From contig JALONH010000003.1 of the NCBI GenBank assembly GCA_025455005.1, positions 62,001 through 126,000 of the forward strand: DNA of 64,000 bases, given 5' to 3'. Below, piece after piece: positions 1-64,000 of the stretch. This DNA comes from Cytophagaceae bacterium (GTDB taxonomy: Bacteria > Bacteroidota > Bacteroidia > Cytophagales > Cytophagaceae). The notes under the pieces were generated by a model. The model was not told where the DNA came from. It searched no databases and saw nothing but the letters and a program-made list of their open reading frames with translations. Each line of letters starts with the position of its first letter. The stretch's first letter is position 1. A program made the translations under genes and the position numbers.

Positions 1-1
1 A

Positions 2-286
2 GTCAACGAGGAACTGGATGTGCTAAAAGATTTATTGGAACAAAGTCAACAAGTACTGGCTCCGGGAGGACGTTTAGCTATCATCAGTTACCATTCATTA
101 GAAGACCGACTGGTAAAAAACTTTATTGCTCAGGGTAAGTTCTTTGGCGAAGCAGAGAAAGATGTTTTTGGTTACGCTGCAAAACCATTCAAAGCAGTTG
201 GGAAGTCGATAGAACCCTCTGAAGAAGAAATAGAACGAAATACCCGTGCAAGAAGTGCTCGTTTACGAATTGCGGAAAGAATATAA
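2..286 (+). CDS. rsmH: 16S rRNA (cytosine1402-N4)-methyltransferase RsmH, 3' end only
   Basis: This is the C-terminal part of RsmH (MraW), the SAM-dependent enzyme that N4-methylates C1402 of 16S rRNA. The frame is already open at the window edge, so the gene starts upstream. The visible 94 residues begin with VNEELDVLKDLL and contain PGGRLAIISYHSLEDRLVK, the conserved end of the methyltransferase fold. They finish with the typical NTRARSARLRIAER tail. Its place directly before the ftsL-like gene and ftsI is the standard first position of a dcw cluster. The start and the SAM-binding motif I are outside the window. Confidence 0.95.
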   Translation, partial: VNEELDVLKDLLEQSQQVLAPGGRLAIISYHSLEDRLVKNFIAQGKFFGEAEKDVFGYAAKPFKAVGKSIEPSEEEIERNTRARSARLRIAERI

Positions 287-292
287 CATATC

Positions 293-685
293 ATGGCTAC
301 GAACGATTATAAAGAACCTAAAGTAAAAGAACCTATCGTTGAAAAAAAAGCAACGAACAAAGGACTGTTTTCAACTTTAGGAAAATACACATCTTTCGGT
401 AAGGCCTTTGAAGACGGAGTACCTGTTCAATATGTACCTTATATTCTTTACTTCGCCGTACTTCTTCTATTATATATTTCAAATGCTCATAACGGTGATC
501 GATTGGTTCGCCGAATAAATAAAATGAAAACAGAAGTGAATGATTTGCGCGCTGATTTCACCACGCTCAAAGCGGATCTGATGTTTAAAAGTAAACAGTC
601 TGAAGTAGCTAAAACCGTTACTTCTATTGGATTAGTTGAAAGTACGACCCCCCCTATAATTATTCAACCTAAAAAACAAGAGTAG
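293..685 (+). CDS. ftsL: FtsL-like cell division protein
   Basis: A 130-residue bitopic membrane protein of the FtsL-like type found between rsmH and ftsI in Bacteroidota. Residues 1-45 form a charged cytoplasmic part. One transmembrane segment lies near residues 46-64 (YVPYILYFAVLLLLYIS). It is followed by a short periplasmic heptad-rich helix (RINKMKTEVNDLRADFTTLKADL) expected to form a coiled coil with other divisome proteins. It starts six bases after the rsmH stop, and its TAG shares one base with the GTG start of ftsI. The family is poorly conserved in sequence, so the name rests on topology and position. Confidence 0.8.
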   Translation: MATNDYKEPKVKEPIVEKKATNKGLFSTLGKYTSFGKAFEDGVPVQYVPYILYFAVLLLLYISNAHNGDRLVRRINKMKTEVNDLRADFTTLKADLMFKSKQSEVAKTVTSIGLVESTTPPIIIQPKKQE

Positions 686-2787
686 TGAACATTAAACAGT
701 CCATAGTTCTTCGTTTACGATTAGTATTTATTGGGATATCCCTTTTTGGATTCGCTATTGTCTATAAAATAATTCGTATACAATATATCGAGTCTGAAAA
801 GTGGGAAGAAATTGCAGTTAATAATTTATATGATTTAAGAGAAATTCAACCCACTCGAGGAAATATTTTCTCTTCCGACGGTAGTTTATTAGCTACCTCC
901 ATTCCCTTTTATAAAGTTTGTTTCGATCCTACTAAAGCAGATAAACAGGTTTTTTCAAAAGGTATCGATAGTCTTGCATTGTTATTAAGTCGATATTTTA
1001 AAGATAAATCAACTGCTGAATATAAACGCAAAATAATTGATGCGCGCAAAAAGCATAAACAATATATCGTGCTTAGTGCTACTCCTATTAACTATCAAGG
1101 GAAAAAACAAATGACAAGTTGGCCTATTTTTCGAGAAGGGAGGATGAAAGGTGGTGTCATGTTCGAAAAAATAGACAAACGGTTTCGTCCATTTTCTTTT
1201 TTGGCTCGTCGAACAATTGGGTTTGTAAATGAAGATAACAAAGGTGCCGGCATTGAATACAGTTTTAATCATATTCTAGCCGGTAAAAATGGTAAAGCAT
1301 GGTTTCGAAAAATGTCAGGAGGAAATTGGAGACCAATTCACGATGAAGATGAAGTTACACCGATCGATGGATTAGATATTGTTACTACTATTGATATCAA
1401 CATACAAGATGTAGCAGAGTCTTCATTGTTGAACCATTTAACTAAACACGATGCCGATTATGGGTGTGTTGTTTTAATGGAAGTAGCTACAGGTGAAATC
1501 AAGGCTATCGCTAATCTTGGTCGAGTAAATACAGGTGTTTATACAGAAGATAATAATTATGCTTTAGGTAACGCCGGGTTATCTGAACCCGGTTCTACGT
1601 TTAAGTTGGCTTCTGTTATGGCGTTGTTGGAAGAAACAGATATTCAATTATCCGATTCAATCGAAACAGGTATGGGAGAGTATGATTTTTATGATCGTAC
1701 CATGCGCGATTCGAAACCCGGTGGTTATGGAACATTAACCTTACAACAGGCCTTTGAGAAATCGTCTAACATCGCCATTTCAAAAAAAGTAAATGAATAT
1801 TTCGGTGCTAAACCGGAAAAGTTTATAGAATACATTGAAAAATTTGGATTAACTCAACCCTTGTCTTTTCAAATGGAAGGCGTAGCTAAACCTTTTGTGA
1901 AATCACCTAAATCAAAACATTGGAGTGGTACCACATTACCTTGGATGTCTATAGGATATGAAGTGAGTCTTACACCTTTACAAACTCTAACCTTCTATAA
2001 CGCAATAGCGAACAATGGTAAAATGGTGCGTCCTTTAATTGTTAAAGAAACAAGAGTAGCTGATCAAGTTTTAGATACTTATGCTACGGATGTAGTTATA
2101 GATAAAATATGTAGTGATGAAACGTTAGAAAAAGTAAAACAGATGTTAGTAGGAGTAGTAGATAATGGTACTGCTAAAAATATTCATACTGAATATTATA
2201 AAATTGGAGGTAAAACCGGCACAGCGCAAAAGTTAGTTCAACAAATTTACACAAAATCCTATTACACCTCTTTTGTGGGGTTCTTTCCTGCGGAGAAACC
2301 TAAATATAGTTGTATTGTAATTATTGATAACCCTAAAGGTTTTCAAAACTATGGTGCAGATGTTGCCGCACCGGTATTTAAAGAGGTAGCCGATAAAATT
2401 TTTGCAACAGACTTATCTATTCACCCAACAGTAGTACCGGTGCCGATGCCCCGGTTAGAAGTTTTTCCAAAAATAGGTGGAGGCTTTTTTGATGAATGTC
2501 AGTATTTATGTAATGCCCTTAAAATACCGAATCATACAGCTCCTTCGGCAACGGGAGACTTCGTTACAGCAACCATAGAAAATCAAACCATTGTTTGGCA
2601 AGATAGAAGTATTAAGAAAGGGGTTGTACCTAATGTCTCGGGTTTACGGTTACGAGATGCTTTATATATTCTTGAGAATATTGGTATGCGTGTAAAGTAT
2701 TTAGGTACGGGTAGAGTGGTGGAACAATCTATTTTACCACAGCAACCCTATACAAAAGGACAAATTATTACCATTACATTAAAGTAA
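685..2787 (+). CDS. ftsI: Penicillin-binding protein, division transpeptidase FtsI with PASTA domain
   Basis: Septal peptidoglycan DD-transpeptidase (class B PBP) anchored by one N-terminal helix (residues about 10-30). A dimerisation domain follows, then the transpeptidase with its three active-site motifs: S304-TFK, S360-SN and K510-TG. Residues about 648-700 form a single PASTA-like domain (VPNVSGLRLRDALYILENIG), common in Bacteroidota FtsI and absent from E. coli FtsI. The length of 700 aa fits this variant. The start is GTG sharing one base with the upstream TAG, which suggests translational coupling. Beta-lactams would be expected to acylate S304. Confidence 0.95.
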   Translation: MNIKQSIVLRLRLVFIGISLFGFAIVYKIIRIQYIESEKWEEIAVNNLYDLREIQPTRGNIFSSDGSLLATSIPFYKVCFDPTKADKQVFSKGIDSLALLLSRYFKDKSTAEYKRKIIDARKKHKQYIVLSATPINYQGKKQMTSWPIFREGRMKGGVMFEKIDKRFRPFSFLARRTIGFVNEDNKGAGIEYSFNHILAGKNGKAWFRKMSGGNWRPIHDEDEVTPIDGLDIVTTIDINIQDVAESSLLNHLTKHDADYGCVVLMEVATGEIKAIANLGRVNTGVYTEDNNYALGNAGLSEPGSTFKLASVMALLEETDIQLSDSIETGMGEYDFYDRTMRDSKPGGYGTLTLQQAFEKSSNIAISKKVNEYFGAKPEKFIEYIEKFGLTQPLSFQMEGVAKPFVKSPKSKHWSGTTLPWMSIGYEVSLTPLQTLTFYNAIANNGKMVRPLIVKETRVADQVLDTYATDVVIDKICSDETLEKVKQMLVGVVDNGTAKNIHTEYYKIGGKTGTAQKLVQQIYTKSYYTSFVGFFPAEKPKYSCIVIIDNPKGFQNYGADVAAPVFKEVADKIFATDLSIHPTVVPVPMPRLEVFPKIGGGFFDECQYLCNALKIPNHTAPSATGDFVTATIENQTIVWQDRSIKKGVVPNVSGLRLRDALYILENIGMRVKYLGTGRVVEQSILPQQPYTKGQIITITLK

Positions 2788-2788
2788 C

Positions 2789-4252
2789 ATGAAGTTGTTA
2801 AAAGATATTATCTACAGAGTTTCTCTAGTTGCTGTTTCAGGTAGAACGGATATAGAGATTACATCCGTGTCTTTTGATAGTAGAAAAGTGTTACATCATA
2901 CTTTATTTATAGCCGTTAGAGGAACTGCAACGGATGGGCATATTTTTATTCCGGACGTTATTCAAAAGGGAGCTACTGCTATTATTTGTGAAGAAATTCC
3001 CGATCAGTGTATTGAGGGTATCACTTACATACAAGTAAAAGATACATCAGAGGCATTGGGTATAGTTGCCTCAAATTTTTATGGTAATCCATCTTCTAAA
3101 ATAAAATTAGTAGGGGTTACAGGAACAAATGGTAAAACTACTTCCGTTACCTTACTTTATCGATTGTTTAGAAAACTAGGTTATAGAACTGGTTTACTTT
3201 CAACTGTTGAAAATAGAATTGAAGAACAAGTAATCCCATCTACTCATACTACTCCGAATGCTATCGAATTAAATGCTTTATTAGCTAAAATGGTAGAAGC
3301 CGGTTGCACACATTGTTTTATGGAAGTTAGTTCACATGCAGCTGTTCAACGACGTATTGCCGGTTTGAAATTTACAGGTGCGGTGTTCTCCAATATCTCT
3401 CATGATCATTTGGATTATCATAAAACATTTGATGAATATATTCGAGCTAAAAAAATGTTTTTTGATGATTTACCTTCTAATGCTTTTGCATTAGTAAATG
3501 CCGATGATAAAAGAGGTAAAATAATGATTCAAAATACAACAGCTAAAACGTATACATACTCTTTACATACGATGGCAGATTTCAAAGCAAAATTGTTGTC
3601 TACAACAATTCAAGGGCTTGAAATGGAAATGGATGGACATGCTGTGTGGTTTAAATTAATCGGTACTTTTAATGCCTATAATTTATTAGCCATCTATGCT
3701 ACAGCTGTTTTATTAGGTGAAGATAGAGAAGAAGTATTGATGCAATTAACAACGATTGATGCAGCTAATGGACGTTTTGAACAGTACGTATCCATGAGTG
3801 GAGTAGTAGCTATTGTTGATTATGCACATACACCGGATGCTTTACAAAATGTATTGGAAACGATTCAACTTATTAAAGCAGATGATAAAAAAGTTATAAC
3901 TGTTTTCGGATGTGGTGGGGATCGAGATTCTAGTAAACGTCCGGTTATGGGTGGTATTGCTTGTCAATTTAGTGACCAAGTTATTGTTACGTCGGATAAT
4001 CCTAGATCAGAGGATCCTCTTACTATTATTGAAGACATTAAAAAAGGAATCAAAATTACCGATATGCGTAAAGTGTTGGTTCAGACAGACAGACAAGAAG
4101 CTATTAAATTAGCCTGTACCTTAGCTCAATCCGGAGATATTGTATTGATTGCCGGTAAGGGCCATGAAACCTATCAAGAGATTAAAGGTGTTAAACATCC
4201 TTTTGATGATAAAAAAATAATTGTTCAGCTATTTAAAGAGTTAGGAATATAA
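2789..4252 (+). CDS. murE: UDP-MurNAc-L-Ala-D-Glu--meso-diaminopimelate ligase MurE
   Basis: Cytoplasmic Mur ligase adding the third stem residue to UDP-MurNAc-L-Ala-D-Glu with ATP. The P-loop GTNGKT is at residues 112-117. The substrate-discriminating motif DNPR at residues 403-406 is that of meso-diaminopimelate enzymes rather than lysine enzymes, so a DAP-type peptidoglycan is predicted. The 487-aa length is normal. It begins one base after ftsI stops, and its TAA shares a base with the ATG of the following small gene. In most Bacteroidota mraY follows directly; here two small genes are interposed. Confidence 0.96.
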   Translation: MKLLKDIIYRVSLVAVSGRTDIEITSVSFDSRKVLHHTLFIAVRGTATDGHIFIPDVIQKGATAIICEEIPDQCIEGITYIQVKDTSEALGIVASNFYGNPSSKIKLVGVTGTNGKTTSVTLLYRLFRKLGYRTGLLSTVENRIEEQVIPSTHTTPNAIELNALLAKMVEAGCTHCFMEVSSHAAVQRRIAGLKFTGAVFSNISHDHLDYHKTFDEYIRAKKMFFDDLPSNAFALVNADDKRGKIMIQNTTAKTYTYSLHTMADFKAKLLSTTIQGLEMEMDGHAVWFKLIGTFNAYNLLAIYATAVLLGEDREEVLMQLTTIDAANGRFEQYVSMSGVVAIVDYAHTPDALQNVLETIQLIKADDKKVITVFGCGGDRDSSKRPVMGGIACQFSDQVIVTSDNPRSEDPLTIIEDIKKGIKITDMRKVLVQTDRQEAIKLACTLAQSGDIVLIAGKGHETYQEIKGVKHPFDDKKIIVQLFKELGI

Positions 4253-4608
4253 TGTTTTTTACAGAAGTTAAAATTCAAAATGATACCGAGGTTCGTTTTA
4301 GCATCGAACGAATGGTAGTGGTTTTAATGGACGCCAACCAACAAGATTTGGCTGATAAATTACAACGACACTATTGTATCGTAACCGAATCTATGAGAAG
4401 GGCAGAGTCGGCCCAGTCGAATCATGAATATCAATTACATTTATTAACTGCCTTTAGAGAATCTAAGGGCTTATATAGCTTGGTTGTCTTTTTACATACC
4501 TATGGAGTTATACCCATAATTGAAGAAGATATAGTATTCTTAAAAGAGTTTTCAGAACGAATTGATTACGTTAGAAGAAGTACAAAAAAAAATAGGATCA
4601 ATTATTAA
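4252..4608 (+). CDS. Small helical protein, possible diverged four-helix-bundle protein (A)
   Basis: Unassigned 118-residue soluble protein without signal peptide or membrane segment. The sequence is almost wholly predicted helix, with a central stretch DLADKLQRHYCIVTESMRRA followed by EYQLHLLTAFRESKGLY. That pattern resembles the helix 2-3 region of four-helix-bundle proteins of the 23S rRNA intervening-sequence (IVP) type and resembles the next gene. Its ATG overlaps the murE stop by one base, so it is translated as part of the dcw operon. The function is unknown. The family link is my reading of the pattern and needs a profile or structure comparison. Confidence 0.6.
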   Translation: MFFTEVKIQNDTEVRFSIERMVVVLMDANQQDLADKLQRHYCIVTESMRRAESAQSNHEYQLHLLTAFRESKGLYSLVVFLHTYGVIPIIEEDIVFLKEFSERIDYVRRSTKKNRINY

Positions 4609-4615
4609 CAGAAGC

Positions 4616-4987
4616 ATGACACACGAACAGTTAAGTAAGCGCACTTTTGAATTGTCCTGTCAATTGATGGATTTATATACCGTATTAATTCGTCAGAATG
4701 AGTTGGAATTGTCTACTCGAATTTTAAAATATGGATTGTCGATCCGTAAACATGCGGAATGTGCTGTTTCATCAACCAATCAAATTGAATTTTCAGAATC
4801 TATTTCTTTAGCTTCTGATATGGCTATACAAACAAGGTATTGGTTAAAGTTGGTTCAAATGAAACATCCCTTGTGTACATTAAACGACAATTGTGTAGAA
4901 ACATTAAACGGTATCATAAATTCCCTTCAATATATGATGTCGAATCACGATAAATTTCATGTTCAACTCTATTATCCGGTAAACTAG
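4616..4987 (+). CDS. Small helical protein, four-helix-bundle (IVP-like) candidate (B)
   Basis: 123-residue all-helical soluble protein starting MTHEQLSKRTFELSCQLMDLY. The layout (F-x-L-x-x-x-L-x-x-L-Y near the start, ELELSTRILKYGLSIRKHAECA in the middle, FSESISLASDMAIQTRYWLKL later) matches four-helix-bundle proteins of the 23S rRNA IVP type better than protein A does. I chose the ATG seven bases past the upstream stop rather than an in-frame TTG 54 bases earlier, which would overlap gene A. The stop directly abuts the mraY ATG. A and B may form a heterodimer; this is inference. Confidence 0.6.
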   Translation: MTHEQLSKRTFELSCQLMDLYTVLIRQNELELSTRILKYGLSIRKHAECAVSSTNQIEFSESISLASDMAIQTRYWLKLVQMKHPLCTLNDNCVETLNGIINSLQYMMSNHDKFHVQLYYPVN

Positions 4988-6199
4988 ATGTTATACTACC
5001 TATTCGAATATTTAGATAAAAATTTTAATCTCTTGGGAGCAGGAGTATTTCAATATATATCTTTTAGAGCGGGAATGGCGGCATTAGTGTCATTATTAAT
5101 TGCACTTGTGTTAGGTAAAAAAATAATCGATTTTATTCGGAAGAAGTCAATAGGTGAAACTATTCGTGATTTAGGTTTAACCGGACAACTAGAAAAAAAA
5201 GGTACTCCAACGATGGGTGGGATAATGATTATTTTATGTATTGTCATACCTACTTTATTATTCGCTAAACTAGATAATGTTTATGTTATTCTTTTATTAG
5301 TATCTACACTATGGATGGGATTAATCGGATTTTTAGATGATTATATTAAAGTGTTTAAAAAGAATAAAGAAGGGTTAAAAGGCATATTTAAAATAGTAGG
5401 ACAAGTAGGTTTAGGTTTAATTGTTGGATTTACTTTGTATTATTCAGATGACGTAACGATTCGACAGTATATTACGTCAAATGGTGAGCTCTCCACTATT
5501 CAAGCCTCTAGTACGTTTAATGAAGTCAAGTCTACCTTGACTACTATCCCGTTCATGAAAAATAATGAATTGGATTACAGTGCTATTTCTTGTTTTATAT
5601 CGGATACTTGTACTCCTATTTTATATGTATTGGTTGTTATTTTTATTGTAACAGCTGTGTCCAATGGAGCAAACATAACAGATGGAATCGATGGTTTAGC
5701 AGCAGGAACATCTGCTATCATTGGTTTGACCTTATGTATTTTTGCCTACTTATCCGGGAATGCGATTTTCGCCAGTTACTTAAATATCATGTACATACCC
5801 TACAGTGGAGAAATGGTGATTTTTGGAGCCGCATTTGTAGGTGCTTGTATCGGTTTTCTTTGGTATAACTCGTATCCTGCACAAGTATTCATGGGTGATA
5901 CCGGTAGTTTGGCTCTTGGAGGAGTAATAGCTGTGTTTGCATTGGCTATTCGAAAAGAGTTAATGTTACCGATATTATGTGGTGTTTTTTTAATAGAAAA
6001 TCTTTCGGTAATGTTACAAGTGAGTTATTTTAAATATACTCGAAAAAAATATGGGGAAGGTCGTCGTATTTTTTTAATGTCGCCACTACATCATCACTAT
6101 CAGAAAAAAGGTTTTCACGAATCTAAAATTGTTACACGATTTTGGATAGTAGGAATATTATTAGCGATTTTAACTTTAGCTACTTTAAAATTAAGATAG
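4988..6199 (+). CDS. mraY: Phospho-N-acetylmuramoyl-pentapeptide-transferase MraY
   Basis: Integral membrane enzyme transferring phospho-MurNAc-pentapeptide to undecaprenyl phosphate to make lipid I. About ten transmembrane helices are visible. Signature segments include [12 protein letters not shown] near residue 70, the [10 protein letters not shown] aspartate motif, [13 protein letters not shown] and [12 protein letters not shown], and [15 protein letters not shown] near the C-terminus. The 403-aa length is somewhat longer than the roughly 360 aa of E. coli MraY because of an enlarged periplasmic loop around residues 160-205, which is normal in Bacteroidota. It starts immediately after the small helical gene B and shares one base with murD. 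Confidence 0.96.
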
Positions 6200-7554
6200 T
6201 GAAAGAGCGTATTGTCATATTAGGTTCTGGTGAAAGTGGTGTAGGCGCAGCATTACTCGCTAAGTCAAAAGGTTTTGATGTATTTGTTACGGATAAAAAC
6301 AGCATACCGAATTCTTATCGAAAAGAGTTAATAGAGGCGAAAATTGAATTTGAAGAAGGTCAACATTCGATGGATTCTATATTATCTGCTTCGACTGTAG
6401 TTAAGAGTCCCGGTATTCCTTCTACATCTGATGTAGTACTGCAAATTAAACGTTCGGGAATCCCAATTATATCGGAGATAGAATTTGCCTATAAGTATGT
6501 TTCTCCTTCTACTAGATTTATTGCAATAACGGGTAGTAATGGTAAAACGACAACTACTTTACTAACCTATCATATTGCTCAAACATTAGGCTGGAATGTA
6601 GGTTTAGCGGGGAATATTGGAACGAGCTTGGCTCGACAGATTGTGGATACTGCACACGATGTCTATATAGTAGAGTTGAGTAGTTTTCAATTGGATGATA
6701 TGTATGCTTTTCACCCTAGTGTGGCAGTATTATTAAATATTACTCCGGATCATTTAGATCGATATGAGTATCAGTTCGAAAAATATATTCAATCTAAATT
6801 TAGAATCACTCAACAATTAACCGAAAAAGATACCTTTATCTACTATGCGGAGGATGCCGCAATACAATCGGTATTAAGTGCGTACCTTATTCCGGCTAAA
6901 AAATGGTCAATAGCCCTTCAAGCAAATTCGAATGCTGCTGCCTATAGTACAAAAGATCAATTTAATTTTCCTATAATTTCTACATCGAGCGTATGGGATT
7001 CTAAATTATTACCGATTCAAGGAAAACATAATCAATTAAATGCGATGGCCGCTATTTTAGCAGTTCATGCACTTGGAGCGTCGATTGAGGAAAGCTTTTC
7101 TGCAGCCCAATCATTTAAAAACGCACCACATCGATTGGAAAAAGTAGGAGTGCTAAACGGGGCATTATATGTTAATGATTCTAAAGCAACAAATGTTGAT
7201 TCAGTTTGGTATGCACTAGATGCTACACCTGCACCCATAGTATGGATTGCCGGTGGAGTAGACAAAGGGAATGATTATTCTACATTGCGTCCGTTCATTG
7301 AAGGAAAAGTTAAAACTCTAATCTCGTTAAATAAAGATCATTCAAAATTATTAGCAGGGGTAGGACCTTATATTTCTTCTATAATAGAAGTGAATTCTAT
7401 GGAAGAGGCTATTGAAAAAGCGATGACCTTAACAGAAGAAGGCGATACGGTATTATTATCACCCGCCTGTGCAAGTTTTGATTTGTTCAAAAATTACGAA
7501 GATAGAGGAAATCAATTTAGAAGTATTGTTCAACGTCATATACGTCCATTATGA
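6199..7554 (+). CDS. murD: UDP-N-acetylmuramoylalanine--D-glutamate ligase MurD
   Basis: Cytoplasmic Mur ligase adding D-glutamate to UDP-MurNAc-L-Ala. The start is taken as the GTG overlapping the last base of mraY, giving MKERIVILGSGESGVGAALLAK, the usual Rossmann-like N-terminus; a longer in-frame start inside mraY is unlikely. The ATP-binding segment ITGSNGKTTTT lies near residue 115, followed by NITPDHLDRY. The C-terminal domain contains VNDSKATN and LLSPACASFDLFKNYEDRG, typical of MurD. Its stop overlaps the ftsW start (ATGA). Confidence 0.95.
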   Translation: MKERIVILGSGESGVGAALLAKSKGFDVFVTDKNSIPNSYRKELIEAKIEFEEGQHSMDSILSASTVVKSPGIPSTSDVVLQIKRSGIPIISEIEFAYKYVSPSTRFIAITGSNGKTTTTLLTYHIAQTLGWNVGLAGNIGTSLARQIVDTAHDVYIVELSSFQLDDMYAFHPSVAVLLNITPDHLDRYEYQFEKYIQSKFRITQQLTEKDTFIYYAEDAAIQSVLSAYLIPAKKWSIALQANSNAAAYSTKDQFNFPIISTSSVWDSKLLPIQGKHNQLNAMAAILAVHALGASIEESFSAAQSFKNAPHRLEKVGVLNGALYVNDSKATNVDSVWYALDATPAPIVWIAGGVDKGNDYSTLRPFIEGKVKTLISLNKDHSKLLAGVGPYISSIIEVNSMEEAIEKAMTLTEEGDTVLLSPACASFDLFKNYEDRGNQFRSIVQRHIRPL

Positions 7555-8696
7555 TAGCTCGATTAAAAGATTGGATTAAACATAATCTAAAAGGAGATCC
7601 TTATATATGGATGATTATATTTGCGTTTTCAATTTTGAGTATCGCAGTAGTATATAGTTCAACGAGTTCTTTAGCGTTTAAGAAAACAGATGGTAATACT
7701 GAATATTTTTTAATCAAACACGGCGGATTGGTATTGTTTTCCTTATTCTTTGTTTGGTTAGCTCACAAGATAAATTATAAATACTATTCTAGAATAAGTT
7801 TGTTTGCATTAGTATTATCTATTCCCTTATTGTTTATTGCATTTTTATTTGGAGATCGCTTAAACGATGCCAGTCGTTGGTTAACGATTCCCATCATTAA
7901 TCAGTCCTTTCAACCATCCGATTTAGCCAAGTTAGCATTGATTACACAGCTTGCCAGTATGTTGGCAAAACGCCAAGGTAATATTGATGATATAAAACAG
8001 TCTTTTCTTCCTATAGTAACGGCATGCGGATTAATCTGTGGTTTAATCGCATTATCCAATATATCGACTGCTGTAATATTATTCGCCACCTGTTTAATAT
8101 TAATGTTTATAGGTCGTGTATCGATGAAATATATTTTAATTCTAGTATTAGCCGGTGCCTTTTTTGGTGCTGTTGCATTAAAGCTAGGAGAGCGTTTGGA
8201 AACAGCAGTAAGTCGTATATCAGTCTTTTTTGACGATACAGCCGAAATTCCGTTTCAAGCGGAACAATCGTATATCGCAATATGGAATGGAGGACCTATC
8301 GGTAAAGGACCAGGAAATAGTGATCAAAAATATTTTTTACCGCATTCGTATTCAGATTTTATATACTCTATCATCATTGAAGAATATGGTTTAATAGGTG
8401 GTGTGATTGTTTTATTTCTTTATTTGGCATTATTATATCGTGGAATTAAAACAGTATTAAAAAGTGATCGAGCCTTTGGGGGGTTATTATCGGCCGGATT
8501 AAGTTTAAGCTTAGTCATTCAAGCAATGATTAATATGGGCGTGGCGGTTGGTTTAGGTCCCATAACAGGACAACCCTTACCACTTTTGAGCATGGGTGGG
8601 ACGTCATTAATCTTTACAGGATTGTCATTAGGTATTATCTTGAGTGTAAGTCGAGGCGATATTTCCGAATCTAATACTACGCAACATGCAGAATAA
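7551..8696 (+). CDS. ftsW: Peptidoglycan glycosyltransferase FtsW (SEDS family)
   Basis: SEDS-family membrane glycosyltransferase polymerising lipid II at the septum together with FtsI. Ten or so hydrophobic helices are visible. Motifs include the periplasmic loop GDRLNDASRWL around residue 103, SDLAKLALI, and the C-terminal GQPLPLLSMGGTSLIFTGLSLG signature. At 381 aa it has the normal length. It overlaps murD by four bases upstream and murG by eleven bases downstream. The position between murD and murG and the paired FtsI in the same operon support FtsW rather than RodA. Confidence 0.94.
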   Translation: MIARLKDWIKHNLKGDPYIWMIIFAFSILSIAVVYSSTSSLAFKKTDGNTEYFLIKHGGLVLFSLFFVWLAHKINYKYYSRISLFALVLSIPLLFIAFLFGDRLNDASRWLTIPIINQSFQPSDLAKLALITQLASMLAKRQGNIDDIKQSFLPIVTACGLICGLIALSNISTAVILFATCLILMFIGRVSMKYILILVLAGAFFGAVALKLGERLETAVSRISVFFDDTAEIPFQAEQSYIAIWNGGPIGKGPGNSDQKYFLPHSYSDFIYSIIIEEYGLIGGVIVLFLYLALLYRGIKTVLKSDRAFGGLLSAGLSLSLVIQAMINMGVAVGLGPITGQPLPLLSMGGTSLIFTGLSLGIILSVSRGDISESNTTQHAE

Positions 8697-9789
8697 AATC
8701 GGATATAAAATAATCATCAGTGGAGGTGGAACAGGTGGACATATTTTTCCTGCTGTAGCTATAGCGAATCAAATCATGTCCACCTATCCGGATTCGGAAA
8801 TTTTATTCGTTGGGGCAGAAGGACGAATGGAAATGCATCGAGTACCGGAAGCCGGTTATAAAATTATTGGTTTACCCATTGTGGGAATTCAGCGTAAGTC
8901 TATTCTGAAAAATTTAATAGTTCCATTTAAAATTTGGAAAAGTATTTATTTAGCAAAAAAGATTATAAAAGAGTTTAAACCGGATGTAGCAATTGGGGTT
9001 GGTGGATACGCAAGTTGGCCATTATTGTATAGTGCTTCCTCACTAGGTGTACCTACTGTAATCCAAGAGCAAAATTCTTATGCAGGAGTTGCGAATAAAA
9101 ACCTTTCCAAAAAAGCCGAACTCATATGTGTGGCGTATGATGGTATGGAAAAGTTTTTCCCAAAACAGAAAATTAAATTAACTGGCAATCCTGTCCGAAG
9201 TGCAATAACAGCGACACTTCCGGATAAAAAGAATGCAGCTGCCACTTTTGGTTTATCGGATTCCAAGCCCACTATTCTTGTTATAGGTGGTAGTCTGGGA
9301 GCACGAACAATTAATGAAGCCATAGCACAAGATATTCCGTTTTGGAAAGAAAAGGGAGTGCAGTTGTTATGGCAAACGGGAAAAGGCTATTATGCAAGCT
9401 ATCGGCATTTACACCAAGATGGTATTATAGTCTGTGAGTTTATACAAAATATGGATCAGGCTTATGCTATAGCCGATATTATTATTTCCAGAGCCGGAGC
9501 ATTATCCATTGCCGAACTTTCTATCGTAGCGAAGCCTATGATATTAGTCCCTTCACCCAATGTAGCAGAAGATCATCAAACAAAAAATGCTCAAGCATTA
9601 GTTTCAAAAAAGGCAGCCATTATGGTTCGAGATGTTGATGCAGCAACCAACCTAACCACCTCTGCTTGGGAATTATTACAAGATAAAAATAAACAAGCTT
9701 TACTAGTTAACGAACTAAAAGCACTAGGGAAGCCGGATGCTACTGCAACAATAGTAGAACATATTATGGATTTAATTAAAAAGAAGTGA
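8686..9789 (+). CDS. murG: Lipid II synthase MurG (UDP-GlcNAc transferase)
   Basis: GT28 glycosyltransferase adding GlcNAc to lipid I on the inner face of the cytoplasmic membrane. The N-terminal loop SGGGTGGHIFPAVAIA is at residues about 12-27. GVGGYASWPLL and QEQNSYAGVANK follow, and the C-terminal UDP-GlcNAc site reads IISRAGALSIAELSIVAKPMILVP. The 367-aa length is typical. The start lies inside the end of ftsW, and the end overlaps the GTG start of murC by four bases, consistent with one polycistronic message. Confidence 0.96.
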   Translation: MQNKIGYKIIISGGGTGGHIFPAVAIANQIMSTYPDSEILFVGAEGRMEMHRVPEAGYKIIGLPIVGIQRKSILKNLIVPFKIWKSIYLAKKIIKEFKPDVAIGVGGYASWPLLYSASSLGVPTVIQEQNSYAGVANKNLSKKAELICVAYDGMEKFFPKQKIKLTGNPVRSAITATLPDKKNAAATFGLSDSKPTILVIGGSLGARTINEAIAQDIPFWKEKGVQLLWQTGKGYYASYRHLHQDGIIVCEFIQNMDQAYAIADIIISRAGALSIAELSIVAKPMILVPSPNVAEDHQTKNAQALVSKKAAIMVRDVDAATNLTTSAWELLQDKNKQALLVNELKALGKPDATATIVEHIMDLIKKK

Positions 9790-11171
9790 AGTTAGAATCT
9801 ATACATAACGTTTATTTTATAGGTATTGGCGGAATCGGCATGAGCGCTTTAGCTCGTTGGTTTAAATCCAATGGATATGATGTAGCCGGCTATGATAAAA
9901 ATGCCACCCATCTTACCAATACCTTGGAATCCGAAGGTATTGCCATAACCTATAGGGATTCGGTAACGGCAATTCCGGAAAGATTTAAAAACAATGACAA
10001 TACATTAATCGTCTATACTCCTGCAGTACCAAAAGAACACGAAGGATTGGTTTGGTTTCAATCCAATGGATTCTCTGTTATAAAACGAGCGCAAGTACTA
10101 GGTGTTTTAACCCAGCATTTACCAACTATTGGGATAGCCGGTACTCATGGTAAAACGACAACATCATCCTTAACAGCCCATTTATTCAAACAAGCAGGAA
10201 AGGAAATCAGTGCATTTTTAGGAGGTATAACAACAAATTATCAAACGAACGTACTAATAGGAGACACATTAAAAGACGGTCATTGGGTAGTCGTAGAAGC
10301 AGATGAATACGATCGTTCGTTTTGGCAGTTATCTCCTCAAATCGCGGTTGTCAATAATATGGATCCCGACCATTTGGATATTTATGGCGATGAACAAACC
10401 TTTCAAGAAGCATTTCAAACATATGCTGAAAAGATACAACCGGGAGGCACTTTAATTGTTCGGTCGGATGTGCCGTTGAAACAACCCCCGCAAGTAAATC
10501 AAATGATTACGTTTGGTGAGAAGGAAGGGGCAGATGTACAAATTATAGATATCCGTCCGGATGCCGGAGGAATGCTGTTTTCATTAGATACCGAAGAAGC
10601 TAGATGGAACGATTTACGAATTGAGCTTCCTGGTAAACATAATGTGTATAATGCTACAGCCGCTTTTTTAGCTGCGCAAGCTGCCGGGTTAACCATTACT
10701 GAAATTCGATCCGGATTAAAATCGTTTGCAGGTGTTAAGCGTAGATTTGAATATCATTACAAATCGGACAACTTAGTTTACATCGACGATTACGCTCACC
10801 ATCCAACAGAGTTAGAGGCTTTAATAGAAGCGGCAAGAAATGCGTATCCGGGTCGTAAATTGACACTATTGTTTCAGCCCCATCTGTTTTCCAGAACAAA
10901 AGATTTTATGGATGAGTTTTCAGCTGTATTATCAAAAGTAGATGAACTTGGATTACTCCCCATTTATCCGGCTCGTGAAACACCCATAGCCGGAGTCAGT
11001 TCTGAAATTTTGGCGAGTAAACTTATTCACGTAAAGAATCAAATAGTTCAAAAAAATGAAGTATTAAATTGGTTAAGTCAGCAATCTGTAGAGGTTATCC
11101 TTACTGCCGGAGCCGGAGATATTGATCAATTGTGTCAACCTATTCAAGAATGGTGTCAACAAAATGGCTAA
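9786..11171 (+). CDS. murC: UDP-N-acetylmuramate--L-alanine ligase MurC
   Basis: First Mur ligase, adding L-alanine to UDP-MurNAc. The N-terminus VYFIGIGGIGMSALARWF is the MurC-type nucleotide-binding motif. The P-loop GIAGTHGKTTTSS is near residue 117, then VNNMDPDHLDIYG, and the C-terminal IDDYAHHPTELEALI and FQPHLFSRTKDF are diagnostic of MurC. The length of 461 aa is normal. It starts with GTG overlapping the murG stop and shares eight bases with ftsQ. A Bacteroidota Mpl would look similar, but the dcw position supports MurC. Confidence 0.95.
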   Translation: MKLESIHNVYFIGIGGIGMSALARWFKSNGYDVAGYDKNATHLTNTLESEGIAITYRDSVTAIPERFKNNDNTLIVYTPAVPKEHEGLVWFQSNGFSVIKRAQVLGVLTQHLPTIGIAGTHGKTTTSSLTAHLFKQAGKEISAFLGGITTNYQTNVLIGDTLKDGHWVVVEADEYDRSFWQLSPQIAVVNNMDPDHLDIYGDEQTFQEAFQTYAEKIQPGGTLIVRSDVPLKQPPQVNQMITFGEKEGADVQIIDIRPDAGGMLFSLDTEEARWNDLRIELPGKHNVYNATAAFLAAQAAGLTITEIRSGLKSFAGVKRRFEYHYKSDNLVYIDDYAHHPTELEALIEAARNAYPGRKLTLLFQPHLFSRTKDFMDEFSAVLSKVDELGLLPIYPARETPIAGVSSEILASKLIHVKNQIVQKNEVLNWLSQQSVEVILTAGAGDIDQLCQPIQEWCQQNG

Positions 11172-11982
11172 GAAAAAAGAAAATAATACGAAAGTAAGCG
11201 CATCGACAAAACGATTCTCCATTCCTAAAAATTGGTTGGACTATACATTTTTTGCCCTATTGAGTATGACTTTTTTCTTTTTAGTCGGATTTGTTCAGTT
11301 AAAACACCAAGAACAAGTTGTAATGAAAGTAGAGGCAGATGTATCCGTAGATTTTGATAATCATTTTGTAGAGGCAGCAGATGTGTTGCGTGCCATGACA
11401 CTTGAAAATAGTCTAACTATTGTGGGTAAAAAATATAAGGATATAGACCTCAAAAGCCTAGAAGAGCGCGTAGAAAGTATTAAATTTGTGGAAGATGCAC
11501 AAGTAAGTGCCGATCACAAAGGAACGTTAATGGTCGAAGTAAAACAAAGTAAGCCTATAGCCCGAATTGTTCAACCTTATGGACCGCATGCTTATATTGG
11601 AAGCAATGCCGCTACCTTATCTACTTCTGATAAATTTACTGCACGCGTTTTGATTGTAGAAGGAGCAAATACGAAACAAATGTTATCTAATTCTTATTTT
11701 TTATCAGATACGCTGGGCCGCCAGTATTTTAATCTATTTCAATTTATACATAATCAAGAGTTTTGGAGAGCTATGATTGCTCAATGTACTCTATTGAATA
11801 ATGGAGATGTAGTATTGTTACCTCAAGTAGGAGATTATACTATTCAATTTGGAAAGCCAACAGACTTAGAAGAGAAATTTAGAAAAATAGAAATTTTCTA
11901 TAAAGATATTCTTCCATCTAAAGGGTGGGATAGATACCATTCTGTGAACGTGAAATTTAAAGATCAACTTATTTGTGAATAA
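11164..11982 (+). CDS. ftsQ: Cell division protein FtsQ
   Basis: Bitopic divisome protein of 272 aa. I chose the ATG at MAKKKENN, which lies eight bases inside murC; an upstream in-frame start would add 14 residues that do not look like an FtsQ N-terminus. A lysine-rich cytoplasmic tail of about 30 residues precedes one membrane helix (FFALLSMTFFFLVGFVQL). The periplasmic part contains a POTRA-like segment (IDLKSLEERVESIKFVEDAQVSADHKGTLMVEVKQSKP) and the FtsQ/DivIB domain with VGDYTIQFGKPTDLEEKFRK. Its position between murC and ftsA agrees. Confidence 0.9.
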   Translation: MAKKKENNTKVSASTKRFSIPKNWLDYTFFALLSMTFFFLVGFVQLKHQEQVVMKVEADVSVDFDNHFVEAADVLRAMTLENSLTIVGKKYKDIDLKSLEERVESIKFVEDAQVSADHKGTLMVEVKQSKPIARIVQPYGPHAYIGSNAATLSTSDKFTARVLIVEGANTKQMLSNSYFLSDTLGRQYFNLFQFIHNQEFWRAMIAQCTLLNNGDVVLLPQVGDYTIQFGKPTDLEEKFRKIEIFYKDILPSKGWDRYHSVNVKFKDQLICE

Positions 11983-11987
11983 TTTTT

Positions 11988-13328
11988 ATGGCAACTCAAA
12001 AAGATAAAATAGTAGTCGGATTAGACATTGGTACCACTAAGATTTGTGCTATAGTAGGTAGAAAAAACGAATTCGGAAAACTCGAAATACTTGGAATTGG
12101 AAAAGCTGTATCCGAAGGTGTTATTCGGGGAATGGTTACCAATATCAATTTGACAGTAACAGCCATTGAAAAAGCGATTAAAGATGCATCGGATCAAGCA
12201 AATATAAATATAGAATTAGTCAATGTAGGAATAGCCGGGCAGCATATTAAAAGTTCTATACATCATCACGGTATTGCACGTTCCTCTAATGAAGAAGAAA
12301 TTTCGGTAGAAGATGTGAATCGATTGACCGGCGAAATGTATAAAATCGTTATGCCTTTTGGTAATGAAATCATTCATGTCATGCCTCAAATTTATACCGT
12401 CGATTACGTTGACAATATTAAAGACCCTGTAGGCATGACCGGTGTTCGATTAGAAGCAGATTTTCATGTTATCACAGCTAATACGAATGCAATAAAAAAT
12501 ATTAATCGTTGTATTCAAAAAGCAGATTTAACGATTGATAATTTGATATTAGAACCCATAGCTTCTAGTTTATCTGTTTTGAGTGAAGAAGAGAAGGAAG
12601 CCGGAGTATGTATAGTTGATATTGGAGGAGGAACTACTGATGTCGCCATTTTCTACGATAATATAATTCGACACACAGCAGTTATCCCATTTGGTGGTGA
12701 AATTATAACTAACGATATTAAGTTGGGGTGTAATGTCATGCACAAATACGCCGAAGAGTTAAAAGTAAAATACGGCTCTGCTCTAACAAGTGAAACGAAA
12801 TCAAATGTTGTATACACTGTTCAAGGCTTAAGGGATCGACCTGCGAAAGAAATTTCAGCCAAAAATTTAGCTTCTATTATTCAAGCTCGAATGGAAGAAA
12901 TTATAGAATTAGTGCATGCTGAAATTTTATATTCCGGGTATGAAGATAAATTAGCCGGTGGTATAGTCATTACAGGAGGAGGGTCACAATTGGCGAATTT
13001 AAAACAACTCTTTGAATATATGACCGGCTTACACACGCGTATCGGTCATCCGAACGAACACCTTGGGAAAAGTGTGACAGATGCTGTGAAAAGCCCGATG
13101 TATGCCACTGCTGTAGGTTTAGTATTAGCAGGATTTTGGTCTATTGATAAACGCGAAAATAATTATCAATCCATGATTCAAGAAAGACCTACTATAGAAA
13201 CGGATAAAGTAAAAACCGATACAAGGACTTCTAAAAATAAGTCTTTGTTTAATATAAATTTTAAAAACGTAAATGATCGTCTTAAAGGATTGTTGCTAGA
13301 CGACATGGACGATAAATCCGATTATTAA
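11988..13328 (+). CDS. ftsA: Cell division protein FtsA
   Basis: Actin-fold ATPase that tethers FtsZ to the membrane. The phosphate-1 motif VVGLDIGTTKICAIVG is at residues about 9-24. The 1C subdomain insertion (MVTNINLTVTAIEKAIKDA) and phosphate-2 VCIVDIGGGTTDVAIF follow, with the adenosine motif IVITGGGSQLANL. The protein is 446 aa. After residue 400 a positively charged region ends in SLFNINFKNVNDRLKGLLLDD, which probably supplies the membrane-targeting amphipathic helix. It lies six bases after ftsQ and 29 bases before ftsZ. Confidence 0.95.
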   Translation: MATQKDKIVVGLDIGTTKICAIVGRKNEFGKLEILGIGKAVSEGVIRGMVTNINLTVTAIEKAIKDASDQANINIELVNVGIAGQHIKSSIHHHGIARSSNEEEISVEDVNRLTGEMYKIVMPFGNEIIHVMPQIYTVDYVDNIKDPVGMTGVRLEADFHVITANTNAIKNINRCIQKADLTIDNLILEPIASSLSVLSEEEKEAGVCIVDIGGGTTDVAIFYDNIIRHTAVIPFGGEIITNDIKLGCNVMHKYAEELKVKYGSALTSETKSNVVYTVQGLRDRPAKEISAKNLASIIQARMEEIIELVHAEILYSGYEDKLAGGIVITGGGSQLANLKQLFEYMTGLHTRIGHPNEHLGKSVTDAVKSPMYATAVGLVLAGFWSIDKRENNYQSMIQERPTIETDKVKTDTRTSKNKSLFNINFKNVNDRLKGLLLDDMDDKSDY

Positions 13329-13357
13329 TCCAGTTTTTTTAACCAAAACATTGTCCT

Positions 13358-15061
13358 ATGTATAAATTTGATTTACCTACTCATCATAAATCCATCATCA
13401 AAGTTATAGGTGTTGGTGGCGGGGGTTCCAATGCGGTTAACCATATGTATAACCTAGGAATCAAAGATGTTGAATTTGTAGTTTGTAATACGGATGTTCA
13501 AGCATTGAACAGTAGCCCTATTCCAAATAAATTACAAATCGGGGTTAATCTGACGGATGGTTTAGGTGCCGGAGCTAACCCGGAAAGAGGTAAAAATGCA
13601 GCTTTAGAAAGCAAAGAAGATATTCGAAATTTGTTGAGTAATAATACCAAAATGGTTTTTATTACAGCAGGTATGGGCGGTGGAACCGGTACGGGAGCTG
13701 CTCCTGTGATTGCTAAAATGGCAAAAGAGCTAGATGTTTTAACTGTAGGTATTGTTACAGCTCCCTTTGGTTTTGAAGGTAAAAAGAAACTGTTACAAGC
13801 CGATCAAGGGATAGCTGAATTGAGAGCCTATTGCGATACAGTTCTAGTTATTATGAACGATAGGTTACGGGAAGTGTATGGTAATTTATCGATACGGGAA
13901 GCATTTGCTAAAGCGGACAACGTTTTAACTACTGCAGCAAAAAGTATTGCCGAGATCATTACGGTAACGAGTGATGTCAACGTCGATTTCGAAGATGTTA
14001 AAACGGTAATGAAAGATTCCGGTGCTGCGGTGATGGGGTCTGCAGTTGCAAGTGGTGAAGGTAGAGCACGTAGAGCGATTGAAGAAGCACTAGCTTCTCC
14101 ATTATTGAATAATACAGATATTAAAGGGGCAAAAAAGATTTTACTTTCAGTTTCTTACGGTTTAGATGTAGAATTATTGATGGATGAATTATCTTCTATT
14201 ACAGATTATATTTCTGAATTAGTTGGGGATGACCAAGAGATGATCTTCGGCCAAGGTGCAGAAGCTGAATTGGGAGATGCTATCCGTGTTACAATAATTG
14301 CTACCGGTTTCGATGCCAGCAGAAATACTAAATTAGAATATACATCAAATAAAAAAGTTGAAATACTAGAACCGGCTAAACAAATAACTATTTTCGATGC
14401 CATTCAGGAATCAGAAAAGAATAGTGTTGAATCGGCATCAGAAGTTACCATTTCTGAATATAAAGTTGAATCTTTTGAAACGCCTGTGGAGGAACCAAAA
14501 GCTCCTACCCAAACCATTTTTGTTGAAGTAGAAAAACCGGTTGATCCTACTGTTACTGAAATACCTACCACCTTCTTTAATTGGGAATTGACTCAGAAAC
14601 TTCCATCCGACTCTATGGAAGAAACCCCGGTTTCGCAAGAAGACGTAAAACAGCCAACTTCTTATACTTGGGAAGTTTCTACTCCTACAGCTTTTTCACC
14701 GGAGGAGTCTAAGGAAACAGTTCAGCCTCAAGCATCAAATGATACAGAGGAAGATTATGTAACAAAGGTAGATTCCATAAAAGAAAATACTAAATCGGAA
14801 GATGTTTTAGCAGAAGAACAACGCAATCGACTTATAGAAGCTTCAAAAGAGAGGATTCGTAAATTAAAAAGCTTAAGTGGTCATGGAAATTATTCTCATG
14901 AACAGTTTAAAGATATGTTAGACCGTCCGGCTTACGAACGAAAGAATGTAAATTTAAATGATACTCCACATTCTTCAGAACGAAATATATCGAGGTTTAA
15001 TCTAAACGATGATAATGAATTGTTAGGAAACAATAAGTTTTTACACGACAACGTAGACTAA
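13358..15061 (+). CDS. ftsZ: Cell division GTPase FtsZ
   Basis: Tubulin-like GTPase forming the Z-ring. The GTPase core spans residues about 15-325, with GVGGGGSNAVNHM at the N-terminus, the tubulin signature loop at G107-GGTGTG113, and FGFEGKKK. A long acidic, proline- and threonine-containing linker (about 330-530) follows. The C-terminal peptide FNLNDDNELLGNNKFLHDNVD is the Bacteroidota-type conserved tail that binds FtsA. The linker explains the 567-aa length against under 400 aa in E. coli. It is the last gene of the dcw operon and is followed four bases later by a terminator. Confidence 0.97.
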   Translation: MYKFDLPTHHKSIIKVIGVGGGGSNAVNHMYNLGIKDVEFVVCNTDVQALNSSPIPNKLQIGVNLTDGLGAGANPERGKNAALESKEDIRNLLSNNTKMVFITAGMGGGTGTGAAPVIAKMAKELDVLTVGIVTAPFGFEGKKKLLQADQGIAELRAYCDTVLVIMNDRLREVYGNLSIREAFAKADNVLTTAAKSIAEIITVTSDVNVDFEDVKTVMKDSGAAVMGSAVASGEGRARRAIEEALASPLLNNTDIKGAKKILLSVSYGLDVELLMDELSSITDYISELVGDDQEMIFGQGAEAELGDAIRVTIIATGFDASRNTKLEYTSNKKVEILEPAKQITIFDAIQESEKNSVESASEVTISEYKVESFETPVEEPKAPTQTIFVEVEKPVDPTVTEIPTTFFNWELTQKLPSDSMEETPVSQEDVKQPTSYTWEVSTPTAFSPEESKETVQPQASNDTEEDYVTKVDSIKENTKSEDVLAEEQRNRLIEASKERIRKLKSLSGHGNYSHEQFKDMLDRPAYERKNVNLNDTPHSSERNISRFNLNDDNELLGNNKFLHDNVD

Positions 15062-15064
15062 GGG

Positions 15065-15092
15065 AATAAGGGGCTCAAGCCCCTTATTTTTT
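15065..15092. terminator. Bidirectional terminator closing the dcw operon
   Basis: The stem AATAAGGGG / CCCCTTATT with a short CTCAAG loop is followed by a run of T on the + strand. It starts four bases after the ftsZ stop. Its T-run overlaps the 3' end of the opposing gene, whose last lysine codons are encoded by it. Confidence 0.85.
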
Positions 15093-15650
15093 TTTCTTTT
15101 TATCTTCATTAGGTAATGCAGCCGGTGTAGGTGTTGGACTTGTTTGCTCTATGTTTTGTTTGGCTTGTTCTTCGGGAGTTTTAGTTTTATCGTCAACAAA
15201 ATAATTTAATGCTATAAATTGATTGTCAGAGAAACTTACCCAAACTTTCTCTATATCCGATCCTAAAAATAGTTTTTCAAAACAAAAAAATTGTATGTGG
15301 GTTTCGCCCGAAGCTATAGGATACTGACAACTATAATCACCGGAAGACGCAGATGTTGTAAAGTTGTAAAACAATTCACCTGATTTTGTTAAAATATAGA
15401 TTTTATAATCTTTCCAAGCGAATGGTTGGGCTTTAATGTTATTGATTAAGGCTACTTTCATCACGGAAAATATAGTACCATCCGCTCTTTTATTTGCACT
15501 TATAGATTGCGGATATGCACCTATGGTTAGGTGAATACTGTTAGAAGGATTTGAAATGACTTCTAAATAGTATTCATTCATTGGGTTTGTTTGTTGCGCT
15601 CGTAAAGGGTAAGAACAACAAAGTAAAAGCAAGAGAATTATTTTTATCAT
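15084..15650 (-). CDS. Secreted hypothetical protein
   Basis: Unrecognised 188-aa protein with a clear Sec signal peptide (MIKIILLLLLCCSYPLRAQQ, cleavage expected before QQ or just after). The mature part looks like a beta-rich soluble domain, then a low-complexity tail rich in threonine and proline (QTSPTPTPAALPNED) ending in five lysines. Those lysine codons lie in the T-tract of the ftsZ terminator. Its ATG abuts the stop of the upstream FMN reductase gene on the same strand, so the two are probably co-transcribed. No function can be assigned. Confidence 0.75.
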   Translation of the reverse strand: MIKIILLLLLCCSYPLRAQQTNPMNEYYLEVISNPSNSIHLTIGAYPQSISANKRADGTIFSVMKVALINNIKAQPFAWKDYKIYILTKSGELFYNFTTSASSGDYSCQYPIASGETHIQFFCFEKLFLGSDIEKVWVSFSDNQFIALNYFVDDKTKTPEEQAKQNIEQTSPTPTPAALPNEDKKKKK

Positions 15651-16175
15651 TTAAAATTCTAGTAAAAGTTGAATTTGTTGGTCGATTAAATCACTTAATA
15701 AAGTGTCTTTTACTTCTCCGTCGATAAATACTTTTTCTACTTTCGTAAGTCTCGGTTTGTTGGCTAAAACATGCATACCTAAGTAGTTTAAAATATCCGT
15801 CCAATGACTTAACGCTAAACAACCGCCCATAGTACCCGATCCTAAACCAATTAAAGCTGCTTTTTTGTTTCGAAAACTACCGGGATAATCTAATCCATCA
15901 ATGAATGCTTTTAACACACCCGGAAACGATCCGTTATATTCCGGTATTACAAAAATGAATTTATCCGCTCGTTTTACTTGATCTTTTAACTTGTTAAATT
16001 GTTCATCTTTTCCTTGATTGCCATAGAGGGCTGATGTAATATAGGTAGCCGGCATTTCTTGTAAATTGATAATAGTAAAAGGAATGGATAGTTGTTCCAA
16101 TTTTTTACCATAATATTGGGCTACTTTTAAGGTAGTCGATTGTGGTCGATTAGTTCCAGCTATAATGCCTATCAT
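15651..16175 (-). CDS. NAD(P)H-dependent FMN reductase family flavoprotein
   Basis: Flavodoxin-fold protein of 174 aa. The phosphate-binding loop is at the N-terminus (MIGIIAGTNRPQSTTLKVAQYYG). VIPEYNGSFPGVLKAFIDGLDYP near residue 85 and ALIGLGSGTMGGCLALSHWTDIL are characteristic of NADPH-dependent FMN reductases and azoreductase-like enzymes. I use the ATG at 16175; an upstream in-frame ATG would add 17 residues with no family match. The exact substrate is unknown. It heads a two-gene leftward unit and is divergent from the response regulator across a 103-bp spacer. Confidence 0.85.
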   Translation of the reverse strand: MIGIIAGTNRPQSTTLKVAQYYGKKLEQLSIPFTIINLQEMPATYITSALYGNQGKDEQFNKLKDQVKRADKFIFVIPEYNGSFPGVLKAFIDGLDYPGSFRNKKAALIGLGSGTMGGCLALSHWTDILNYLGMHVLANKPRLTKVEKVFIDGEVKDTLLSDLIDQQIQLLLEF

Positions 16176-16220
16176 ATTTAGAATCTCTTTAGATTTAACG
16201 CGTATATTAAGGTTACAATT

Positions 16221-16265
16221 TAGCAAATTATGCTATATTTATAATTACCTAGGGTAGATTACCCT
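16221..16265. promoter_or_regulatory. Two inverted repeats in the divergent spacer upstream of the response regulator
   Basis: TAGCA-N5-TGCTA at 16221-16235 and the perfect AGGGTA-GAT-TACCCT at 16251-16265 lie between the FMN reductase and the response regulator. A -7-like TATATTTA at 16234-16241 lies between them, so the second repeat would fall in the early leader. They are candidate operators, perhaps for autoregulation; this is inference. Confidence 0.35.
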
Positions 16266-16278
16266 CATAAATCTCAAT

Positions 16279-16956
16279 ATGAAAATATTAGTCATTGAAG
16301 ATGAAAAAGAGCTCCGTCAAACCCTTTTGACCTTTCTCCTTCAGGAAGGCTACACTTGTGAGACAGCTCGAACATTTTCTGAAGCTTCAGAAAAAATTGC
16401 CTGTTATACCTATGATATTTTTTTAGTAGATCTAATGATTCCGGGGGGGGATGGGATGGATTTAGTTACTGAGATAAAGAAAAAACATACACAATCCGGA
16501 ATTATAATTTTATCCGCAAAAAATGCTATCGAAGATAAGATTAAAGGTTTAGATGTTGGATCAGATGATTACTTAACCAAACCATTTCATTTAGCTGAAT
16601 TGAATGCTCGTATAAAATCGCTGTTAAGGAGAAGGATTTTCGAAGGGAATAAAGATATAATCTTTCAAGAAATTCGAATCAATCCCGAAAGCAGAGAAGT
16701 ATTTGTAGCGTCAAAAAAAGTACTGTTAACAGGTAAAGAATACGATCTACTACTATTTTTTATTTCAAACAAAGGTAGAGTTATACCTAAAGATTCAATA
16801 GTAGAACATATATGGGGTGACCATATGGATCAAAGCGATTCATTAGATTTTATTTATACCCATATTAAAAATATGAGAAAAAAATTGTTAGAAGCCGGTG
16901 CGAACGATTATTTACAAACAGTGTACGGAATAGGATATAAATTTCAAGTAGGATGA
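16279..16956 (+). CDS. OmpR/PhoB-family response regulator
   Basis: Two-component response regulator of 225 aa. The receiver domain covers residues 1-115, with acidic pocket E8-D9, phosphoacceptor D51 (FLVDLMIPGGDG), S79 and K101 (YLTKPF). The winged-helix DNA-binding domain covers about 125-224, containing LLTGKEYDLLLFFISNKGRVIPKDSIVEHIWG and the terminal TVYGIGYKF motif. It overlaps the kinase gene by four bases. The downstream dab-type operon begins 79 bp after the kinase, so regulation of inorganic-carbon uptake is a reasonable but untested guess. Confidence 0.93.
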   Translation: MKILVIEDEKELRQTLLTFLLQEGYTCETARTFSEASEKIACYTYDIFLVDLMIPGGDGMDLVTEIKKKHTQSGIIILSAKNAIEDKIKGLDVGSDDYLTKPFHLAELNARIKSLLRRRIFEGNKDIIFQEIRINPESREVFVASKKVLLTGKEYDLLLFFISNKGRVIPKDSIVEHIWGDHMDQSDSLDFIYTHIKNMRKKLLEAGANDYLQTVYGIGYKFQVG

Positions 16957-18209
16957 AGCTTATACAAAAAACATTTTTATACTATTTGGTGTATTCCCTT
17001 TTCATTTTTACCATTGGTACTGTCGTATTTTATTTTTCCATAAAAAAAGTATTGTTTGATGGTATTGATGAAGCTTTACATCAAGAAAAAATACAGTTAA
17101 TGGAGAATTTAAACTATGAAAAAGATTTTAATTATTTTGAAGAATCAGATGTTTTAAAAATATCTAAAATTGCATCCCCTCAAAAAGTAAAAGATATCTA
17201 TTCTACGGTTAGTCTTAAGGATTCTACAACTTTAGAAAGTATAGATTTCCGCGAGTTACATTCTATAGTTTATCATAATGGTCAATATTATGATGTAATT
17301 ATTCGACAATCGTTAACAGAAGCAGAAACTTTAATTAATTCAATTTTACCAATTGAAGTGTTTTTATTTATAGGTCTTATAATTGGTATTTTAGTTATAA
17401 ACAGGGTGATATCTAAAAAAATATGGGAACCTTTTTATATTCTATTAAATAAGTTATCTGATTATAATCCAGTTCATCATTCTGTTATTTTAAGCGAACC
17501 ATCCAATGTATTCGAATTCGATGAATTAAATAAAAACATAGAACGGATGACAAGAAAAATTCATCAAGACTATGTAAGTCAAAAAGAGTTTCATGAACAT
17601 TCATCCCATGAATTACAAACTCCTTTAGCCATCATTCGCAATAAATTAGAACTTTTAATCCAATCTAAAAATTTATCGGAAGAAGAGTTGAATTATGTTA
17701 GTAGTATTTTTGATACTATTCGTAGGTTGTCTTCACTTAATAAAAATTTACTTCTATTATCTAAAATAGAAAATAATCAATTTATAGAAACACAGTCGGT
17801 TTCTTTAGATATTTTATTACATAAACAATTAAATCATCTCCAAGAAATTATTCACCAAAAAGGAGTTACTCTATATACAGCAATTTTACCGGATGTGGTC
17901 ATTAAAGCCAACGAAGTATTAATAGAAACGTTATGTTATAATTTATTAAGTAATGCCATTAATCATAATATACCCAATGGAACGATGGAGGTTATATTGA
18001 ATCATGATTATCTTAAAATAGCGAATACAGGAAACAAATCTACAATGGATACTAGTAGATTATTTGAACGATTTCAAAAAGGAGACACGTCTTCAACATC
18101 TGTTGGCTTAGGACTTTCTATTGTAAAAAAAATAGCAGAAGGTTATAAATTTAAACTAACATATACTATTAATGAAGGCATGCATTTGATTAGAGTCGAC
18201 TTTAATTAG
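16953..18209 (+). CDS. Membrane sensor histidine kinase
   Basis: 418-aa kinase partnering the overlapping response regulator. Transmembrane helices at about 9-30 and 134-154 flank a roughly 100-residue periplasmic sensor domain without a recognisable family. The dimerisation helix carries H219 in HSSHELQTPLAII. The ATPase domain has the N-box NLLSNAINHN and the G-box VGLGLSIVKKI. No HAMP domain is obvious between helix 2 and H219, although a linker of about 55 residues is present. The signal sensed is unknown. The next gene is dabA. Confidence 0.92.
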   Translation: MKLIQKTFLYYLVYSLFIFTIGTVVFYFSIKKVLFDGIDEALHQEKIQLMENLNYEKDFNYFEESDVLKISKIASPQKVKDIYSTVSLKDSTTLESIDFRELHSIVYHNGQYYDVIIRQSLTEAETLINSILPIEVFLFIGLIIGILVINRVISKKIWEPFYILLNKLSDYNPVHHSVILSEPSNVFEFDELNKNIERMTRKIHQDYVSQKEFHEHSSHELQTPLAIIRNKLELLIQSKNLSEEELNYVSSIFDTIRRLSSLNKNLLLLSKIENNQFIETQSVSLDILLHKQLNHLQEIIHQKGVTLYTAILPDVVIKANEVLIETLCYNLLSNAINHNIPNGTMEVILNHDYLKIANTGNKSTMDTSRLFERFQKGDTSSTSVGLGLSIVKKIAEGYKFKLTYTINEGMHLIRVDFN

Positions 18210-18212
18210 TAG

Positions 18213-18265
18213 TAAATCAACGATTTATTGATTTAGAATTGCTACAGAATGTATGTTTACTTTTA
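18213..18265 (+). promoter_or_regulatory. Inverted repeat and weak -7-like element upstream of dabA
   Basis: A perfect 8-bp inverted repeat TAAATCAA-N7-TTGATTTA lies at 18213-18235, four bases after the kinase stop. It has no following T-run, so it is not a good terminator. A TTG at 18239 and TACTTTTA at 18258-18265 resemble a weak Bacteroidota promoter ending about 24 bp before dabA. The repeat would sit just upstream of the -33 region, where an activator could bind. Confidence 0.35.
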
Positions 18266-18288
18266 GAATAAGTTGTACATATTAGACT

Positions 18289-20787
18289 ATGATAATGTCC
18301 AAAGATTTTAATTTAGAGCAAACGATAAAGAAAATAGGCCATTATTTACCTAATCAAGCTCCATTAAAAGATTTTATCAATCAAAACACTTTAGAAGCCT
18401 TTCAAGGATTACATTTTTATGATGCAATTGAAATGGCTACCATTATTTTTGGTTATAAAACTACATTGTTAGATGATGATTATAGAGCATTATACCAAGA
18501 GGGTAGAATTAAAGATGAAATAGTTGATGCTGTTATCGTTAGAAAGAAAGGTCCAGACGATATTTTGTTTTGGAAAAACAAAATGACACAAGTGGATTAC
18601 CCGAATGAAATTCAACCCAGAATAGGGCAACTTAGAAAACAATGGAAACGTAATTATGATATCGATATTGACTCATATGTTCACAGTATATTATTTCGAT
18701 TATTATGTAATTATTTAGACCAAGGTGTAGCGATTTGGAATTTCCCTATAAGTCCCGACGGTTTTATATCCTCTATTCAAGAACTAGAAAAAAATACATC
18801 CGTATCTTTTTTTAAGACAAAATACATCAAAGAACAATTTCTTTCTAATCAACATTCAATTGAATCATTACTTAAAATAATTGTAGGTGATAATTCAAAC
18901 TTATATGAGTCCTATTTATTTGATCAACAATGGGCCCATCAAGGCTGGTCTGGAATCGTTCATGTTATAGAGAAGAATCCCTCTACCTTGCTGGAAACAA
19001 GAAAGATTTCTATACGTGAGATACTATTTTTAGAACTTTTTTTAGAATGGGATGCATTATATTATCATTTTGGTAAGGATTGGAAACCACTTCAAGAATC
19101 ATTACGGAATACCACTATAGAGCCATTGTTTACACCTATAATAAGAGATGAGTTTTTTGATATTATCGAACTATGGCAAGAAGCATTTGAATGGACTTAT
19201 TATGATCAGGTTTTAGCCGGAATTGCTGAAGTAGAGAGAAAGAATAAACGGGTCGACTACCTAACATTTCAAGGAATATTTTGTATTGATGATCGAGAAG
19301 GTTCTCTGCGACGCTATTTAGAAATGTTGGATCCTAGGTGTGAAACGTATGGAACTCCAGGACATTTTAATGTCGAGTTTTATTATCAACCGGAACAAGG
19401 GAAACATATAACAAAATTGTGTCCTGCGCCAGTTCAACCTAAATTTTTGATAAAAGAAAATTCGTCTCACCGTAAATGGGAAAAAAATGTCGAGTTTTCT
19501 AAACAATCCAATTCATTAATTCGAGGATGGATTTATTCTTTATTAATTGGTTTTTGGTCCATCATAAAATTGTTTAAATATATTTTTAAACCTAATATGA
19601 GTCCCGCCGTAGCCTCGTCCTTCAGTCATATGGATAAAGACTCCACGTTATCTATCGAATTTAATCCTAGCCATCCAACGGAAAAAAACTTACAGATAGG
19701 ATTTACTATAGAAGAAATGGTAGTGCGGGTAGAAACACTTCTGAAAAGTATTGGTTTAACGGATCGATTTGCACCGATAGTTTATATAATAGGGCATGGT
19801 TCCAGTAGTATTAATAATCCACATTATGCAGCTTACGATTGTGGCGCTTGTTCCGGAAGACCGGGCTCTGTTAATGCTCGTGTGTTTTGTTACATGGCCA
19901 ATCATCCGGAAGTTCGTCTTCGTTTACAATCAAAAGGTATAGTTTTATCAGAACACACTAGATTTATTGGTGGATTGCATGATACTACAAGAGATGATAT
20001 TCTTTTTTTTGATGAGGGTAAACTTTCTTCTAAACATCTGGCACTACACCGTGAGTATCAAACTGTGTTTAGTAAGGCTTTAAATAACAATGCAAAAGAA
20101 CGATCTCGAAGATTTAAATCTATAAATACTAAATTATCAGCCGAACAAATCCATGTTAAAGTACAAGAACGTTCCGTATCCTTATTTCAACCAAGGCCTG
20201 AATTAGATCATGCTACAAATGCATTATGTATCGTCGGTAATAGATATATAACAAAAGGTCTTTTCTTAGATCGAAGGGCCTTTATGAATTCGTATGATTA
20301 TGCAAAAGATCCGGAAGGAGTTTATCTATCATCGATCTTAAATGCAGCAACTCCTGTCTGTGGTGGTATTAATCTTCAATATTATTTTTCCAGAGTAGAT
20401 AATCAAAAGTTAGGATCCGGAACAAAGTTGCCTCATAATGTAATGGGTCTGATTGGCGTTGCGAATGGTACCGATGGCGATTTACGTCCCGGGCTTCCAC
20501 TACAAGCTATAGAAGTACATGATCCTATTCGTCTATTAATGATTGTGGAACACTCACCGGAAATAGTTCAAAAAGCTATAGAAAGTAATCCATCTACCTA
20601 TTCTTGGTATTCTAAAGCATGGGTGCATTTAGTTGCTTTCAATCCTTCTGATAGGTCCTTTTATTTATGGAAAAACAATACATTCGAACCCTATACTGTA
20701 GTATTACCGGATGTAGAAATAATCGAACATATAGATACCTTAATAGAATCCAAAGAGGATAATTTCCCTGTATATGTACTAAAATGA
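18289..20787 (+). CDS. dabA: DabA (DUF2309), catalytic subunit of DAB-type inorganic carbon transporter
   Basis: 832-aa cytoplasmic, membrane-associated protein of the DUF2309/DabA family. It is the beta-carbonic-anhydrase-like subunit that, with DabB, is thought to convert CO2 to bicarbonate vectorially. The zinc-site residues are all present: C332 and D334 in FCIDDREGS (with R336), and H503 (IIGHGS) and C518 (AYDCGACSGRPGSVNARV). Their spacings of 2 and 15 residues equal those known for Halothiobacillus DabA (C351, D353, H524, C539). An ATG two codons in is an equally possible start. It overlaps dabB by four bases. No RuBisCO or carboxysome gene is nearby, which fits an anaplerotic role in a heterotroph. 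Confidence 0.93.
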   Translation: MIMSKDFNLEQTIKKIGHYLPNQAPLKDFINQNTLEAFQGLHFYDAIEMATIIFGYKTTLLDDDYRALYQEGRIKDEIVDAVIVRKKGPDDILFWKNKMTQVDYPNEIQPRIGQLRKQWKRNYDIDIDSYVHSILFRLLCNYLDQGVAIWNFPISPDGFISSIQELEKNTSVSFFKTKYIKEQFLSNQHSIESLLKIIVGDNSNLYESYLFDQQWAHQGWSGIVHVIEKNPSTLLETRKISIREILFLELFLEWDALYYHFGKDWKPLQESLRNTTIEPLFTPIIRDEFFDIIELWQEAFEWTYYDQVLAGIAEVERKNKRVDYLTFQGIFCIDDREGSLRRYLEMLDPRCETYGTPGHFNVEFYYQPEQGKHITKLCPAPVQPKFLIKENSSHRKWEKNVEFSKQSNSLIRGWIYSLLIGFWSIIKLFKYIFKPNMSPAVASSFSHMDKDSTLSIEFNPSHPTEKNLQIGFTIEEMVVRVETLLKSIGLTDRFAPIVYIIGHGSSSINNPHYAAYDCGACSGRPGSVNARVFCYMANHPEVRLRLQSKGIVLSEHTRFIGGLHDTTRDDILFFDEGKLSSKHLALHREYQTVFSKALNNNAKERSRRFKSINTKLSAEQIHVKVQERSVSLFQPRPELDHATNALCIVGNRYITKGLFLDRRAFMNSYDYAKDPEGVYLSSILNAATPVCGGINLQYYFSRVDNQKLGSGTKLPHNVMGLIGVANGTDGDLRPGLPLQAIEVHDPIRLLMIVEHSPEIVQKAIESNPSTYSWYSKAWVHLVAFNPSDRSFYLWKNNTFEPYTVVLPDVEIIEHIDTLIESKEDNFPVYVLK

Positions 20788-22658
20788 TGACATTAATATT
20801 ATTAGAGTTTATTATAGCCATTCCAATACTTAGTTTTTTGATGACGTGGTTTGTGCCCGCTTCAGAAGAGAAGTGGATTGCACGTAGTGTTTGGATATTT
20901 AACGCATTTCATTTAATTTTTATTCTCTCTTTTATAGTTCTATGGATTTTAAATGGATCAGATTCTATCAACTTAAAAGAATTAGTCTTATTTAAATCTA
21001 TAGGATATGAATTTTTCATAGATTTTTATTTTGATAAAATCACCGCTGTATTTTCCGTGGTTGGAGCATTTTTAACGCTTTTAATTACAACGTATAGTAG
21101 TGACTATTTACATAGAGAAAAAGGGTATAAACGGTTTTTCAATACCATACAATTTTTTTATGTTGGTTATACCATAATAATATTCTCTGGGAATTTAGAA
21201 ACTCTATTTATCGGGTGGGAAATTCTAGGTGTGTCCTCTTTTTTATTGATAGCGTTTTATGACGATCGATTTTTGCCCGTGAAAAATGCTATAAAAGTAT
21301 TTTCTATCTATCGAATAGGTGACTTGGGCATACTATTAGCTATGTGGTTAAGTCATCACCTATGGCATGAAAATATCACTTTTCATAAGTTAAATAATTT
21401 TGAATTAGTACACGAACATTTGGAATCACATACTTGGGTGGGTGTTTCGATATCATTAATGATTCTCTTGTCTGCATGTGTAAAATCTGCACAATTACCA
21501 TTTAGTTCTTGGTTACCTAGAGCAATGGAAGGGCCCACTCCATCTAGTGCTATTTTTTATGGTTCATTAGCTGTACATTTAGGTGTCTTCTTACTTTTGC
21601 GAACCAATCATTTTTGGGAACAACAGATATCAGTACGGATATTAATAGCCAGTATTGGTTTTTTAACAGCAATTTTAACATCCAGTATCGCACGAGCACA
21701 ATCTTCTATAAAGGGACAGATAGCTTACTCGTCCACTGCACAGATTGGCATAATATTTATAGAAATTGCATTGGGATGGGATATTTTAGCTTTAATACAT
21801 TTTGCTAGTAATGCTTTTTTAAGATCCTATCAATTATTGGTTTCACCCTCTATGGTTAGTTATTTTATTAGAGAATCATTTTTTGTAGATAAACCGACTG
21901 TTGCAACTTGGATCCAGCGTGTACCAAAACGTATTTCATATGGTTTTTATATATTAAGTACTAAAGAATGGAATTTAGATTTATGGATGTATAAAACATA
22001 TTGGGACCCATTGCGCAAAATGAGTGCTATATTAAATACCCCTTTTTGGATTAAAGGAATTTGGTTTACTATTCCTTTATATATTTACTTTTGGTTTAAT
22101 TTTTCTGAACGTTTACTTACAATACATTGGATTCATGATTGGTTGCCATTATTGTTTTCAAGTATTAGTTTGTGGGTGGTGTTTAGAGCATTCGGCGAAA
22201 AAGGTAAACCTTTTCGTGCATGGACTTTAGTGATTTACTATCATTTTTGGACGGCTTTGTCAGTAATGTATAACGAGCAATTCAAGATAGAACAACTTGG
22301 CGTTTATTTAAGTGGTGTTATTGTTTCAGGGATATTGGGAGCTGCACTATTATTGTGGATGCAAAAAAAAGAAAAAGATTTATTATTGGATCGATATAGA
22401 GGTTTAAAAAGACAATATCCTAACCTGTCATTATTTTTTCTATTAGCTTGTTTGGGCTTGTCCGGCTTCCCAATTACACCTACTTTTGTAGGTGAAGATT
22501 TATTATTTACACATATACATGAAGATCAAGTAATCCTTGCTTATATGACTTCTTTAAGTTATGTAGTGGAGGGATTAGCAGTGATGCGCATTTATGCTAG
22601 ACTATTTATGGGACCTAGTATAAGAACCTTTCATGAGATTGCTTACAAATCGTCTTAA
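20784..22658 (+). CDS. dabB: DabB, NuoL/MrpA-like membrane subunit of inorganic carbon transporter
   Basis: 624-aa polytopic membrane protein related to NADH dehydrogenase subunit 5 (NuoL), presumed to couple a cation gradient to DabA. Around a dozen or more hydrophobic helices are visible. The antiporter-like core has FSGNLETLFIGWEILGVSSF, an acidic residue in the GWE motif, and SAQLPFSSWLPRAMEGPTP with conserved lysine VKSAQ. Two features argue against it being part of complex I: direct translational coupling to DUF2309, and the absence of other nuo genes. The C-terminal half is less conserved, as is usual for DabB. It is followed after 11 bp by sulP. Confidence 0.9.
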   Translation: MMTLILLEFIIAIPILSFLMTWFVPASEEKWIARSVWIFNAFHLIFILSFIVLWILNGSDSINLKELVLFKSIGYEFFIDFYFDKITAVFSVVGAFLTLLITTYSSDYLHREKGYKRFFNTIQFFYVGYTIIIFSGNLETLFIGWEILGVSSFLLIAFYDDRFLPVKNAIKVFSIYRIGDLGILLAMWLSHHLWHENITFHKLNNFELVHEHLESHTWVGVSISLMILLSACVKSAQLPFSSWLPRAMEGPTPSSAIFYGSLAVHLGVFLLLRTNHFWEQQISVRILIASIGFLTAILTSSIARAQSSIKGQIAYSSTAQIGIIFIEIALGWDILALIHFASNAFLRSYQLLVSPSMVSYFIRESFFVDKPTVATWIQRVPKRISYGFYILSTKEWNLDLWMYKTYWDPLRKMSAILNTPFWIKGIWFTIPLYIYFWFNFSERLLTIHWIHDWLPLLFSSISLWVVFRAFGEKGKPFRAWTLVIYYHFWTALSVMYNEQFKIEQLGVYLSGVIVSGILGAALLLWMQKKEKDLLLDRYRGLKRQYPNLSLFFLLACLGLSGFPITPTFVGEDLLFTHIHEDQVILAYMTSLSYVVEGLAVMRIYARLFMGPSIRTFHEIAYKSS

Positions 22659-22669
22659 ACAATTAAAAT

Positions 22670-24862
22670 ATGTCCATAATACCCACTATTCCTGCCAGCG
22701 GATTTAAAGGTTTAACTACGCATTGGAAATCAGATATTACTGCTGGTTTTTTAGTTTTCCTTATTGCATTACCTTTATGCTTAGGTATCGCAATGGCAAG
22801 TAAGTTTCCTCCCATAGCAGGAATCATGACAGCTGTTATTGGTGGTTTGTTAGTTACACTTATTCATGGGTCTCATGTCACGATTAAAGGGCCAGCAGCA
22901 GGTTTAATTGTTATAGTACTAGGTTCTGTTGAGACATTAGGTAAAGGGAATGATTTTTTAGGTTATAAATTAACTTTAGCCGTTATTGTAATATCCGGCA
23001 TGATTCAAATGTTATTTGGATTAATGCGAACCGGCGTTTTGGGCGATTTTTTCCCTTCATCAGCCGTTCACGGTATGTTAGCTGCAATAGGTATTATCAT
23101 TATTTCTAAACAGATACATACGGTATTGGGAGTTAAACCTTTGGGTAAAGAGCCTTTTGAGTTATTAGCCGAAATTCCGAAAAGTATAGTACATATGAAT
23201 CCTGAAATTGCGTTTATCGGTATTCTGTCACTACTAATCCTTTTTACCTTTCCATATATTAAAAATCCTTACTTGAAGCTTATTCCGGCCCCCATGTTAG
23301 TGATTATGTTGGCAATACCGTTAGGAAAGTATTTTGATTTAGAACACCAACACGTATACTTGTTTTTAAACCAGGAATTTCAAGTTGGTTCTCAATATTT
23401 GGTTAATCTACCGGATAACATTATAGATGGTTTTCATTTTCCTGATTTTAGTCAAATACTGACATTAGATTCTTTTAAATACATAATCATGTTTGCACTT
23501 GTAGGTAGTTTAGAGTCAATACTAAGTGCTAAAGCAGTTGATATTTTAGATCCCTATAAAAGAAAAACCAATCATAATAAAGATTTATTTGCTGTTGGTC
23601 TTGGGAATACTATTTGTGGTTTCATAGGCGCTTTGCCCATGATTTCTGAAATTGTTCGAAGTTCTGCAAACATAAATAATAAGGCAAAAACGAAATGGTC
23701 TAATTTTTATCATGGAGCCTTTTTATTATTATTTGTAGTTTTGTTACCCGGCTTATTAAAACAGATTCCGCTCGCAGCATTGGGTGCAATGTTGATTTTT
23801 ACCGGCTATCGCTTAGCTTCTCCTAAAGTGTTTAAAGAGGTTAAAAAAGTTGGAAATGATCAGTTGTTAATATTTATAACGACCTTAATCGTAACATTAG
23901 CAACCGACTTGATATTAGGTATTGTAGTGGGTATAGTATTGAAAGTAGCATTGCATTTAGGTTCCGGAGCTACGTTTGCATCACTATTTAAAAAAGGTAT
24001 AGTCGTTAGTCAAATGAATGAAAATCATTATAAAGTGGAGGTAGAAGGAACACTTAATTTTGCAAATTATTTACCATTCAAAGCGGCTTTAGATAAATTA
24101 CCTAATACCGCTCTTATTGAAATAGATGTTAATAAGTTGAAGCTAATCGACCATACTGTTTTAGAAAATTTACACCATTATGCAGAAGATATGCATCGAA
24201 CAGGTGGAAATTTAAAATTAAAAGGAATTGAAAAATTAACACAACGCTCTTCACACCCTTTGTCTGTTCGGACGGCTAAAACATCAAACGATATTGTTGA
24301 GTCAAGAGAATTTTTAATGTTCCAATTGGCGCAACGTATGGGATGGAGTTTTACTTCTTTTGCACTACCGCAAGATTTAGGTTTAGAAGAATTGAATACT
24401 AGAGAAAAAACAATTAAGTACGTCGGTAACATCTTAAAATATAATATTTCGCCCTCTGTTTTAGTAGCTGATATTTCTATTGTTGAAGGAGGGACAATGA
24501 AAGCGGAAGTCCAAAGTCAAACAATTGTTACAGTTAGTGTAGCACATGTACTTCCAACATTTATTATGACTAAAGAAGGAGCATTTGAAAAGTTATTTTT
24601 GAATTCTTTGACTTTAGATATAGATTTTGAAGATTATCCAAACTTCTCCTCCACATATAAATTAACCGGGGATGATGAGCGTAGTGTTCGAAAAATATTT
24701 ACTAACGAACTAATACAATATATTGAGTCTAATCCCACTTATACCGTTCAATCAACGGGTAATAAATTAATATTTACTAAAAATAACGGTATACTAGCAC
24801 CGGATAACATTCCTATTTTGGTTGAGTATGCTCAAGGTTTTTATTCTATCATAAATAAATAA
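22670..24862 (+). CDS. SulP-family anion (bicarbonate/sulfate) permease with STAS and extra C-terminal module
   Basis: 730-aa SLC26/SulP transporter. Residues about 15-440 form the membrane domain (DITAGFLVFLIALPLCLGIAMAS; GSHVTIKGPAAGLIVIV; SLESILSAKAVDIL). A STAS domain follows at about 445-535 (VEVEGTLNFANYL; LIEIDVNKLKLIDHTVLENL). After STAS there are nearly 190 further residues not seen in ordinary SulP proteins, including FSSTYKLTGDDERSVRKIFTNEL, probably a separate soluble domain. SulP proteins carry sulfate, bicarbonate or other anions. Its place 11 bp after dabB and one base before a porin suggests bicarbonate, possibly Na+-coupled as in BicA; this is inference. Confidence 0.9.
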   Translation: MSIIPTIPASGFKGLTTHWKSDITAGFLVFLIALPLCLGIAMASKFPPIAGIMTAVIGGLLVTLIHGSHVTIKGPAAGLIVIVLGSVETLGKGNDFLGYKLTLAVIVISGMIQMLFGLMRTGVLGDFFPSSAVHGMLAAIGIIIISKQIHTVLGVKPLGKEPFELLAEIPKSIVHMNPEIAFIGILSLLILFTFPYIKNPYLKLIPAPMLVIMLAIPLGKYFDLEHQHVYLFLNQEFQVGSQYLVNLPDNIIDGFHFPDFSQILTLDSFKYIIMFALVGSLESILSAKAVDILDPYKRKTNHNKDLFAVGLGNTICGFIGALPMISEIVRSSANINNKAKTKWSNFYHGAFLLLFVVLLPGLLKQIPLAALGAMLIFTGYRLASPKVFKEVKKVGNDQLLIFITTLIVTLATDLILGIVVGIVLKVALHLGSGATFASLFKKGIVVSQMNENHYKVEVEGTLNFANYLPFKAALDKLPNTALIEIDVNKLKLIDHTVLENLHHYAEDMHRTGGNLKLKGIEKLTQRSSHPLSVRTAKTSNDIVESREFLMFQLAQRMGWSFTSFALPQDLGLEELNTREKTIKYVGNILKYNISPSVLVADISIVEGGTMKAEVQSQTIVTVSVAHVLPTFIMTKEGAFEKLFLNSLTLDIDFEDYPNFSSTYKLTGDDERSVRKIFTNELIQYIESNPTYTVQSTGNKLIFTKNNGILAPDNIPILVEYAQGFYSIINK

Positions 24863-24863
24863 T

Positions 24864-26267
24864 ATGAAACGTATAGTAGTTTTATTTTTTATAGTTCTTT
24901 GTACTAAAGTTATAGCACAAAAAGATTCGGCATCAACTCCTATAGTTAATACTCCATTGACACCATTAAAATGGGAGATAGGTGCAAATGGAAAACAGTA
25001 TATCCAACTATCCGGTTTGTTGCAAAGCTGGATGCGATATAATGAATTTAATCCTTCCACAACTATTAATGGGGTTGATGAAAATGCTATTATTGATTTT
25101 GGCATACGTAGAATGAGACTTCAACTTTTAGGTCAATTAAGCCCTAAGGTGTTTTTTTATACACAATTAGGTATGAATAGCTTCTCATTTATATCGGAAA
25201 GGAAATTCGGACTTTTTTTTCATGATATTACGGGAGAGGTGGAATGTATAGAAAAGAAGTTAACTATTGGTATGGGGCTAAATGCATGGGTAGGCCCACT
25301 TCGCTTTTCAAGTCCTAGTGTAGGTACTATTATGGGATTAGATTTACCTCTTTTTCAGCAAACAACAAATGATATAAATGACCAATTTGTTCGCCGAATG
25401 GGTATTTTTGCTAAAGGAAATTTGGGTAGATTAAATTATAGGATAAGTGTATCAAAGCCTTTTATCGTAAATTATTCCGCTGCAGTTCCAATACCAGGTG
25501 CTCAAGCCGGCGTCCCTAAATTAGGAGCTATGGGATATGGGGTATCTACCTTTGCTACAGATAACCCAAAACTTCAATATAACACCTATCTGATTTTTAA
25601 TATTAAAGATGTTGAAACAAATAAAATTCCCTACAACGTAGGAACGTATTTGGGTAAAAAAACAATTTTTAATATTGGGGGAGGTATTCAATTTCAGCCG
25701 GACGCCATGTGGTATAAAGAATTAAATACGACTACAGGATCTTCTGATACCATTCGTCAAAATTTAACCATACTCGGTATAGATGTTATGTGGGAGAAAA
25801 AACTATTTAAATCCGATGATATGTTACACCTGTATGGGGCTTGGATGTATAGTAATTATGGGAAAAATTATGTAAGAAATTTTGCTCCTATGAACCCAAC
25901 TGATGCAGGATATGGTAACTACAACACAACTACCTTATACAAAAGTGGGACGGGATTAGCCTTTCCTATGAACGGCACCGGACATACTATTTATGCACAA
26001 GTAGGATATAAGTTTAAAGAAAATTTACTAAAGCATCATGGAACATTAATGCCTTATACTATGATACAATATTCGTTATTTGATGCATTAAATAAAGGTA
26101 TTGCAGTTTATGATATAGGCTTGCATTGGTTATGGATTCAACATAATGTTAAAACAAGTATTAATTATCAAAATAGACCCTATTTGACTCAAGATACTAT
26201 TGGGTCAGAAATAGAAACAGAGAATAGAAAAAGTTTAGTAGTACTACAATTACAACTTTCCTTTTAA
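24864..26267 (+). CDS. Outer-membrane porin (phosphate-selective/OprP-like) of the inorganic carbon cluster
   Basis: 467-aa protein with a signal peptide (MKRIVVLFFIVLCTKVIAQ). It is rich in alternating beta-strand patterns and aromatic girdle residues and ends in the typical outer-membrane C-terminal strand (KSLVVLQLQLSF, final F). Segments such as FGIRRMRLQLLGQLSPKVFFYTQLG resemble OprO/OprP-type porins. It starts one base after the sulP stop, so it is almost certainly in the same transcript. I infer it lets bicarbonate or a related anion through the outer membrane. Its stop abuts the stop of rsgA on the other strand. Confidence 0.8.
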   Translation: MKRIVVLFFIVLCTKVIAQKDSASTPIVNTPLTPLKWEIGANGKQYIQLSGLLQSWMRYNEFNPSTTINGVDENAIIDFGIRRMRLQLLGQLSPKVFFYTQLGMNSFSFISERKFGLFFHDITGEVECIEKKLTIGMGLNAWVGPLRFSSPSVGTIMGLDLPLFQQTTNDINDQFVRRMGIFAKGNLGRLNYRISVSKPFIVNYSAAVPIPGAQAGVPKLGAMGYGVSTFATDNPKLQYNTYLIFNIKDVETNKIPYNVGTYLGKKTIFNIGGGIQFQPDAMWYKELNTTTGSSDTIRQNLTILGIDVMWEKKLFKSDDMLHLYGAWMYSNYGKNYVRNFAPMNPTDAGYGNYNTTTLYKSGTGLAFPMNGTGHTIYAQVGYKFKENLLKHHGTLMPYTMIQYSLFDALNKGIAVYDIGLHWLWIQHNVKTSINYQNRPYLTQDTIGSEIETENRKSLVVLQLQLSF

Positions 26268-27191
26268 TCAGCGGTGTGTATCTTCTTCTTGATAGATACT
26301 TATATAACTTTCGTAACGGGATAGGGCAATAGATCCTTTTTCAACAGCCTGTTTAATCGAACAACCGGGTTCATTAATATGTCGACAATTATGAAATTTA
26401 CAACCTCCTAATTTTTTACGCATCTCCGGAAAATAATGCGATAACTCATCACTTCCAATATCAAACACACCTAACTCTTTTATGCCGGGAGTATCAATGA
26501 TCCTACTAGTAGGATTGTAGTCAAACATTTCTGCAAACGTTGTAGTATGTTTTCCTTTATTAGAATAATCCGATATTTCAGATGTTCGTAACATTATTTC
26601 AGGTAATAAATTGTTTAACAAACTAGATTTTCCAACTCCGGAATGGCCGGATAAAAGAGTCGTTTTGTCCTGAAGAAATGTACTAAGAGTATCTAATCCC
26701 TCTTCCGTAACGGTTGAAGTTGTAAGTACAGTGTACCCAATTGATGAATAGATATCATATAAAGTTTGATAAATATACTGATCTTCTGAAGTGTATAAAT
26801 CGATCTTATTGAATATTAAAATGGCGGGAATACGAAAGGCTTCACAAGAAACTAAAAATCGATCGATAAATCCGATGGATGTTCTAGGAGTGTGCAAGGT
26901 AACTACTAAAGCACTCTGATCTAGATTACTTGCTATTAAATGTCCATGAGCAGTTTTATGAGCGGATTTTCGAATAATATAATTTTCTCTGGGATATATT
27001 GTTTCTATAATAGCTATAGAGTCTGTTTCCGATTCTATAGAGAAATCTACCCAATCTCCAACTGCAATAGGATTCGTAACTTTTAACTCTTGTTGTTTAA
27101 ACTTTCCTCTTAATCGAGCTTTATAAAAATAACCCTTATCATCTCTAACTTGATACCACGAACCTGTCGATTTATAAATTAGACCTTTCAT
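26268..27191 (-). CDS. rsgA: Ribosome small subunit-dependent GTPase RsgA
   Basis: Circularly permuted GTPase aiding late 30S subunit maturation, 307 aa. The N-terminal OB-fold begins MKGLIYKSTGSWYQV. The permuted order shows G4 (FNKIDLY) before G1 (LSGHSGVGKSSLLN) and G3 (IIDTPGIKELG). The C-terminal zinc knuckle is CKFHNCRHINEPGC. It follows waaA on the same strand with a four-base overlap. It converges with the porin gene with no space for a separate terminator. Confidence 0.95.
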   Translation of the reverse strand: MKGLIYKSTGSWYQVRDDKGYFYKARLRGKFKQQELKVTNPIAVGDWVDFSIESETDSIAIIETIYPRENYIIRKSAHKTAHGHLIASNLDQSALVVTLHTPRTSIGFIDRFLVSCEAFRIPAILIFNKIDLYTSEDQYIYQTLYDIYSSIGYTVLTTSTVTEEGLDTLSTFLQDKTTLLSGHSGVGKSSLLNNLLPEIMLRTSEISDYSNKGKHTTTFAEMFDYNPTSRIIDTPGIKELGVFDIGSDELSHYFPEMRKKLGGCKFHNCRHINEPGCSIKQAVEKGSIALSRYESYISIYQEEDTHR

Positions 27192-28447
27192 ATAAATAAA
27201 TCCGGATACGAATCTTCTAATTGTTTCATGATTTTATTGGTAGCGCCGGAAGCAACCTCAATAGCATTTTGAAGTCGTATTTTTATAGAGGCTCTGGTTT
27301 CCGGTTGTTGAAGTAGTGCTCTTACTTTCATTTCCCACTCCTTAGCTGATTCTACAGAGAAAGCACAGCCTAACGATATCATCCATTGTGCTTCTTGAAA
27401 CTTTTTAATGTTAGGACCAAATACTATAGGTACACCGAAAACTGCCGGTTCCAATATATTATGTAATCCTTTCCCAAATGCTCCTCCTACATGAACGATA
27501 GTGGCATAATGATACAATGTAGACAGCATTCCCATTGTATCTACAATTAAAATAGAGGTTTCATGTAATGTAGAGTCATCTGTTAGTTCAGAATATTGTG
27601 CTGCAGAGAGTGGATAGATTTGTCGTTTTAGTCGGAGTATACTGTTGCTTCCTATATCATGCGGAACTAGAATACATTTAACACCGGTAGGTAACTGTTT
27701 AATAAAAGGAAGTAAGATACTTACATCTTCCGGCCAACAACTACCTACAACCAAAACACTTGTTGCTGTTGATACGAAATTATCGATTAAGGGTATAGAT
27801 AGTATATTTTTTTTATTTTCGAGTACTCGGTCAAATCGGGTGTCACCGGTCACATTTGAATTAGTATAGCCCAACGAGTGAAGCAGCTCTTGTGATTTAT
27901 AGTCTTGAAGAAAAAAATATTCAAATGAGTTTAACTTCTTTTTAAAAAACTGTCCATACCATTTAAAGAAAAGTTGATCTTTTCTGAATACTCCAGAAAG
28001 TAAATAAGTAGGAATGGAATTGTCTTGTAATACTTGTAATAAGTTTGGCCAGAATTCGTATTTGACAAAGAAAACAATATCGGGTTCTACTTTATTTACC
28101 CAATCCTGCATGATAGAAGAATAATCAGCAGGTAAATAAGCAATGTGTGTAGCTAACGCATAGTTTTTTCGATACTCATATCCACTGGGTGAATAGAAGG
28201 TCAAAAGAATTTCGATAGAAGGTTGTCTTTTTTTTAATGCTTCGATTAATGGACGAGCTTGTTCAAATTCACCAAGTGAAGCACAATGAAACCATAGTCT
28301 TTTAGAACTATTGTTTCGGTTTATGGGAAGGGATAAAGTATATTTTCTTCCTTGAATTATTTGCCGAGCTTTTGTCTTACCGAATGTGGCACCAATTGAT
28401 AAAATACATTCCCAAACCCATAATCCAATGTTGTATATTACTTTCAT
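27188..28447 (-). CDS. waaA: 3-deoxy-D-manno-octulosonic acid transferase WaaA
   Basis: GT30 Kdo transferase linking Kdo to lipid A precursor at the inner membrane, 419 aa. An N-terminal hydrophobic segment (IGLWVWECILSIG) acts as anchor. Diagnostic segments are WFHCASLGEFEQARPLIEALK (catalytic glutamate in GEFEQ) and YLPADYSSIMQDWV. The CMP-Kdo site segments are VVGSCWPEDVSILLPF and HVGGAFGKGLHNILEPAVFG. It implies a lipopolysaccharide-type outer membrane. Co-transcribed with rsgA. Confidence 0.94.
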   Translation of the reverse strand: MKVIYNIGLWVWECILSIGATFGKTKARQIIQGRKYTLSLPINRNNSSKRLWFHCASLGEFEQARPLIEALKKRQPSIEILLTFYSPSGYEYRKNYALATHIAYLPADYSSIMQDWVNKVEPDIVFFVKYEFWPNLLQVLQDNSIPTYLLSGVFRKDQLFFKWYGQFFKKKLNSFEYFFLQDYKSQELLHSLGYTNSNVTGDTRFDRVLENKKNILSIPLIDNFVSTATSVLVVGSCWPEDVSILLPFIKQLPTGVKCILVPHDIGSNSILRLKRQIYPLSAAQYSELTDDSTLHETSILIVDTMGMLSTLYHYATIVHVGGAFGKGLHNILEPAVFGVPIVFGPNIKKFQEAQWMISLGCAFSVESAKEWEMKVRALLQQPETRASIKIRLQNAIEVASGATNKIMKQLEDSYPDLFI

Positions 28448-28474
28448 TGCTGCAATTTACAAAGAATTTAGAGG

Positions 28475-28505
28475 TTTGATATAGAAATATTATATAGTAT
28501 TTTAG
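28475..28505 (+). promoter_or_regulatory. Candidate Bacteroidota promoter of the MFS gene
   Basis: TTTG at 28475-28478, a 19-bp spacer, then TATTTTAG at 28498-28505, which matches TAnnTTTG at all but one specified position. Transcription would begin about 10 bp before the ATG at 28522. Confidence 0.4.
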
Positions 28506-28521
28506 GAGTTTAATTATAGTT

Positions 28522-29775
28522 ATGAAGGACGAATCCAGTACTTTGAAAATAGTTAATGCAACTGTTATTGTTGCAGCACTCGGTTATTTTGTTGATGTAT
28601 ACGACTTAGTGCTATTTATGATTATAGGAGAAAAAAGTTTGTTGAGTATCGGATTCGGTGGTGTAGAGGCAAAGCAAATTTTTTATCAATTATTAGATGT
28701 GCAAATGGTCGGCATGCTTATCGGAGGTATAGTATGGGGTATAATAGGTGATAAACGAGGGCGATTAAGTGTTTTATTTGGTTCAATCATTATGTACTCA
28801 TTAGCTAATGTAGCCAATGGTCTACTGGATTTTTTTCATAGTGGAGCAGATAACACTACTATTACTTGGTATTATATTCTTCGCTTTATAGCTGGTTTTG
28901 GATTAGCCGGGGAACTTGGTGCCGGCATTACATTGGTAAGTGAAATTATGAAAAAAGAAGATAGGGGAATAGGTACTATGATTGTAGCTTCTGTTGGGGT
29001 AACAGGAGCTGTGATGGCTGGTATTATTGGCAAACATTTAGGGTGGCAATGGGCCTATATAATAGGAGGACTTTTAGGATTGTCGTTATTGTTATTGCGC
29101 ATAGGTGTTTTTGAATCCGGAATGTTTGAAAAGAGCAAAAACACTTCTGTAACACATGGGAACTTTTTTACTTTATTTAAAAATAAATCTATCGCGATAC
29201 GTTATATCTATTGTATTACTATAGGATTACCGGTATGGTTTATAATAGGTATTTTAATTAACCGAGCACCTGATTTTGCGCTTTATCTTGGATCAACAGC
29301 AAAAATTGAAAGAGAATATAATATCATGTTTTGTTACGCTGGTCTAGTATTCGGTGATATATGCAGTGGTGCGCTATCTCAATGGTTAAAAAGCAGGAAA
29401 AAGGTTTTATATCTATTTTATTTAATGAGTATAGCTACGATTTTGGTCTACTTAAATATAAGTAATGGTTCTGCTACTTATTTTTATTCAATCATTTTTA
29501 CCTTAGGATTTTCCGTAGGCTTCTGGGCTATATTTGTTACCGTTGCTTCAGAACAATTTGGAACCAACATAAGAGCAACAGCGGCCACAACAGTACCTAA
29601 TTTTGTTCGTGGGTCTTTAGTATTGATAGGGTTACTATTTGGTTATTGTATGCAAACCACACAATCTATTATCCATGCCGCAGCTATTGTTACATGTATT
29701 CTCTTTGTTCTTTCCTTTTGGGCAGCATATCGATTACCGGAAACATTCGGAAAAGAATTAGATTATGTAGAATAA
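28522..29775 (+). CDS. Major facilitator superfamily transporter
   Basis: 417-aa polytopic protein with about 12 transmembrane helices. The MFS loop 2-3 signature is visible as GIIGDKRGRLSVLFGS near residue 76. A second signature-like FAGFGLAGELGAGITLVSEIMKKEDRG resembles the metabolite/H+ symporter subfamily (organic acid or sugar-phosphate type). The substrate is not deducible. It stands alone between divergent waaA and convergent peroxiredoxin. A hairpin follows at its stop codon. Confidence 0.85.
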   Translation: MKDESSTLKIVNATVIVAALGYFVDVYDLVLFMIIGEKSLLSIGFGGVEAKQIFYQLLDVQMVGMLIGGIVWGIIGDKRGRLSVLFGSIIMYSLANVANGLLDFFHSGADNTTITWYYILRFIAGFGLAGELGAGITLVSEIMKKEDRGIGTMIVASVGVTGAVMAGIIGKHLGWQWAYIIGGLLGLSLLLLRIGVFESGMFEKSKNTSVTHGNFFTLFKNKSIAIRYIYCITIGLPVWFIIGILINRAPDFALYLGSTAKIEREYNIMFCYAGLVFGDICSGALSQWLKSRKKVLYLFYLMSIATILVYLNISNGSATYFYSIIFTLGFSVGFWAIFVTVASEQFGTNIRATAATTVPNFVRGSLVLIGLLFGYCMQTTQSIIHAAAIVTCILFVLSFWAAYRLPETFGKELDYVE

Positions 29776-29815
29776 AAAACGGTCTGACTTATTTTATTGG
29801 TAAGACAGACCGTTT
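29776..29815. terminator. Hairpin terminator between MFS gene and peroxiredoxin
   Basis: The stem AAACGGTCTG / CAGACCGTTT has an inner CTTA/TAAG extension. On the minus strand it is followed by a run of T, so it terminates the peroxiredoxin transcript best. It lies immediately after the MFS stop and may serve both. Confidence 0.7.
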
Positions 29816-29832
29816 AGATGAATTTGAATAAA

Positions 29833-30462
29833 TTACTTTGTAGCTAAATATTCAGATACACCTTCAATTGTAGCTTTCATTGCTTTTTTTCCTTCTCCCC
29901 AGTTCGCAGGACATACTTCACCATGTTGTTCTACATGTTGTAATGCTTCTACCATTCGTAAAGTTTCATCAATATTTCTTCCTAATGGGAAGTCATTAAT
30001 CGTTTCATGACGAACGATACCTTGCTTATCTATCAAGAAGGTACCTCTATAAGCAATTGGCGCTCCTACAAAAGCGGCATTCCCATCTTCGTCATAATCA
30101 TAGTAACCACCTAATACTCCATAGTTTTGAGCAATAGTTTTAGCAGTGTCAGCAACAAGAGGATACGTAACGCCTTCGATTCCACCTTTGTTTTTTGCTA
30201 AGGACAACCAAGCAAAATGAGAGTTTTCTGTATCCGTAGAACAGCCAACTACAACTGTATCTTTCGCTTCAAAATCTTTCAATTTCTCTTGAAAAGCTAA
30301 AATTTCAGTTGGACAAACAAATGTAAAGTCCTTAGGATAAAAGTAAAATACGACATATTTCTTCCCTAAATATTGTGATAGAGAAAAATCTTCTACGATT
30401 TGATTTCCTTTTACTACTGCCGGTGCTGTAAAACCGGGCGCTTTTTTTCCTACTAATGACAT
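29833..30462 (-). CDS. Typical 2-Cys peroxiredoxin (AhpC/Prx1 family)
   Basis: 209-aa peroxiredoxin reducing hydrogen peroxide and organic peroxides. Peroxidatic C50 lies in FYPKDFTFVCPTEILAF and resolving C184 in GEVCPANWGEGKKAM. An intact C-terminal YLATK tail, which can form the YF-type lock, is present only in part. The start at 30462 gives MSLVGKKAPGF, the standard N-terminus; an upstream in-frame ATG would add 29 residues of non-family sequence. It is a single-gene unit between two terminators. The reductant is probably thioredoxin, as no ahpF is nearby. Confidence 0.94.
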   Translation of the reverse strand: MSLVGKKAPGFTAPAVVKGNQIVEDFSLSQYLGKKYVVFYFYPKDFTFVCPTEILAFQEKLKDFEAKDTVVVGCSTDTENSHFAWLSLAKNKGGIEGVTYPLVADTAKTIAQNYGVLGGYYDYDEDGNAAFVGAPIAYRGTFLIDKQGIVRHETINDFPLGRNIDETLRMVEALQHVEQHGEVCPANWGEGKKAMKATIEGVSEYLATK

Positions 30463-30534
30463 AGAATTTAGTGTTTTAATTAGTTGTATATTTAGTACAA
30501 ACAAAAAACAGTATTGTTTGTGTTCGCAAAATAC

Positions 30535-30563
30535 AATAAAAAAAGCCACAGCGAAACTGTGGC
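30535..30563 (-). terminator. Rho-independent terminator of the small 69-aa gene
   Basis: Read on the minus strand: GCCACAG-TTTCG-CTGTGGC followed by TTTTTT. It lies 27 bp beyond the stop of the 69-aa gene and upstream of the peroxiredoxin promoter region. Confidence 0.8.
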
Positions 30564-30589
30564 GAATAATCTGTTGAATTAATTCTATG

Positions 30590-30799
30590 TTAACGTGCTT
30601 CGTGTGTAAACCAATGTTGATGTATCGTTTTAGACACTTTAGTTGTAGTATTCTCTTGATCTGATAGGGTTGAAGCTGTCGTTCCTGTAACCTCTTTTTT
30701 ATGAGATATAAAGATAGAACCTAAGCTTAGAATCATAACTAAAAGGAGTATTTTAGCTATGAATTGTACATGATGAGTTTGAACAGTAGTTAAAAACAT
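30590..30799 (-). CDS. Small single-span membrane protein, unknown
   Basis: 69-aa open frame with one hydrophobic helix (FIAKILLLVMILSLGSIFI, residues about 13-31). It is followed by a polar tail rich in threonine and serine ending HQHWFTHEAR. No family is recognised. A strong terminator placed 27 bp after its stop on the same strand, with no other gene between, argues that this stretch is transcribed as its own unit. That supports a real small gene. Confidence 0.55.
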   Translation of the reverse strand: MFLTTVQTHHVQFIAKILLLVMILSLGSIFISHKKEVTGTTASTLSDQENTTTKVSKTIHQHWFTHEAR

Positions 30800-30886
30800 A
30801 ATCTTTTAAATGTTCGATTATATTGTTTTATACGCACAAGATAAAAAAAGGTAAGCCAAATATGGAATAAAATTATCCATAATTTG

Positions 30887-30900
30887 TACAATATATTGTA
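30887..30900. promoter_or_regulatory. Perfect 14-bp palindrome upstream of the phosphatase gene
   Basis: TACAATATATTGTA is a perfect palindrome in the divergent spacer between the 69-aa gene and the phosphatase, 50 bp before the latter's ATG. TATGGA-N9-TCCATA lies just upstream. These are candidate operators for an unknown regulator. Confidence 0.35.
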
Positions 30901-30949
30901 TGATTAATTATATATGATACATAATGTTATATTTTAAAGTAAAAGAGAT

Positions 30950-31426
30950 ATGGTAAAAATTCTATTTGTTTGTTTAGGTAATATATGCCGATCTCCTATG
31001 GCGGAGGCAATTTTTAAGCATTTAGCTTATAATGAGGGACTTGATAGTAAGCTATATATTCAATCCGCCGGGACTGCAGGTTATCATATAGGTGATGCTC
31101 CGGATTATAGAACCATTCAAGTTTGTACAGAAAATGATATAGAGATTCATCATAAAGGGCAAAAATTACAAAAGGAAGATTTTCTGGAGTACGATTACAT
31201 CATCGGAATGGATGAAGATAATATCCAAGATATACTAGACAGGAGAGGAACTATTGCTGGAAAAGCAGAGATTTTAAAAATGAGGGCCTTTGATACTATA
31301 AATAAAGATGGAGATGTTCCGGATCCTTATTATGGTTCATTGATTCAATTCAATGAGGTTTACGTTATGTTGTCGCGATGTGCTCCAGCCTTATTAAACT
31401 ATATTCGAAATAAAAGTGGTGTATAA
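30950..31426 (+). CDS. Low-molecular-weight protein-tyrosine phosphatase
   Basis: 158-aa LMW-PTP. The catalytic loop CLGNICRS gives nucleophile C8 and R14 directly after the first strand (VKILFV). The general acid lies in the DVPDPYYGS motif near residue 123. Such enzymes dephosphorylate tyrosine kinases of exopolysaccharide export (Wzb type) or act on arsenate or small phosphoesters. No BY-kinase is nearby, so the substrate stays open. It precedes the fructosamine-kinase-like gene on the same strand. Confidence 0.93.
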   Translation: MVKILFVCLGNICRSPMAEAIFKHLAYNEGLDSKLYIQSAGTAGYHIGDAPDYRTIQVCTENDIEIHHKGQKLQKEDFLEYDYIIGMDEDNIQDILDRRGTIAGKAEILKMRAFDTINKDGDVPDPYYGSLIQFNEVYVMLSRCAPALLNYIRNKSGV

Positions 31427-31454
31427 TTTTTTTATAAAGTACCAAAATTCACGT

Positions 31455-31462
31455 TAATTTTG
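31455..31462 (+). promoter_or_regulatory. Candidate -7 element, possible leaderless start for the kinase gene
   Basis: TAATTTTG matches TAnnTTTG and ends four bases before the ATG at 31467. If used, the transcript would start at or within a few bases of the start codon. No clear -33 TTG is present. Confidence 0.4.
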
Positions 31463-31466
31463 ACCT

Positions 31467-32333
31467 ATGAATAAAGAAGTCCTACTCTCCATACTTTGGC
31501 AAGTCACGGAAAAAGAAGTAACTATTTTTGACGCCCGTCCTATAGGTGGTGGAAATGTAAGTCGTTCTTATGCCGTAAAAACCAATGAAGGGAATTTCTT
31601 CATTAAAACGAATCGAGTTCAGTTAGTCGATATGTTTGATAAAGAAGTTCAAAATTTGGACCTGTTACGGCATTATATACCGGATAGCATTCCGGATGTA
31701 TTGGGCTATGGAACCATTGAACAGATGAGTTTTATCGTTTTAAAATTAGTCGAAGCGGGCAAACGCATAGGGGCTTTTTGGGAAGATTTTGGTAGGACCT
31801 TGGCATCCTTACACCAAGTTCATCATACTCATTTCGGATTGCACTATGATAATTACATTGGTTCATTATATCAATCGAACACTTTACATACAGATTGGAT
31901 AACTTTTTTTATTGAACATCGCATTTGGCCTCAAGCTCACAAAGCAGAACAGTTGTTGGGTACAGATATGTTGTCTCAATTTGAAAAATTGTGTCAACGA
32001 TTACCGGAATTACTTACACAAGGGAAACCTACATTACTTCATGGTGATTTGTGGAGTGGTAATTTTACTATGAATCAAATGGGTAAAGTATGCTTAGTAG
32101 ATCCATCTTCTTATTACGGGAATCGTGAAATTGAGCTTGCGTTTACAAAATTATTTGGAGGTTTCGATGATGCCTTTTATTCCGCTTATCAAGAAATAGT
32201 ACCGGTAGACAAAGGGTTCTTTGATACTCGTATGGATATTTATAATTTATATCCTTTATTAGTTCACGTTAATTTGTTTGGAGGTTGGTATATATCCTCT
32301 GTTCGAGAAACGTTAAAAAAATTAGTCAAGTAG
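31467..32333 (+). CDS. Fructosamine kinase family protein
   Basis: 288-aa protein of the fructosamine-3-kinase/aminoglycoside phosphotransferase fold. The N-lobe shows GGGNVSRSYAVKTNEGNFFIKTN. The catalytic Brenner motif is LLHGDLWSGNF, with the metal-binding VDPSSYYGNREIELAF following. The signature WxxFFIEHRIWPQ is typical of the family. It phosphorylates fructosamines or ribulosamines on glycated proteins or free amines, a repair or salvage role. Its 3' end overlaps the opposing 101-aa frame by 12 bases. Confidence 0.92.
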   Translation: MNKEVLLSILWQVTEKEVTIFDARPIGGGNVSRSYAVKTNEGNFFIKTNRVQLVDMFDKEVQNLDLLRHYIPDSIPDVLGYGTIEQMSFIVLKLVEAGKRIGAFWEDFGRTLASLHQVHHTHFGLHYDNYIGSLYQSNTLHTDWITFFIEHRIWPQAHKAEQLLGTDMLSQFEKLCQRLPELLTQGKPTLLHGDLWSGNFTMNQMGKVCLVDPSSYYGNREIELAFTKLFGGFDDAFYSAYQEIVPVDKGFFDTRMDIYNLYPLLVHVNLFGGWYISSVRETLKKLVK

Positions 32334-32627
32334 ATTATTTGATTGAAATCGTTTTCTCCACTCTATTTTTTGTTGAATCGATTCGATGATTAGCTTGGTT
32401 AATTCAGCCGCTATACTTTCAGTAGAATGGGTTGGTCCAAAACAATTCCGTACTTTTTTCTCGGATATATCGAGTTGGTATAAGGCTTGTACAATAGTTT
32501 CAAATTGATCTGTTAGTCGTCGTTCGATTTCCAATCGAATGTTTTTTTCAATAAAAAAAATATCCCGAGAAAATATCTCGGGATTTAATGGTATGCTCAG
32601 ATCAAATAAGTAAATCGTATTAGGCAT
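32322..32627 (-). CDS. Doubtful 101-aa hypothetical gene containing a terminator
   Basis: A 101-aa frame following DUF5606 on the same strand with an eight-base overlap. The protein would be helical and charged (NIRLEIERRLTDQFETIVQALYQLDISEKKVRNC) with no recognised family. A good minus-strand terminator lies inside its first 25 codons, exactly where DUF5606 should end. So the frame is either spurious, read only by readthrough, or controlled by attenuation. No later ATG is available. Confidence 0.4.
   Translation of the reverse strand: MPNTIYLFDLSIPLNPEIFSRDIFFIEKNIRLEIERRLTDQFETIVQALYQLDISEKKVRNCFGPTHSTESIAAELTKLIIESIQQKIEWRKRFQSNNLLD
32551..32584 (-). terminator. Rho-independent terminator downstream of DUF5606
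   Basis: On the minus strand the perfect 9-bp stem ATCCCGAGA-N5-TCTCGGGAT is followed by ATTTTTTTT. It begins 36 bp after the DUF5606 stop and lies within the overlapping 101-aa frame. Confidence 0.8.
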
Positions 32628-33177
32628 CTTTTTTCGTAGCCTTTTTGGCAGCTTTTTTAGCTACCGGTTTGGCGGAATCTTCTTCGGAAGACGCAATCGA
32701 TTCAGAAGCTTTTGCCGCTTTCTTTTTAGCAGTAGCTTTTTCTACTTCTTTTTCAACTGTTTCTACTACTTCGGTTTCTTTAGGAATAAAGATAGTACTA
32801 TCGTAAGCGTTTAAGAGTATATACCAACTAACCAGTTTTTTTATATCGGAAGCATAAACCCTTTCTTGATCAAAAGAAGGCAATACCGAAACTAAAAAGT
32901 TTTTTAATTCTTCCGGAGTAGATTTTGCTTGCACAGGTAATGCATCAGAAAACTTTTTCTTAATTGCTTGAAAAACGAGTTCTAAAGCCACAGAACCCTC
33001 TGCATCTGTCGTGTAAATCGATATTTCATTAAGAATCGAAACCTTTTCACTAGAGCCGGCAACCAAACGTTTAGGCTGATTTTCGATGGTTTCTAAGATA
33101 ACACCTGTTTTTGTTGGTTTTACTATTTTAAATAAACCGCCTCTTCCGGAAACGGCAGCAACTTCTTTTAATTCCAT
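32620..33177 (-). CDS. DUF5606 family protein with lysine/alanine-rich tail
   Basis: 185-aa cytoplasmic protein. Residues 1-135 match the Bacteroidota DUF5606 pattern (MELKEVAAVSGRGGLFKIVKPTKTGVILET). Residues about 140-185 are a low-complexity tail (VEKATAKKKAAKASES, then KPVAKKAAKKATKKDA) resembling histone-H1-like or HU-extension tails that bind nucleic acid. The function of the family is unknown; the tail suggests nucleic-acid contact, which is inference. It lies 22 bp after the TonB-domain gene on the same strand and is followed by a terminator. Confidence 0.85.
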   Translation of the reverse strand: MELKEVAAVSGRGGLFKIVKPTKTGVILETIENQPKRLVAGSSEKVSILNEISIYTTDAEGSVALELVFQAIKKKFSDALPVQAKSTPEELKNFLVSVLPSFDQERVYASDIKKLVSWYILLNAYDSTIFIPKETEVVETVEKEVEKATAKKKAAKASESIASSEEDSAKPVAKKAAKKATKKDA

Positions 33178-33199
33178 TGAGTTTTTTAAATACTAAGTT

Positions 33200-33559
33200 T
33201 TATAATTTGAAAATAATAGGAACTGAATTCTGAGATTTAAAACCGGGTGCTTTAAATTTTAACAATTTTACTACACGTGCAGCTTCTTCTCCACAACCCC
33301 CACCAATATTTTTAACAACGGTATGTCCGGAAGTGGTACCATCTTCATTTAGACTAAATGAAATGATACATTCACCTTGAAGACGGTTGCGTTTTGCCAT
33401 TGGAGGATAGATGACTTGACTATTGATAAAGGTATACATGGCAGCTTGCCCTCCCTCGTAATATTGACAAACCGGAACAGTCTTAGCCGGAGGCGTTGTC
33501 TGTGATGTTCCCAATAAGAACACTATGCTTAAACAAATTAAAACAACGATTTTTTTCAT
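33200..33559 (-). CDS. Secreted TonB C-terminal domain protein
   Basis: 119-aa protein with a signal peptide (MKKIVVLICLSIVFLLGTSQT). The rest is nearly all a TonB C-terminal-type domain (YPPMAKRNRLQGECIISFSLNEDGTTSGHTVVKNIGGGCGEEAARVVKLLKFKAPG). It lacks the proline-rich spacer needed to span the periplasm from the inner membrane, so it is unlikely to be a classical energy transducer. Stand-alone secreted TonB domains are common in Bacteroidota and of unclear role. Same strand as engB and DUF5606. Confidence 0.8.
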   Translation of the reverse strand: MKKIVVLICLSIVFLLGTSQTTPPAKTVPVCQYYEGGQAAMYTFINSQVIYPPMAKRNRLQGECIISFSLNEDGTTSGHTVVKNIGGGCGEEAARVVKLLKFKAPGFKSQNSVPIIFKL

Positions 33560-33601
33560 ACAGGTTTCAAGTTTAAGGGTACAAGTATACTAATTTAAAT
33601 T

Positions 33602-34213
33602 CTATTTTCCTCTTTTACCGCCGGGGGCAGTTTGAGCATTGACGTGGCGTATATAGGTTAATATTTCTTCTCTACCGGCTTTATTTTCAGCAGAACTAAG
33701 AAATATACCGGGTAATTCTTCCCATGACTCGCTCAACGTTCTTTTCCAATTTTCAAGAATAATGCCTGATTTTCCTTGGCCTAATTTATCGGTTTTAGTC
33801 AAAACGATAGAAAAAGGAATTTGGTTAGTCCCCAGCCATTCAATTTCTTCTAAATCAATTCGCATAGGGTCGTGTCTCCCGTCAACTAATAAAAATACAT
33901 TGACCAAAGAATTTCTATAAAGCATATAATCATGAACCATTCCGCGCCATTTTTCCCTTTCCTTCTTACTTGTTTTCGCATAGCCATAACCGGGCAAATC
34001 AACTAAAATCCAAGATTTATCAATTTCAAATAGATTGATACTTTGAGTTTTGCCGGGATTCGAGGAGGTCAACGCTAAGCCATTGCGTTGGGTTAACATA
34101 TTAATTAAGGATGATTTTCCAACATTTGACCTACCCACAAAGGCATACTCCGGTAATGTTGTATCCGGACAGTCTTCCACTTTACTATAACTCTTTAAAT
34201 ACCTTGCTTCCAT
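33602..34213 (-). CDS. engB: Ribosome biogenesis GTPase EngB (YihA/YsxC)
   Basis: 203-aa GTPase needed for large-subunit assembly. G1 is FVGRSNVGKSSLIN, G2 lies around SSNPGKTQSINLFE, G3 is LVDLPGYGYAKTSKKEREKW and G4 is VLTKTDKL, with SSAENKAGREEI as G5. The length and order are standard. It is the first gene of a leftward unit with the TonB-domain and DUF5606 genes and is divergent from the PorE-like gene across 305 bp. Confidence 0.95.
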   Translation of the reverse strand: MEARYLKSYSKVEDCPDTTLPEYAFVGRSNVGKSSLINMLTQRNGLALTSSNPGKTQSINLFEIDKSWILVDLPGYGYAKTSKKEREKWRGMVHDYMLYRNSLVNVFLLVDGRHDPMRIDLEEIEWLGTNQIPFSIVLTKTDKLGQGKSGIILENWKRTLSESWEELPGIFLSSAENKAGREEILTYIRHVNAQTAPGGKRGK

Positions 34214-34518
34214 TTCAAATGTTATTCTTTACACATCCATGTTGATTAGTTACGACCTAAACGGTTTTAGTTTCTGAATGAATCTGCTTTAAGTAGCATC
34301 CATAGACTTGTATATAAATACATCACCTTAGGTTTTACCTGTACTATTTGATATACCATTACAAAGGTAGAAGGTTATAATCGGATACCCTTACTTTTAT
34401 GAATTATATTAGTATTTTCACAACTTAAATTGTATTTTTCAAGTATAACTAATAGTTTTATAGAAACAACAGTGGTAACATATGTTGTAATTTTAAGTTT
34501 TAAACCTTATATCTGCTT
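34214..34518. other. 305-bp divergent intergenic region
   Basis: AT-rich spacer between engB (leftward) and the first PorE-like gene (rightward). It must contain both promoters. I see no open frame, tRNA, strong hairpin or exact TAnnTTTG box with a partner. It is the longest gap without a gene in the window. Confidence 0.6.
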
Positions 34519-36534
34519 ATGGTAGGATTACGTTGGTCCTTTTTCGTTTTCTTTATTTGGATACTTACGAGCACATTCGCATGGGCTCAAGATGAAAAAC
34601 AATTAATTAAAGAAGCAGAAAATGCGCTAAAAAATGATAAAAAGGAAGAAGCTCTCGCGCTCTATTTAAAAGCGCACGCTAAAAACCCTTCAAATGCGCT
34701 AACCAATTATCAAATTGGGACTCTATACATAAAGGTTTCCAATACTCCATTAAAATCACTTCCTTATTTAGAGAAAGCTTTTCAATTAAATTCAAAAGTA
34801 AAAGATGATTTGCCCTTTTTCTTAGGGTTGTCGTACCAAATGAATTTAAAATTTGACGAGGCCATACAAACTTTTACCCAATACCGTTCCACAATTCCAA
34901 CATCAGATCCACGCTATAAAAAAATTTCCAGGTACATAGAAGAATGCCAAACAGGGAAAACATTAGTTGCTCAGCCCGTTCCGGTTAAAGTAGAGAATTT
35001 AGGAAACCTTATAAATGGAGAATTTTTTGATTTTGCCCCTGTCATTTCCGCGGACGAACAAGTGATGATTTTTACTTCAAGACGTCCGGGTTCTTTAGGT
35101 GTCCTTGATCCTACCACGGGTATGTATAATGAGGATATTTACATATCAACAAAGGTCAACGGAAAATGGTCTACCCCTAAAAATATGGGAAGTGTCGTTA
35201 ATACCGAAAACCATGACGCCAGTATTGGACTCTCTGCCGACGGTAAAACACTTTTCATTTATAGAGATGGTACAGGCTTGGGAGACATCTATTTTTGTAC
35301 CCGAACTAAAGACGACACTTGGTCTAAACCACGGCCTATTGAAGGTGAAGTGAACAATAGAAATTTCAATGAAAAAGATGTAGCCATTTCTCCGGATAAT
35401 TCTTTATTGTTTTTTTCATCTAATAGAGACGGTGGTTTTGGTGGCTTGGATATTTATATGGTCCAAAAAGATCAAAACGGGTTTTGGGGTAAACCGGTCA
35501 ATTTAGGTCCTGAAATCAATACTGCAGAAGATGAGGCTGGCCCGTTTATGGATTTTGATGGGCGTACACTTTATTTTTCCTCCAAAGCACATGAAGGGAT
35601 GGGGGGATTTGATATTTTTCAAACAGTCTTTGATTCAACAGCTCAAAAGTGGACCAAACCACTTAATCTGGGTTATCCAATCAATACTCCGTTTAATGAT
35701 ATCTACTTTGTATTGTCAGGTGATGGTTCACATGGATATTATGCGGCATCAAGGGAAGACAGCTATGGTCAATTGGATATATATCGAATCTCTATGCCTC
35801 CTCGTAAAGATCGGGATGAGTTGATTAAAAAAATGATGAAAATGAATTTGGTAGTGGAAGAACCGAAAGTAGTAGAGCCTATTGCAACAACCAATACTAC
35901 GGTTTATCCGGTCCGTTTAAAAGGTGTGATAAAAGATGCGGCTTCCGGGTTACCTATTGCCGCACAAATACAATTAACGGATGCAAAAGGGGTGGTTGTG
36001 TCCAGCACGACCACGACAGCAGATGGTTTATATAGTTTTGAAATTTCAAATAGCCAAATGTCGAACTATACCATAACCGGACAAAAAAACGGGTATTCCT
36101 ATGATACCAAATCGGTTTCTATTCCAGCCAATGGTCCCAATAGACAAGAATTAACTCAGAACTTGGCCATAAAAAAACTAGAAGTTGGGAATGTTTTTGT
36201 ATTGCGAAATATTTATTTTGATTTTGACCAATCTACAATAAAGTCGGAGTCGGAAAGAGAACTACAAATATTGCTTAAAATGCTACAAGATAATCCATCT
36301 TTAAAAATTGAGATCGGAGGACATACAGATAGTAAAGGTTCGGATAGTTATAATGAAAGTCTATCTAAACGAAGAGCACAAGCAGTTGTGCAATGGCTAG
36401 TTAACAAAGGTATCTCCAGAGATAGATTAAGTGCAAAGGGGTATGGTGAGTCAACTCCACTTGCTTCCAATGATGACGAAGAAGACGGTCGTGAAATCAA
36501 TAGACGTACAGAATTTAAAATTATTCAAAAGTAA
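34519..36534 (+). CDS. PorE-like outer-membrane-associated protein (TPR-PD40-CRD-OmpA), copy 1
   Basis: 671-aa envelope protein with a Sec signal peptide (VFFIWILTSTFAWAQ). Order of domains: TPR repeats (about 28-150), PD40/WD40-like beta-propeller repeats (about 170-430; SADEQVMIFTSRRPG, SPDNSLLFFSSNRDGGFGG), a carboxypeptidase-regulatory-like fold (about 460-545; VRLKGVIKDAASGLPI) and a C-terminal OmpA peptidoglycan-binding domain (about 565-671; GGHTDSKGSDSYNESLSKRRAQAVVQWL). That is the architecture of PorE (PG1058), which links the type IX secretion system to peptidoglycan. A similar paralogue follows 13 bp later. Whether this copy serves T9SS is inference. Confidence 0.85.
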   Translation: MVGLRWSFFVFFIWILTSTFAWAQDEKQLIKEAENALKNDKKEEALALYLKAHAKNPSNALTNYQIGTLYIKVSNTPLKSLPYLEKAFQLNSKVKDDLPFFLGLSYQMNLKFDEAIQTFTQYRSTIPTSDPRYKKISRYIEECQTGKTLVAQPVPVKVENLGNLINGEFFDFAPVISADEQVMIFTSRRPGSLGVLDPTTGMYNEDIYISTKVNGKWSTPKNMGSVVNTENHDASIGLSADGKTLFIYRDGTGLGDIYFCTRTKDDTWSKPRPIEGEVNNRNFNEKDVAISPDNSLLFFSSNRDGGFGGLDIYMVQKDQNGFWGKPVNLGPEINTAEDEAGPFMDFDGRTLYFSSKAHEGMGGFDIFQTVFDSTAQKWTKPLNLGYPINTPFNDIYFVLSGDGSHGYYAASREDSYGQLDIYRISMPPRKDRDELIKKMMKMNLVVEEPKVVEPIATTNTTVYPVRLKGVIKDAASGLPIAAQIQLTDAKGVVVSSTTTTADGLYSFEISNSQMSNYTITGQKNGYSYDTKSVSIPANGPNRQELTQNLAIKKLEVGNVFVLRNIYFDFDQSTIKSESERELQILLKMLQDNPSLKIEIGGHTDSKGSDSYNESLSKRRAQAVVQWLVNKGISRDRLSAKGYGESTPLASNDDEEDGREINRRTEFKIIQK

Positions 36535-36547
36535 AATCTCTACCCCC

Positions 36548-38458
36548 ATGAAACAGTACATTTCCATTGTGCTACTTTTAGTGTTATCTTTCACGGTGTC
36601 AAAAGCACAACAAGATTCTAAAGAACTCATTCGTTTAGGTGATAAGTTTCTAAAAATTAAACAGTATAGAAAAGCGTTACCATTTTTTGAACAAGTTTTA
36701 AAAACAGACTCAACGAATATCACTGCCGTTTACAAAGCTTCGATTTGTCATTTATATCGTTATTCAAAGGAGCAAGCACTTAAGGGATTTCAATTGGTTT
36801 ATCAAAAAGATTCTACTTACGACAAATACCTTTATTATTGGTTGGGACGAGCACACCATTTGAATTATTCTTTTGATAAGGCACTTTCGTTTTATTCAAA
36901 ATACAAAACAAAATTAACAAAATGGGATACGCGTCAAAAAGAGGTTGATTGGTACATGGAACAAGCCAGACGAGCCCGAGATTATGTCAATCATCCTAAA
37001 AATTTTTTAATAACTAACTTAGGGCCTAATATAAACAGTTCGTATTCTGAACACAGTCCGGTAGCCGCTCTTACCGATAGCCTCTTATTGTTTACTTCTA
37101 GAAGAGATAAAGTAAATACCAAAGAGGATTTAGATGGGGAACCATTTGAAGATATATTTGTAGTCCGTCGATTACCGGATGGAACTTGGTCTGCACCGGA
37201 ATTATTCGAAATAAACACATCTGGACATGATGCGTGTATACAATTTTTTGACAACGATCAAAAGCTATTTATCTATAGACAAACCCGAGGTGGAGACATC
37301 TATTACGTAGAAAAGAAAGAGGGTATATGGCAAAGTCCTAAAAAGTTTCCGGTAATCAATACTAGAGGGTTTGAGTCGGATGCTTTTATGACAGCAGATG
37401 GATCAACTGTTTATTTTGCTACCAATCGGTTTAAAAAATTAGGTGACTTAGATATTTATTATGTAAACAAAAAACCAGACAGTACTTGGTCAAAACCGAA
37501 AATGTTAAAAGGGAGCATCAACACAGACGAAGATGAGGATGCTCCTTTTATAAGTGCAGATGGTAAAACCATGTATTTTAGTTCCCGTGGTCATTCGAGC
37601 ATGGGCGGATATGATGTTTACAAAACCACAATGGGCGCGGATGGAAAGTGGTCGAAACCTGAAAATTTAGGTTATCCTATTAATACTCCGGATGATGATG
37701 TTTATTATTATCTATCGGCAGTAACCAATCATGCCTATATTTCTTCTTATCGCTCCGGTGGTTATGGAGAAAAAGATTTATATGAAATCACGCCGGTGGA
37801 ATCCGTCACTATTGCCGGTTCTATCGTAGAAGAAAAAACAAATAAGCCATTAGATGGCTATCAAATAGAATGGGTACCTATACAACCTGTATTTAGTGCC
37901 GCTTCTAGTTCCACTATAAGTTCAACCGGTTCCTATTCTACTGCCCTGATTTCAGCTAATCAATACATTGTAAATGTTAAAAAGGAAGGGAAAGTAGTTT
38001 ATCTGGATACATTGCAAGTGCCTGTTTTTGATACCGTAGGGGACACTCTGCATTATCCTATCCTAGTGCCCTTCCATGGAAATCCGGCCGATACTATTCC
38101 TCCACCGGTAATAAAACCAAAAGTATATACGGATAACGTATATTTTGCTAAAAAATCTCCTGAGTTAGACACAAAAACCAAAAAGCAATTGGACACTTTT
38201 ATTGCCTATGTTAAGCAGCATAAAGAAGTACAAGCCGTGATTTCAGGACACGCGGATGAAACCGGAGGAGTAGAGTTTAATAAGAAATTATCGGAAGCTA
38301 GAGCTCAGGCAGTATACGACTACCTGAAAACACATGGAGTACCGGTAGAACGTATTGAAATCCGTTCATTTGGAGATGCTAAGCCGGTAGGGGATAATAC
38401 AACAGAGGAGGGAAAAGCCCTGAATCGAAGAGTAGAAATATTTGCCGAATTATTATAA
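36548..38458 (+). CDS. PorE-like protein (TPR-PD40-OmpA), copy 2
   Basis: 636-aa paralogue of the preceding gene. The chosen ATG begins MKQYISIVLLLVLSFTVSKAQ, a normal signal peptide; longer in-frame starts lie inside the upstream gene. TPR repeats (about 25-150) are followed by PD40 repeats (SADGKTMYFSSRGHSSMGGYDVYK). A short beta-sandwich linker (ESVTIAGSIVEEKTNKPLDGYQ) and the OmpA domain (ISGHADETGGVEFNKKLSEARAQAVYDYL) complete it. The two copies are co-directional 13 bp apart and probably arose by tandem duplication. A terminator follows at 38465. Confidence 0.85.
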   Translation: MKQYISIVLLLVLSFTVSKAQQDSKELIRLGDKFLKIKQYRKALPFFEQVLKTDSTNITAVYKASICHLYRYSKEQALKGFQLVYQKDSTYDKYLYYWLGRAHHLNYSFDKALSFYSKYKTKLTKWDTRQKEVDWYMEQARRARDYVNHPKNFLITNLGPNINSSYSEHSPVAALTDSLLLFTSRRDKVNTKEDLDGEPFEDIFVVRRLPDGTWSAPELFEINTSGHDACIQFFDNDQKLFIYRQTRGGDIYYVEKKEGIWQSPKKFPVINTRGFESDAFMTADGSTVYFATNRFKKLGDLDIYYVNKKPDSTWSKPKMLKGSINTDEDEDAPFISADGKTMYFSSRGHSSMGGYDVYKTTMGADGKWSKPENLGYPINTPDDDVYYYLSAVTNHAYISSYRSGGYGEKDLYEITPVESVTIAGSIVEEKTNKPLDGYQIEWVPIQPVFSAASSSTISSTGSYSTALISANQYIVNVKKEGKVVYLDTLQVPVFDTVGDTLHYPILVPFHGNPADTIPPPVIKPKVYTDNVYFAKKSPELDTKTKKQLDTFIAYVKQHKEVQAVISGHADETGGVEFNKKLSEARAQAVYDYLKTHGVPVERIEIRSFGDAKPVGDNTTEEGKALNRRVEIFAELL

Positions 38459-38464
38459 TTACAA

Positions 38465-38497
38465 TACGGAAGAGTGTACCTCTTCCGTAAACTTTTT
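38465..38497 (+). terminator. Terminator after the PorE-like pair
   Basis: Perfect 10-bp stem TACGGAAGAG-TGTAC-CTCTTCCGTA followed by AACTTTTTC, starting seven bases after the stop of copy 2. Confidence 0.75.
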
Positions 38498-38507
38498 CAT
38501 TACGACC

Positions 38508-38515
38508 TATTTTTG
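38508..38515 (+). promoter_or_regulatory. -7 promoter element for menG-porT
   Basis: TATTTTTG matches TAnnTTTG and lies between the preceding terminator and menG, 33 bp before the ATG. A clear -33 TTG is not visible. An AGGAG-like ribosome site (AGGAGC) precedes the ATG. Confidence 0.45.
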
Positions 38516-38548
38516 TGTAATATTGTGCTCCCATTCAAACAGGAGCAT

Positions 38549-39268
38549 ATGAAGCCGTATCAAGACGAAAGCACCGGAAAACGGGAGCAAGTTGAGTTGA
38601 TGTTTAATAAAATATCCCCTAAGTATGATATATTAAACAGAGTATTAAGTTTAGGTATCGATACCATTTGGAGAAAAAAAGCACTGGATTTAATAAAAGC
38701 AGATAAACCTCAATTTATTTTAGATGTTGCAACTGGAACGGCAGATTTGGCAATCGAGGCTGCTGAGCGACTTCAACCGGGTAGAATTATTGGCGTGGAT
38801 ATAGCAGAAGAAATGCTCGAGGTGGGGAGAGGTAAAATCAAGAAAAAGAATTTAGATAAAATTATACAATTACAAAAAGGAGATTCTGAACAATTACCGT
38901 TTGAAGACAATATTTTTGATGCCGTTATCGTTTCTTTTGGGGTTCGAAACTTTGAGCACTTAGAAGTTGGACTTAAGGATATTCATAGAGTATTAAAACC
39001 GGGCGGAAAACTAATGATATTAGAGTTTTCCCAACCACAAAAAGCACCCTTTAAGCAATTGTATACCTTCTATTTCAAAAATATACTGCCTTTAATAGGT
39101 AAAATCGTTTCAAAAGATACGGCAGCCTATACCTATTTACCGGAGTCGGTAGAAGCGTTTCCTTTTGGAGAAAAGTTTCTTTTCATTATGCAAGCTTGCG
39201 GATTTGAAACTAAAGTAAAAAAAGAATTCACCTTTGGGGTTTGTACAGCCTATGTAGGGGTAAAATAG
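38549..39268 (+). CDS. menG: Demethylmenaquinone methyltransferase MenG/UbiE
   Basis: 239-aa SAM-dependent methyltransferase performing the last step of menaquinone synthesis. I start at MKPYQDESTGKREQVELMF, preceded by AGGAGC; an upstream in-frame start would add 25 unrelated residues and pass through the promoter region. Motif I is ILDVATGTADLAIEA. The UbiE signatures FNKISPKYDILNRVLSLG and RVLKPGGKLMILEFSQP are present. Bacteroidota use menaquinone, so MenG is the likely activity. It lies nine bases before porT, a gene order common in the phylum. Confidence 0.95.
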   Translation: MKPYQDESTGKREQVELMFNKISPKYDILNRVLSLGIDTIWRKKALDLIKADKPQFILDVATGTADLAIEAAERLQPGRIIGVDIAEEMLEVGRGKIKKKNLDKIIQLQKGDSEQLPFEDNIFDAVIVSFGVRNFEHLEVGLKDIHRVLKPGGKLMILEFSQPQKAPFKQLYTFYFKNILPLIGKIVSKDTAAYTYLPESVEAFPFGEKFLFIMQACGFETKVKKEFTFGVCTAYVGVK

Positions 39269-39277
39269 TAATAAAAT

Positions 39278-39973
39278 ATGAATGTTTGGATGAAATATAA
39301 AGTACTTGTTTTTTTATTCGTACAACTTACATCGGTTTTCGTTAGCCAAGCACAAGATCCTAGGTGGACCAATTTGCCTACTTACGATGACAAAACCCTT
39401 CATTATGGTTTTTCTCTTGGAATGAATAATACAGGATTTAAAATTAGAGAAAGCAATACTTATTTTTCAGACTCATTAACCAGTATATACCCCAAACGGA
39501 CCTTTGGGTTCTCCTTAGGATTTATCGTTAATTTACGTTTGCACGACCATTTTGATTTACGTTTGTTACCGACAGTAGCTTTTTATGAGCGATCGGTTCA
39601 ATATTCTTATGCCAATTCGTTTGAATTACAAACATTAGAATCTACTATGTTGGAGTTCCCATTATTGTTAAAATATAAATCTCAGCGTCGACGAAATTCC
39701 AGAATGTATCTAGTAGGAGGTTTTAAAGGATGTATTGAAGCAGGTTCGAAGAAAAGAGAAAGAAAACAGACAGAATTACGCGCTAATAATTATGATTTTA
39801 CCTTTGATTGGGGGGTAGGCTTTGATTTTTACTTCCAATTATTCAAATTTTCGCCGGAAATAAGGTTCTCTCACGGAATAGTGAATATGTTGAGCCAAGA
39901 TCCGAACATTTACAGTGAAAGTTTAACTCGAATGAGCACCCATACAGTGACAATTTATCTCCATTTTGAATAG
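39278..39973 (+). CDS. porT: PorT, type IX secretion outer-membrane protein
   Basis: 231-aa protein with signal peptide (VLVFLFVQLTSVFVSQAQ). It then forms an eight-strand-type outer-membrane barrel, with LHYGFSLGMNNTGFKIRES, FDLRLLPTVAFYERSVQYSY, STMLEFPLLLKYKSQRR and WGVGFDFYFQLFKFSPEIRFSHG, and a C-terminal aromatic strand ending FE. This matches PorT/SprT proteins needed for T9SS in Porphyromonas and Flavobacterium. The menG-porT order supports the call. The exact role of PorT in the secretion machine is not settled. Confidence 0.85.
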   Translation: MNVWMKYKVLVFLFVQLTSVFVSQAQDPRWTNLPTYDDKTLHYGFSLGMNNTGFKIRESNTYFSDSLTSIYPKRTFGFSLGFIVNLRLHDHFDLRLLPTVAFYERSVQYSYANSFELQTLESTMLEFPLLLKYKSQRRRNSRMYLVGGFKGCIEAGSKKRERKQTELRANNYDFTFDWGVGFDFYFQLFKFSPEIRFSHGIVNMLSQDPNIYSESLTRMSTHTVTIYLHFE

Positions 39974-39998
39974 TTTTTTGTGTATAAAATTTAATGTT

Positions 39999-40032
39999 TT
40001 GTATATTAAATGGGAGAATTTTTATATATTTG
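39999..40032 (+). promoter_or_regulatory. Promoter of the T9SS-sorted protein gene
   Basis: TTG at 39999-40001 (within GTTTTG) and an exact -7 box TATATTTG at 40025-40032, 23 bp apart. The predicted leader is about 70 nt, long and AT-rich, before the ATG at 40111. Confidence 0.6.
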
Positions 40033-40110
40033 AGGTACGATTGATTCGGTTCTTTCAAAACTACTAATACAATCTAATTAAACTAAACAATTAAAACCAG
40101 GTTATTACTT

Positions 40111-40992
40111 ATGAAAAAAGTTTTACTATCGTTATCTATTTTAGCTTCATCTTTATTAGCTAATGCACAAGTTTGGACAGCTGATTTAAGCAAAGAAGGT
40201 GCAGGTGGCCCTACTACACCGGCATATTTTGGAGCTAATACTGCGGGTTACACAACAGCTAAAACCTCTGGACAAAATAATGTTGTGTTAACAAGAAGTA
40301 CTGCCGGTACCAATAATTTTGAATCTATGTCATTCACAATTAATGATGGTGAAAACCCTCAAATAATTAATTTGTCTGGAACAGGAAATGCCGTTATTAA
40401 CGTAACTTTTTCTTCTTCAACAGCAGCAAGATTAAGAGTTGATATTAAAGATGTTAATGGTTATGTTTCTAACTTTGCCGCTGCTACTTTTACAGGTTCA
40501 GCAACTTCTGTAACGCACACATTTGTAATTAATCCAAGAGACGCGTATTCTCCTGCAGGTGCAGTAACAGGTTCTTGTACTCCTAGTGTAGCAAACCCTT
40601 GTTTATTGGATTTAACTCAAATTGTTGAAATATTATTTTCATTAAATGATGGTTCCGCAATAACTGAAAATGAAGTTGTAAATATTACGGCTATTTCAGC
40701 AGGAGCTCTTTCTACTTCTACAAAAGCTGCAAACATCGCTTCTTCTGTAGTATTCCCTAACCCTGCTTCTGACGCAGTATTTGCTAACTTAAACTTAAAG
40801 GCTTCTAATGATGTAACAGTAGTGGTTACGGATTTAATGGGCCGTCAAGTAGCTACAAGATCTTTCGGTCGTGTAACTGAAATCAACAATGCTGAAATCT
40901 TCAACGCTGCTTCTTTAGCTAAAGGTATGTACACTGTTACGTATGTATTAGATGGTACTCCGGCTAAATCTGATTTAGTAGTAGTGAAGTAA
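40111..40992 (+). CDS. Secreted protein with type IX secretion C-terminal sorting domain
   Basis: 293-aa protein with signal peptide (MKKVLLSLSILASSLLANAQ) and a beta-rich central domain of about 190 residues. It carries a C-terminal type A T9SS sorting domain (about 215-293): VFPNPASDAVFANLNL, VVVTDLMGRQVATRSFG, SLAKGMYTVTYVLDG and the terminal KSDLVVVK. It should be exported by Sec, then moved over the outer membrane by T9SS. The central part has no recognised enzyme motif; it may be a carbohydrate-binding-like sandwich (inference). It stands alone, with its own promoter and a strong terminator. Confidence 0.88.
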   Translation: MKKVLLSLSILASSLLANAQVWTADLSKEGAGGPTTPAYFGANTAGYTTAKTSGQNNVVLTRSTAGTNNFESMSFTINDGENPQIINLSGTGNAVINVTFSSSTAARLRVDIKDVNGYVSNFAAATFTGSATSVTHTFVINPRDAYSPAGAVTGSCTPSVANPCLLDLTQIVEILFSLNDGSAITENEVVNITAISAGALSTSTKAANIASSVVFPNPASDAVFANLNLKASNDVTVVVTDLMGRQVATRSFGRVTEINNAEIFNAASLAKGMYTVTYVLDGTPAKSDLVVVK

Positions 40993-41011
40993 TTCACCAA
41001 CCATAATTATT

Positions 41012-41058
41012 ATACGAAAAAAAGACGCTTCTTAACGGAAGCGTCTTTTTTTTCGTAT
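41012..41058. terminator. Strong bidirectional hairpin terminator
   Basis: ATACGAAAAAAAGACGCTTC and its complement flank a TTAACG loop, giving a stem of about 20 bp with one unpaired T, containing A-tract and T-tract. It follows the T9SS-sorted gene by 19 bp and precedes the next ATG by eight bp. Confidence 0.85.
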
Positions 41059-41066
41059 ATACCTAC

Positions 41067-42329
41067 ATGAAACTACTGGTTCTGGGCATAGGCAGATCCG
41101 CCACTACACTCCTGAAATACATTCATGAAGTTCTCCTCCCTCAAGGGGTTGCTTGTATCGCCGTGGATCAATCGGAAAGTCTCGTTCAACAACGTAAAGC
41201 TTTGTTTCCCTCTATTCAATTTTCAACTCAACCCTATGAAACTTTTCTGACTCAATCGGATATCGTTATTTCCCTCTTACCGCCTACCCACCACATAAAC
41301 GTTATCCAACAATGCCTCCATTATCAAAAACATTTTTTCTCTGCTTCTTACGCCACCCCTGAGATAAAAGCGCAACATTTACCCGCTCTTCAACAAAATA
41401 TACTCATTGCCATGGAAGCCGGATTAGATCCCGGTATTGATCACATGTCCTGTCTAGCGTTGATTGATTCCATACGTCAACAAGGTGGACTCCTCCATGC
41501 CATACACTCGTATACCGGTGGACTTCTCCATCCTACTGCGTTTGACTCACCATGGAAATATAAAGTCTCTTGGAACCCGCAAAATATAGTATTAGCCGGT
41601 CAAGGTCCCCCCGCTACTTATTTAGAAAATGGATCTATTCATCGTCTTTCATATACTCAATTGTTTAAACAAACGACGACTTGGAACATTAACAACGATT
41701 CGTATGAAGGATATTATAACCGAGACTCCCTTTCGTACATCCCTCTTTACGACATTGAAGGAATTCAAACGTTTGTTCGGGGTACTCTTCGGTATCCCGG
41801 ATTTTGTTCTGCATGGGCAGAATTAATAGACTCCGGTGCTACTGATGCTATGACTTCTTTACCGGCTCACATACAAACGGAAAAGGCGTTTTGGGCCTAT
41901 TACCGTTCGACTTCATCGGATACGTATCATCCTTATCGCGTTGCTCTTGGTGCTGAAGCGTCCGACCTTTTACCCGATCATTGTATTACACCGGCGCTAG
42001 TACTACAACACCTTGTAGTTAAATATTGGAAGTTACTTCCCGCGGATCAAGATCGTGTTGTTATGTTGCACCAAATCGAATATACACTCGACCATCAAAC
42101 ATATAAAAAGACCAGTCATTTAGTGGTGGATGGAACAGATGCTTCATACACCGCGATGGCAGCTACTGTTGGCCTTCCTTTAATCTTTTGGGTAGAACTG
42201 TTTCTTCAACAAAAATATAGGGAACGAGGTGTTCAATTGCCGTTGCAACCTAAAGTGTACCAACCGATTTTATCGAAATTGGAAGCAAAGGGAATCGCCT
42301 TTCAGGAGTATACCCAAAGGTTGACTTAA
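41067..42329 (+). CDS. Saccharopine dehydrogenase-like oxidoreductase
   Basis: 420-aa protein with an N-terminal Rossmann domain (MKLLVLGIGRSATTLLKYI) and the saccharopine dehydrogenase C-terminal fold. MEAGLDPGIDHMSCLALIDSI and YTGGLLHPTAFDSPWKYKVSWNP are typical of the glutamate-forming saccharopine reductase type. In lysine metabolism this enzyme interconverts saccharopine and aminoadipate semialdehyde plus glutamate. No partner lysine gene is in the window, so the pathway is unproven. The ATG lies eight bp after the terminator hairpin, leaving almost no space for a promoter downstream of it. Confidence 0.82.
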   Translation: MKLLVLGIGRSATTLLKYIHEVLLPQGVACIAVDQSESLVQQRKALFPSIQFSTQPYETFLTQSDIVISLLPPTHHINVIQQCLHYQKHFFSASYATPEIKAQHLPALQQNILIAMEAGLDPGIDHMSCLALIDSIRQQGGLLHAIHSYTGGLLHPTAFDSPWKYKVSWNPQNIVLAGQGPPATYLENGSIHRLSYTQLFKQTTTWNINNDSYEGYYNRDSLSYIPLYDIEGIQTFVRGTLRYPGFCSAWAELIDSGATDAMTSLPAHIQTEKAFWAYYRSTSSDTYHPYRVALGAEASDLLPDHCITPALVLQHLVVKYWKLLPADQDRVVMLHQIEYTLDHQTYKKTSHLVVDGTDASYTAMAATVGLPLIFWVELFLQQKYRERGVQLPLQPKVYQPILSKLEAKGIAFQEYTQRLT

Positions 42330-42344
42330 TTTTTTTTACCTTTG
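42321..42344 (+). promoter_or_regulatory. Candidate promoter giving a leaderless rnhA message
   Basis: TACCTTTG at 42337-42344 matches TAnnTTTG exactly and ends five bases before the ATG at 42350. A TTGAC at 42321 is only 13 bp upstream, shorter than usual. Transcription would start at about the start codon. Confidence 0.45.
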
Positions 42345-42349
42345 TCAAT

Positions 42350-42802
42350 ATGATTACAATATACACCGATGGCGCTTCTCGTGGAAATCCCGGCCCTGGA
42401 GGCTATGGCGTCGTTTTACTTTACCAACAACACCGAAAAGAATTGAGTGCCGGTTACCGATTGACTACCAATAATCGGATGGAATTACTGGCAGTTATTA
42501 CGGGGCTGGAGGCATTAAAAAATCCGGGACAATCCGTAAAAATTTTCTCTGATTCTAAATATGTAATTGATGCGGTTGAAAAGGGTTGGTTATTGGGTTG
42601 GGTTAAAAAGAATTTTAAAGATAAAAAAAACGAAGACCTGTGGCGCCGGTATCTTAGGGTGGCGTCTAAGCATGCTGTATCCTTTCAATGGGTACGTGGG
42701 CATGCGGGAAATACAGAAAATGAACGTTGTGATGTTTTAGCTACAACTGCCGCTGATGCACCCAACCTCCCTCCGGACATTGGCTACGAAGAAGGAATGT
42801 AA
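42350..42802 (+). CDS. rnhA: Ribonuclease HI
   Basis: 150-aa RNase HI degrading RNA in RNA-DNA hybrids. The catalytic carboxylates D7, E45, D68 and D128 and the flexible-loop H118 are all present (YTDGASRGNPGPGGYG; NNRMELLAV; IFSDSKYVIDAV; WVRGHAGNTENERCDVLA). The basic handle region GWVKKNFKDKKNEDLWRR is complete. The length is standard. It is followed six bases later by the tRNA methyltransferase gene. Confidence 0.96.
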   Translation: MITIYTDGASRGNPGPGGYGVVLLYQQHRKELSAGYRLTTNNRMELLAVITGLEALKNPGQSVKIFSDSKYVIDAVEKGWLLGWVKKNFKDKKNEDLWRRYLRVASKHAVSFQWVRGHAGNTENERCDVLATTAADAPNLPPDIGYEEGM

Positions 42803-42808
42803 TGCATT

Positions 42809-43507
42809 ATGTTTCAGTTTAAACAATTTTTAATTCTACAGGATAAAACCCCGATGAAGGTATGTACCGATGCCTGTCTTTTTGGTGCATGGGTTCCAAT
42901 AGAAAATACGAATACAATTTTAGATATTGGTACGGGTACCGGACTATTAGCTTTAATGGCGGCTCAACGGTCTTCTGCTCACATTACGGCTATCGAACCG
43001 GATGGGCAAACCTATCATCAAGCTCAAGAAAATGTTACAGCATCGTCTTGGCATCAACGGATTCTATTGGTACATCAATCCTTAGAAGAATACGTTCTGT
43101 CGAACCAATTGAAATCGTTTGATACCATTTTGTGTAATCCTCCTTTCTTTTCTAATTCTATTATCAGTTTAGATAGACGTAAAGCGGCAGCCCTTCATCA
43201 GACAACTTTAACCCATGAGACTTTGGCAAAAGGGATACAGCAACTATTGTCTCCGACAGGTCAGGCATTTGTTTTAACCAGTGTATATGAAACAAAACGT
43301 TTGCTGGAAGCTTGTAATAAAGAAGCACTACAGGCGTCAGTAGTTCTTGAAATCTGGGCTACTCCTATAAAATATATTCGAACGGTTGTGTTGGTACAAA
43401 AAAAAACTATTCTATCGCAAGTAGAGAAAATGATTATTAAATCGGAAGACAATACGTATACCGATTTATTTAAAAAAATTCTTCAACCGTATTATCTACA
43501 TTTTTAA
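42809..43507 (+). CDS. trmN6: tRNA1(Val) (adenine37-N6)-methyltransferase-like protein
   Basis: 232-aa class I methyltransferase. Motif I is ILDIGTGTGLLALMAAQR. Motif IV is NPPF (ILCNPPFFSNSI), the signature of N6-adenine methyltransferases such as YfiC/TrmN6, which modifies A37 of tRNA1(Val). The N-terminus FKQFLILQDKTPMKVCTDACLFGAW is typical of YfiC. ATG is used at 42809, six bases after rnhA. The 3' end overlaps the opposing aminotransferase gene by 12 bases. Confidence 0.88.
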   Translation: MFQFKQFLILQDKTPMKVCTDACLFGAWVPIENTNTILDIGTGTGLLALMAAQRSSAHITAIEPDGQTYHQAQENVTASSWHQRILLVHQSLEEYVLSNQLKSFDTILCNPPFFSNSIISLDRRKAAALHQTTLTHETLAKGIQQLLSPTGQAFVLTSVYETKRLLEACNKEALQASVVLEIWATPIKYIRTVVLVQKKTILSQVEKMIIKSEDNTYTDLFKKILQPYYLHF

Positions 43508-44548
43508 TGTTTGAATAAATCGAATTAATGCAGCTCGATCTTCTTCTGTATGTGCAGGGAAATTGGCGATTCGAAAGGTGCTTTCCGACCATACACCATA
43601 ACCTTTACCTAAGATAATTCCGGCTATCCGAGCTTTTTCAATAATGTCATTCAAAGAAAAAGAGCTATTATTCTGTAATGCCAATACTGTAGCGGATTGA
43701 CGTGTTTTAAGTACTAAGGGTTGGAATGGTGTAGATTGAAAAAAAGTGTACCAGTCTTCCATTTGTTTTCTTAACGGTACCCAAGGTGTTGAATGAACCC
43801 ATCGAGCCAGACGTTGCTTTAATAAATAGATGCCCAATATATTCGGAGTATGGGTGGTTTGGTACTTTTCGGCATTACTTATTATAGAAGTAAGATGATG
43901 GTAGGGAGCACCTTTAGAAATAGGTTTACACGCTGCACGGGCCGCAGGAGAAAGGATGATGAGTGCCAAGCCGGAAGGTAATCCAAAACATTTTTGAACA
44001 GAAGCAAACCAGATATCGGCTAAGGAAAAATCCGTGTCTATTCCTCCCATTGCAGACGTTGCATCAACTGCAATGATGCCTTTGAAGGATGTCCTAATGT
44101 TTCGAAAACTTTCCATCGATATCTCACTACCATTGGAAGTTTCTACTTGTGTAAGACACAATAATCCGGATGATTCAAGTGTAGATAGAGGAATACTACA
44201 GGCAGAAGAAGTTATGTCAAATGGGTGTTGGACAGGATGTGTATGATAAGGTTGAATAACGGAAGACCATTTTTCTCCAAAGCTGCCATTAAAAGCAACA
44301 TTACAGGAAAGGTGTTGTAAGGATTGGGCTATGATTTGCCAACATTCCGTAGCAGAGGAGGCAAAAGCTATTGAATAACCAGTGGGAAGTTTAAAAACAT
44401 CTTGTGTTAACGATTCAGTTGTTTGATAGAGATGTTGAAAAGCTTTGCTTCTATGGTGCATCGATAGGATGCCGGATGCAAGCGCATCCGACATATCCAG
44501 TGCCAGATCTGCATGTAACTTAGATGGTCCCGGATAAAAGTGAATCAT
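43496..44548 (-). CDS. Class V pyridoxal-phosphate aminotransferase (SerC/alanine-glyoxylate type)
   Basis: 350-aa fold-type I PLP enzyme. The N-terminus MIHFYPGPSKLHADLALDM resembles phosphoserine or alanine-glyoxylate aminotransferases. The cofactor residues are D162 (VDATSAMGG) and the Schiff-base lysine K186 (FASVQKCFGLPSG). It is shorter and more divergent than standard SerC, so I leave the substrate open: phosphohydroxypyruvate or glyoxylate/serine are likely. It overlaps aroQ by four bases, forming a two-gene leftward unit. Confidence 0.82.
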   Translation of the reverse strand: MIHFYPGPSKLHADLALDMSDALASGILSMHHRSKAFQHLYQTTESLTQDVFKLPTGYSIAFASSATECWQIIAQSLQHLSCNVAFNGSFGEKWSSVIQPYHTHPVQHPFDITSSACSIPLSTLESSGLLCLTQVETSNGSEISMESFRNIRTSFKGIIAVDATSAMGGIDTDFSLADIWFASVQKCFGLPSGLALIILSPAARAACKPISKGAPYHHLTSIISNAEKYQTTHTPNILGIYLLKQRLARWVHSTPWVPLRKQMEDWYTFFQSTPFQPLVLKTRQSATVLALQNNSSFSLNDIIEKARIAGIILGKGYGVWSESTFRIANFPAHTEEDRAALIRFIQTLKM

Positions 44549-44970
44549 AGATTTGTTGAAAGGAATGCTTGAATAGCTAATTCATAACTTTGTAATCCAA
44601 ATCCGGTAATAATGCCTTTGCAATTTTTTGCCATTAAACTTTTATGACGGAAAGCTTCTCGTGCATAGACATTGGAAATATGAACTTCTATTACGGGAGT
44701 TTTGATCCCGGCAATAGCATCAGCAATCGCTATACTGGTATGTGTATATGCACCTGCATTGAATATGATACCATCCCAATCAAAACCTACTTCGTGCAAT
44801 TTATTAACAAGCTCACCTTCTACATTAGATTGAAAATAGGAAAAATCAACCAACGGGTATTTCGAAACGAGGGAAGAAAAAAATGCTTCAAAAGAACTGC
44901 TCCCGTAAATCCCGGGTTCTCGTTTTCCTAATAAATTTAAATTTGGTCCGTTTACAATCAGCAGTTTCAT
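44545..44970 (-). CDS. aroQ: Type II 3-dehydroquinate dehydratase
   Basis: 141-aa shikimate-pathway enzyme converting 3-dehydroquinate to 3-dehydroshikimate as a dodecamer. Catalytic R17 and Y22 are in LGKREPGIYGSSSF, with N71 (NAGAYTHTS) and H97 (EVHISNVYAREAFRHKS) also present. The length is typical. Upstream is xerD on the same strand across a 57-bp gap; downstream it overlaps the aminotransferase. Confidence 0.96.
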   Translation of the reverse strand: MKLLIVNGPNLNLLGKREPGIYGSSSFEAFFSSLVSKYPLVDFSYFQSNVEGELVNKLHEVGFDWDGIIFNAGAYTHTSIAIADAIAGIKTPVIEVHISNVYAREAFRHKSLMAKNCKGIITGFGLQSYELAIQAFLSTNL

Positions 44971-45027
44971 AGAAATTCTTTTATGAACGAATATACAATT
45001 ATTTGTTTACTTAACAGTTATTCCATC

Positions 45028-45930
45028 TTAACTCCTAGGATGAAACTCTTTAATTATTTGTTGTAAGTACGCACGATCCAAATGGGTATAGATTTCTGTG
45101 GTCGTAATCGATTCGTGACCTAACATCTCTTGTACAGCACGTAAATCGGCTCCTCCTTCAATCAGATGTGTGGCAAAGGAATGGCGAAATGTATGAGGAC
45201 TAATATTTTTTTTTAGCCCACATTTTTTAGCCAACTGTTTGATGATGGTAAAAACCATGACGCGCGTTAAATTTTTTCCGCGTTTATTTAAAAAGACATA
45301 GTTTTCAAATCCCTTTTGTAAGGCTTGGTGGGGACGAACTTGTTGGATATAAATCGTTATATATTTCATGGCCGAACTTCCTATCGGAACCAATCGTTCT
45401 TTATTCCCTTTACCTATTACTCGTATAAATCCATCATCAAAAAATAAAGAGGACAGTCGTAATTCTACTAATTCGGTAACTCGAAGTCCGGAACTGTACA
45501 ATGTTTCTAACATTGCCCGATTTCGAGCTCCTTCCGTCGTAGATAAGTCGATGCTGTTAAGAATGGCATCTATTTCTGTCACATTTAAAGTATCCGGTAG
45601 ATGTCGACCGAGTTTGGGACTATCTATTAATTCGGTGGGGTCGTCGGATCGAATGTCTTCCATTTGTAAAAAACGAAAAAAGGACTTTAATCCGGACAAA
45701 ATTCTAGCTTGAGAATAGGCAGATAGACCTATGGACGTGATATAATATAAGAACGCTTCAATTTCAGAGGGTTTGACTTGACCGGGAGGTGTAGGGGTAG
45801 TGGATTGTAAGCGTAAGAATTGTATGAGTTTATCCACATCTCCAACATAAGCGATTCTTGTATTTTCGGATAAAGAACGCTCTAATTTCAAATATTGGTC
45901 AAATTGTTTCTGAAGTATATTCCACTGCAT
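45028..45930 (-). CDS. xerD: Xer tyrosine recombinase (XerC/XerD type)
   Basis: 300-aa site-specific recombinase resolving chromosome dimers at dif. The SAM-like N-terminal core-binding domain (about 1-95) precedes the catalytic domain with R150 (SGLRVTEL), K174 (GKGNKER), H246 and R249 (SPHTFRHSFATHLIEGGADLR), H272 (LGHESITTTEIYTHL) and Y281. All six catalytic residues are present. No phage or integron genes are nearby, so it is housekeeping. XerD is slightly favoured over XerC by the sequence, without certainty. ftsK, its usual activator, is 1.2 kb away. Confidence 0.9.
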   Translation of the reverse strand: MQWNILQKQFDQYLKLERSLSENTRIAYVGDVDKLIQFLRLQSTTPTPPGQVKPSEIEAFLYYITSIGLSAYSQARILSGLKSFFRFLQMEDIRSDDPTELIDSPKLGRHLPDTLNVTEIDAILNSIDLSTTEGARNRAMLETLYSSGLRVTELVELRLSSLFFDDGFIRVIGKGNKERLVPIGSSAMKYITIYIQQVRPHQALQKGFENYVFLNKRGKNLTRVMVFTIIKQLAKKCGLKKNISPHTFRHSFATHLIEGGADLRAVQEMLGHESITTTEIYTHLDRAYLQQIIKEFHPRS

Positions 45931-45939
45931 ATCGGTCTA

Positions 45940-46022
45940 CTAAAGTACAGTATTTTTAATAAAAAATTGAGTTGTATCACAGGCCATCTTTCTGTATTTC
46001 TTACAAAGATTTTGTACTTTAG
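45940..46022. promoter_or_regulatory. Mirror-image TGTACTTTAG boxes between xerD and pyrD
   Basis: CTAAAGTACA at 45940-45949 and its exact complement TGTACTTTAG at 46013-46022 sit near either end of the 113-bp divergent spacer. Each contains TACTTTAG, similar to a -7 element, pointing toward its neighbouring gene. Confidence 0.35.
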
Positions 46023-46043
46023 AGGATTAATAGCCGAGGAAAT

Positions 46044-47078
46044 ATGTACGCTTTAGTCATCAAGCCATTCTTATTTTTGTTTACCCCAGAAAAAGCGCAT
46101 CATATTGCGTTTCGAATGATTTCTATACTTTCTCATATTCCCGGTGTACAATTTATTCATCGGTTACTCTTTCACGTTCAGCACCCGTCTTTAGAACGAA
46201 AGGTCTTTGGTCTCACCTTTCCCAACCCAGTTGGCTTAGCGGCTGGTTTCGATAAAGACGCAAAAGTAATCGACGCCTTTGCGTCTTTGGGTTTTGGATT
46301 TATTGAAATAGGAACCGTTACGCCTTTACCGCAGTCCGGTAATGATCAACCAAGATTATTTCGACTTCCTACAGACCAAGCAATCATCAACCGCATGGGT
46401 TTTAACAACGAAGGGATGTATGCGGTTGCGGAGCGTTTAAAACGTAAAAAGTCATCCATACTTGTTGGAGGTAATATTGGGAAAAATAAAATAACACCGA
46501 ACGAAACCGCGACAGATGATTACCTAAAGTCATTTCATGTCTTGTATCCGTATGTAGATTATTTTGTAATCAATGTCAGTTCTCCCAACACACCCGGCTT
46601 GAGAGCCTTGCAAGAAAAAGAACCTTTAACACAATTGATTGTCGCGCTTCAAAAAGCAAATCAATCTATGCCTAAAGCAAAGCCTATACTTTTAAAGATT
46701 GCACCGGATTTGACAAATGAACAGTTGGATGATATTTTATCGATTGTTCAAGAAACTAAGCTTGATGGTGTCATAGCTACTAATACTACAATAAGTAGAG
46801 CAGGTTTAAAAACGAATCAACAGGATATAGAACGTATAGGTGCCGGCGGATTAAGTGGAGTGCCATTAAGAAATAGAAGTACGGAAGTGATTCGATATTT
46901 ACATGAAAAATCTTCCGGTGCTTTCCCTATTATTGGGGTAGGGGGTATTCATTCACCGGAAGATGCCATTGAAAAAATAAAAGCCGGAGCTACATTAGTA
47001 CAACTGTATACCGGCTTTGTATATGAGGGCCCAAGTTTAATCAAAAAAATTAACCGAGCACTGATTCAAGAAGCTTAG
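46044..47078 (+). CDS. pyrD: Quinone-dependent dihydroorotate dehydrogenase
   Basis: 344-aa class 2 membrane-associated flavoenzyme oxidising dihydroorotate to orotate, passing electrons to menaquinone. An N-terminal amphipathic extension (residues 1-40) provides membrane association. The FMN barrel begins [19 protein letters not shown]. The catalytic serine loop is [14 protein letters not shown], followed by [15 protein letters not shown] and the phosphate-binding [19 protein letters not shown]. It is followed eight bases later by ftsK; pyrF lies in the same rightward run. Confidence 0.96.
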
Positions 47079-47086
47079 GAAACAAT

Positions 47087-49597
47087 ATGGCAGAAAATAA
47101 ACCAAGACCGGAAAATACTCCAAAACGACCTGCAAATAAAGTGCGATCGAAAGAGGCAGAACTTCCGGATGATGATACCGAAGTGGAGGAGAGTGGTTCG
47201 AATGCAATCCTAGCTTTTTTTAAAGACAGACGCTTTCAATTGTCTTGTGGCATATTCATTATGATTTTCTCCGTATGTCTTTTAATAGCTTTTACTTCCT
47301 ATTTATTTACCGGTACAAATGACCAAAGTGTTGTAGAAGCATTATGGAACACTTCCGTAGAAGACTCCGGTAAAGAAGTTGAAAATGTTTTAGGTATCGT
47401 TGGGGCGTTTAGTTCCTATTGGTTTATGTATCGTTGGTTAGGAATAGCCGCCTATCTTTTATTGCCTTTATTTTTTATGATTGGTTTTAGAATTGTTTAT
47501 TTGTCTAGTCCTTTTCGCTTATACCTATTAACTCGTATTGTACTTTTTTTCTCTTTGTGGTTAAGTGTAAGTATGGGCTATATATTACTTCAATGGGATT
47601 CCGGTACAGGGGCATCCTATTGGAGTGGAGCCATAGGGCATTACAGTGCCGCTTACTTGAATAATATGTTAGGTATAGCCACACCTATCGTGTTACTGTT
47701 TGCTTTGGCCGCTTATTTAATTTATTATTTTAATATTACGTCTTTAGAACTTCTTCAGCATACAACATCCTCGTCGACCATCGATCCGGTTTCAATAGAT
47801 ACTGAAAAATCGGATACGCAAATGGAAGAGGAAGCTATAATTGAAGTAAGAGAGGTGGTGCAACCCGCCTCCAACAATAAAGGTGATCGCGTCCCTTTGG
47901 AAATGGAAGTGAATAGTAGGATAGAACCGGAAGTAGAAGAAGTAGAAGAAGAAATCGAAGAAGAGGAAGAATTAGAGGAGATGGAAGAGGAGGAAGAAGA
48001 TATAGAAGAAGAAATTGAATTACCATCATTTGTAGTGGAGGAAACGCCGTCAAAAGAAGATTTACCGGACGAATCCCTTAAAAATTTTAATTACGATCCT
48101 AAGTTGGATTTATCCTCCTATAAGTATCCGGGCTTAGATTTAATGAATGAATACGATGGTACAAAAGTTCAAGTAACGAAGGAAGAATTAGAAGCAAATA
48201 AAGATAAAATTGTTGAAACCTTATCCCATTATAATATTAGCATTGCTTCTATAAAAGCAACTATTGGTCCTACTGTTACTTTATACGAAATAGTACCGGA
48301 TGCAGGTATTCGTATATCAAAGATTAAAAATTTAGAAGATGATATCGCGCTTAGTCTTGCAGCTCTAGGTATTCGTATTATAGCACCGATACCGGGCAAA
48401 GGTACTATTGGGATTGAAGTTCCCAATAAAAATAAAGAAATGGTTTCTATGCGTTCTGTTTTAAGTACAGAAAAGTTTATGAAATCAGAAAAGGAATTAC
48501 CTATCGTGTTCGGTAAAACGATTACAAATGAAGTGTTCTTGGCAGATCTCGCAGAGTTACCTCACTTATTAATAGCGGGGGCCACCGGTCAAGGTAAATC
48601 TGTTGGATTAAATGTACTCTTGGCTTCGTTGTTGTATAAAAAACACCCATCCCAACTAAAGCTTGTGATGGTCGACCCTAAAAAAGTGGAACTTACATTA
48701 TACAATAAAATCGAGCGCCATTTTTTAGCCAAACTTCCGGATGGTGAAGAAGCGATTATCACCGATACTAAAAAAGTAATTAATACATTGAATTCGTTAT
48801 GTATAGAAATGGATTTGCGCTACGATCTTTTGAAAGATGCTCAATGCCGAAACATTCGTGAATACAATAAAAAATTTGTAGAACGTCGACTTAATCCGAC
48901 CAATGGACATCGATTTTTACCTTATATCGTTTTAGTAATCGACGAATTAGCCGATTTAATGATGACAGCAGGAAAAGAAATCGAAACGCCTATTGCACGT
49001 TTGGCTCAGTTAGCGCGTGCTATAGGAATCCATTTAGTTGTAGCTACACAACGTCCTTCCGTAAACGTGATCACCGGTATTATAAAAGCCAATTTCCCTG
49101 CACGACTTTCGTTTAAAGTATCTTCTAAAATAGATTCTCGAACTATTTTAGATGCCGGTGGGGCTGAACAATTGATTGGTAAAGGTGATATGTTGTTTTC
49201 TCATGGATCAGAATTAGTCCGAATACAATGTGCCTTTTTAGATACTCCGGAAGTAGAACGTGTTTGTGAATTTATTGGTAATCAAAGAGGTTACGATATG
49301 GCATATAAATTGCCTGAGTACATTGACGATGAATCCGGAGAAGAAAAAGGGGATTTCGATTTCTCACAACGGGATAACCTATTTGAAGAAGCCGCTCGCG
49401 TAATTGTCTTACACCAACAAGGTAGTACGTCGTTATTACAACGTAAATTGAAATTGGGTTATAACCGTGCCGGGCGATTAATCGATCAACTGGAATCGGC
49501 AGGTATAGTAGGTCCTTTTGAAGGCAGTAAAGCGCGGGAAGTATTGGTTAAAGATGAATATAGCCTCGAATTGCTTCTCAAAACCCTTGATTCTTAA
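47087..49597 (+). CDS. ftsK: DNA translocase FtsK
   Basis: 836-aa septal DNA pump. Four N-terminal membrane helices lie between about 53 and 215. A linker with a very acidic block (about 280-310, nearly all Glu) follows. The motor has Walker A AGATGQGKSVGLN (K504) and Walker B YIVLVIDELADLMM, and the C-terminal gamma winged helix (LLQRKLKLGYNRAGRLIDQLESAGIVGPFEGSKAREVLV) should read polar KOPS-like sequences and activate Xer recombination. The size and order are normal for Bacteroidota. Confidence 0.96.
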   Translation: MAENKPRPENTPKRPANKVRSKEAELPDDDTEVEESGSNAILAFFKDRRFQLSCGIFIMIFSVCLLIAFTSYLFTGTNDQSVVEALWNTSVEDSGKEVENVLGIVGAFSSYWFMYRWLGIAAYLLLPLFFMIGFRIVYLSSPFRLYLLTRIVLFFSLWLSVSMGYILLQWDSGTGASYWSGAIGHYSAAYLNNMLGIATPIVLLFALAAYLIYYFNITSLELLQHTTSSSTIDPVSIDTEKSDTQMEEEAIIEVREVVQPASNNKGDRVPLEMEVNSRIEPEVEEVEEEIEEEEELEEMEEEEEDIEEEIELPSFVVEETPSKEDLPDESLKNFNYDPKLDLSSYKYPGLDLMNEYDGTKVQVTKEELEANKDKIVETLSHYNISIASIKATIGPTVTLYEIVPDAGIRISKIKNLEDDIALSLAALGIRIIAPIPGKGTIGIEVPNKNKEMVSMRSVLSTEKFMKSEKELPIVFGKTITNEVFLADLAELPHLLIAGATGQGKSVGLNVLLASLLYKKHPSQLKLVMVDPKKVELTLYNKIERHFLAKLPDGEEAIITDTKKVINTLNSLCIEMDLRYDLLKDAQCRNIREYNKKFVERRLNPTNGHRFLPYIVLVIDELADLMMTAGKEIETPIARLAQLARAIGIHLVVATQRPSVNVITGIIKANFPARLSFKVSSKIDSRTILDAGGAEQLIGKGDMLFSHGSELVRIQCAFLDTPEVERVCEFIGNQRGYDMAYKLPEYIDDESGEEKGDFDFSQRDNLFEEAARVIVLHQQGSTSLLQRKLKLGYNRAGRLIDQLESAGIVGPFEGSKAREVLVKDEYSLELLLKTLDS

Positions 49598-49618
49598 GTT
49601 AATTTAAAAGTATCTTTG
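49587..49618 (+). promoter_or_regulatory. Promoter of lolA-pyrF
   Basis: TTG at 49587-49589, a 21-bp spacer and an exact -7 box TATCTTTG at 49611-49618. The -33 element lies in the last codons of ftsK. The predicted leader is about 12 nt before the ATG at 49637. Confidence 0.6.
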
Positions 49619-49636
49619 TATTCTTAAAAAGTAAAA

Positions 49637-50284
49637 ATGAAAAAAACAATCACGACCGGAATTGTATTTATCGCTTGGGTATTCTTAGCAATAGCTCAAT
49701 ATGATCCTAAGGCACAGGCAATATTAGATGAAATGAGTAATAAGTTTAAAACGTACACTTCATATAAAGCTACGTTTACCTACTCAATGAATAATACGGC
49801 TGCCGGTGTGAAAGAACCGGAAGTAAAAGGCGACATTACGGTAAAAGGGAATAAATATAAACTGACCTTGCCCAAGCAAGAAATATTTAATAATGGAACT
49901 ACCGTTTGGACGTATATGAAAGATGTAAATGAAGTTAACATCTCTACTTATGATCCTAATGAAGATGATATGTCTCCGAGCAAAATTTATACGATGTATA
50001 AAAAAGGATACAAATATATTTATGTTGGTGATAAAACTGTTGGTTCTACTGTTCATCAAATGATAGAATTAGTTCCAGAAGATCGTAAGAATCGTTTTTC
50101 TAAAGTAAAATTAGAAATCAGTAAAACCGATAAGTCCATTAAGAATTGGAAGCTGTTTGAAAAGAATGGAAATATATATGAGTACAAAGTGACGACCTTT
50201 ACACCTAATGTTGCTGTAGACGATGCCACGTTTTCTTTTAATAAAGCAAAATACCCTAACGTAACAGAGATTGACTTAAGATAA
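49637..50284 (+). CDS. lolA: LolA-like outer-membrane lipoprotein carrier
   Basis: 215-aa periplasmic protein with signal peptide ([21 protein letters not shown]) and the LolA/LolB half-barrel fold. [59 protein letters not shown] and [24 protein letters not shown] match Bacteroidota LolA-like proteins. It probably shuttles lipoproteins from the inner to the outer membrane. It directly follows ftsK, a recurrent pairing in the phylum, and is one base from pyrF. Confidence 0.88.
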
Positions 50285-50285
50285 A

Positions 50286-51113
50286 ATGAACCGCTCTACG
50301 TTAGTCAAAGAAATTAAAAAAAAGGAATCTTATTTATGTGTAGGTTTAGATACAGACATAAATAAGATTCCTTCACATTTAAAAGGATCTCCGGATCCTA
50401 TTTTTGAGTTTAATAAATATATTATTGAAGCTACAATAGATTTAGCCGTAGCCTATAAACCGAACATAGCTTTTTACGAATGTTATGGAACGTCCGGTTG
50501 GGAGTCCTTACAACGTACTATAGAATGGATGCCCAAAGATGTATTCACTATAGCAGATGCAAAACGGGGGGATATAGGGAATACCGCATCTATGTATGCA
50601 CAAGCTTTTTTCCAAACCTTACAATTTGATTCTGTAACCGTTGCTCCTTATATGGGCGAAGATTCGGTTACTCCATTTCTTCAGTTTAAAGATAAATGGG
50701 CAATAGTTTTAGGTTTAACCTCAAATTCAGGTAGTAAAGACTTTCAACAATTATCTTTATCGGATTCCACTTTTTTATATGAAGAAGTTCTAAAAAAAGT
50801 TGCCCAGTGGGGAAATGAGGAAAACACCATGTTTGTTATTGGTGCTACAAAAGCTGAAGCGTTTAAACACATACGAACGATCGTTCCTAAACATTTTTTA
50901 TTAGTACCGGGTGTAGGAGCTCAAGGTGGCAGTCTGGAAGAAGTTTCAAAATATGGTTTAAATGAAGAAGTAGGTTTGTTAGTAAATGCGTCACGCTCTA
51001 TTTTATATGCTGATTCTACACAGGATTTTGCAAAAGCAGCACGACGTGAAGCCCAAGCCATACAACAAGAGATGGCTACTTACTTACAACGTTCTCTACT
51101 CATCTCCGAGTAA
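50286..51113 (+). CDS. pyrF: Orotidine 5'-phosphate decarboxylase (type 2)
   Basis: 275-aa TIM-barrel enzyme making UMP in the last step of pyrimidine synthesis. The N-terminal [14 protein letters not shown], the catalytic [18 protein letters not shown] (D-x-K-x-x-D) and the phosphate-binding [14 protein letters not shown] are present; the length indicates the longer type 2 subfamily. Codons about 13-30 encode an 18-bp perfect inverted repeat. Its 3' end overlaps the opposing AI-2E gene by 18 bases. Confidence 0.96.
50322..50373. repeat. 18-bp perfect inverted repeat inside pyrF
   Basis: AAGGAATCTTATTTATGT at 50322-50339 and its exact complement ACATAAATAAGATTCCTT at 50356-50373 are separated by 16 bases. 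On the minus strand the hairpin is followed by a run of T. It begins 36 bases after the pyrF ATG. Confidence 0.9.
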
Positions 51114-52136
51114 TAAACTGAACCGTTGTAAAGACGGAATAGAATCGCAAACTATTTTGAAAATTCCGGTTAAGGGAATAAATAAAATCATTCCTACAAC
51201 ACCCCAGATCATTCCACCCACAAATACCGCAAGTATCGTCGCTAAAGGATTCACTTTTACATACCCCCCGACTACTTTAGGGGTGGTAATATTATTATCA
51301 ATAAACTGATTAAACATAAATACACCCAATATTAAGATCGGATAAAGTAAACTGTCTTTATAGATTAAAGCGAATAAAATGGGTAGTGCACCACCGATAA
51401 AAGAACCAACATAGGGAATAATATTTAAAAAACCGGCTAATAAGCCTAAGAAAATACCATGTTCAATGCCTATAATCAATAGGCCTAGGGCGTTCATACA
51501 ACCAATAATAAATAAGGCTAGAAAAAGACCGGTTAAATAATTTAATACCAGTTTTTTTATCTTCTCTATCACTTCTTCCATTATCTCAGATTCTTTTTCG
51601 TTCCGAACAAAGGATAATAAAAAGAGACGAATTTTATTTCGATATAATAAAATGAAAAAACTGTATAAAAAAACTAATGTTAAACTAAACAAAAAGGAAC
51701 CTATTCCTACTAAAAAACTTTGAATCATGGTAAAGCTAGACGACAACAGACCTTTTAATTGTTCCTTCAGTGTATGTGCTAAAGTTGCATTGTCCATACC
51801 CGTTTGCTCGGCTATAAATAACATCGTTAGTTTATACTTTTCTAACAATTTGGTTTCAATCAATACATAATCGTTTAATAAATTACGTAATTGATGAAAT
51901 AATAAAAAAAGGATAATACCAAGAATAAAAATTAAAGTTAGAACACCTACTAATGCACCGGCCGTTTTACTTTTTAAACGAACTTCGACTCTGCGAACTA
52001 AAGGTAGTATAAGCAAACTCAAGAGTGCAGCAAAGACTAAGGGAATAAGTATACTTTCTGCTAGTACAAGTAAGGTTACAGTAAAAAACAAGAAAATATA
52101 AATTTGATTGGATTTTGATAAAAAGCTATCCGACAT
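51096..52136 (-). CDS. AI-2E/PerM-family membrane transporter
   Basis: 346-aa polytopic protein of the AI-2E exporter/PerM superfamily. Two N-terminal helices are followed by a periplasmic or amphipathic segment (about 70-150) and then five or so helices. The conserved motif is [23 protein letters not shown], with [28 protein letters not shown]. Family members are linked to AI-2 release or Na+/H+ antiport; the substrate here is unknown. It is divergent from DUF2851, with 58 bp between starts. Confidence 0.88.
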
Positions 52137-52194
52137 AACATATAGAATTTTATCTAAAATACTATAAATTTACAATTCAACCAACAAGCTATGT

Positions 52195-53472
52195 ATGAAA
52201 GAAGAAGTACTATGGGTACTTTGGAAGTATCTATTTTTTGATACTCAAAGTATTTTTACAACAGAAAATGAAAAAATCAGTATTCAGTCTACCGGTCATC
52301 AACACATGAATTCAGGTCCCGATTTCACTCAAGCGAGTATTTGGATAGGTGGAATATTGTGGAAGGGAGATGTAGAAATACACGTTAAAAGTTCAGATTG
52401 GATAGCACATGGTCATGATACCGATCCGGCATATGAATCCGTTATTCTTCATGTAGTCTACGAGCATGATCGTACCATTCGAAGAGCAGATGGGACAGCG
52501 CTACCGGTTCTAGAACTTAAACACTGTATCCCTAATCATTTTTGGACTCGTTACCAATCCTTAGTAAGAAACAATACAGTTATTCCTTGTACTGAATTTA
52601 TAAGCGATGTTCCGACCGTTTATATACAACAAATGAAGGACCGAGCGCTAATAGAGCGTTTACAAGATAAAATTAAAACGTTCCAAGTAGATTTCCCGAA
52701 TGTTCCTTCGTCACCGGATGTCGCGCTTCAATTATTGGCTAAATCATTAGGAACACCATTGAATGATGAACTTATGATTCGACTTGTACATTCGATTTCT
52801 ATTCCTTGGTTGAACCGATATTCAAAAGATAGTTTAAAGATTAAAGCTCTTTTATTCGGGAATGCCGGTTGGTTAGAGAAAATAAATCCAGAAGATGAAG
52901 AATCTATTCGTTTACAAAAGGAATACATCTATTTACAAGAGTTGTATTCTCTTCAACCTGTAATTGAAAAACACGAATGGAAATTCTTGCGCACACGACC
53001 TCAAAACTTTCCTACCGTTAAGCTCTCTCAATTGGCAGCGATTCTCTCACAAACGGATTGGATGGAACGCTTATTTCATAAAGACTGTCTGGAACCACAA
53101 CGATTTTTAAATCAATTAATCGTTTCGGATAATCCAATAGTTAAAAATTCTTCTATTACGAATGCGGATAAAAAGATACGATTCGGTAAACATTCTATAC
53201 TTTTATTTATGGTGAATGCGTGGATACCGTATTGGAGTGTACAAGCTGACTATTCAAAAGATGAGCGTTTGTGGAATGTATTATTTTCCTTTTTGGAAAA
53301 ATGTTCTCCTGAAAACAATAAAATAACACGTTATTGGACGGAGGTAGGAGTACCGGTTGAATCGGCTTCTGATTCCCAAGCCGTTATTCAATGGTATAAA
53401 AGTTATTGCTCTATTAAAAAATGTTTATCTTGTACCGTTGGTATTCAACTCCTTAATAAAGCTTCCGGATGA
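52195..53472 (+). CDS. DUF2851 family protein
   Basis: 425-aa cytoplasmic protein of the Bacteroidota DUF2851 family. The conserved N-terminus MKEEVLWVLWKYLFFDTQS and GPDFTQASIWIGGILWKGDVEIHVKSSDW are typical, with HGHDTDPAYESVILHVVYEHD. The D-x-E-x-H pattern in DVEIHVKSSDW hints at a nuclease-like PD-(D/E)XK core, which I have not shown. Four cysteines near the C-terminus (SYCSIKKCLSCTVG) could bind metal. It overlaps the next gene by four bases. Confidence 0.88.
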   Translation: MKEEVLWVLWKYLFFDTQSIFTTENEKISIQSTGHQHMNSGPDFTQASIWIGGILWKGDVEIHVKSSDWIAHGHDTDPAYESVILHVVYEHDRTIRRADGTALPVLELKHCIPNHFWTRYQSLVRNNTVIPCTEFISDVPTVYIQQMKDRALIERLQDKIKTFQVDFPNVPSSPDVALQLLAKSLGTPLNDELMIRLVHSISIPWLNRYSKDSLKIKALLFGNAGWLEKINPEDEESIRLQKEYIYLQELYSLQPVIEKHEWKFLRTRPQNFPTVKLSQLAAILSQTDWMERLFHKDCLEPQRFLNQLIVSDNPIVKNSSITNADKKIRFGKHSILLFMVNAWIPYWSVQADYSKDERLWNVLFSFLEKCSPENNKITRYWTEVGVPVESASDSQAVIQWYKSYCSIKKCLSCTVGIQLLNKASG

Positions 53473-54710
53473 TGGTGTTACTGTTGATTGTAGGTGTACT
53501 ATTTTTCTATTCAAAGGAAAAGATTCGGTTACTATTATCTACAAAATGTTTATGGATAGTTCTATATAAAAGTATATTCTTTGGGATATATTATTGGGTT
53601 TTTACTTATTTCTATCAAAAAATGGGTGATTCCTATCTTTTTTGGTCTAATACAATTCAGCTATCCAATATCATAGGGTATGATATAAAGGATTATTACG
53701 CTTTTTTAACGAATGATTTCATGACGTTACCTTTACCGAAGGATGTATATGCTACAGTTGTTATAGAACCAAGAGTCCTTTCGTTTATGAAGATTTTTTA
53801 TCTATTAGCAGCCTCATCGTTTTTCTCACCTATACTGTTAGCCTTTACTATCCTTGTTATTTCTTCTTGGATAGTTTTGTTAGTATCGGAGTCCTCTTTG
53901 ATAAAAGATAAAGCTAGTTTTTTAATTGCATTTGTCGTACTACCTACTTTCACGTTTCAGACTTCCGGGTTTAGTAAAGAAGCACTTATTTTACCTCTTT
54001 TACTTTGGATGTTTTCATTTATCGTACAGTTTAACTTTAGAAAAGGACAGTACATAGGTTTACTATTGTTTCTTCTACTCTTGTATTGGGTAATACAAGT
54101 AAAATATTATTATGCCTTTGTCTTTATTCTTATTACAGTAATATATTGGTTTTTAATAAAAGTACGTCTATCTAAGTGGTATATTACGATAGGTGTGTTA
54201 TTCGGTATAGGATTGACGGTACTTTTAGCACCCTTGTTGCACCCTTACTTGTCCTTACAACTATTGCCGGAATTAGTACATGTTAATTATACATTGTTTT
54301 GTCCGGATACAAACTATCCGAGTTGCATAGAACTACCTATAGATGGAACCTGGTACTCTATCCTATGGTCCCTACCCAAAGCGATTGTTTATGGGCTGTT
54401 TGCACCTTTACCCGGTATGGCCCACCATACATTGGCGTTCTTCGTATCATTGGAACATTGTATTGTAGGAATGTTGTTTTTAATAGCGCTATTCCATCTT
54501 TCCCAAAATAGATTCAAAGAATATGAAAAAATTATTTTCTTCTGTCTTCTTACCTTTGTATTGGGTTTAATAGCCATGTCGGCACCCAATGTGGGAAGTT
54601 TATTACGGTATAAACAAATTGTTTGGCCTATAATAGTTATGGGAATACTTCAGGAAGCAATACCACTGAAATGGAAAGAAAGCATAGTTTCATTCTGGAA
54701 TACGCTTTAA
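53469..54710 (+). CDS. Polytopic membrane protein, possible polysaccharide polymerase-like
   Basis: 413-aa protein with about ten hydrophobic helices separated by short loops. No enzyme motif is certain. The layout (many helices, a longer non-cytoplasmic loop around residues 260-310 with LCPDTNYPSCIELPIDGTWYS) resembles O-antigen ligase/polymerase or mannosyltransferase-type membrane proteins. A NeuD-like acyltransferase follows 59 bp later, which would fit surface glycan work. It is translationally coupled to DUF2851 (ATGA). The function is unassigned. Confidence 0.7.
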   Translation: MMVLLLIVGVLFFYSKEKIRLLLSTKCLWIVLYKSIFFGIYYWVFTYFYQKMGDSYLFWSNTIQLSNIIGYDIKDYYAFLTNDFMTLPLPKDVYATVVIEPRVLSFMKIFYLLAASSFFSPILLAFTILVISSWIVLLVSESSLIKDKASFLIAFVVLPTFTFQTSGFSKEALILPLLLWMFSFIVQFNFRKGQYIGLLLFLLLLYWVIQVKYYYAFVFILITVIYWFLIKVRLSKWYITIGVLFGIGLTVLLAPLLHPYLSLQLLPELVHVNYTLFCPDTNYPSCIELPIDGTWYSILWSLPKAIVYGLFAPLPGMAHHTLAFFVSLEHCIVGMLFLIALFHLSQNRFKEYEKIIFFCLLTFVLGLIAMSAPNVGSLLRYKQIVWPIIVMGILQEAIPLKWKESIVSFWNTL

Positions 54711-54731
54711 CTGTAAGTCCTACTTTTTTTA

Positions 54732-54739
54732 TACCTTTA
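54732..54739 (+). promoter_or_regulatory. Weak -7-like element before the acyltransferase gene
   Basis: TACCTTTA differs from TAnnTTTG in the last base and lies 30 bp before the ATG. No convincing -33 partner is seen. Confidence 0.3.
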
Positions 54740-54769
54740 CGACATAATATTCAAATGATAGAGTAGTGT

Positions 54770-55414
54770 ATGGAACGAAATGAAGCAGTAATAATATTTG
54801 GTGCCGGTGGATTAGGTCAGGTGGCACAGGAAATTGTTGAAAGTAATGGATTAGTAGTGTATGGTTTTTTAGATGATAAAAAAGAAATGCATGGAAAAGA
54901 GATTCACTTAGCCACAGTATTGGGTGATACCGACGATGAACAATTTTTAAAATTGATTGGTCAAAAGTGTGATGCCGTTGTAGCTATCGACGAACCTAAA
55001 TTAAAGCAACACATTACAAGGATGTTGTTGGATACTAAAAAAATCCAACCCATGAATGCGGTTCATCAACAAGTAAATCTTTCTCCAAAGTCTATAATAG
55101 GGTATGGTAATTTAATTAATATAGGTGTTACGATAGCTGCACATACCACAATCGGTAGTCATTGTATCGTACATGCAGGTGCCGTATTAGATCATAGTGC
55201 GACTTTGGAAGATTATGTTCAAGTAGGCAGTGGTGCAATACTAGGGGCCTCTGTTACAGTAGAAGAAGGAGCCTTTATAGGTGCAGGCGCAGTAGTGGTT
55301 TCAGGAGTTAAGATTGGTAAAAATGCACGTATAGGTGCCGGTTCAGTTGTAATTTCTGATGTTAAATCCGGTCAAACTGTATTTGGCAATCCGGCTCAAC
55401 CAGTAAAAGCATAA
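54770..55414 (+). CDS. NeuD/PglD-family sugar O- or N-acyltransferase
   Basis: 214-aa protein with a Rossmann-like N-terminal domain (EAVIIFGAGGLGQVAQEIVESNGLVVYGFLDD). A left-handed beta-helix of hexapeptide repeats follows (GYGNLINIGVTIAAHTTIGSHCIVHAGAVLDHSATLEDYVQVGSGAILG). H145-like and other catalytic histidines occur in HAGAVLDHSATLED. PglD and NeuD acetylate amino sugars or sialic acid. The neighbour upstream is a membrane protein of possible glycan function. It ends at a strong terminator. Confidence 0.86.
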   Translation: MERNEAVIIFGAGGLGQVAQEIVESNGLVVYGFLDDKKEMHGKEIHLATVLGDTDDEQFLKLIGQKCDAVVAIDEPKLKQHITRMLLDTKKIQPMNAVHQQVNLSPKSIIGYGNLINIGVTIAAHTTIGSHCIVHAGAVLDHSATLEDYVQVGSGAILGASVTVEEGAFIGAGAVVVSGVKIGKNARIGAGSVVISDVKSGQTVFGNPAQPVKA

Positions 55415-55439
55415 AACATCAGTATATTGTAAAAGAAGC

Positions 55440-55472
55440 AGCTGTTTCAATTTTTTGAAACAGCTTTTTTAT
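55440..55472 (+). terminator. Rho-independent terminator after the acyltransferase
   Basis: The 11-bp stem AGCTGTTTCAA-TTTT-TTGAAACAGCT is followed by TTTTTTATT, 26 bp past the stop. Confidence 0.85.
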
Positions 55473-55635
55473 TATGTGTATAGCCATGCCGTTACCTTTA
55501 AACCTTATTGGTTTTACATCATGGAAAGGAGAGTAGTAGCTTAGAAATCACACTCCAGTATACCATTACACCGGTTAAGATCCCCCTCTCTAAACGTTAC
55601 GACAGGGAATGATGCATTAAAAAATATATTTTTAG

Positions 55636-55643
55636 TATCTTTG
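55636..55643 (+). promoter_or_regulatory. -7 element for trhO
   Basis: TATCTTTG is an exact TAnnTTTG box, 39 bp before the chosen ATG at 55683. No clear -33 TTG lies 19-23 bp upstream. The rest of the 210-bp spacer after the terminator shows no gene. Confidence 0.5.
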
Positions 55644-55682
55644 CATACTTATGCATCACTTAGACTGAAACTAAGAAGAGTC

Positions 55683-56627
55683 ATGACAACGTATCAAATA
55701 GTATTATATTATTGCTATGCTCCGATCCAGGATCCGGAAGCATATCGCGAAGAACATCATTTAAAAGGACTAGCCTTAGGTATAAAAGGGCGCATCATTA
55801 TAGCCCCTGAAGGATTAAATGGAACAGTATCCGGAACGTCAGAAGCTTGTAACGCTTATATGGAATACATACATTCCGATCCTCGTTTTGCTACTACCGA
55901 TTTTAAAGTTGAATCCTATCACGAACATGCGTTTCAAAAGTTGCATGTTCGAGTAAAACCTGAAATTGTACATTCTTCCTTACATCATATTAACCCAACA
56001 CAAAAAACAGGTATTCATTTAGCACCTGCAGCATTTAAAGAAATGAAAGACCGAGACGATGTAGTGGTTTTAGATGTTCGTTCTAATTATGAACATCAAA
56101 TGGGGAAATTTAAAAATGCTGTGACATTGGACATTGAAAACTTTAGAGAATTCCCTGATAAAATAAAAGAATTAGAACAGTATAAAGGTAAAAAGATTTT
56201 AACCTATTGTACCGGAGGTATTAAATGTGAAAAAGCATCCGCCTATTTATTAGAACAAGGATTTCCGGAAGTATATCAGTTACATGGAGGTATAATAAAA
56301 TATGGTTTAGAAGAGGGAGGCGAAGATTTTGAAGGGAAATGTTATGTTTTCGATGGTAGAATCGTAGCGGATGTCAATAAAGTAAATCCGGTGGTAATAT
56401 CTTCCTGTTATGTTTGTGGAAAGCCTAGTGCACGTATGGTTAATTGTGCTAATCCGGTTTGTAATCGACATGAACCCATCTGTGAGGCTTGTGGCTGGGA
56501 AATGGATGGAGCCTGTTCTACAGAATGCAAGGAACATCCGGAAAAAAGACCTTACGATGGCAGTGGGTATTATGCTAAAGAGTTAAACGGGTATGATCCG
56601 TACAAACATGCGATAAGAAAAAAATAA
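55683..56627 (+). CDS. trhO: tRNA uridine(34) hydroxylase TrhO (rhodanese family)
   Basis: 314-aa TrhO (YceA) protein that hydroxylates U34 of certain tRNAs. The acylphosphatase-like N-terminal domain (GLALGIKGRIIIAPEGLNGTVSG) precedes a rhodanese domain with D131-VRSNYEHQMG and active-site C176 (TYCTGGIKCEKASAYL). A cysteine-rich C-terminal part (CYVCGKPSARMVNCANPVCNRHEPICEACGW) probably binds zinc. The ATG at 55683 is preferred to an upstream alternative start that overlaps the -7 element. Confidence 0.92.
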   Translation: MTTYQIVLYYCYAPIQDPEAYREEHHLKGLALGIKGRIIIAPEGLNGTVSGTSEACNAYMEYIHSDPRFATTDFKVESYHEHAFQKLHVRVKPEIVHSSLHHINPTQKTGIHLAPAAFKEMKDRDDVVVLDVRSNYEHQMGKFKNAVTLDIENFREFPDKIKELEQYKGKKILTYCTGGIKCEKASAYLLEQGFPEVYQLHGGIIKYGLEEGGEDFEGKCYVFDGRIVADVNKVNPVVISSCYVCGKPSARMVNCANPVCNRHEPICEACGWEMDGACSTECKEHPEKRPYDGSGYYAKELNGYDPYKHAIRKK

Positions 56628-56633
56628 GTTCAT

Positions 56634-56667
56634 AAAAAAAGGCTACTGAGTAAGTAGCCTTTTTTTT
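56634..56667. terminator. Bidirectional terminator between trhO and metG
   Basis: AAAAAAAGGCTACT-N5-AGTAGCCTTTTTTTT forms a 14-bp stem with A/T tracts on both sides. It serves converging trhO and metG. Confidence 0.88.
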
Positions 56668-56686
56668 ATTTCAATGGATGGTTTCA

Positions 56687-58753
56687 TTAACTCACCGTAC
56701 TGCCATTCATTACTTGTTTGTTTGGCTGCATAAAGGCTAAACTACCATCTGCATTTTCGGCCATAAGTATCATTCCTTGCGACATAATTCCTTTTATTTC
56801 TCTGGGAGCTAAGTTCGCTAGTAAACATACTTGCTGACCAACTATTTTTTCTGGTTCAAAAAACTCAGCAATACCACTAACTACTGTGCGGATGTCTACG
56901 CCTGTATCTAAAGTTAACTTTAATAACTTCTTCGTCTTTGCTACTTTCTCAGCTGCAGTAATAGTTGCAATTCGAATATCCATTTTGCTGAATTCATCAA
57001 ACGTTACGTTCTGTTTCAGTTCTTTAGCTTGAGCATTCGCCAGCTCATTGGCTTTTTTAGTGTCTTCTAATTTTTTAATCTGAGCTTCAATTGTGCTATC
57101 TTCTATTTTTTCGAATAACAAATGAACAGGGCCTAAGCCTTGTCCTTCTTTTAATAGGTTGGATGAACCGGCATTTTTCCATGTAACAGTAGATAATTGT
57201 AACATCTCTGCTAATTTTTCTGCTGAGAAGGGTAGAAAAGGTTCTACTACTATTCGTAGGTTGGCAGCGATTTGTAAACTGATATGTAAAATTGTCCCCA
57301 CACGTTCCGGTTGGTCCTTAAATATTTTCCATGGTTCTGTATCTGCTAAATATTTATTGCCCAGTCGTGCCATGTCCATAAGGTGCCCCAGTGCCTCTCG
57401 GAACTTGTAGGATTCAATGGATTGAGCTATAGAATCCGGTATTTCCTTTAACATACTTAAGGTTGCTTCATCGATAGGTTCTACTGTTCCAAGTTTAGGA
57501 ACCTTACCTTCAAAATATTTTTGTGTAAGCACTAAAGCACGATTAATAAAATTACCCAAAATGGCAACCAACTCATTATTATTTCGCGCTTGAAAATCCC
57601 TCCATGTAAAATCATTATCTTTTGTTTCCGGAGCATTTGCACATAACACATAACGAAGTACATCTTGTTGATTCGGAAATTCTTCCAGATATTCATGAAG
57701 CCACACAGCCCAATTACGAGAAGTAGAGATTTTATCTCCTTCTAAATTCATAAATTCGTTAGCAGGTATATTGGCTGGAAGAATGTAAGATCCTTCTGCT
57801 TTTAACATAGCAGGGAAAATGATACAATGAAATACAATATTATCTTTACCTATAAAGTGTACTAATTTTGTATCTTCTTTTTTCCAATAATCTTCCCAAA
57901 CATGATGTTTATGAATAGGTTTTACTTCACTCTTGAAATAGTCTTTCGTTGCCGAAATATACCCTATCGGAGCGTCAAACCATACATATAAAACTTTTCC
58001 ATCTGCGTTTGGAACCGGAACCGGTACTCCCCAGTCTAAATCACGCGTTACAGCACGAGGTTGAAGACCCGCATCTAACCACGATTTGCATTGACCATAT
58101 ACATTCGTTTTCCAATCTTGTTTATGTTCTTTTAGAATCCATTCTTTTAAAAATGGTTCGTAGGCATCTAAGGGCAAATACCAATGTTTTGTTGTCTTTA
58201 AAATGGGTTTTTCTCCGCTTAGAGTAGAACGCGGTTGTATTAATTCAGATGGACTTAAGGTTGAGCCGCATTTTTCACATTGGTCACCATAAGCGTTCTC
58301 ATTACCACATTTTGGGCATGTGCCCATGATATAGCGATCGGCTAAAAATTGTTGTGCTACCGGATCAAAGTATTGTTCACTACTTTCTTCAATAAAACAA
58401 TTTTTATCATATAACGCTTTAAAATACGCTGAACTGGTTTCGTAATGAGTAGGAGAAGACGTGCGAGAATAAATGTCAAACGATATCCCTAGTTGCTGGA
58501 ACGAATCTTTAATAAGGTTATGATACTTATCAACGATTTGTTGAGGTGTTACTCCTTCTTTCTTAGCACGAATAGTAATGGGTACCCCATGTTCATCTGA
58601 CCCGCCGATGAACAAGACATTTGCACCGGTAGAACGCAAATAGCGAACATAAATATCGGCCGGTATGTACACACCGGCTAAATGACCAATATGAACAGGT
58701 CCGTTGGCATAGGGCAAAGCAGAGGTGACAGTATAGCGTTTAAACGATTGCAT
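56687..58753 (-). CDS. metG: Methionyl-tRNA synthetase with C-terminal tRNA-binding domain
   Basis: 688-aa class I synthetase charging tRNA-Met. HIGH motif is [13 protein letters not shown], and the KMSKS-equivalent is [13 protein letters not shown]. The zinc-binding insertion [17 protein letters not shown] is complete. An anticodon-binding helical domain follows. A C-terminal EMAPII-like tRNA-binding domain (about 580-688, [34 protein letters not shown]) allows dimerisation. The length is typical of the dimeric form. It is a single-gene unit. Confidence 0.97.
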
Positions 58754-58802
58754 AATTCAAGTTGTAAGTATTTGGTCCACTTCAGAGACCCAATGAAGAG
58801 GT

Positions 58803-58810
58803 CAAATATA
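58803..58810 (-). promoter_or_regulatory. -7 element for metG
   Basis: On the minus strand TATATTTG is an exact TAnnTTTG box, about 50 bp upstream of the metG ATG. No convincing -33 TTG was found at the usual distance. Confidence 0.45.
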
Positions 58811-58945
58811 CGTAAATTCAATGAATTAGAAGGAAATGCCCTTTAGGGATACCGTTACTTTCTCATAAGGTTAGGCGCTTATATTCCTATTTCAGTAAGG
58901 AATAATACTAATTTCATCAAAATGAAATAGTTATTTTACATACAC

Positions 58946-58979
58946 TTGAACTGTTTTATCTCATTTTTTCGTACTTTTG
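58946..58979 (+). promoter_or_regulatory. Promoter of typA
   Basis: TTG at 58946-58948, a 23-bp spacer and the exact -7 box TACTTTTG at 58972-58979. The predicted leader is about 17 nt before the ATG at 59003. This also argues against an upstream alternative start at 58946. Confidence 0.6.
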
Positions 58980-59002
58980 CCCTTCGAATTTTACGTACAC
59001 CT

Positions 59003-60808
59003 ATGTCAGGAATCAGAAACATTGCAATTATTGCGCACGTTGACCACGGTAAAACTACCCTGGTAGATAAAATTATTCATGCATCAAAAATCTTTAGAGA
59101 GAATCAAGTTTTTGATGATTTAATACTCGATAATAATGACCAAGAGAGAGAACGCGGTATCACGATTTTAGCTAAAAACGTTTCAGTTCGCTACAAAGGT
59201 GTTAAAATTAATATCATTGATACTCCCGGTCACGCCGACTTTGGTGGTGAAGTAGAGCGTGTATTGAAAATGGCGGATGGTGTATTACTGTTAGTGGATG
59301 CATTTGAAGGGGTTATGCCACAAACGCGTTTTGTGTTAAGTAAAGCGTTAGGATTAGGCCTTACTCCCATCGTAGTGGTGAATAAAGTAGATAAAGAAAA
59401 TTGTCGCCCGGACGAAGTGCACGAAGAGGTATTCGACTTAATGTTTAACCTGGGGGCCACAGAAAAACAATTAGACTTTGCTACCTATTACGGTTCCGGT
59501 CGTAACGGATGGATGAGTGATGATTGGAAAGTCAAAACAGAAGAGATTACTCCATTATTAGATGGTATCATAAAATATATTCCGGAAGCACCGGCTCCGG
59601 AGGGTACTCCTCAAATGCAAGTGACATCTTTGGATTTTTCCAGTTATACCGGTCGTATTGCGATAGGTCGTGTATTCCGAGGTGAATTAAAAGAAGGCGC
59701 ACCTTACTCTTTAACAAAAGCAGATGGAAGTGTAAAAAAAGTAAGAATTAAAGAATTATTTACGTTTGAAGGTTTAGGTCGCGCACGTGCGGAAGTGGTA
59801 AAAGCAGGGGATATATGTGCTGTGGTAGGATTGGATGATTTTGAAATTGGAGATTCCGTTTGTGATTTCGAAAATCCGGAACCATTAGAGCGTATTGCAG
59901 TAGATGAACCAACGATGAGTATGTTGTTTACGATTAACAACTCGCCTTTCTTTGGTAAAGAAGGTAAGTTTGTAACTTCTCGTCACTTACGCGATCGTTT
60001 GACTAAAGAATTAGAAAAGAACTTAGCGTTAAGAGTTCAATCTACCGATACGGAAGATAAATTTTTAGTTTATGGTAGAGGTATTCTTCACTTGTCTGTA
60101 TTAATCGAGACAATGCGTCGCGAAGGCTACGAACTACAAGTAGGTCAGCCACAAGTATTGTATAAAGAAATCGACGGTGCTAAGTGTGAACCTATTGAAA
60201 CCTTAGTAGTGGACGTTCCTCAGGAGACTGCGGGTAAAGTAATTGAATTAGCGACAATGCGCAAAGGCGAATTACTAGTAATGGAGCCCAAAGGCGATGT
60301 TCAACATTTAGAATTTAAAATTCCATCCAGAGGTATTATAGGTTTACGAACCAACGTATTGACAGCTACCTTTGGAGAGGCTATCATGACGCACCGTTTT
60401 GTAGGCTATGAACCATTTAAAGGAGTTATACCGGAGCGTAATGCAGGTTCTTTGATTGCTATGGATGGAGGTTCCGTTACAGCTTATGCATTAGATAAAC
60501 TTCAAGATCGAGGTAAATTCTTCATCGAGCCGGGAGATGAAGTGTACATGGGCATGGTAATCGGAGAGCACAATCGTCAAAACGATTTGGCTTTGAACGT
60601 TCAACGTGAAAAGAAACTGACTAATATGCGTGCATCCGGATCGGATGAAAACGTGAAAATTGCTCCTAAAATCGATTTCTCTCTTGAAGAAATGATGGAG
60701 TATATTCAGAAAGACGAATACATTGAAGTAACACCAAAATCCCTTCGTATGCGTAAGATTATCTTAGATGATAATGAAAGACAACGTATGGCGAAGAAAG
60801 GAGACTAA
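59003..60808 (+). CDS. typA: Ribosome-binding translational GTPase TypA/BipA
   Basis: 601-aa elongation-factor-like GTPase involved in ribosome assembly and stress adaptation. I start at MSGIRNIAIIAHVDHGKTTLV, directly giving the G1 motif. G2 RERGITIL, G3 IDTPGHADFGGEVE and G4 VVNKVDKE follow. Domain II, two EF-G-like domains and the BipA-specific C-terminal domain are complete (KGDVQHLEFKIPSRGIIGLRTNVLTATFGEAIM). A terminator follows three bases after the stop. Confidence 0.97.
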   Translation: MSGIRNIAIIAHVDHGKTTLVDKIIHASKIFRENQVFDDLILDNNDQERERGITILAKNVSVRYKGVKINIIDTPGHADFGGEVERVLKMADGVLLLVDAFEGVMPQTRFVLSKALGLGLTPIVVVNKVDKENCRPDEVHEEVFDLMFNLGATEKQLDFATYYGSGRNGWMSDDWKVKTEEITPLLDGIIKYIPEAPAPEGTPQMQVTSLDFSSYTGRIAIGRVFRGELKEGAPYSLTKADGSVKKVRIKELFTFEGLGRARAEVVKAGDICAVVGLDDFEIGDSVCDFENPEPLERIAVDEPTMSMLFTINNSPFFGKEGKFVTSRHLRDRLTKELEKNLALRVQSTDTEDKFLVYGRGILHLSVLIETMRREGYELQVGQPQVLYKEIDGAKCEPIETLVVDVPQETAGKVIELATMRKGELLVMEPKGDVQHLEFKIPSRGIIGLRTNVLTATFGEAIMTHRFVGYEPFKGVIPERNAGSLIAMDGGSVTAYALDKLQDRGKFFIEPGDEVYMGMVIGEHNRQNDLALNVQREKKLTNMRASGSDENVKIAPKIDFSLEEMMEYIQKDEYIEVTPKSLRMRKIILDDNERQRMAKKGD

Positions 60809-60810
60809 AT

Positions 60811-60835
60811 AAAAAGGGGCTTAAGCCCCTTTTTT
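60811..60835. terminator. Bidirectional palindromic terminator after typA
   Basis: AAAAAGGGGCTTAAGCCCCT plus T-run is a perfect palindrome flanked by A- and T-tracts. It serves typA and the opposing hypothetical gene, whose stop lies at its T-run. Confidence 0.88.
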
Positions 60836-61283
60836 ATTTTTTTAAACTATCAATAAAGAAAACATCTGCTAATTGACCATTTTCTAAGACATACGTTTGA
60901 CTTCTGCCATTTATCACTTTTGTGTCTAGTGGTATTTTATATTTTTTAAACGAATCCATGTCTACTTTATTAGTATTCTTTTTATAAACTTTTGTCTGAT
61001 CATCCTTAAGTAACATTGGTGGAACGATTCGACTATTTTCTACGCGGATCATTCCTTCGTAACATTTGCGTGTTATCATGGAATCTTGTTGGTAGCGAAT
61101 GGTCACTATAACTTTATGCATTCCGTTACGCAATTCATAAGTACCTTTTTCTTTAAATAATTGAACATAATAGGTGTACAATTGTGCCGTATCCTTGGTG
61201 ACTTCTGTTGTGGTTTGTGCAAACGAAATACGACTCACACAAAGAAATAGAAAAAGGAAGCTGAAGATTGAAGATGTTTTCAT
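60834..61283 (-). CDS. Secreted hypothetical protein
   Basis: 149-aa protein with a signal peptide (SIFSFLFLFLCVSRISFAQ). The mature part has beta-strand-like patterns (GTYELRNGMHKVIVTIRYQQDS; ITRKCYEGMIRVENSRIVPP) and no recognised family or cysteine pair. It ends in KK at the T-run of the typA terminator. It is divergent from an outer-membrane barrel gene with only 50 bp between them. The function is unknown; periplasmic or outer-membrane location is inferred. Confidence 0.72.
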   Translation of the reverse strand: MKTSSIFSFLFLFLCVSRISFAQTTTEVTKDTAQLYTYYVQLFKEKGTYELRNGMHKVIVTIRYQQDSMITRKCYEGMIRVENSRIVPPMLLKDDQTKVYKKNTNKVDMDSFKKYKIPLDTKVINGRSQTYVLENGQLADVFFIDSLKK

Positions 61284-61333
61284 AGATGTAAATAGATTAT
61301 TTTGTTAAATTAGAGAAATTTTTAAAAAAAACT

Positions 61334-61957
61334 ATGGAGACATTTAAACAAGTATTCAAATCAATTAGTTGGGCTTTGTTATTCGTTCTTTCCTTTTCTT
61401 CTCGTGCACAGTCTTTAGAGTTGTATGGTATGAGTGGTTGGATGTTTGCCGGTCGATCCGGTTCCGTTAATATTATCAATAACGCACCTGCAATTGTTGG
61501 ACTAGATTATATTTTACCAAGTAATATAGGAGTTGGGGTTTCCTATACCTATTTGAATACCGATTTAGAATTTTTGAACCCTTACAATGGTTTTAGCAGA
61601 GGGGATCGGTTAGGATTTCAACAAAACTACCTTATGTTGCAATTCTCTCGTCAATTTGAAGTTCCTTCTAATGAAAATATTATCCCATATACCACCTTTG
61701 GTGTAGGCGCTTTTTTCTATGATGTGAAAACACCAAATTTCACTACCCAAGGTAAATTAGCTTTTGGATTGGGAGCAGGTGTGAAATTTATGTTATCTGA
61801 AAAAATTGGTTTAAAACTACAAGCACGAATTCAGTCCCCAATAGCAGGCGCTGGACTATATTTTGGTGTAGGTACAGGTGGCGTAAGTTCTGGAGTTAGT
61901 ACTTATTCCTATTTAGTACAATTTGATACATCCGGCGGATTAGTATTTAAGTTTTAA
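61334..61957 (+). CDS. Outer-membrane beta-barrel protein
   Basis: 207-aa protein with signal peptide (ISWALLFVLSFSSRAQ). About eight amphipathic strands follow (VGLDYILPSNIGVGVSYTYLNTDLEF, LGFQQNYLMLQFSRQFEV, PYTTFGVGAFFYDV, LAFGLGAGVKFMLSEKIGLKLQARIQ) and a C-terminal strand ending in F. The pattern is that of small OmpW/OmpX-type eight-strand barrels. No specific function. It is followed 18 bp later by the hydrolase-like gene. Confidence 0.82.
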   Translation: METFKQVFKSISWALLFVLSFSSRAQSLELYGMSGWMFAGRSGSVNIINNAPAIVGLDYILPSNIGVGVSYTYLNTDLEFLNPYNGFSRGDRLGFQQNYLMLQFSRQFEVPSNENIIPYTTFGVGAFFYDVKTPNFTTQGKLAFGLGAGVKFMLSEKIGLKLQARIQSPIAGAGLYFGVGTGGVSSGVSTYSYLVQFDTSGGLVFKF

Positions 61958-61975
61958 TTTTCAATACTATTATAT

Positions 61976-62734
61976 ATGTATCGATATGGAATCGATCCAA
62001 CTAAGTGCACTTACTTAGGGAACGGCTCTGTATCGATACTTTTTTTTGATGGTATTCTATCGCCGCAAGCCCATTCCAGTGGCGCTTCTAGAATTAAAGA
62101 CCTTTTAGTGCAAAAGTATCCAAACACCGGAATACTTTACATACCTACCGATGCCGCTATTTCCAAAATTGAATATAAGGTATTAACGGATGAGTATTCC
62201 GATGGAAAAGTTGAATTGGCAGATTCTTTACTATGTATAGGGTATAGCTTAGGTGCAAGAAGTGCTTATGCCTTCTACATGCACTACCCGCACCGTGTTC
62301 GCCAGATGATTGGTATAAGTCCAGAATTTATTCGTCCTTCCGTCATGTTCACTTTTTTAACTCAACATAAAATGGGGAAAGCACTTTTAAACTATTGGGT
62401 CCAGCACCCTACGATAGCAGTCAAATTGATACGCTTTTTTCTCCGACAAATAGATCCGGCTTTTATTTCTATTTATGAGGCTTTACAATCCTCGGATACC
62501 TATCGACAGTATTGGTATACATCTTGGAAAAACATCGGTGTAGTGTTGTTGTATCCTGTGATAGATTCCAATAACCCCAATAAGTGCCTTATGGTATATG
62601 CTCAAACGGAACGGTGGATACGTAAGCCGAAAAAAAAAGATTGTCTACGCTGGCAAATTCAAGTAGTCGAAGAGCCCGATACGCAGCACACCAACATTGC
62701 CCGAGTGTGGTTACAAAAAAATAGTTTAAAGTGA
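61976..62734 (+). CDS. Alpha/beta-hydrolase-like protein
   Basis: 252-aa cytoplasmic protein. A nucleophile-elbow-like segment GYSLGARSAYAFYMHYP lies near residues 84-100, followed by RVRQMIGISPEFIRPS, as in alpha/beta hydrolases. The early strand region SVSILFFDGILSPQAHSS fits the oxyanion-hole region. A catalytic acid and histidine may be in the C-terminal part (EEPDTQHTNIARVWL), which I cannot place with confidence. No substrate is suggested. Its 3' end overlaps the opposing gene by nine bases. Confidence 0.65.
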   Translation: MYRYGIDPTKCTYLGNGSVSILFFDGILSPQAHSSGASRIKDLLVQKYPNTGILYIPTDAAISKIEYKVLTDEYSDGKVELADSLLCIGYSLGARSAYAFYMHYPHRVRQMIGISPEFIRPSVMFTFLTQHKMGKALLNYWVQHPTIAVKLIRFFLRQIDPAFISIYEALQSSDTYRQYWYTSWKNIGVVLLYPVIDSNNPNKCLMVYAQTERWIRKPKKKDCLRWQIQVVEEPDTQHTNIARVWLQKNSLK

Positions 62735-63472
62735 ATTTCCTTGGCCTATAAGGAGCAATTCCAAATCCCGAACATATACTTTTTTATTGTTCCAATCGAT
62801 TTGATACCAAGCACCCGCTTTTTCAATAACGCGCACACGGTGACCGGCACTGACAGTTTCTATATATTCTGAACCGGGAGAGGGCGCACTCATAAGTGTG
62901 CAAGGGTTTGAAATAATACCCATTACCGGAGTGATGTCTACGTTATTGATATAAAATACAGATCCTAGTATGAGTAAGAAGAACAAAGGTCGAAAACCTA
63001 ATCGAAGGCCTTGTTTACGTCTGCGGTAGAGGTAAAAAATAAAGGGAACCCCTAGTCCTATCAAAGAGAAGATAATCCAGTGGTAATATTCTTTATAGAG
63101 GGAAACGAAGTATTCTAATTCGCTGTAACTATATCCTTTGAGTTTATACCGGTCGCCCATAATTTCCATTTTACGAATCACACGGGTGTCGGAGTAGTAG
63201 TAATAGAGCGTGGATAAATAATATAAAGAACGAATTATATTTTCGGAGGACTCCTCTATTTGCGCCATACGGGCTAGCGTGTGACGGGAGAAAACCTTCT
63301 CCGAATCGAGCGCATGCGCGTATAATTTTAATGCTTGATCAAAATCTTTTTTTTCGTACAAGGCATCGGCCTTTTTTATAGTCTTGTTTTCTAAGGCATT
63401 ACAGTCTAGTATCGGTAAAAATGCGATAAATAGGGAAATTGTGTATAATATTTTACGAAATACGTTTGGCAT
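62726..63472 (-). CDS. TPR and SH3-like membrane protein (BatE-like)
   Basis: 248-aa protein with a signal peptide (ILYTISLFIAFLPILDCNA) and a short TPR-like segment (KADALYEKKDFDQALKLYAHALDSE). Two membrane helices follow (about 130-150 and 160-178) and a C-terminal SH3b domain (CTLMSAPSPGSEYIETVSAGHRVRVIEKAGAWYQIDWNNKKVYV). The layout recalls BatE of Bacteroidota aerotolerance operons, but no batA-D genes adjoin it. The SH3b domain may bind peptidoglycan. It is divergent from the tRNA. Confidence 0.72.
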   Translation of the reverse strand: MPNVFRKILYTISLFIAFLPILDCNALENKTIKKADALYEKKDFDQALKLYAHALDSEKVFSRHTLARMAQIEESSENIIRSLYYLSTLYYYYSDTRVIRKMEIMGDRYKLKGYSYSELEYFVSLYKEYYHWIIFSLIGLGVPFIFYLYRRRKQGLRLGFRPLFFLLILGSVFYINNVDITPVMGIISNPCTLMSAPSPGSEYIETVSAGHRVRVIEKAGAWYQIDWNNKKVYVRDLELLLIGQGNSL

Positions 63473-63496
63473 TATGCCGAATACCTGTTACTTTTG
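63465..63496 (+). promoter_or_regulatory. Promoter of tRNA-Lys
   Basis: TTTG at 63465-63468, a 20-bp spacer and the exact -7 box TACTTTTG at 63489-63496. Transcription would start about 35 bp before the tRNA. A small TTACGG/CCGTAA hairpin (63506-63526) lies in the leader. Confidence 0.62.
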
Positions 63497-63537
63497 CACT
63501 CGCAATTACGGAAAAAAACACCGTAAAAGCTAGTAAA

Positions 63538-63610
63538 GATTCCGTAGCTCAGTTGGTAGAGCATAACACTTTTAATGTTAGGGTCCTGGGTTCGAGTCCC
63601 AGCGGGATCA
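63538..63610 (+). tRNA. tRNA-Lys (anticodon UUU)
   Basis: 73-nt cloverleaf. The acceptor GATTCCG pairs with CGGGATC (one T-G wobble). The D arm is GCTC-AGTTGGTA-GAGC and the anticodon stem TAACA/TGTTA holds loop CTTTTAA with anticodon TTT at positions 34-36. The T arm is CTGGG-TTCGAGT-CCCAG. The discriminator is A, and CCA is not encoded. Confidence 0.97.
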
Positions 63611-63624
63611 CATAATTTCAGAGA

Positions 63625-63652
63625 AGAGCAGGTAGTCCTGCTCTTTTTTTTT
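63625..63652 (+). terminator. Terminator after tRNA-Lys
   Basis: AGAGCAGG-TAGT-CCTGCTCT followed by TTTTTTTT, 14 bp after the tRNA. Confidence 0.88.
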
Positions 63653-63679
63653 ATTTTAGGGGTGTAAAGAAATCTCAAC

Positions 63680-64000
63680 ATGACCGGTTGGTTTGCCATT
63701 GTACTTATTTTTATTTCCATTCTTGTTTTATTGTATGGACTAGTACGATTGGTATTGGGTATAATAAAGAAGGATAAGGGACAGTGGTTGATGGGCAGTT
63801 GGTTGGCTGTAATCGGTGCAATGGCTTATTTAATGATAACGCAGTGGGTGTGGAAAGAAAAAGGTAATGCGATCGCCTTTCAACAATTAGTAGGCACATA
63901 TCGGATACAGTATGTGAGTCCGGAGTGGGAGATGGGCACGACAGATGTTTCACACTATCAATTAACGTTGGATGCCACCGGAAAATATCAACTGAGCGAT
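63680..64000 (+). CDS. Partial gene: N-terminus of a membrane protein, unknown
   Basis: The frame opened by ATG at 63680 stays open for 107 codons to the window edge. It begins MTGWFAIVLIFISILVLLYGLV, a first membrane helix, followed by KKDKGQWLMGSWLAVIGAMAYLM, a second. A soluble region then starts FQQLVGTYRIQYVSPEWEMG and LTLDATGKYQLSD, resembling the start of a lipocalin-like beta domain. No family is assigned. It lies between the tRNA terminator and the edge. Opposing frames over the same stretch look like shadows. Confidence 0.65.
   Translation, partial: MTGWFAIVLIFISILVLLYGLVRLVLGIIKKDKGQWLMGSWLAVIGAMAYLMITQWVWKEKGNAIAFQQLVGTYRIQYVSPEWEMGTTDVSHYQLTLDATGKYQLSD

Follow-up and report, generated by a model that had tools for sequence, protein, structure and literature searches.

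Six genes on the plus strand of the window, the whole 64-kb stretch of Bacteroidota DNA that we analyzed, encode an OmpR-type response regulator (RR), a sensor histidine kinase (HK), DabA, DabB, a SulP-family permease and an outer-membrane porin (Table 1). The original prediction had named and placed all six correctly, and its junctions were reproduced exactly: the RR and HK genes overlap by 4 bp, 79 bp separate the HK gene from dabA, dabA and dabB overlap by 4 bp, and gaps of 11 bp (dabB-sulP) and 1 bp (sulP-porin) follow. The individual parts of the locus are of known kinds. The gene bordering the block downstream is one that we take to be rsgA-like. An Rfam scan of positions 13000-30000 returned nothing at gathering scores, and no promoter is claimed since a sigma-70 pattern gave 65 matches where 68 are expected by chance.

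Table 1. Genes and predicted regulatory elements of the locus (window coordinates).
Feature	Position	Strand	Evidence
Flanking FMN reductase, syntenic-site marker	15651..16178	-	PF03358; same place in G007, G012, G016
Predicted RR box (11-bp direct repeat) before RR gene	16176..16197	+	rank 1/127,958, model trained on other genomes; same place as the G007, G012, G016 repeat
OmpR-type response regulator (RR)	16279..16956	+	Pfam Response_reg + Trans_reg_C; syntenic orthologs 64-72% identical
Sensor histidine kinase (HK), PorY family	16953..18209	+	Pfam HisKA + HATPase_c; NF052314 434 bits, cut-off 350
Predicted RR box, 36 nt upstream of dabA	18231..18252	+	rank 2/127,958, with 11-bp spacing only; dabA of G003, G006, G008 likewise preceded by boxes
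dabA, cytoplasmic CO2-hydrating subunit	18289..20787	+	PF10070 690 bits; 218 bits to DabA2 9rd0_A; zinc/dyad residues
dabB, membrane ion-translocating subunit	20784..22658	+	PF00361/PF00662 (Proton_antipo_M/N); DabB2 9rd0_B E 1e-29
SulP-family anion permease, extra C-terminal domain (24260-24859)	22670..24862	+	PF00916 (Sulfate_transp) 210 bits
Outer-membrane porin	24864..26267	+	AlphaFold2 + Foldseek; groups 100/99 with porins resident at same site, G007 + G012
Flanking gene, presumably rsgA-like, syntenic-site marker	26268..27191	-	same side of RR/HK pair in G003, G007, G010, G012, G014, G016, G017

The genome has no second dabA match, and the product of the window dabA matches PF10070 above the cut-off and at full length (model positions 1-747 of 747). 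BicA identity was rejected for the SulP permease, which scores 122 bits against an equivalog cut-off of 880; its C-terminal domain was modeled at pLDDT 83, with TtfA (6t84) as the best fold match. The porin has no Pfam match at E 0.001. Its AlphaFold2 model (mean pLDDT 71) is a beta barrel with ~16 long strands by our count, and the first Foldseek match is the phosphate porin OprP (2o4v; E 6e-12, TMq 0.50, rmsd 10.4), with OprO third. Because a TMq of 0.50 is accompanied by an rmsd of 10.4, assignment is kept at the porin-fold level: judged from the model, the protein is a barrel of porin fold, with no closer assignment. In agreement with the original remark that no carbon-fixation gene is visible, a match to the RuBisCO large subunit is absent from the genome. 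A match to beta-carbonic anhydrase (CA) is also absent; a single alpha-CA has a lipoprotein-like start, based on our lipobox reading. An anti-correlation between DabA and beta-CA among relatives was considered and rejected (beta-CA in 12/16 genomes with DabA and 30/43 others).

Gene order in relatives

The joining of dabA and dabB with sulP holds up as a recurrent and widespread Bacteroidota unit: sulP lies within 5 kb in 62 of the 73 named dabA-dabB loci, with 1 clear miss and 10 undecidable cases, and in 10/17 such loci from whole genomes, vs. 0/11 loci with the order dabB-dabA. The claimed porin association survives in part. Outer-membrane barrels, whether window-type porins or DUF2490 proteins, often accompany dab and lie within 5 kb in 37/73 named loci (18 clear misses, 18 undecidable). 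The original interpretation is thus partly supported, by the dabA-dabB-sulP unit, the frequent barrel and the lack of RuBisCO, and gives way on its dedicated sensor. RR or HK homologs occur within 5 kb of dab in only 5/73 named loci, with 39 clear misses and 29 undecidable cases, and 11 of the 12 family genomes that carry the pair at the window's site, between ftsZ and rsgA, do so without dab there; the pair is therefore not dedicated by origin and, as far as linkage goes, the original reading is refuted by the criterion that it set itself. RR identity to the window protein is 64-72% for syntenic orthologs vs. 23-36% for homologs in the 73 named dab loci.

In sister genera the RR/HK pair lies at this ftsZ-rsgA site with no dab genes, and the window porin groups with porins resident there. 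Based on this gene order, the pair predates dab at the site. Three carbon-transport sets are found at the sensor/porin site: dabAB-sulP in the window, SbtA between HK and porin in G012 (PF05982, 400 bits), and a SulP-CA fusion in four species of one genus (G005, G011, G015, G018). The SulP of the fusion falls in a different deep clade from the window SulP in a tree of 53 rows, thinned by a hand rule that included every third locus of the shorter SulP in L002-L081. G007 and six other genomes retain the pair with no dissolved-inorganic-carbon (DIC) gene at the site. All that was observed in G006 is a kinase that has no regulator next to it, and the G008 genome, which is 69% complete, yielded just a paralogous pair (RR 48%, HK 33%), itself with a predicted regulator box.

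Site content differs between species of a single genus (G007, G012, G016), as might be expected if the site were an insertion hotspot and the genes chance neighbors with no functional tie. We regard this as very improbable given the tight junctions, the recurrent sulP and a predicted box that singles out the family's dabA among 101 (see below). Another explanation is that the locus imports some other small anion (acetate, dicarboxylate, sulfate), with DabAB serving pH or charge balance and neither SulP nor the porin serving bicarbonate. Membership in the SulP family does not reveal a permease's substrate, other transporters adjoin the porin's lower-scoring sister group, and in G026 an RR-HK-porin set adjoins an SDF dicarboxylate symporter. 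However, the site holds SbtA, a SulP-CA fusion or DabAB in the window's family, with DIC as the common theme, and sulP is near dabA-dabB in most Bacteroidota loci seen, which makes import of another anion improbable.

The predicted regulator box and the sensor pair

Run over the 64-kb window, a box model built from other genomes scores highest ahead of the RR gene and second highest ahead of dabA (region p ~0.002); the first of these elements overlaps the beginning of the FMN-reductase gene, which is oriented divergently. Column-permuted models attain rank 2 in 8/1000 cases, a test in which, as in the count for family loci below, some gene starts are mis-called (e.g., that of G008 dabA, which scored 0.1 in the family count). 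Among 101 other dabA upstream regions, ranked with starts placed by alignment, the three best belong to G008, G006 and G003, the three other family members with the window's DabA type, none of which has dabA beside the pair. Boxes also precede unlinked porin and sulP genes of relatives. In the family loci, boxes scoring at least 14 precede 8/52 DIC, porin and RR genes, all outside training, vs. 5/442 other genes, and four of those five are one orthologous 117-aa gene adjoining HK. The repeat is at the same place before the RR gene in G007, G012 and G016, and the four-species genus has an element ~530-540 nt before the porin gene. No box of at least 14 was found before 7/7 labelled SbtA genes, in the G012 HK-sbtA gap, before SulP-CA fusions, before the G007 and G012 porins or upstream of the RR genes of G003, G010 and G017.

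The repeat was first spotted by visual inspection that included the gaps of the window, and the 11-bp tandem form was chosen in this way, which means that the model was not blind in its form. Degenerate patterns derived from the two window sites are circular and carry no weight here; the evidence is confined to models whose training sites lie outside the window. When training is limited to the first three sites, the HK-dabA site ranks fifth; it ranks second after the other genus's element is added, and the window's two sites are not among the best eight for a 22-mer model without half-site pooling. A leader-ORF pattern was fitted post hoc to the sequences, and one fixed pattern was then applied to both sets.

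These boxes bear on a further reading, in which the kinase is simply the genome's PorY, acting in type IX secretion or envelope control, and its adjacency to dab is an insertion accident at the ftsZ-rsgA site. The window kinase is the genome's only match above cut-off to NF052314 (PorY, NCBIfam), the name of this family suggests a role in type IX secretion, and sister genera have the pair at the site with no dab. Yet an OmpR-type regulator adjoins the kinase at 27/29 places in relatives (L156-L184), whereas PorX, the partner described in the literature, and PorY are encoded at separate places, as the locus numbers in the available part of that account indicate (PGN_2001 and PGN_1019; PMC4800418). 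Also, among three paralogs in G007 the window kinase's ortholog has the lowest score (420 bits), and boxes precede the unlinked dabA, porin and sulP genes of relatives. We consider this reading unlikely.

A putative uptake regulon and known systems

We consider it probable that the two-component system controls a DIC-uptake regulon that extends across the inner and outer membranes and whose genes are collected at a single locus in the window. The tie would be by regulon and not by linkage, because other DIC transporters occur at the site and a predicted box precedes dabA in the four family members with this DabA type. In this scheme, the porin would let the anion cross the outer membrane, SulP may import bicarbonate, as its context suggests, and DabAB would use a membrane ion gradient to drive cytoplasmic hydration of CO2 to bicarbonate. 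The PorY-family kinase and OmpR-type regulator would sense a putative DIC-related cue, the regulator acting via the predicted 11-bp-spaced repeat before its own gene and before dabA. The sensor pair and porin are the older residents, and dabA-dabB-sulP is placed between the two; relatives have these genes scattered, several with the box, or have the site filled by other DIC transporters. More tentatively, the pair could be a DIC-limitation sensor of heterotrophic Bacteroidota, governing swappable inner-membrane transporters (DabAB with SulP, SbtA, SulP-CA) and an outer-membrane bicarbonate porin via the conserved 11-bp direct repeat. Having exact coordinates, the predicted box makes regulation directly testable; its recurrence before the same genes where they are scattered in relatives opens to test the idea that for heterotrophs DIC is a nutrient whose passage through both membranes is regulated. 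Neither a dabAB-sulP-porin unit nor a Bacteroidota two-component system for DIC uptake came up in our search of the open-access literature.

The window permease belongs to the same SulP family as BicA and other SulP bicarbonate transporters. In a sister genus the corresponding site holds a CA-fused SulP, while the window SulP has no Pfam match to a CA domain; both kinds of protein are reportedly the subject of a paper by Felce and Saier, going by its title. The phosphate-selective porins OprP and OprO resemble the window porin as barrel matches of its model at fold level only (TMq ~0.5), with no family-level sequence match. NCBIfam places the window kinase in the PorY family, and it differs from the PorX/PorY system, as far as the available part of that account describes it, in its adjoining OmpR-type regulator and in predicted targets that are DIC genes. 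MpsAB of Staphylococcus aureus is also a DAC homolog that supplies DIC in a non-autotroph; in the portion available, the account covers Firmicutes, names no Bacteroidota and gives no link to sulP, a porin or a two-component system (PMC8552792).

The closest comparison is with the DAB2/DAC complex of Halothiobacillus neapolitanus (DabA2-DabB2; PDB 9rd0), as described in the available part of PMC13144422. Both subunits are common to the window, where dabAB differs in coming with sulP and a porin, beside a two-component system. The DabA2 zinc ligands C351, H524 and C539 correspond to C332, H503 and C518 of the window DabA, and the D353-R355 dyad to D334 and R336; this Cys2His site and Asp-Arg dyad are invariant in 106/106 DabA proteins of >600 aa. 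Six of the eight NuoL-like proton-path positions examined in DabB, placed by motif and spacing and not by structure, have equivalents (K235, S256, H260, K310, S316, H339), with H343 replaced by N and K347 by R. E444 in the membrane finger of DabA2, essential in DAB2 according to the same source, aligns in a weakly aligned region with K427 of the window DabA, whose residues 412-437 contain no Glu or Asp, and this place is K or R in 86/94 Bacteroidota DabA proteins of the same gene order. A Lys or Arg at an essential Glu position, frequent in this class of Bacteroidota proteins, would have implications for the energization of DAB pumps.

The six-gene block and its host genome

The original prediction of six consecutive genes (response regulator, histidine kinase, dabA, dabB, sulP and porin) was borne out by gene calls in its genes, coordinates and junctions. 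Pfam and NCBIfam assign five of the products to an OmpR-type response regulator (RR), a PorY-family histidine kinase (HK), DabA, a DabB-like antiporter subunit and a SulP permease. No family matches the porin; its predicted structure is a beta barrel with ~16 long strands by our count (pLDDT 71, middling confidence), with OprP first and OprO third among the fold matches of the model (rmsd about 10). The C-terminal domain of SulP also has no family match and, when modelled, matches mycobacterial TtfA (6t84, E 5e-5, TMq 0.62); it is also present in six named dab-near SulP proteins (19-26% identity).

The host genome (2.94 Mb, 45 contigs, completeness 99.6%) has one dabA match, zero matches to RuBisCO or beta-carbonic anhydrase (CA), one alpha-CA with a lipoprotein-like N-terminus (lipobox judged by us) and, elsewhere, one SbtA and a second SulP. 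According to PMC13144422, DabAB converts CO2 to bicarbonate, driven by the membrane gradient. In the window, the porin would pass bicarbonate across the outer membrane, SulP would import it, and the kinase would sense a cue linked to dissolved inorganic carbon (DIC) and switch the transporter set. A one-way pump, in a genome lacking a match to cytoplasmic beta-CA, would allow bicarbonate to accumulate for carboxylases.

Coordinates of features in the window and at compared loci (L numbers)
Feature	Location	Position
Predicted box before RR	window	16176..16197
Predicted box before dabA	window	18231..18252
Stretch around the position aligned with DAB2 E444	window dabA	residues 412-437
SulP C-terminal domain	window	24260-24859
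Leader ORF	L059	9560-9928
Leader ORF	L077	9163-9555
Split site kinase, genome G018	L225	1775-4237

A sensor/porin site with different DIC transporters

Seven genomes of the same family (G003, G007, G010, G012, G014, G016, G017) carry an orthologous RR/HK pair between ftsZ and an rsgA-like gene, without dab. Judged from sequence, the sensor pair predates dab at this site. In G007 and G012 the pair is followed by a porin 48-51% identical to that of the window; the three porins group together in the porin tree (support 100/99), and the next group out (89/82) consists of dab-linked porins from other lineages. The window porin is thus most simply read as an older resident of the site. On that reading, dabA-dabB-sulP sits between a resident sensor pair and a resident porin.

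The pair occupies this site in 12 family genomes, including the window and a four-species genus (G005, G011, G015, G018) with the order ftsZ, SulP-CA fusion, FMN reductase, porin, RR, HK; ftsZ lies beyond the genes compared for G005, whose assignment rests on matching gene order, and the G018 kinase is split in two ORFs. Six of the 12 have a DIC transporter at the site, of three makes: DabAB-SulP, SbtA (PF05982, 400 bits) and the SulP-CA fusion (PF00916 and PF00484 on the G005 protein, PF00484 in frames of the other three). Since the SulP of the fusion and that of the window fall in different deep clades of the SulP tree, the transporters look like separate acquisitions. Taken together, the comparisons indicate that the ftsZ-rsgA sensor/porin site is a DIC site.

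G001 has the pair (RR 69%, HK 46%) and no DabA. A related kinase (46-47%) occurs in G006 and G009, away from dab and lacking an adjacent regulator; G009 is without DabA. No DIC gene is labelled next to the pair's more distant relatives at L198-L202 and L204; the one at L203 (G026) is accompanied by a porin and dicarboxylate-type transporters. Porin homologs above 300 bits occur in 11 family genomes (two pieces in G008 treated as one gene). That of G016 (390 bits) has no adjacent DIC gene and belongs to a sister group with lower scores; 8 of the remaining 10 genomes, all except G003 and G007, have a DIC transporter within ~2 kb of the porin. The sister group (<=402 bits; L203, L236-L247) often adjoins other transporters: an SDF dicarboxylate symporter, relatives of an MFS carrier, or genes resembling acetate permeases.

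A predicted regulator box

Upstream of RR, the genomes G007, G012 and G016 share an 11-bp direct repeat, first spotted by eye with the window's gaps also in view. When a half-site model built on these three is run over the window, the site upstream of RR comes first among 127,958 positions and the HK-dabA gap comes fifth. A matching repeat in the four-species genus stands out as conserved within intergenic sequence that is otherwise 42% identical, and with these repeats added, and no window data, the two best window sites precede RR and dabA. A random 79-bp stretch scores as well with p about 0.002, and 8/1000 column-permuted models reach rank 2; spacings of 8-10 and 12-15 in the model do not work.

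The last test made, and the least touched by hindsight, ranked the upstream regions of 101 other dabA genes (110 loci, less 7 whose start could not be placed and 2 at an end). The best three sites were those of G008 (21.3), G006 (a divergent pair, its porin-facing box at 19.0 and its dabA-facing box at 14.4) and G003 (17.2), followed by G110 (15.9) and L007 (11.7). The first three are the sample's other family genomes with the window's DabA type (assigned in G008 from a fragment, 50% identity); the DabA of G007 and G016 is of the dabB-first type. In none of the top three does dabA adjoin the pair: the G003 pair is on another contig, only a lone kinase was seen in G006, and only a paralogous pair, itself with a box (16.3), in G008. 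Boxes in G003 precede genes on three different contigs, dabA (17.2), a lone porin (16.4) and a lone sulP, sister to window sulP, whose 12.5 falls below our chosen cut-off of 14.

At or above that cut-off, boxes precede 8/52 DIC, porin and RR genes outside training vs. 5/442 others (497 genes, family loci). Four of these five are one orthologous 117-aa gene beside HK (L194-L196, L225), whose predicted box recurs in each species of the four-species genus (g6), making it a possible regulon member. Counting against the regulon, no box was found before labelled SbtA genes (0/7), SulP-CA fusions, the porins of G007 and G012 or the RR of G003, G010 and G017, nor in the G012 HK-sbtA gap.

dab neighbourhoods, leader ORFs and known systems

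DabA is carried by 16/59 relatives and 20/296 genomes sampled phylum-wide. We compared 80 named Bacteroidota loci taken by similarity (the best 80 of 119) and 32 from family-model hits, two of which (L116, L133) duplicate named loci; 7/80 and 4/32 were dropped for want of a usable dabA/dabB pair. Among dabA-first loci, sulP lies within 5 kb in 62/73 of the best-80 named set (1 clear miss, 10 undecidable with a flank missing) and 10/17 of the family-model set (6 misses, 1 undecidable), vs. 0/11 dabB-first loci (10 misses, 1 undecidable). With 1 to 5 PF00916 matches per genome, we estimate chance adjacency at ~1%. Also within 5 kb of dab, in the best-80 named and family-model sets respectively, are homologs of the window's porin (16/73, 4/17), a DUF2490 barrel (21/73, 2/17; e.g., L040 and L006, the latter's copy matching PF10677) and RR or HK homologs (5/73, 1/17). 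A DUF2490 barrel relative follows SbtA in G013 (L214). A beta-CA-like gene, named by similarity, adjoins dab in 8/73 of the best-80 named loci (e.g., L002, L040, L044, L061, L074); the L002 copy may be periplasmic, as its N-terminus looks like that of a lipoprotein. At L004, L018, L048 and L123, dab has beside it another kind of OmpR-type RR, with HK; these RRs are related to one another (41-72% identical) and 29-33% identical to that of the window.

Many of L003-L081 and L121-L146 have a small leader ORF upstream of dabA or the first operon gene. It encodes 103-187 aa with a hydrophobic N-terminus, an often acidic middle and a conserved C-terminal end, e.g. PLYDFFHSWKIHLS. Such ORFs precede 75/86 testable Bacteroidota dabA-first operons (a few, e.g. 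L023, L056, L066 and L142, seem something else) vs. 194/1059 other genes, and the C-terminal motif occurs in 40/86 vs. 6/1059. They are probably translated, because dN < dS in 9/9 close pairs. The window has no leader ORF, the sensor pair occupying its slot; of four loci chosen by hand for having a pair (window, L004, L018, L123), three lack it vs. 8/82 others, and L040, whose RR/HK pair lies a few kb off, has such an ORF. The layout is reminiscent of SecM/VemP-type arrest peptides, none of which appeared by title for Bacteroidetes in the literature searched.

Window DabA aligns to the solved DabA2 at 218 bits and keeps all five zinc/dyad residues, whose roles come from PMC13144422. At the position aligned with the essential E444 of DAB2, 86/94 Bacteroidota DabA of dabA-first order have Lys or Arg; in DabB, H343 is N in 84/96 and K347 is R in 85/96. 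These differences from DAB2 possibly reflect different ion coupling and need care in reading mechanism. The parts are already known; the dabAB-sulP-porin unit, its predicted regulon and the exchange of transporters on a single sensor/porin chassis did not turn up in the open-access papers searched, which take in few subscription journals.
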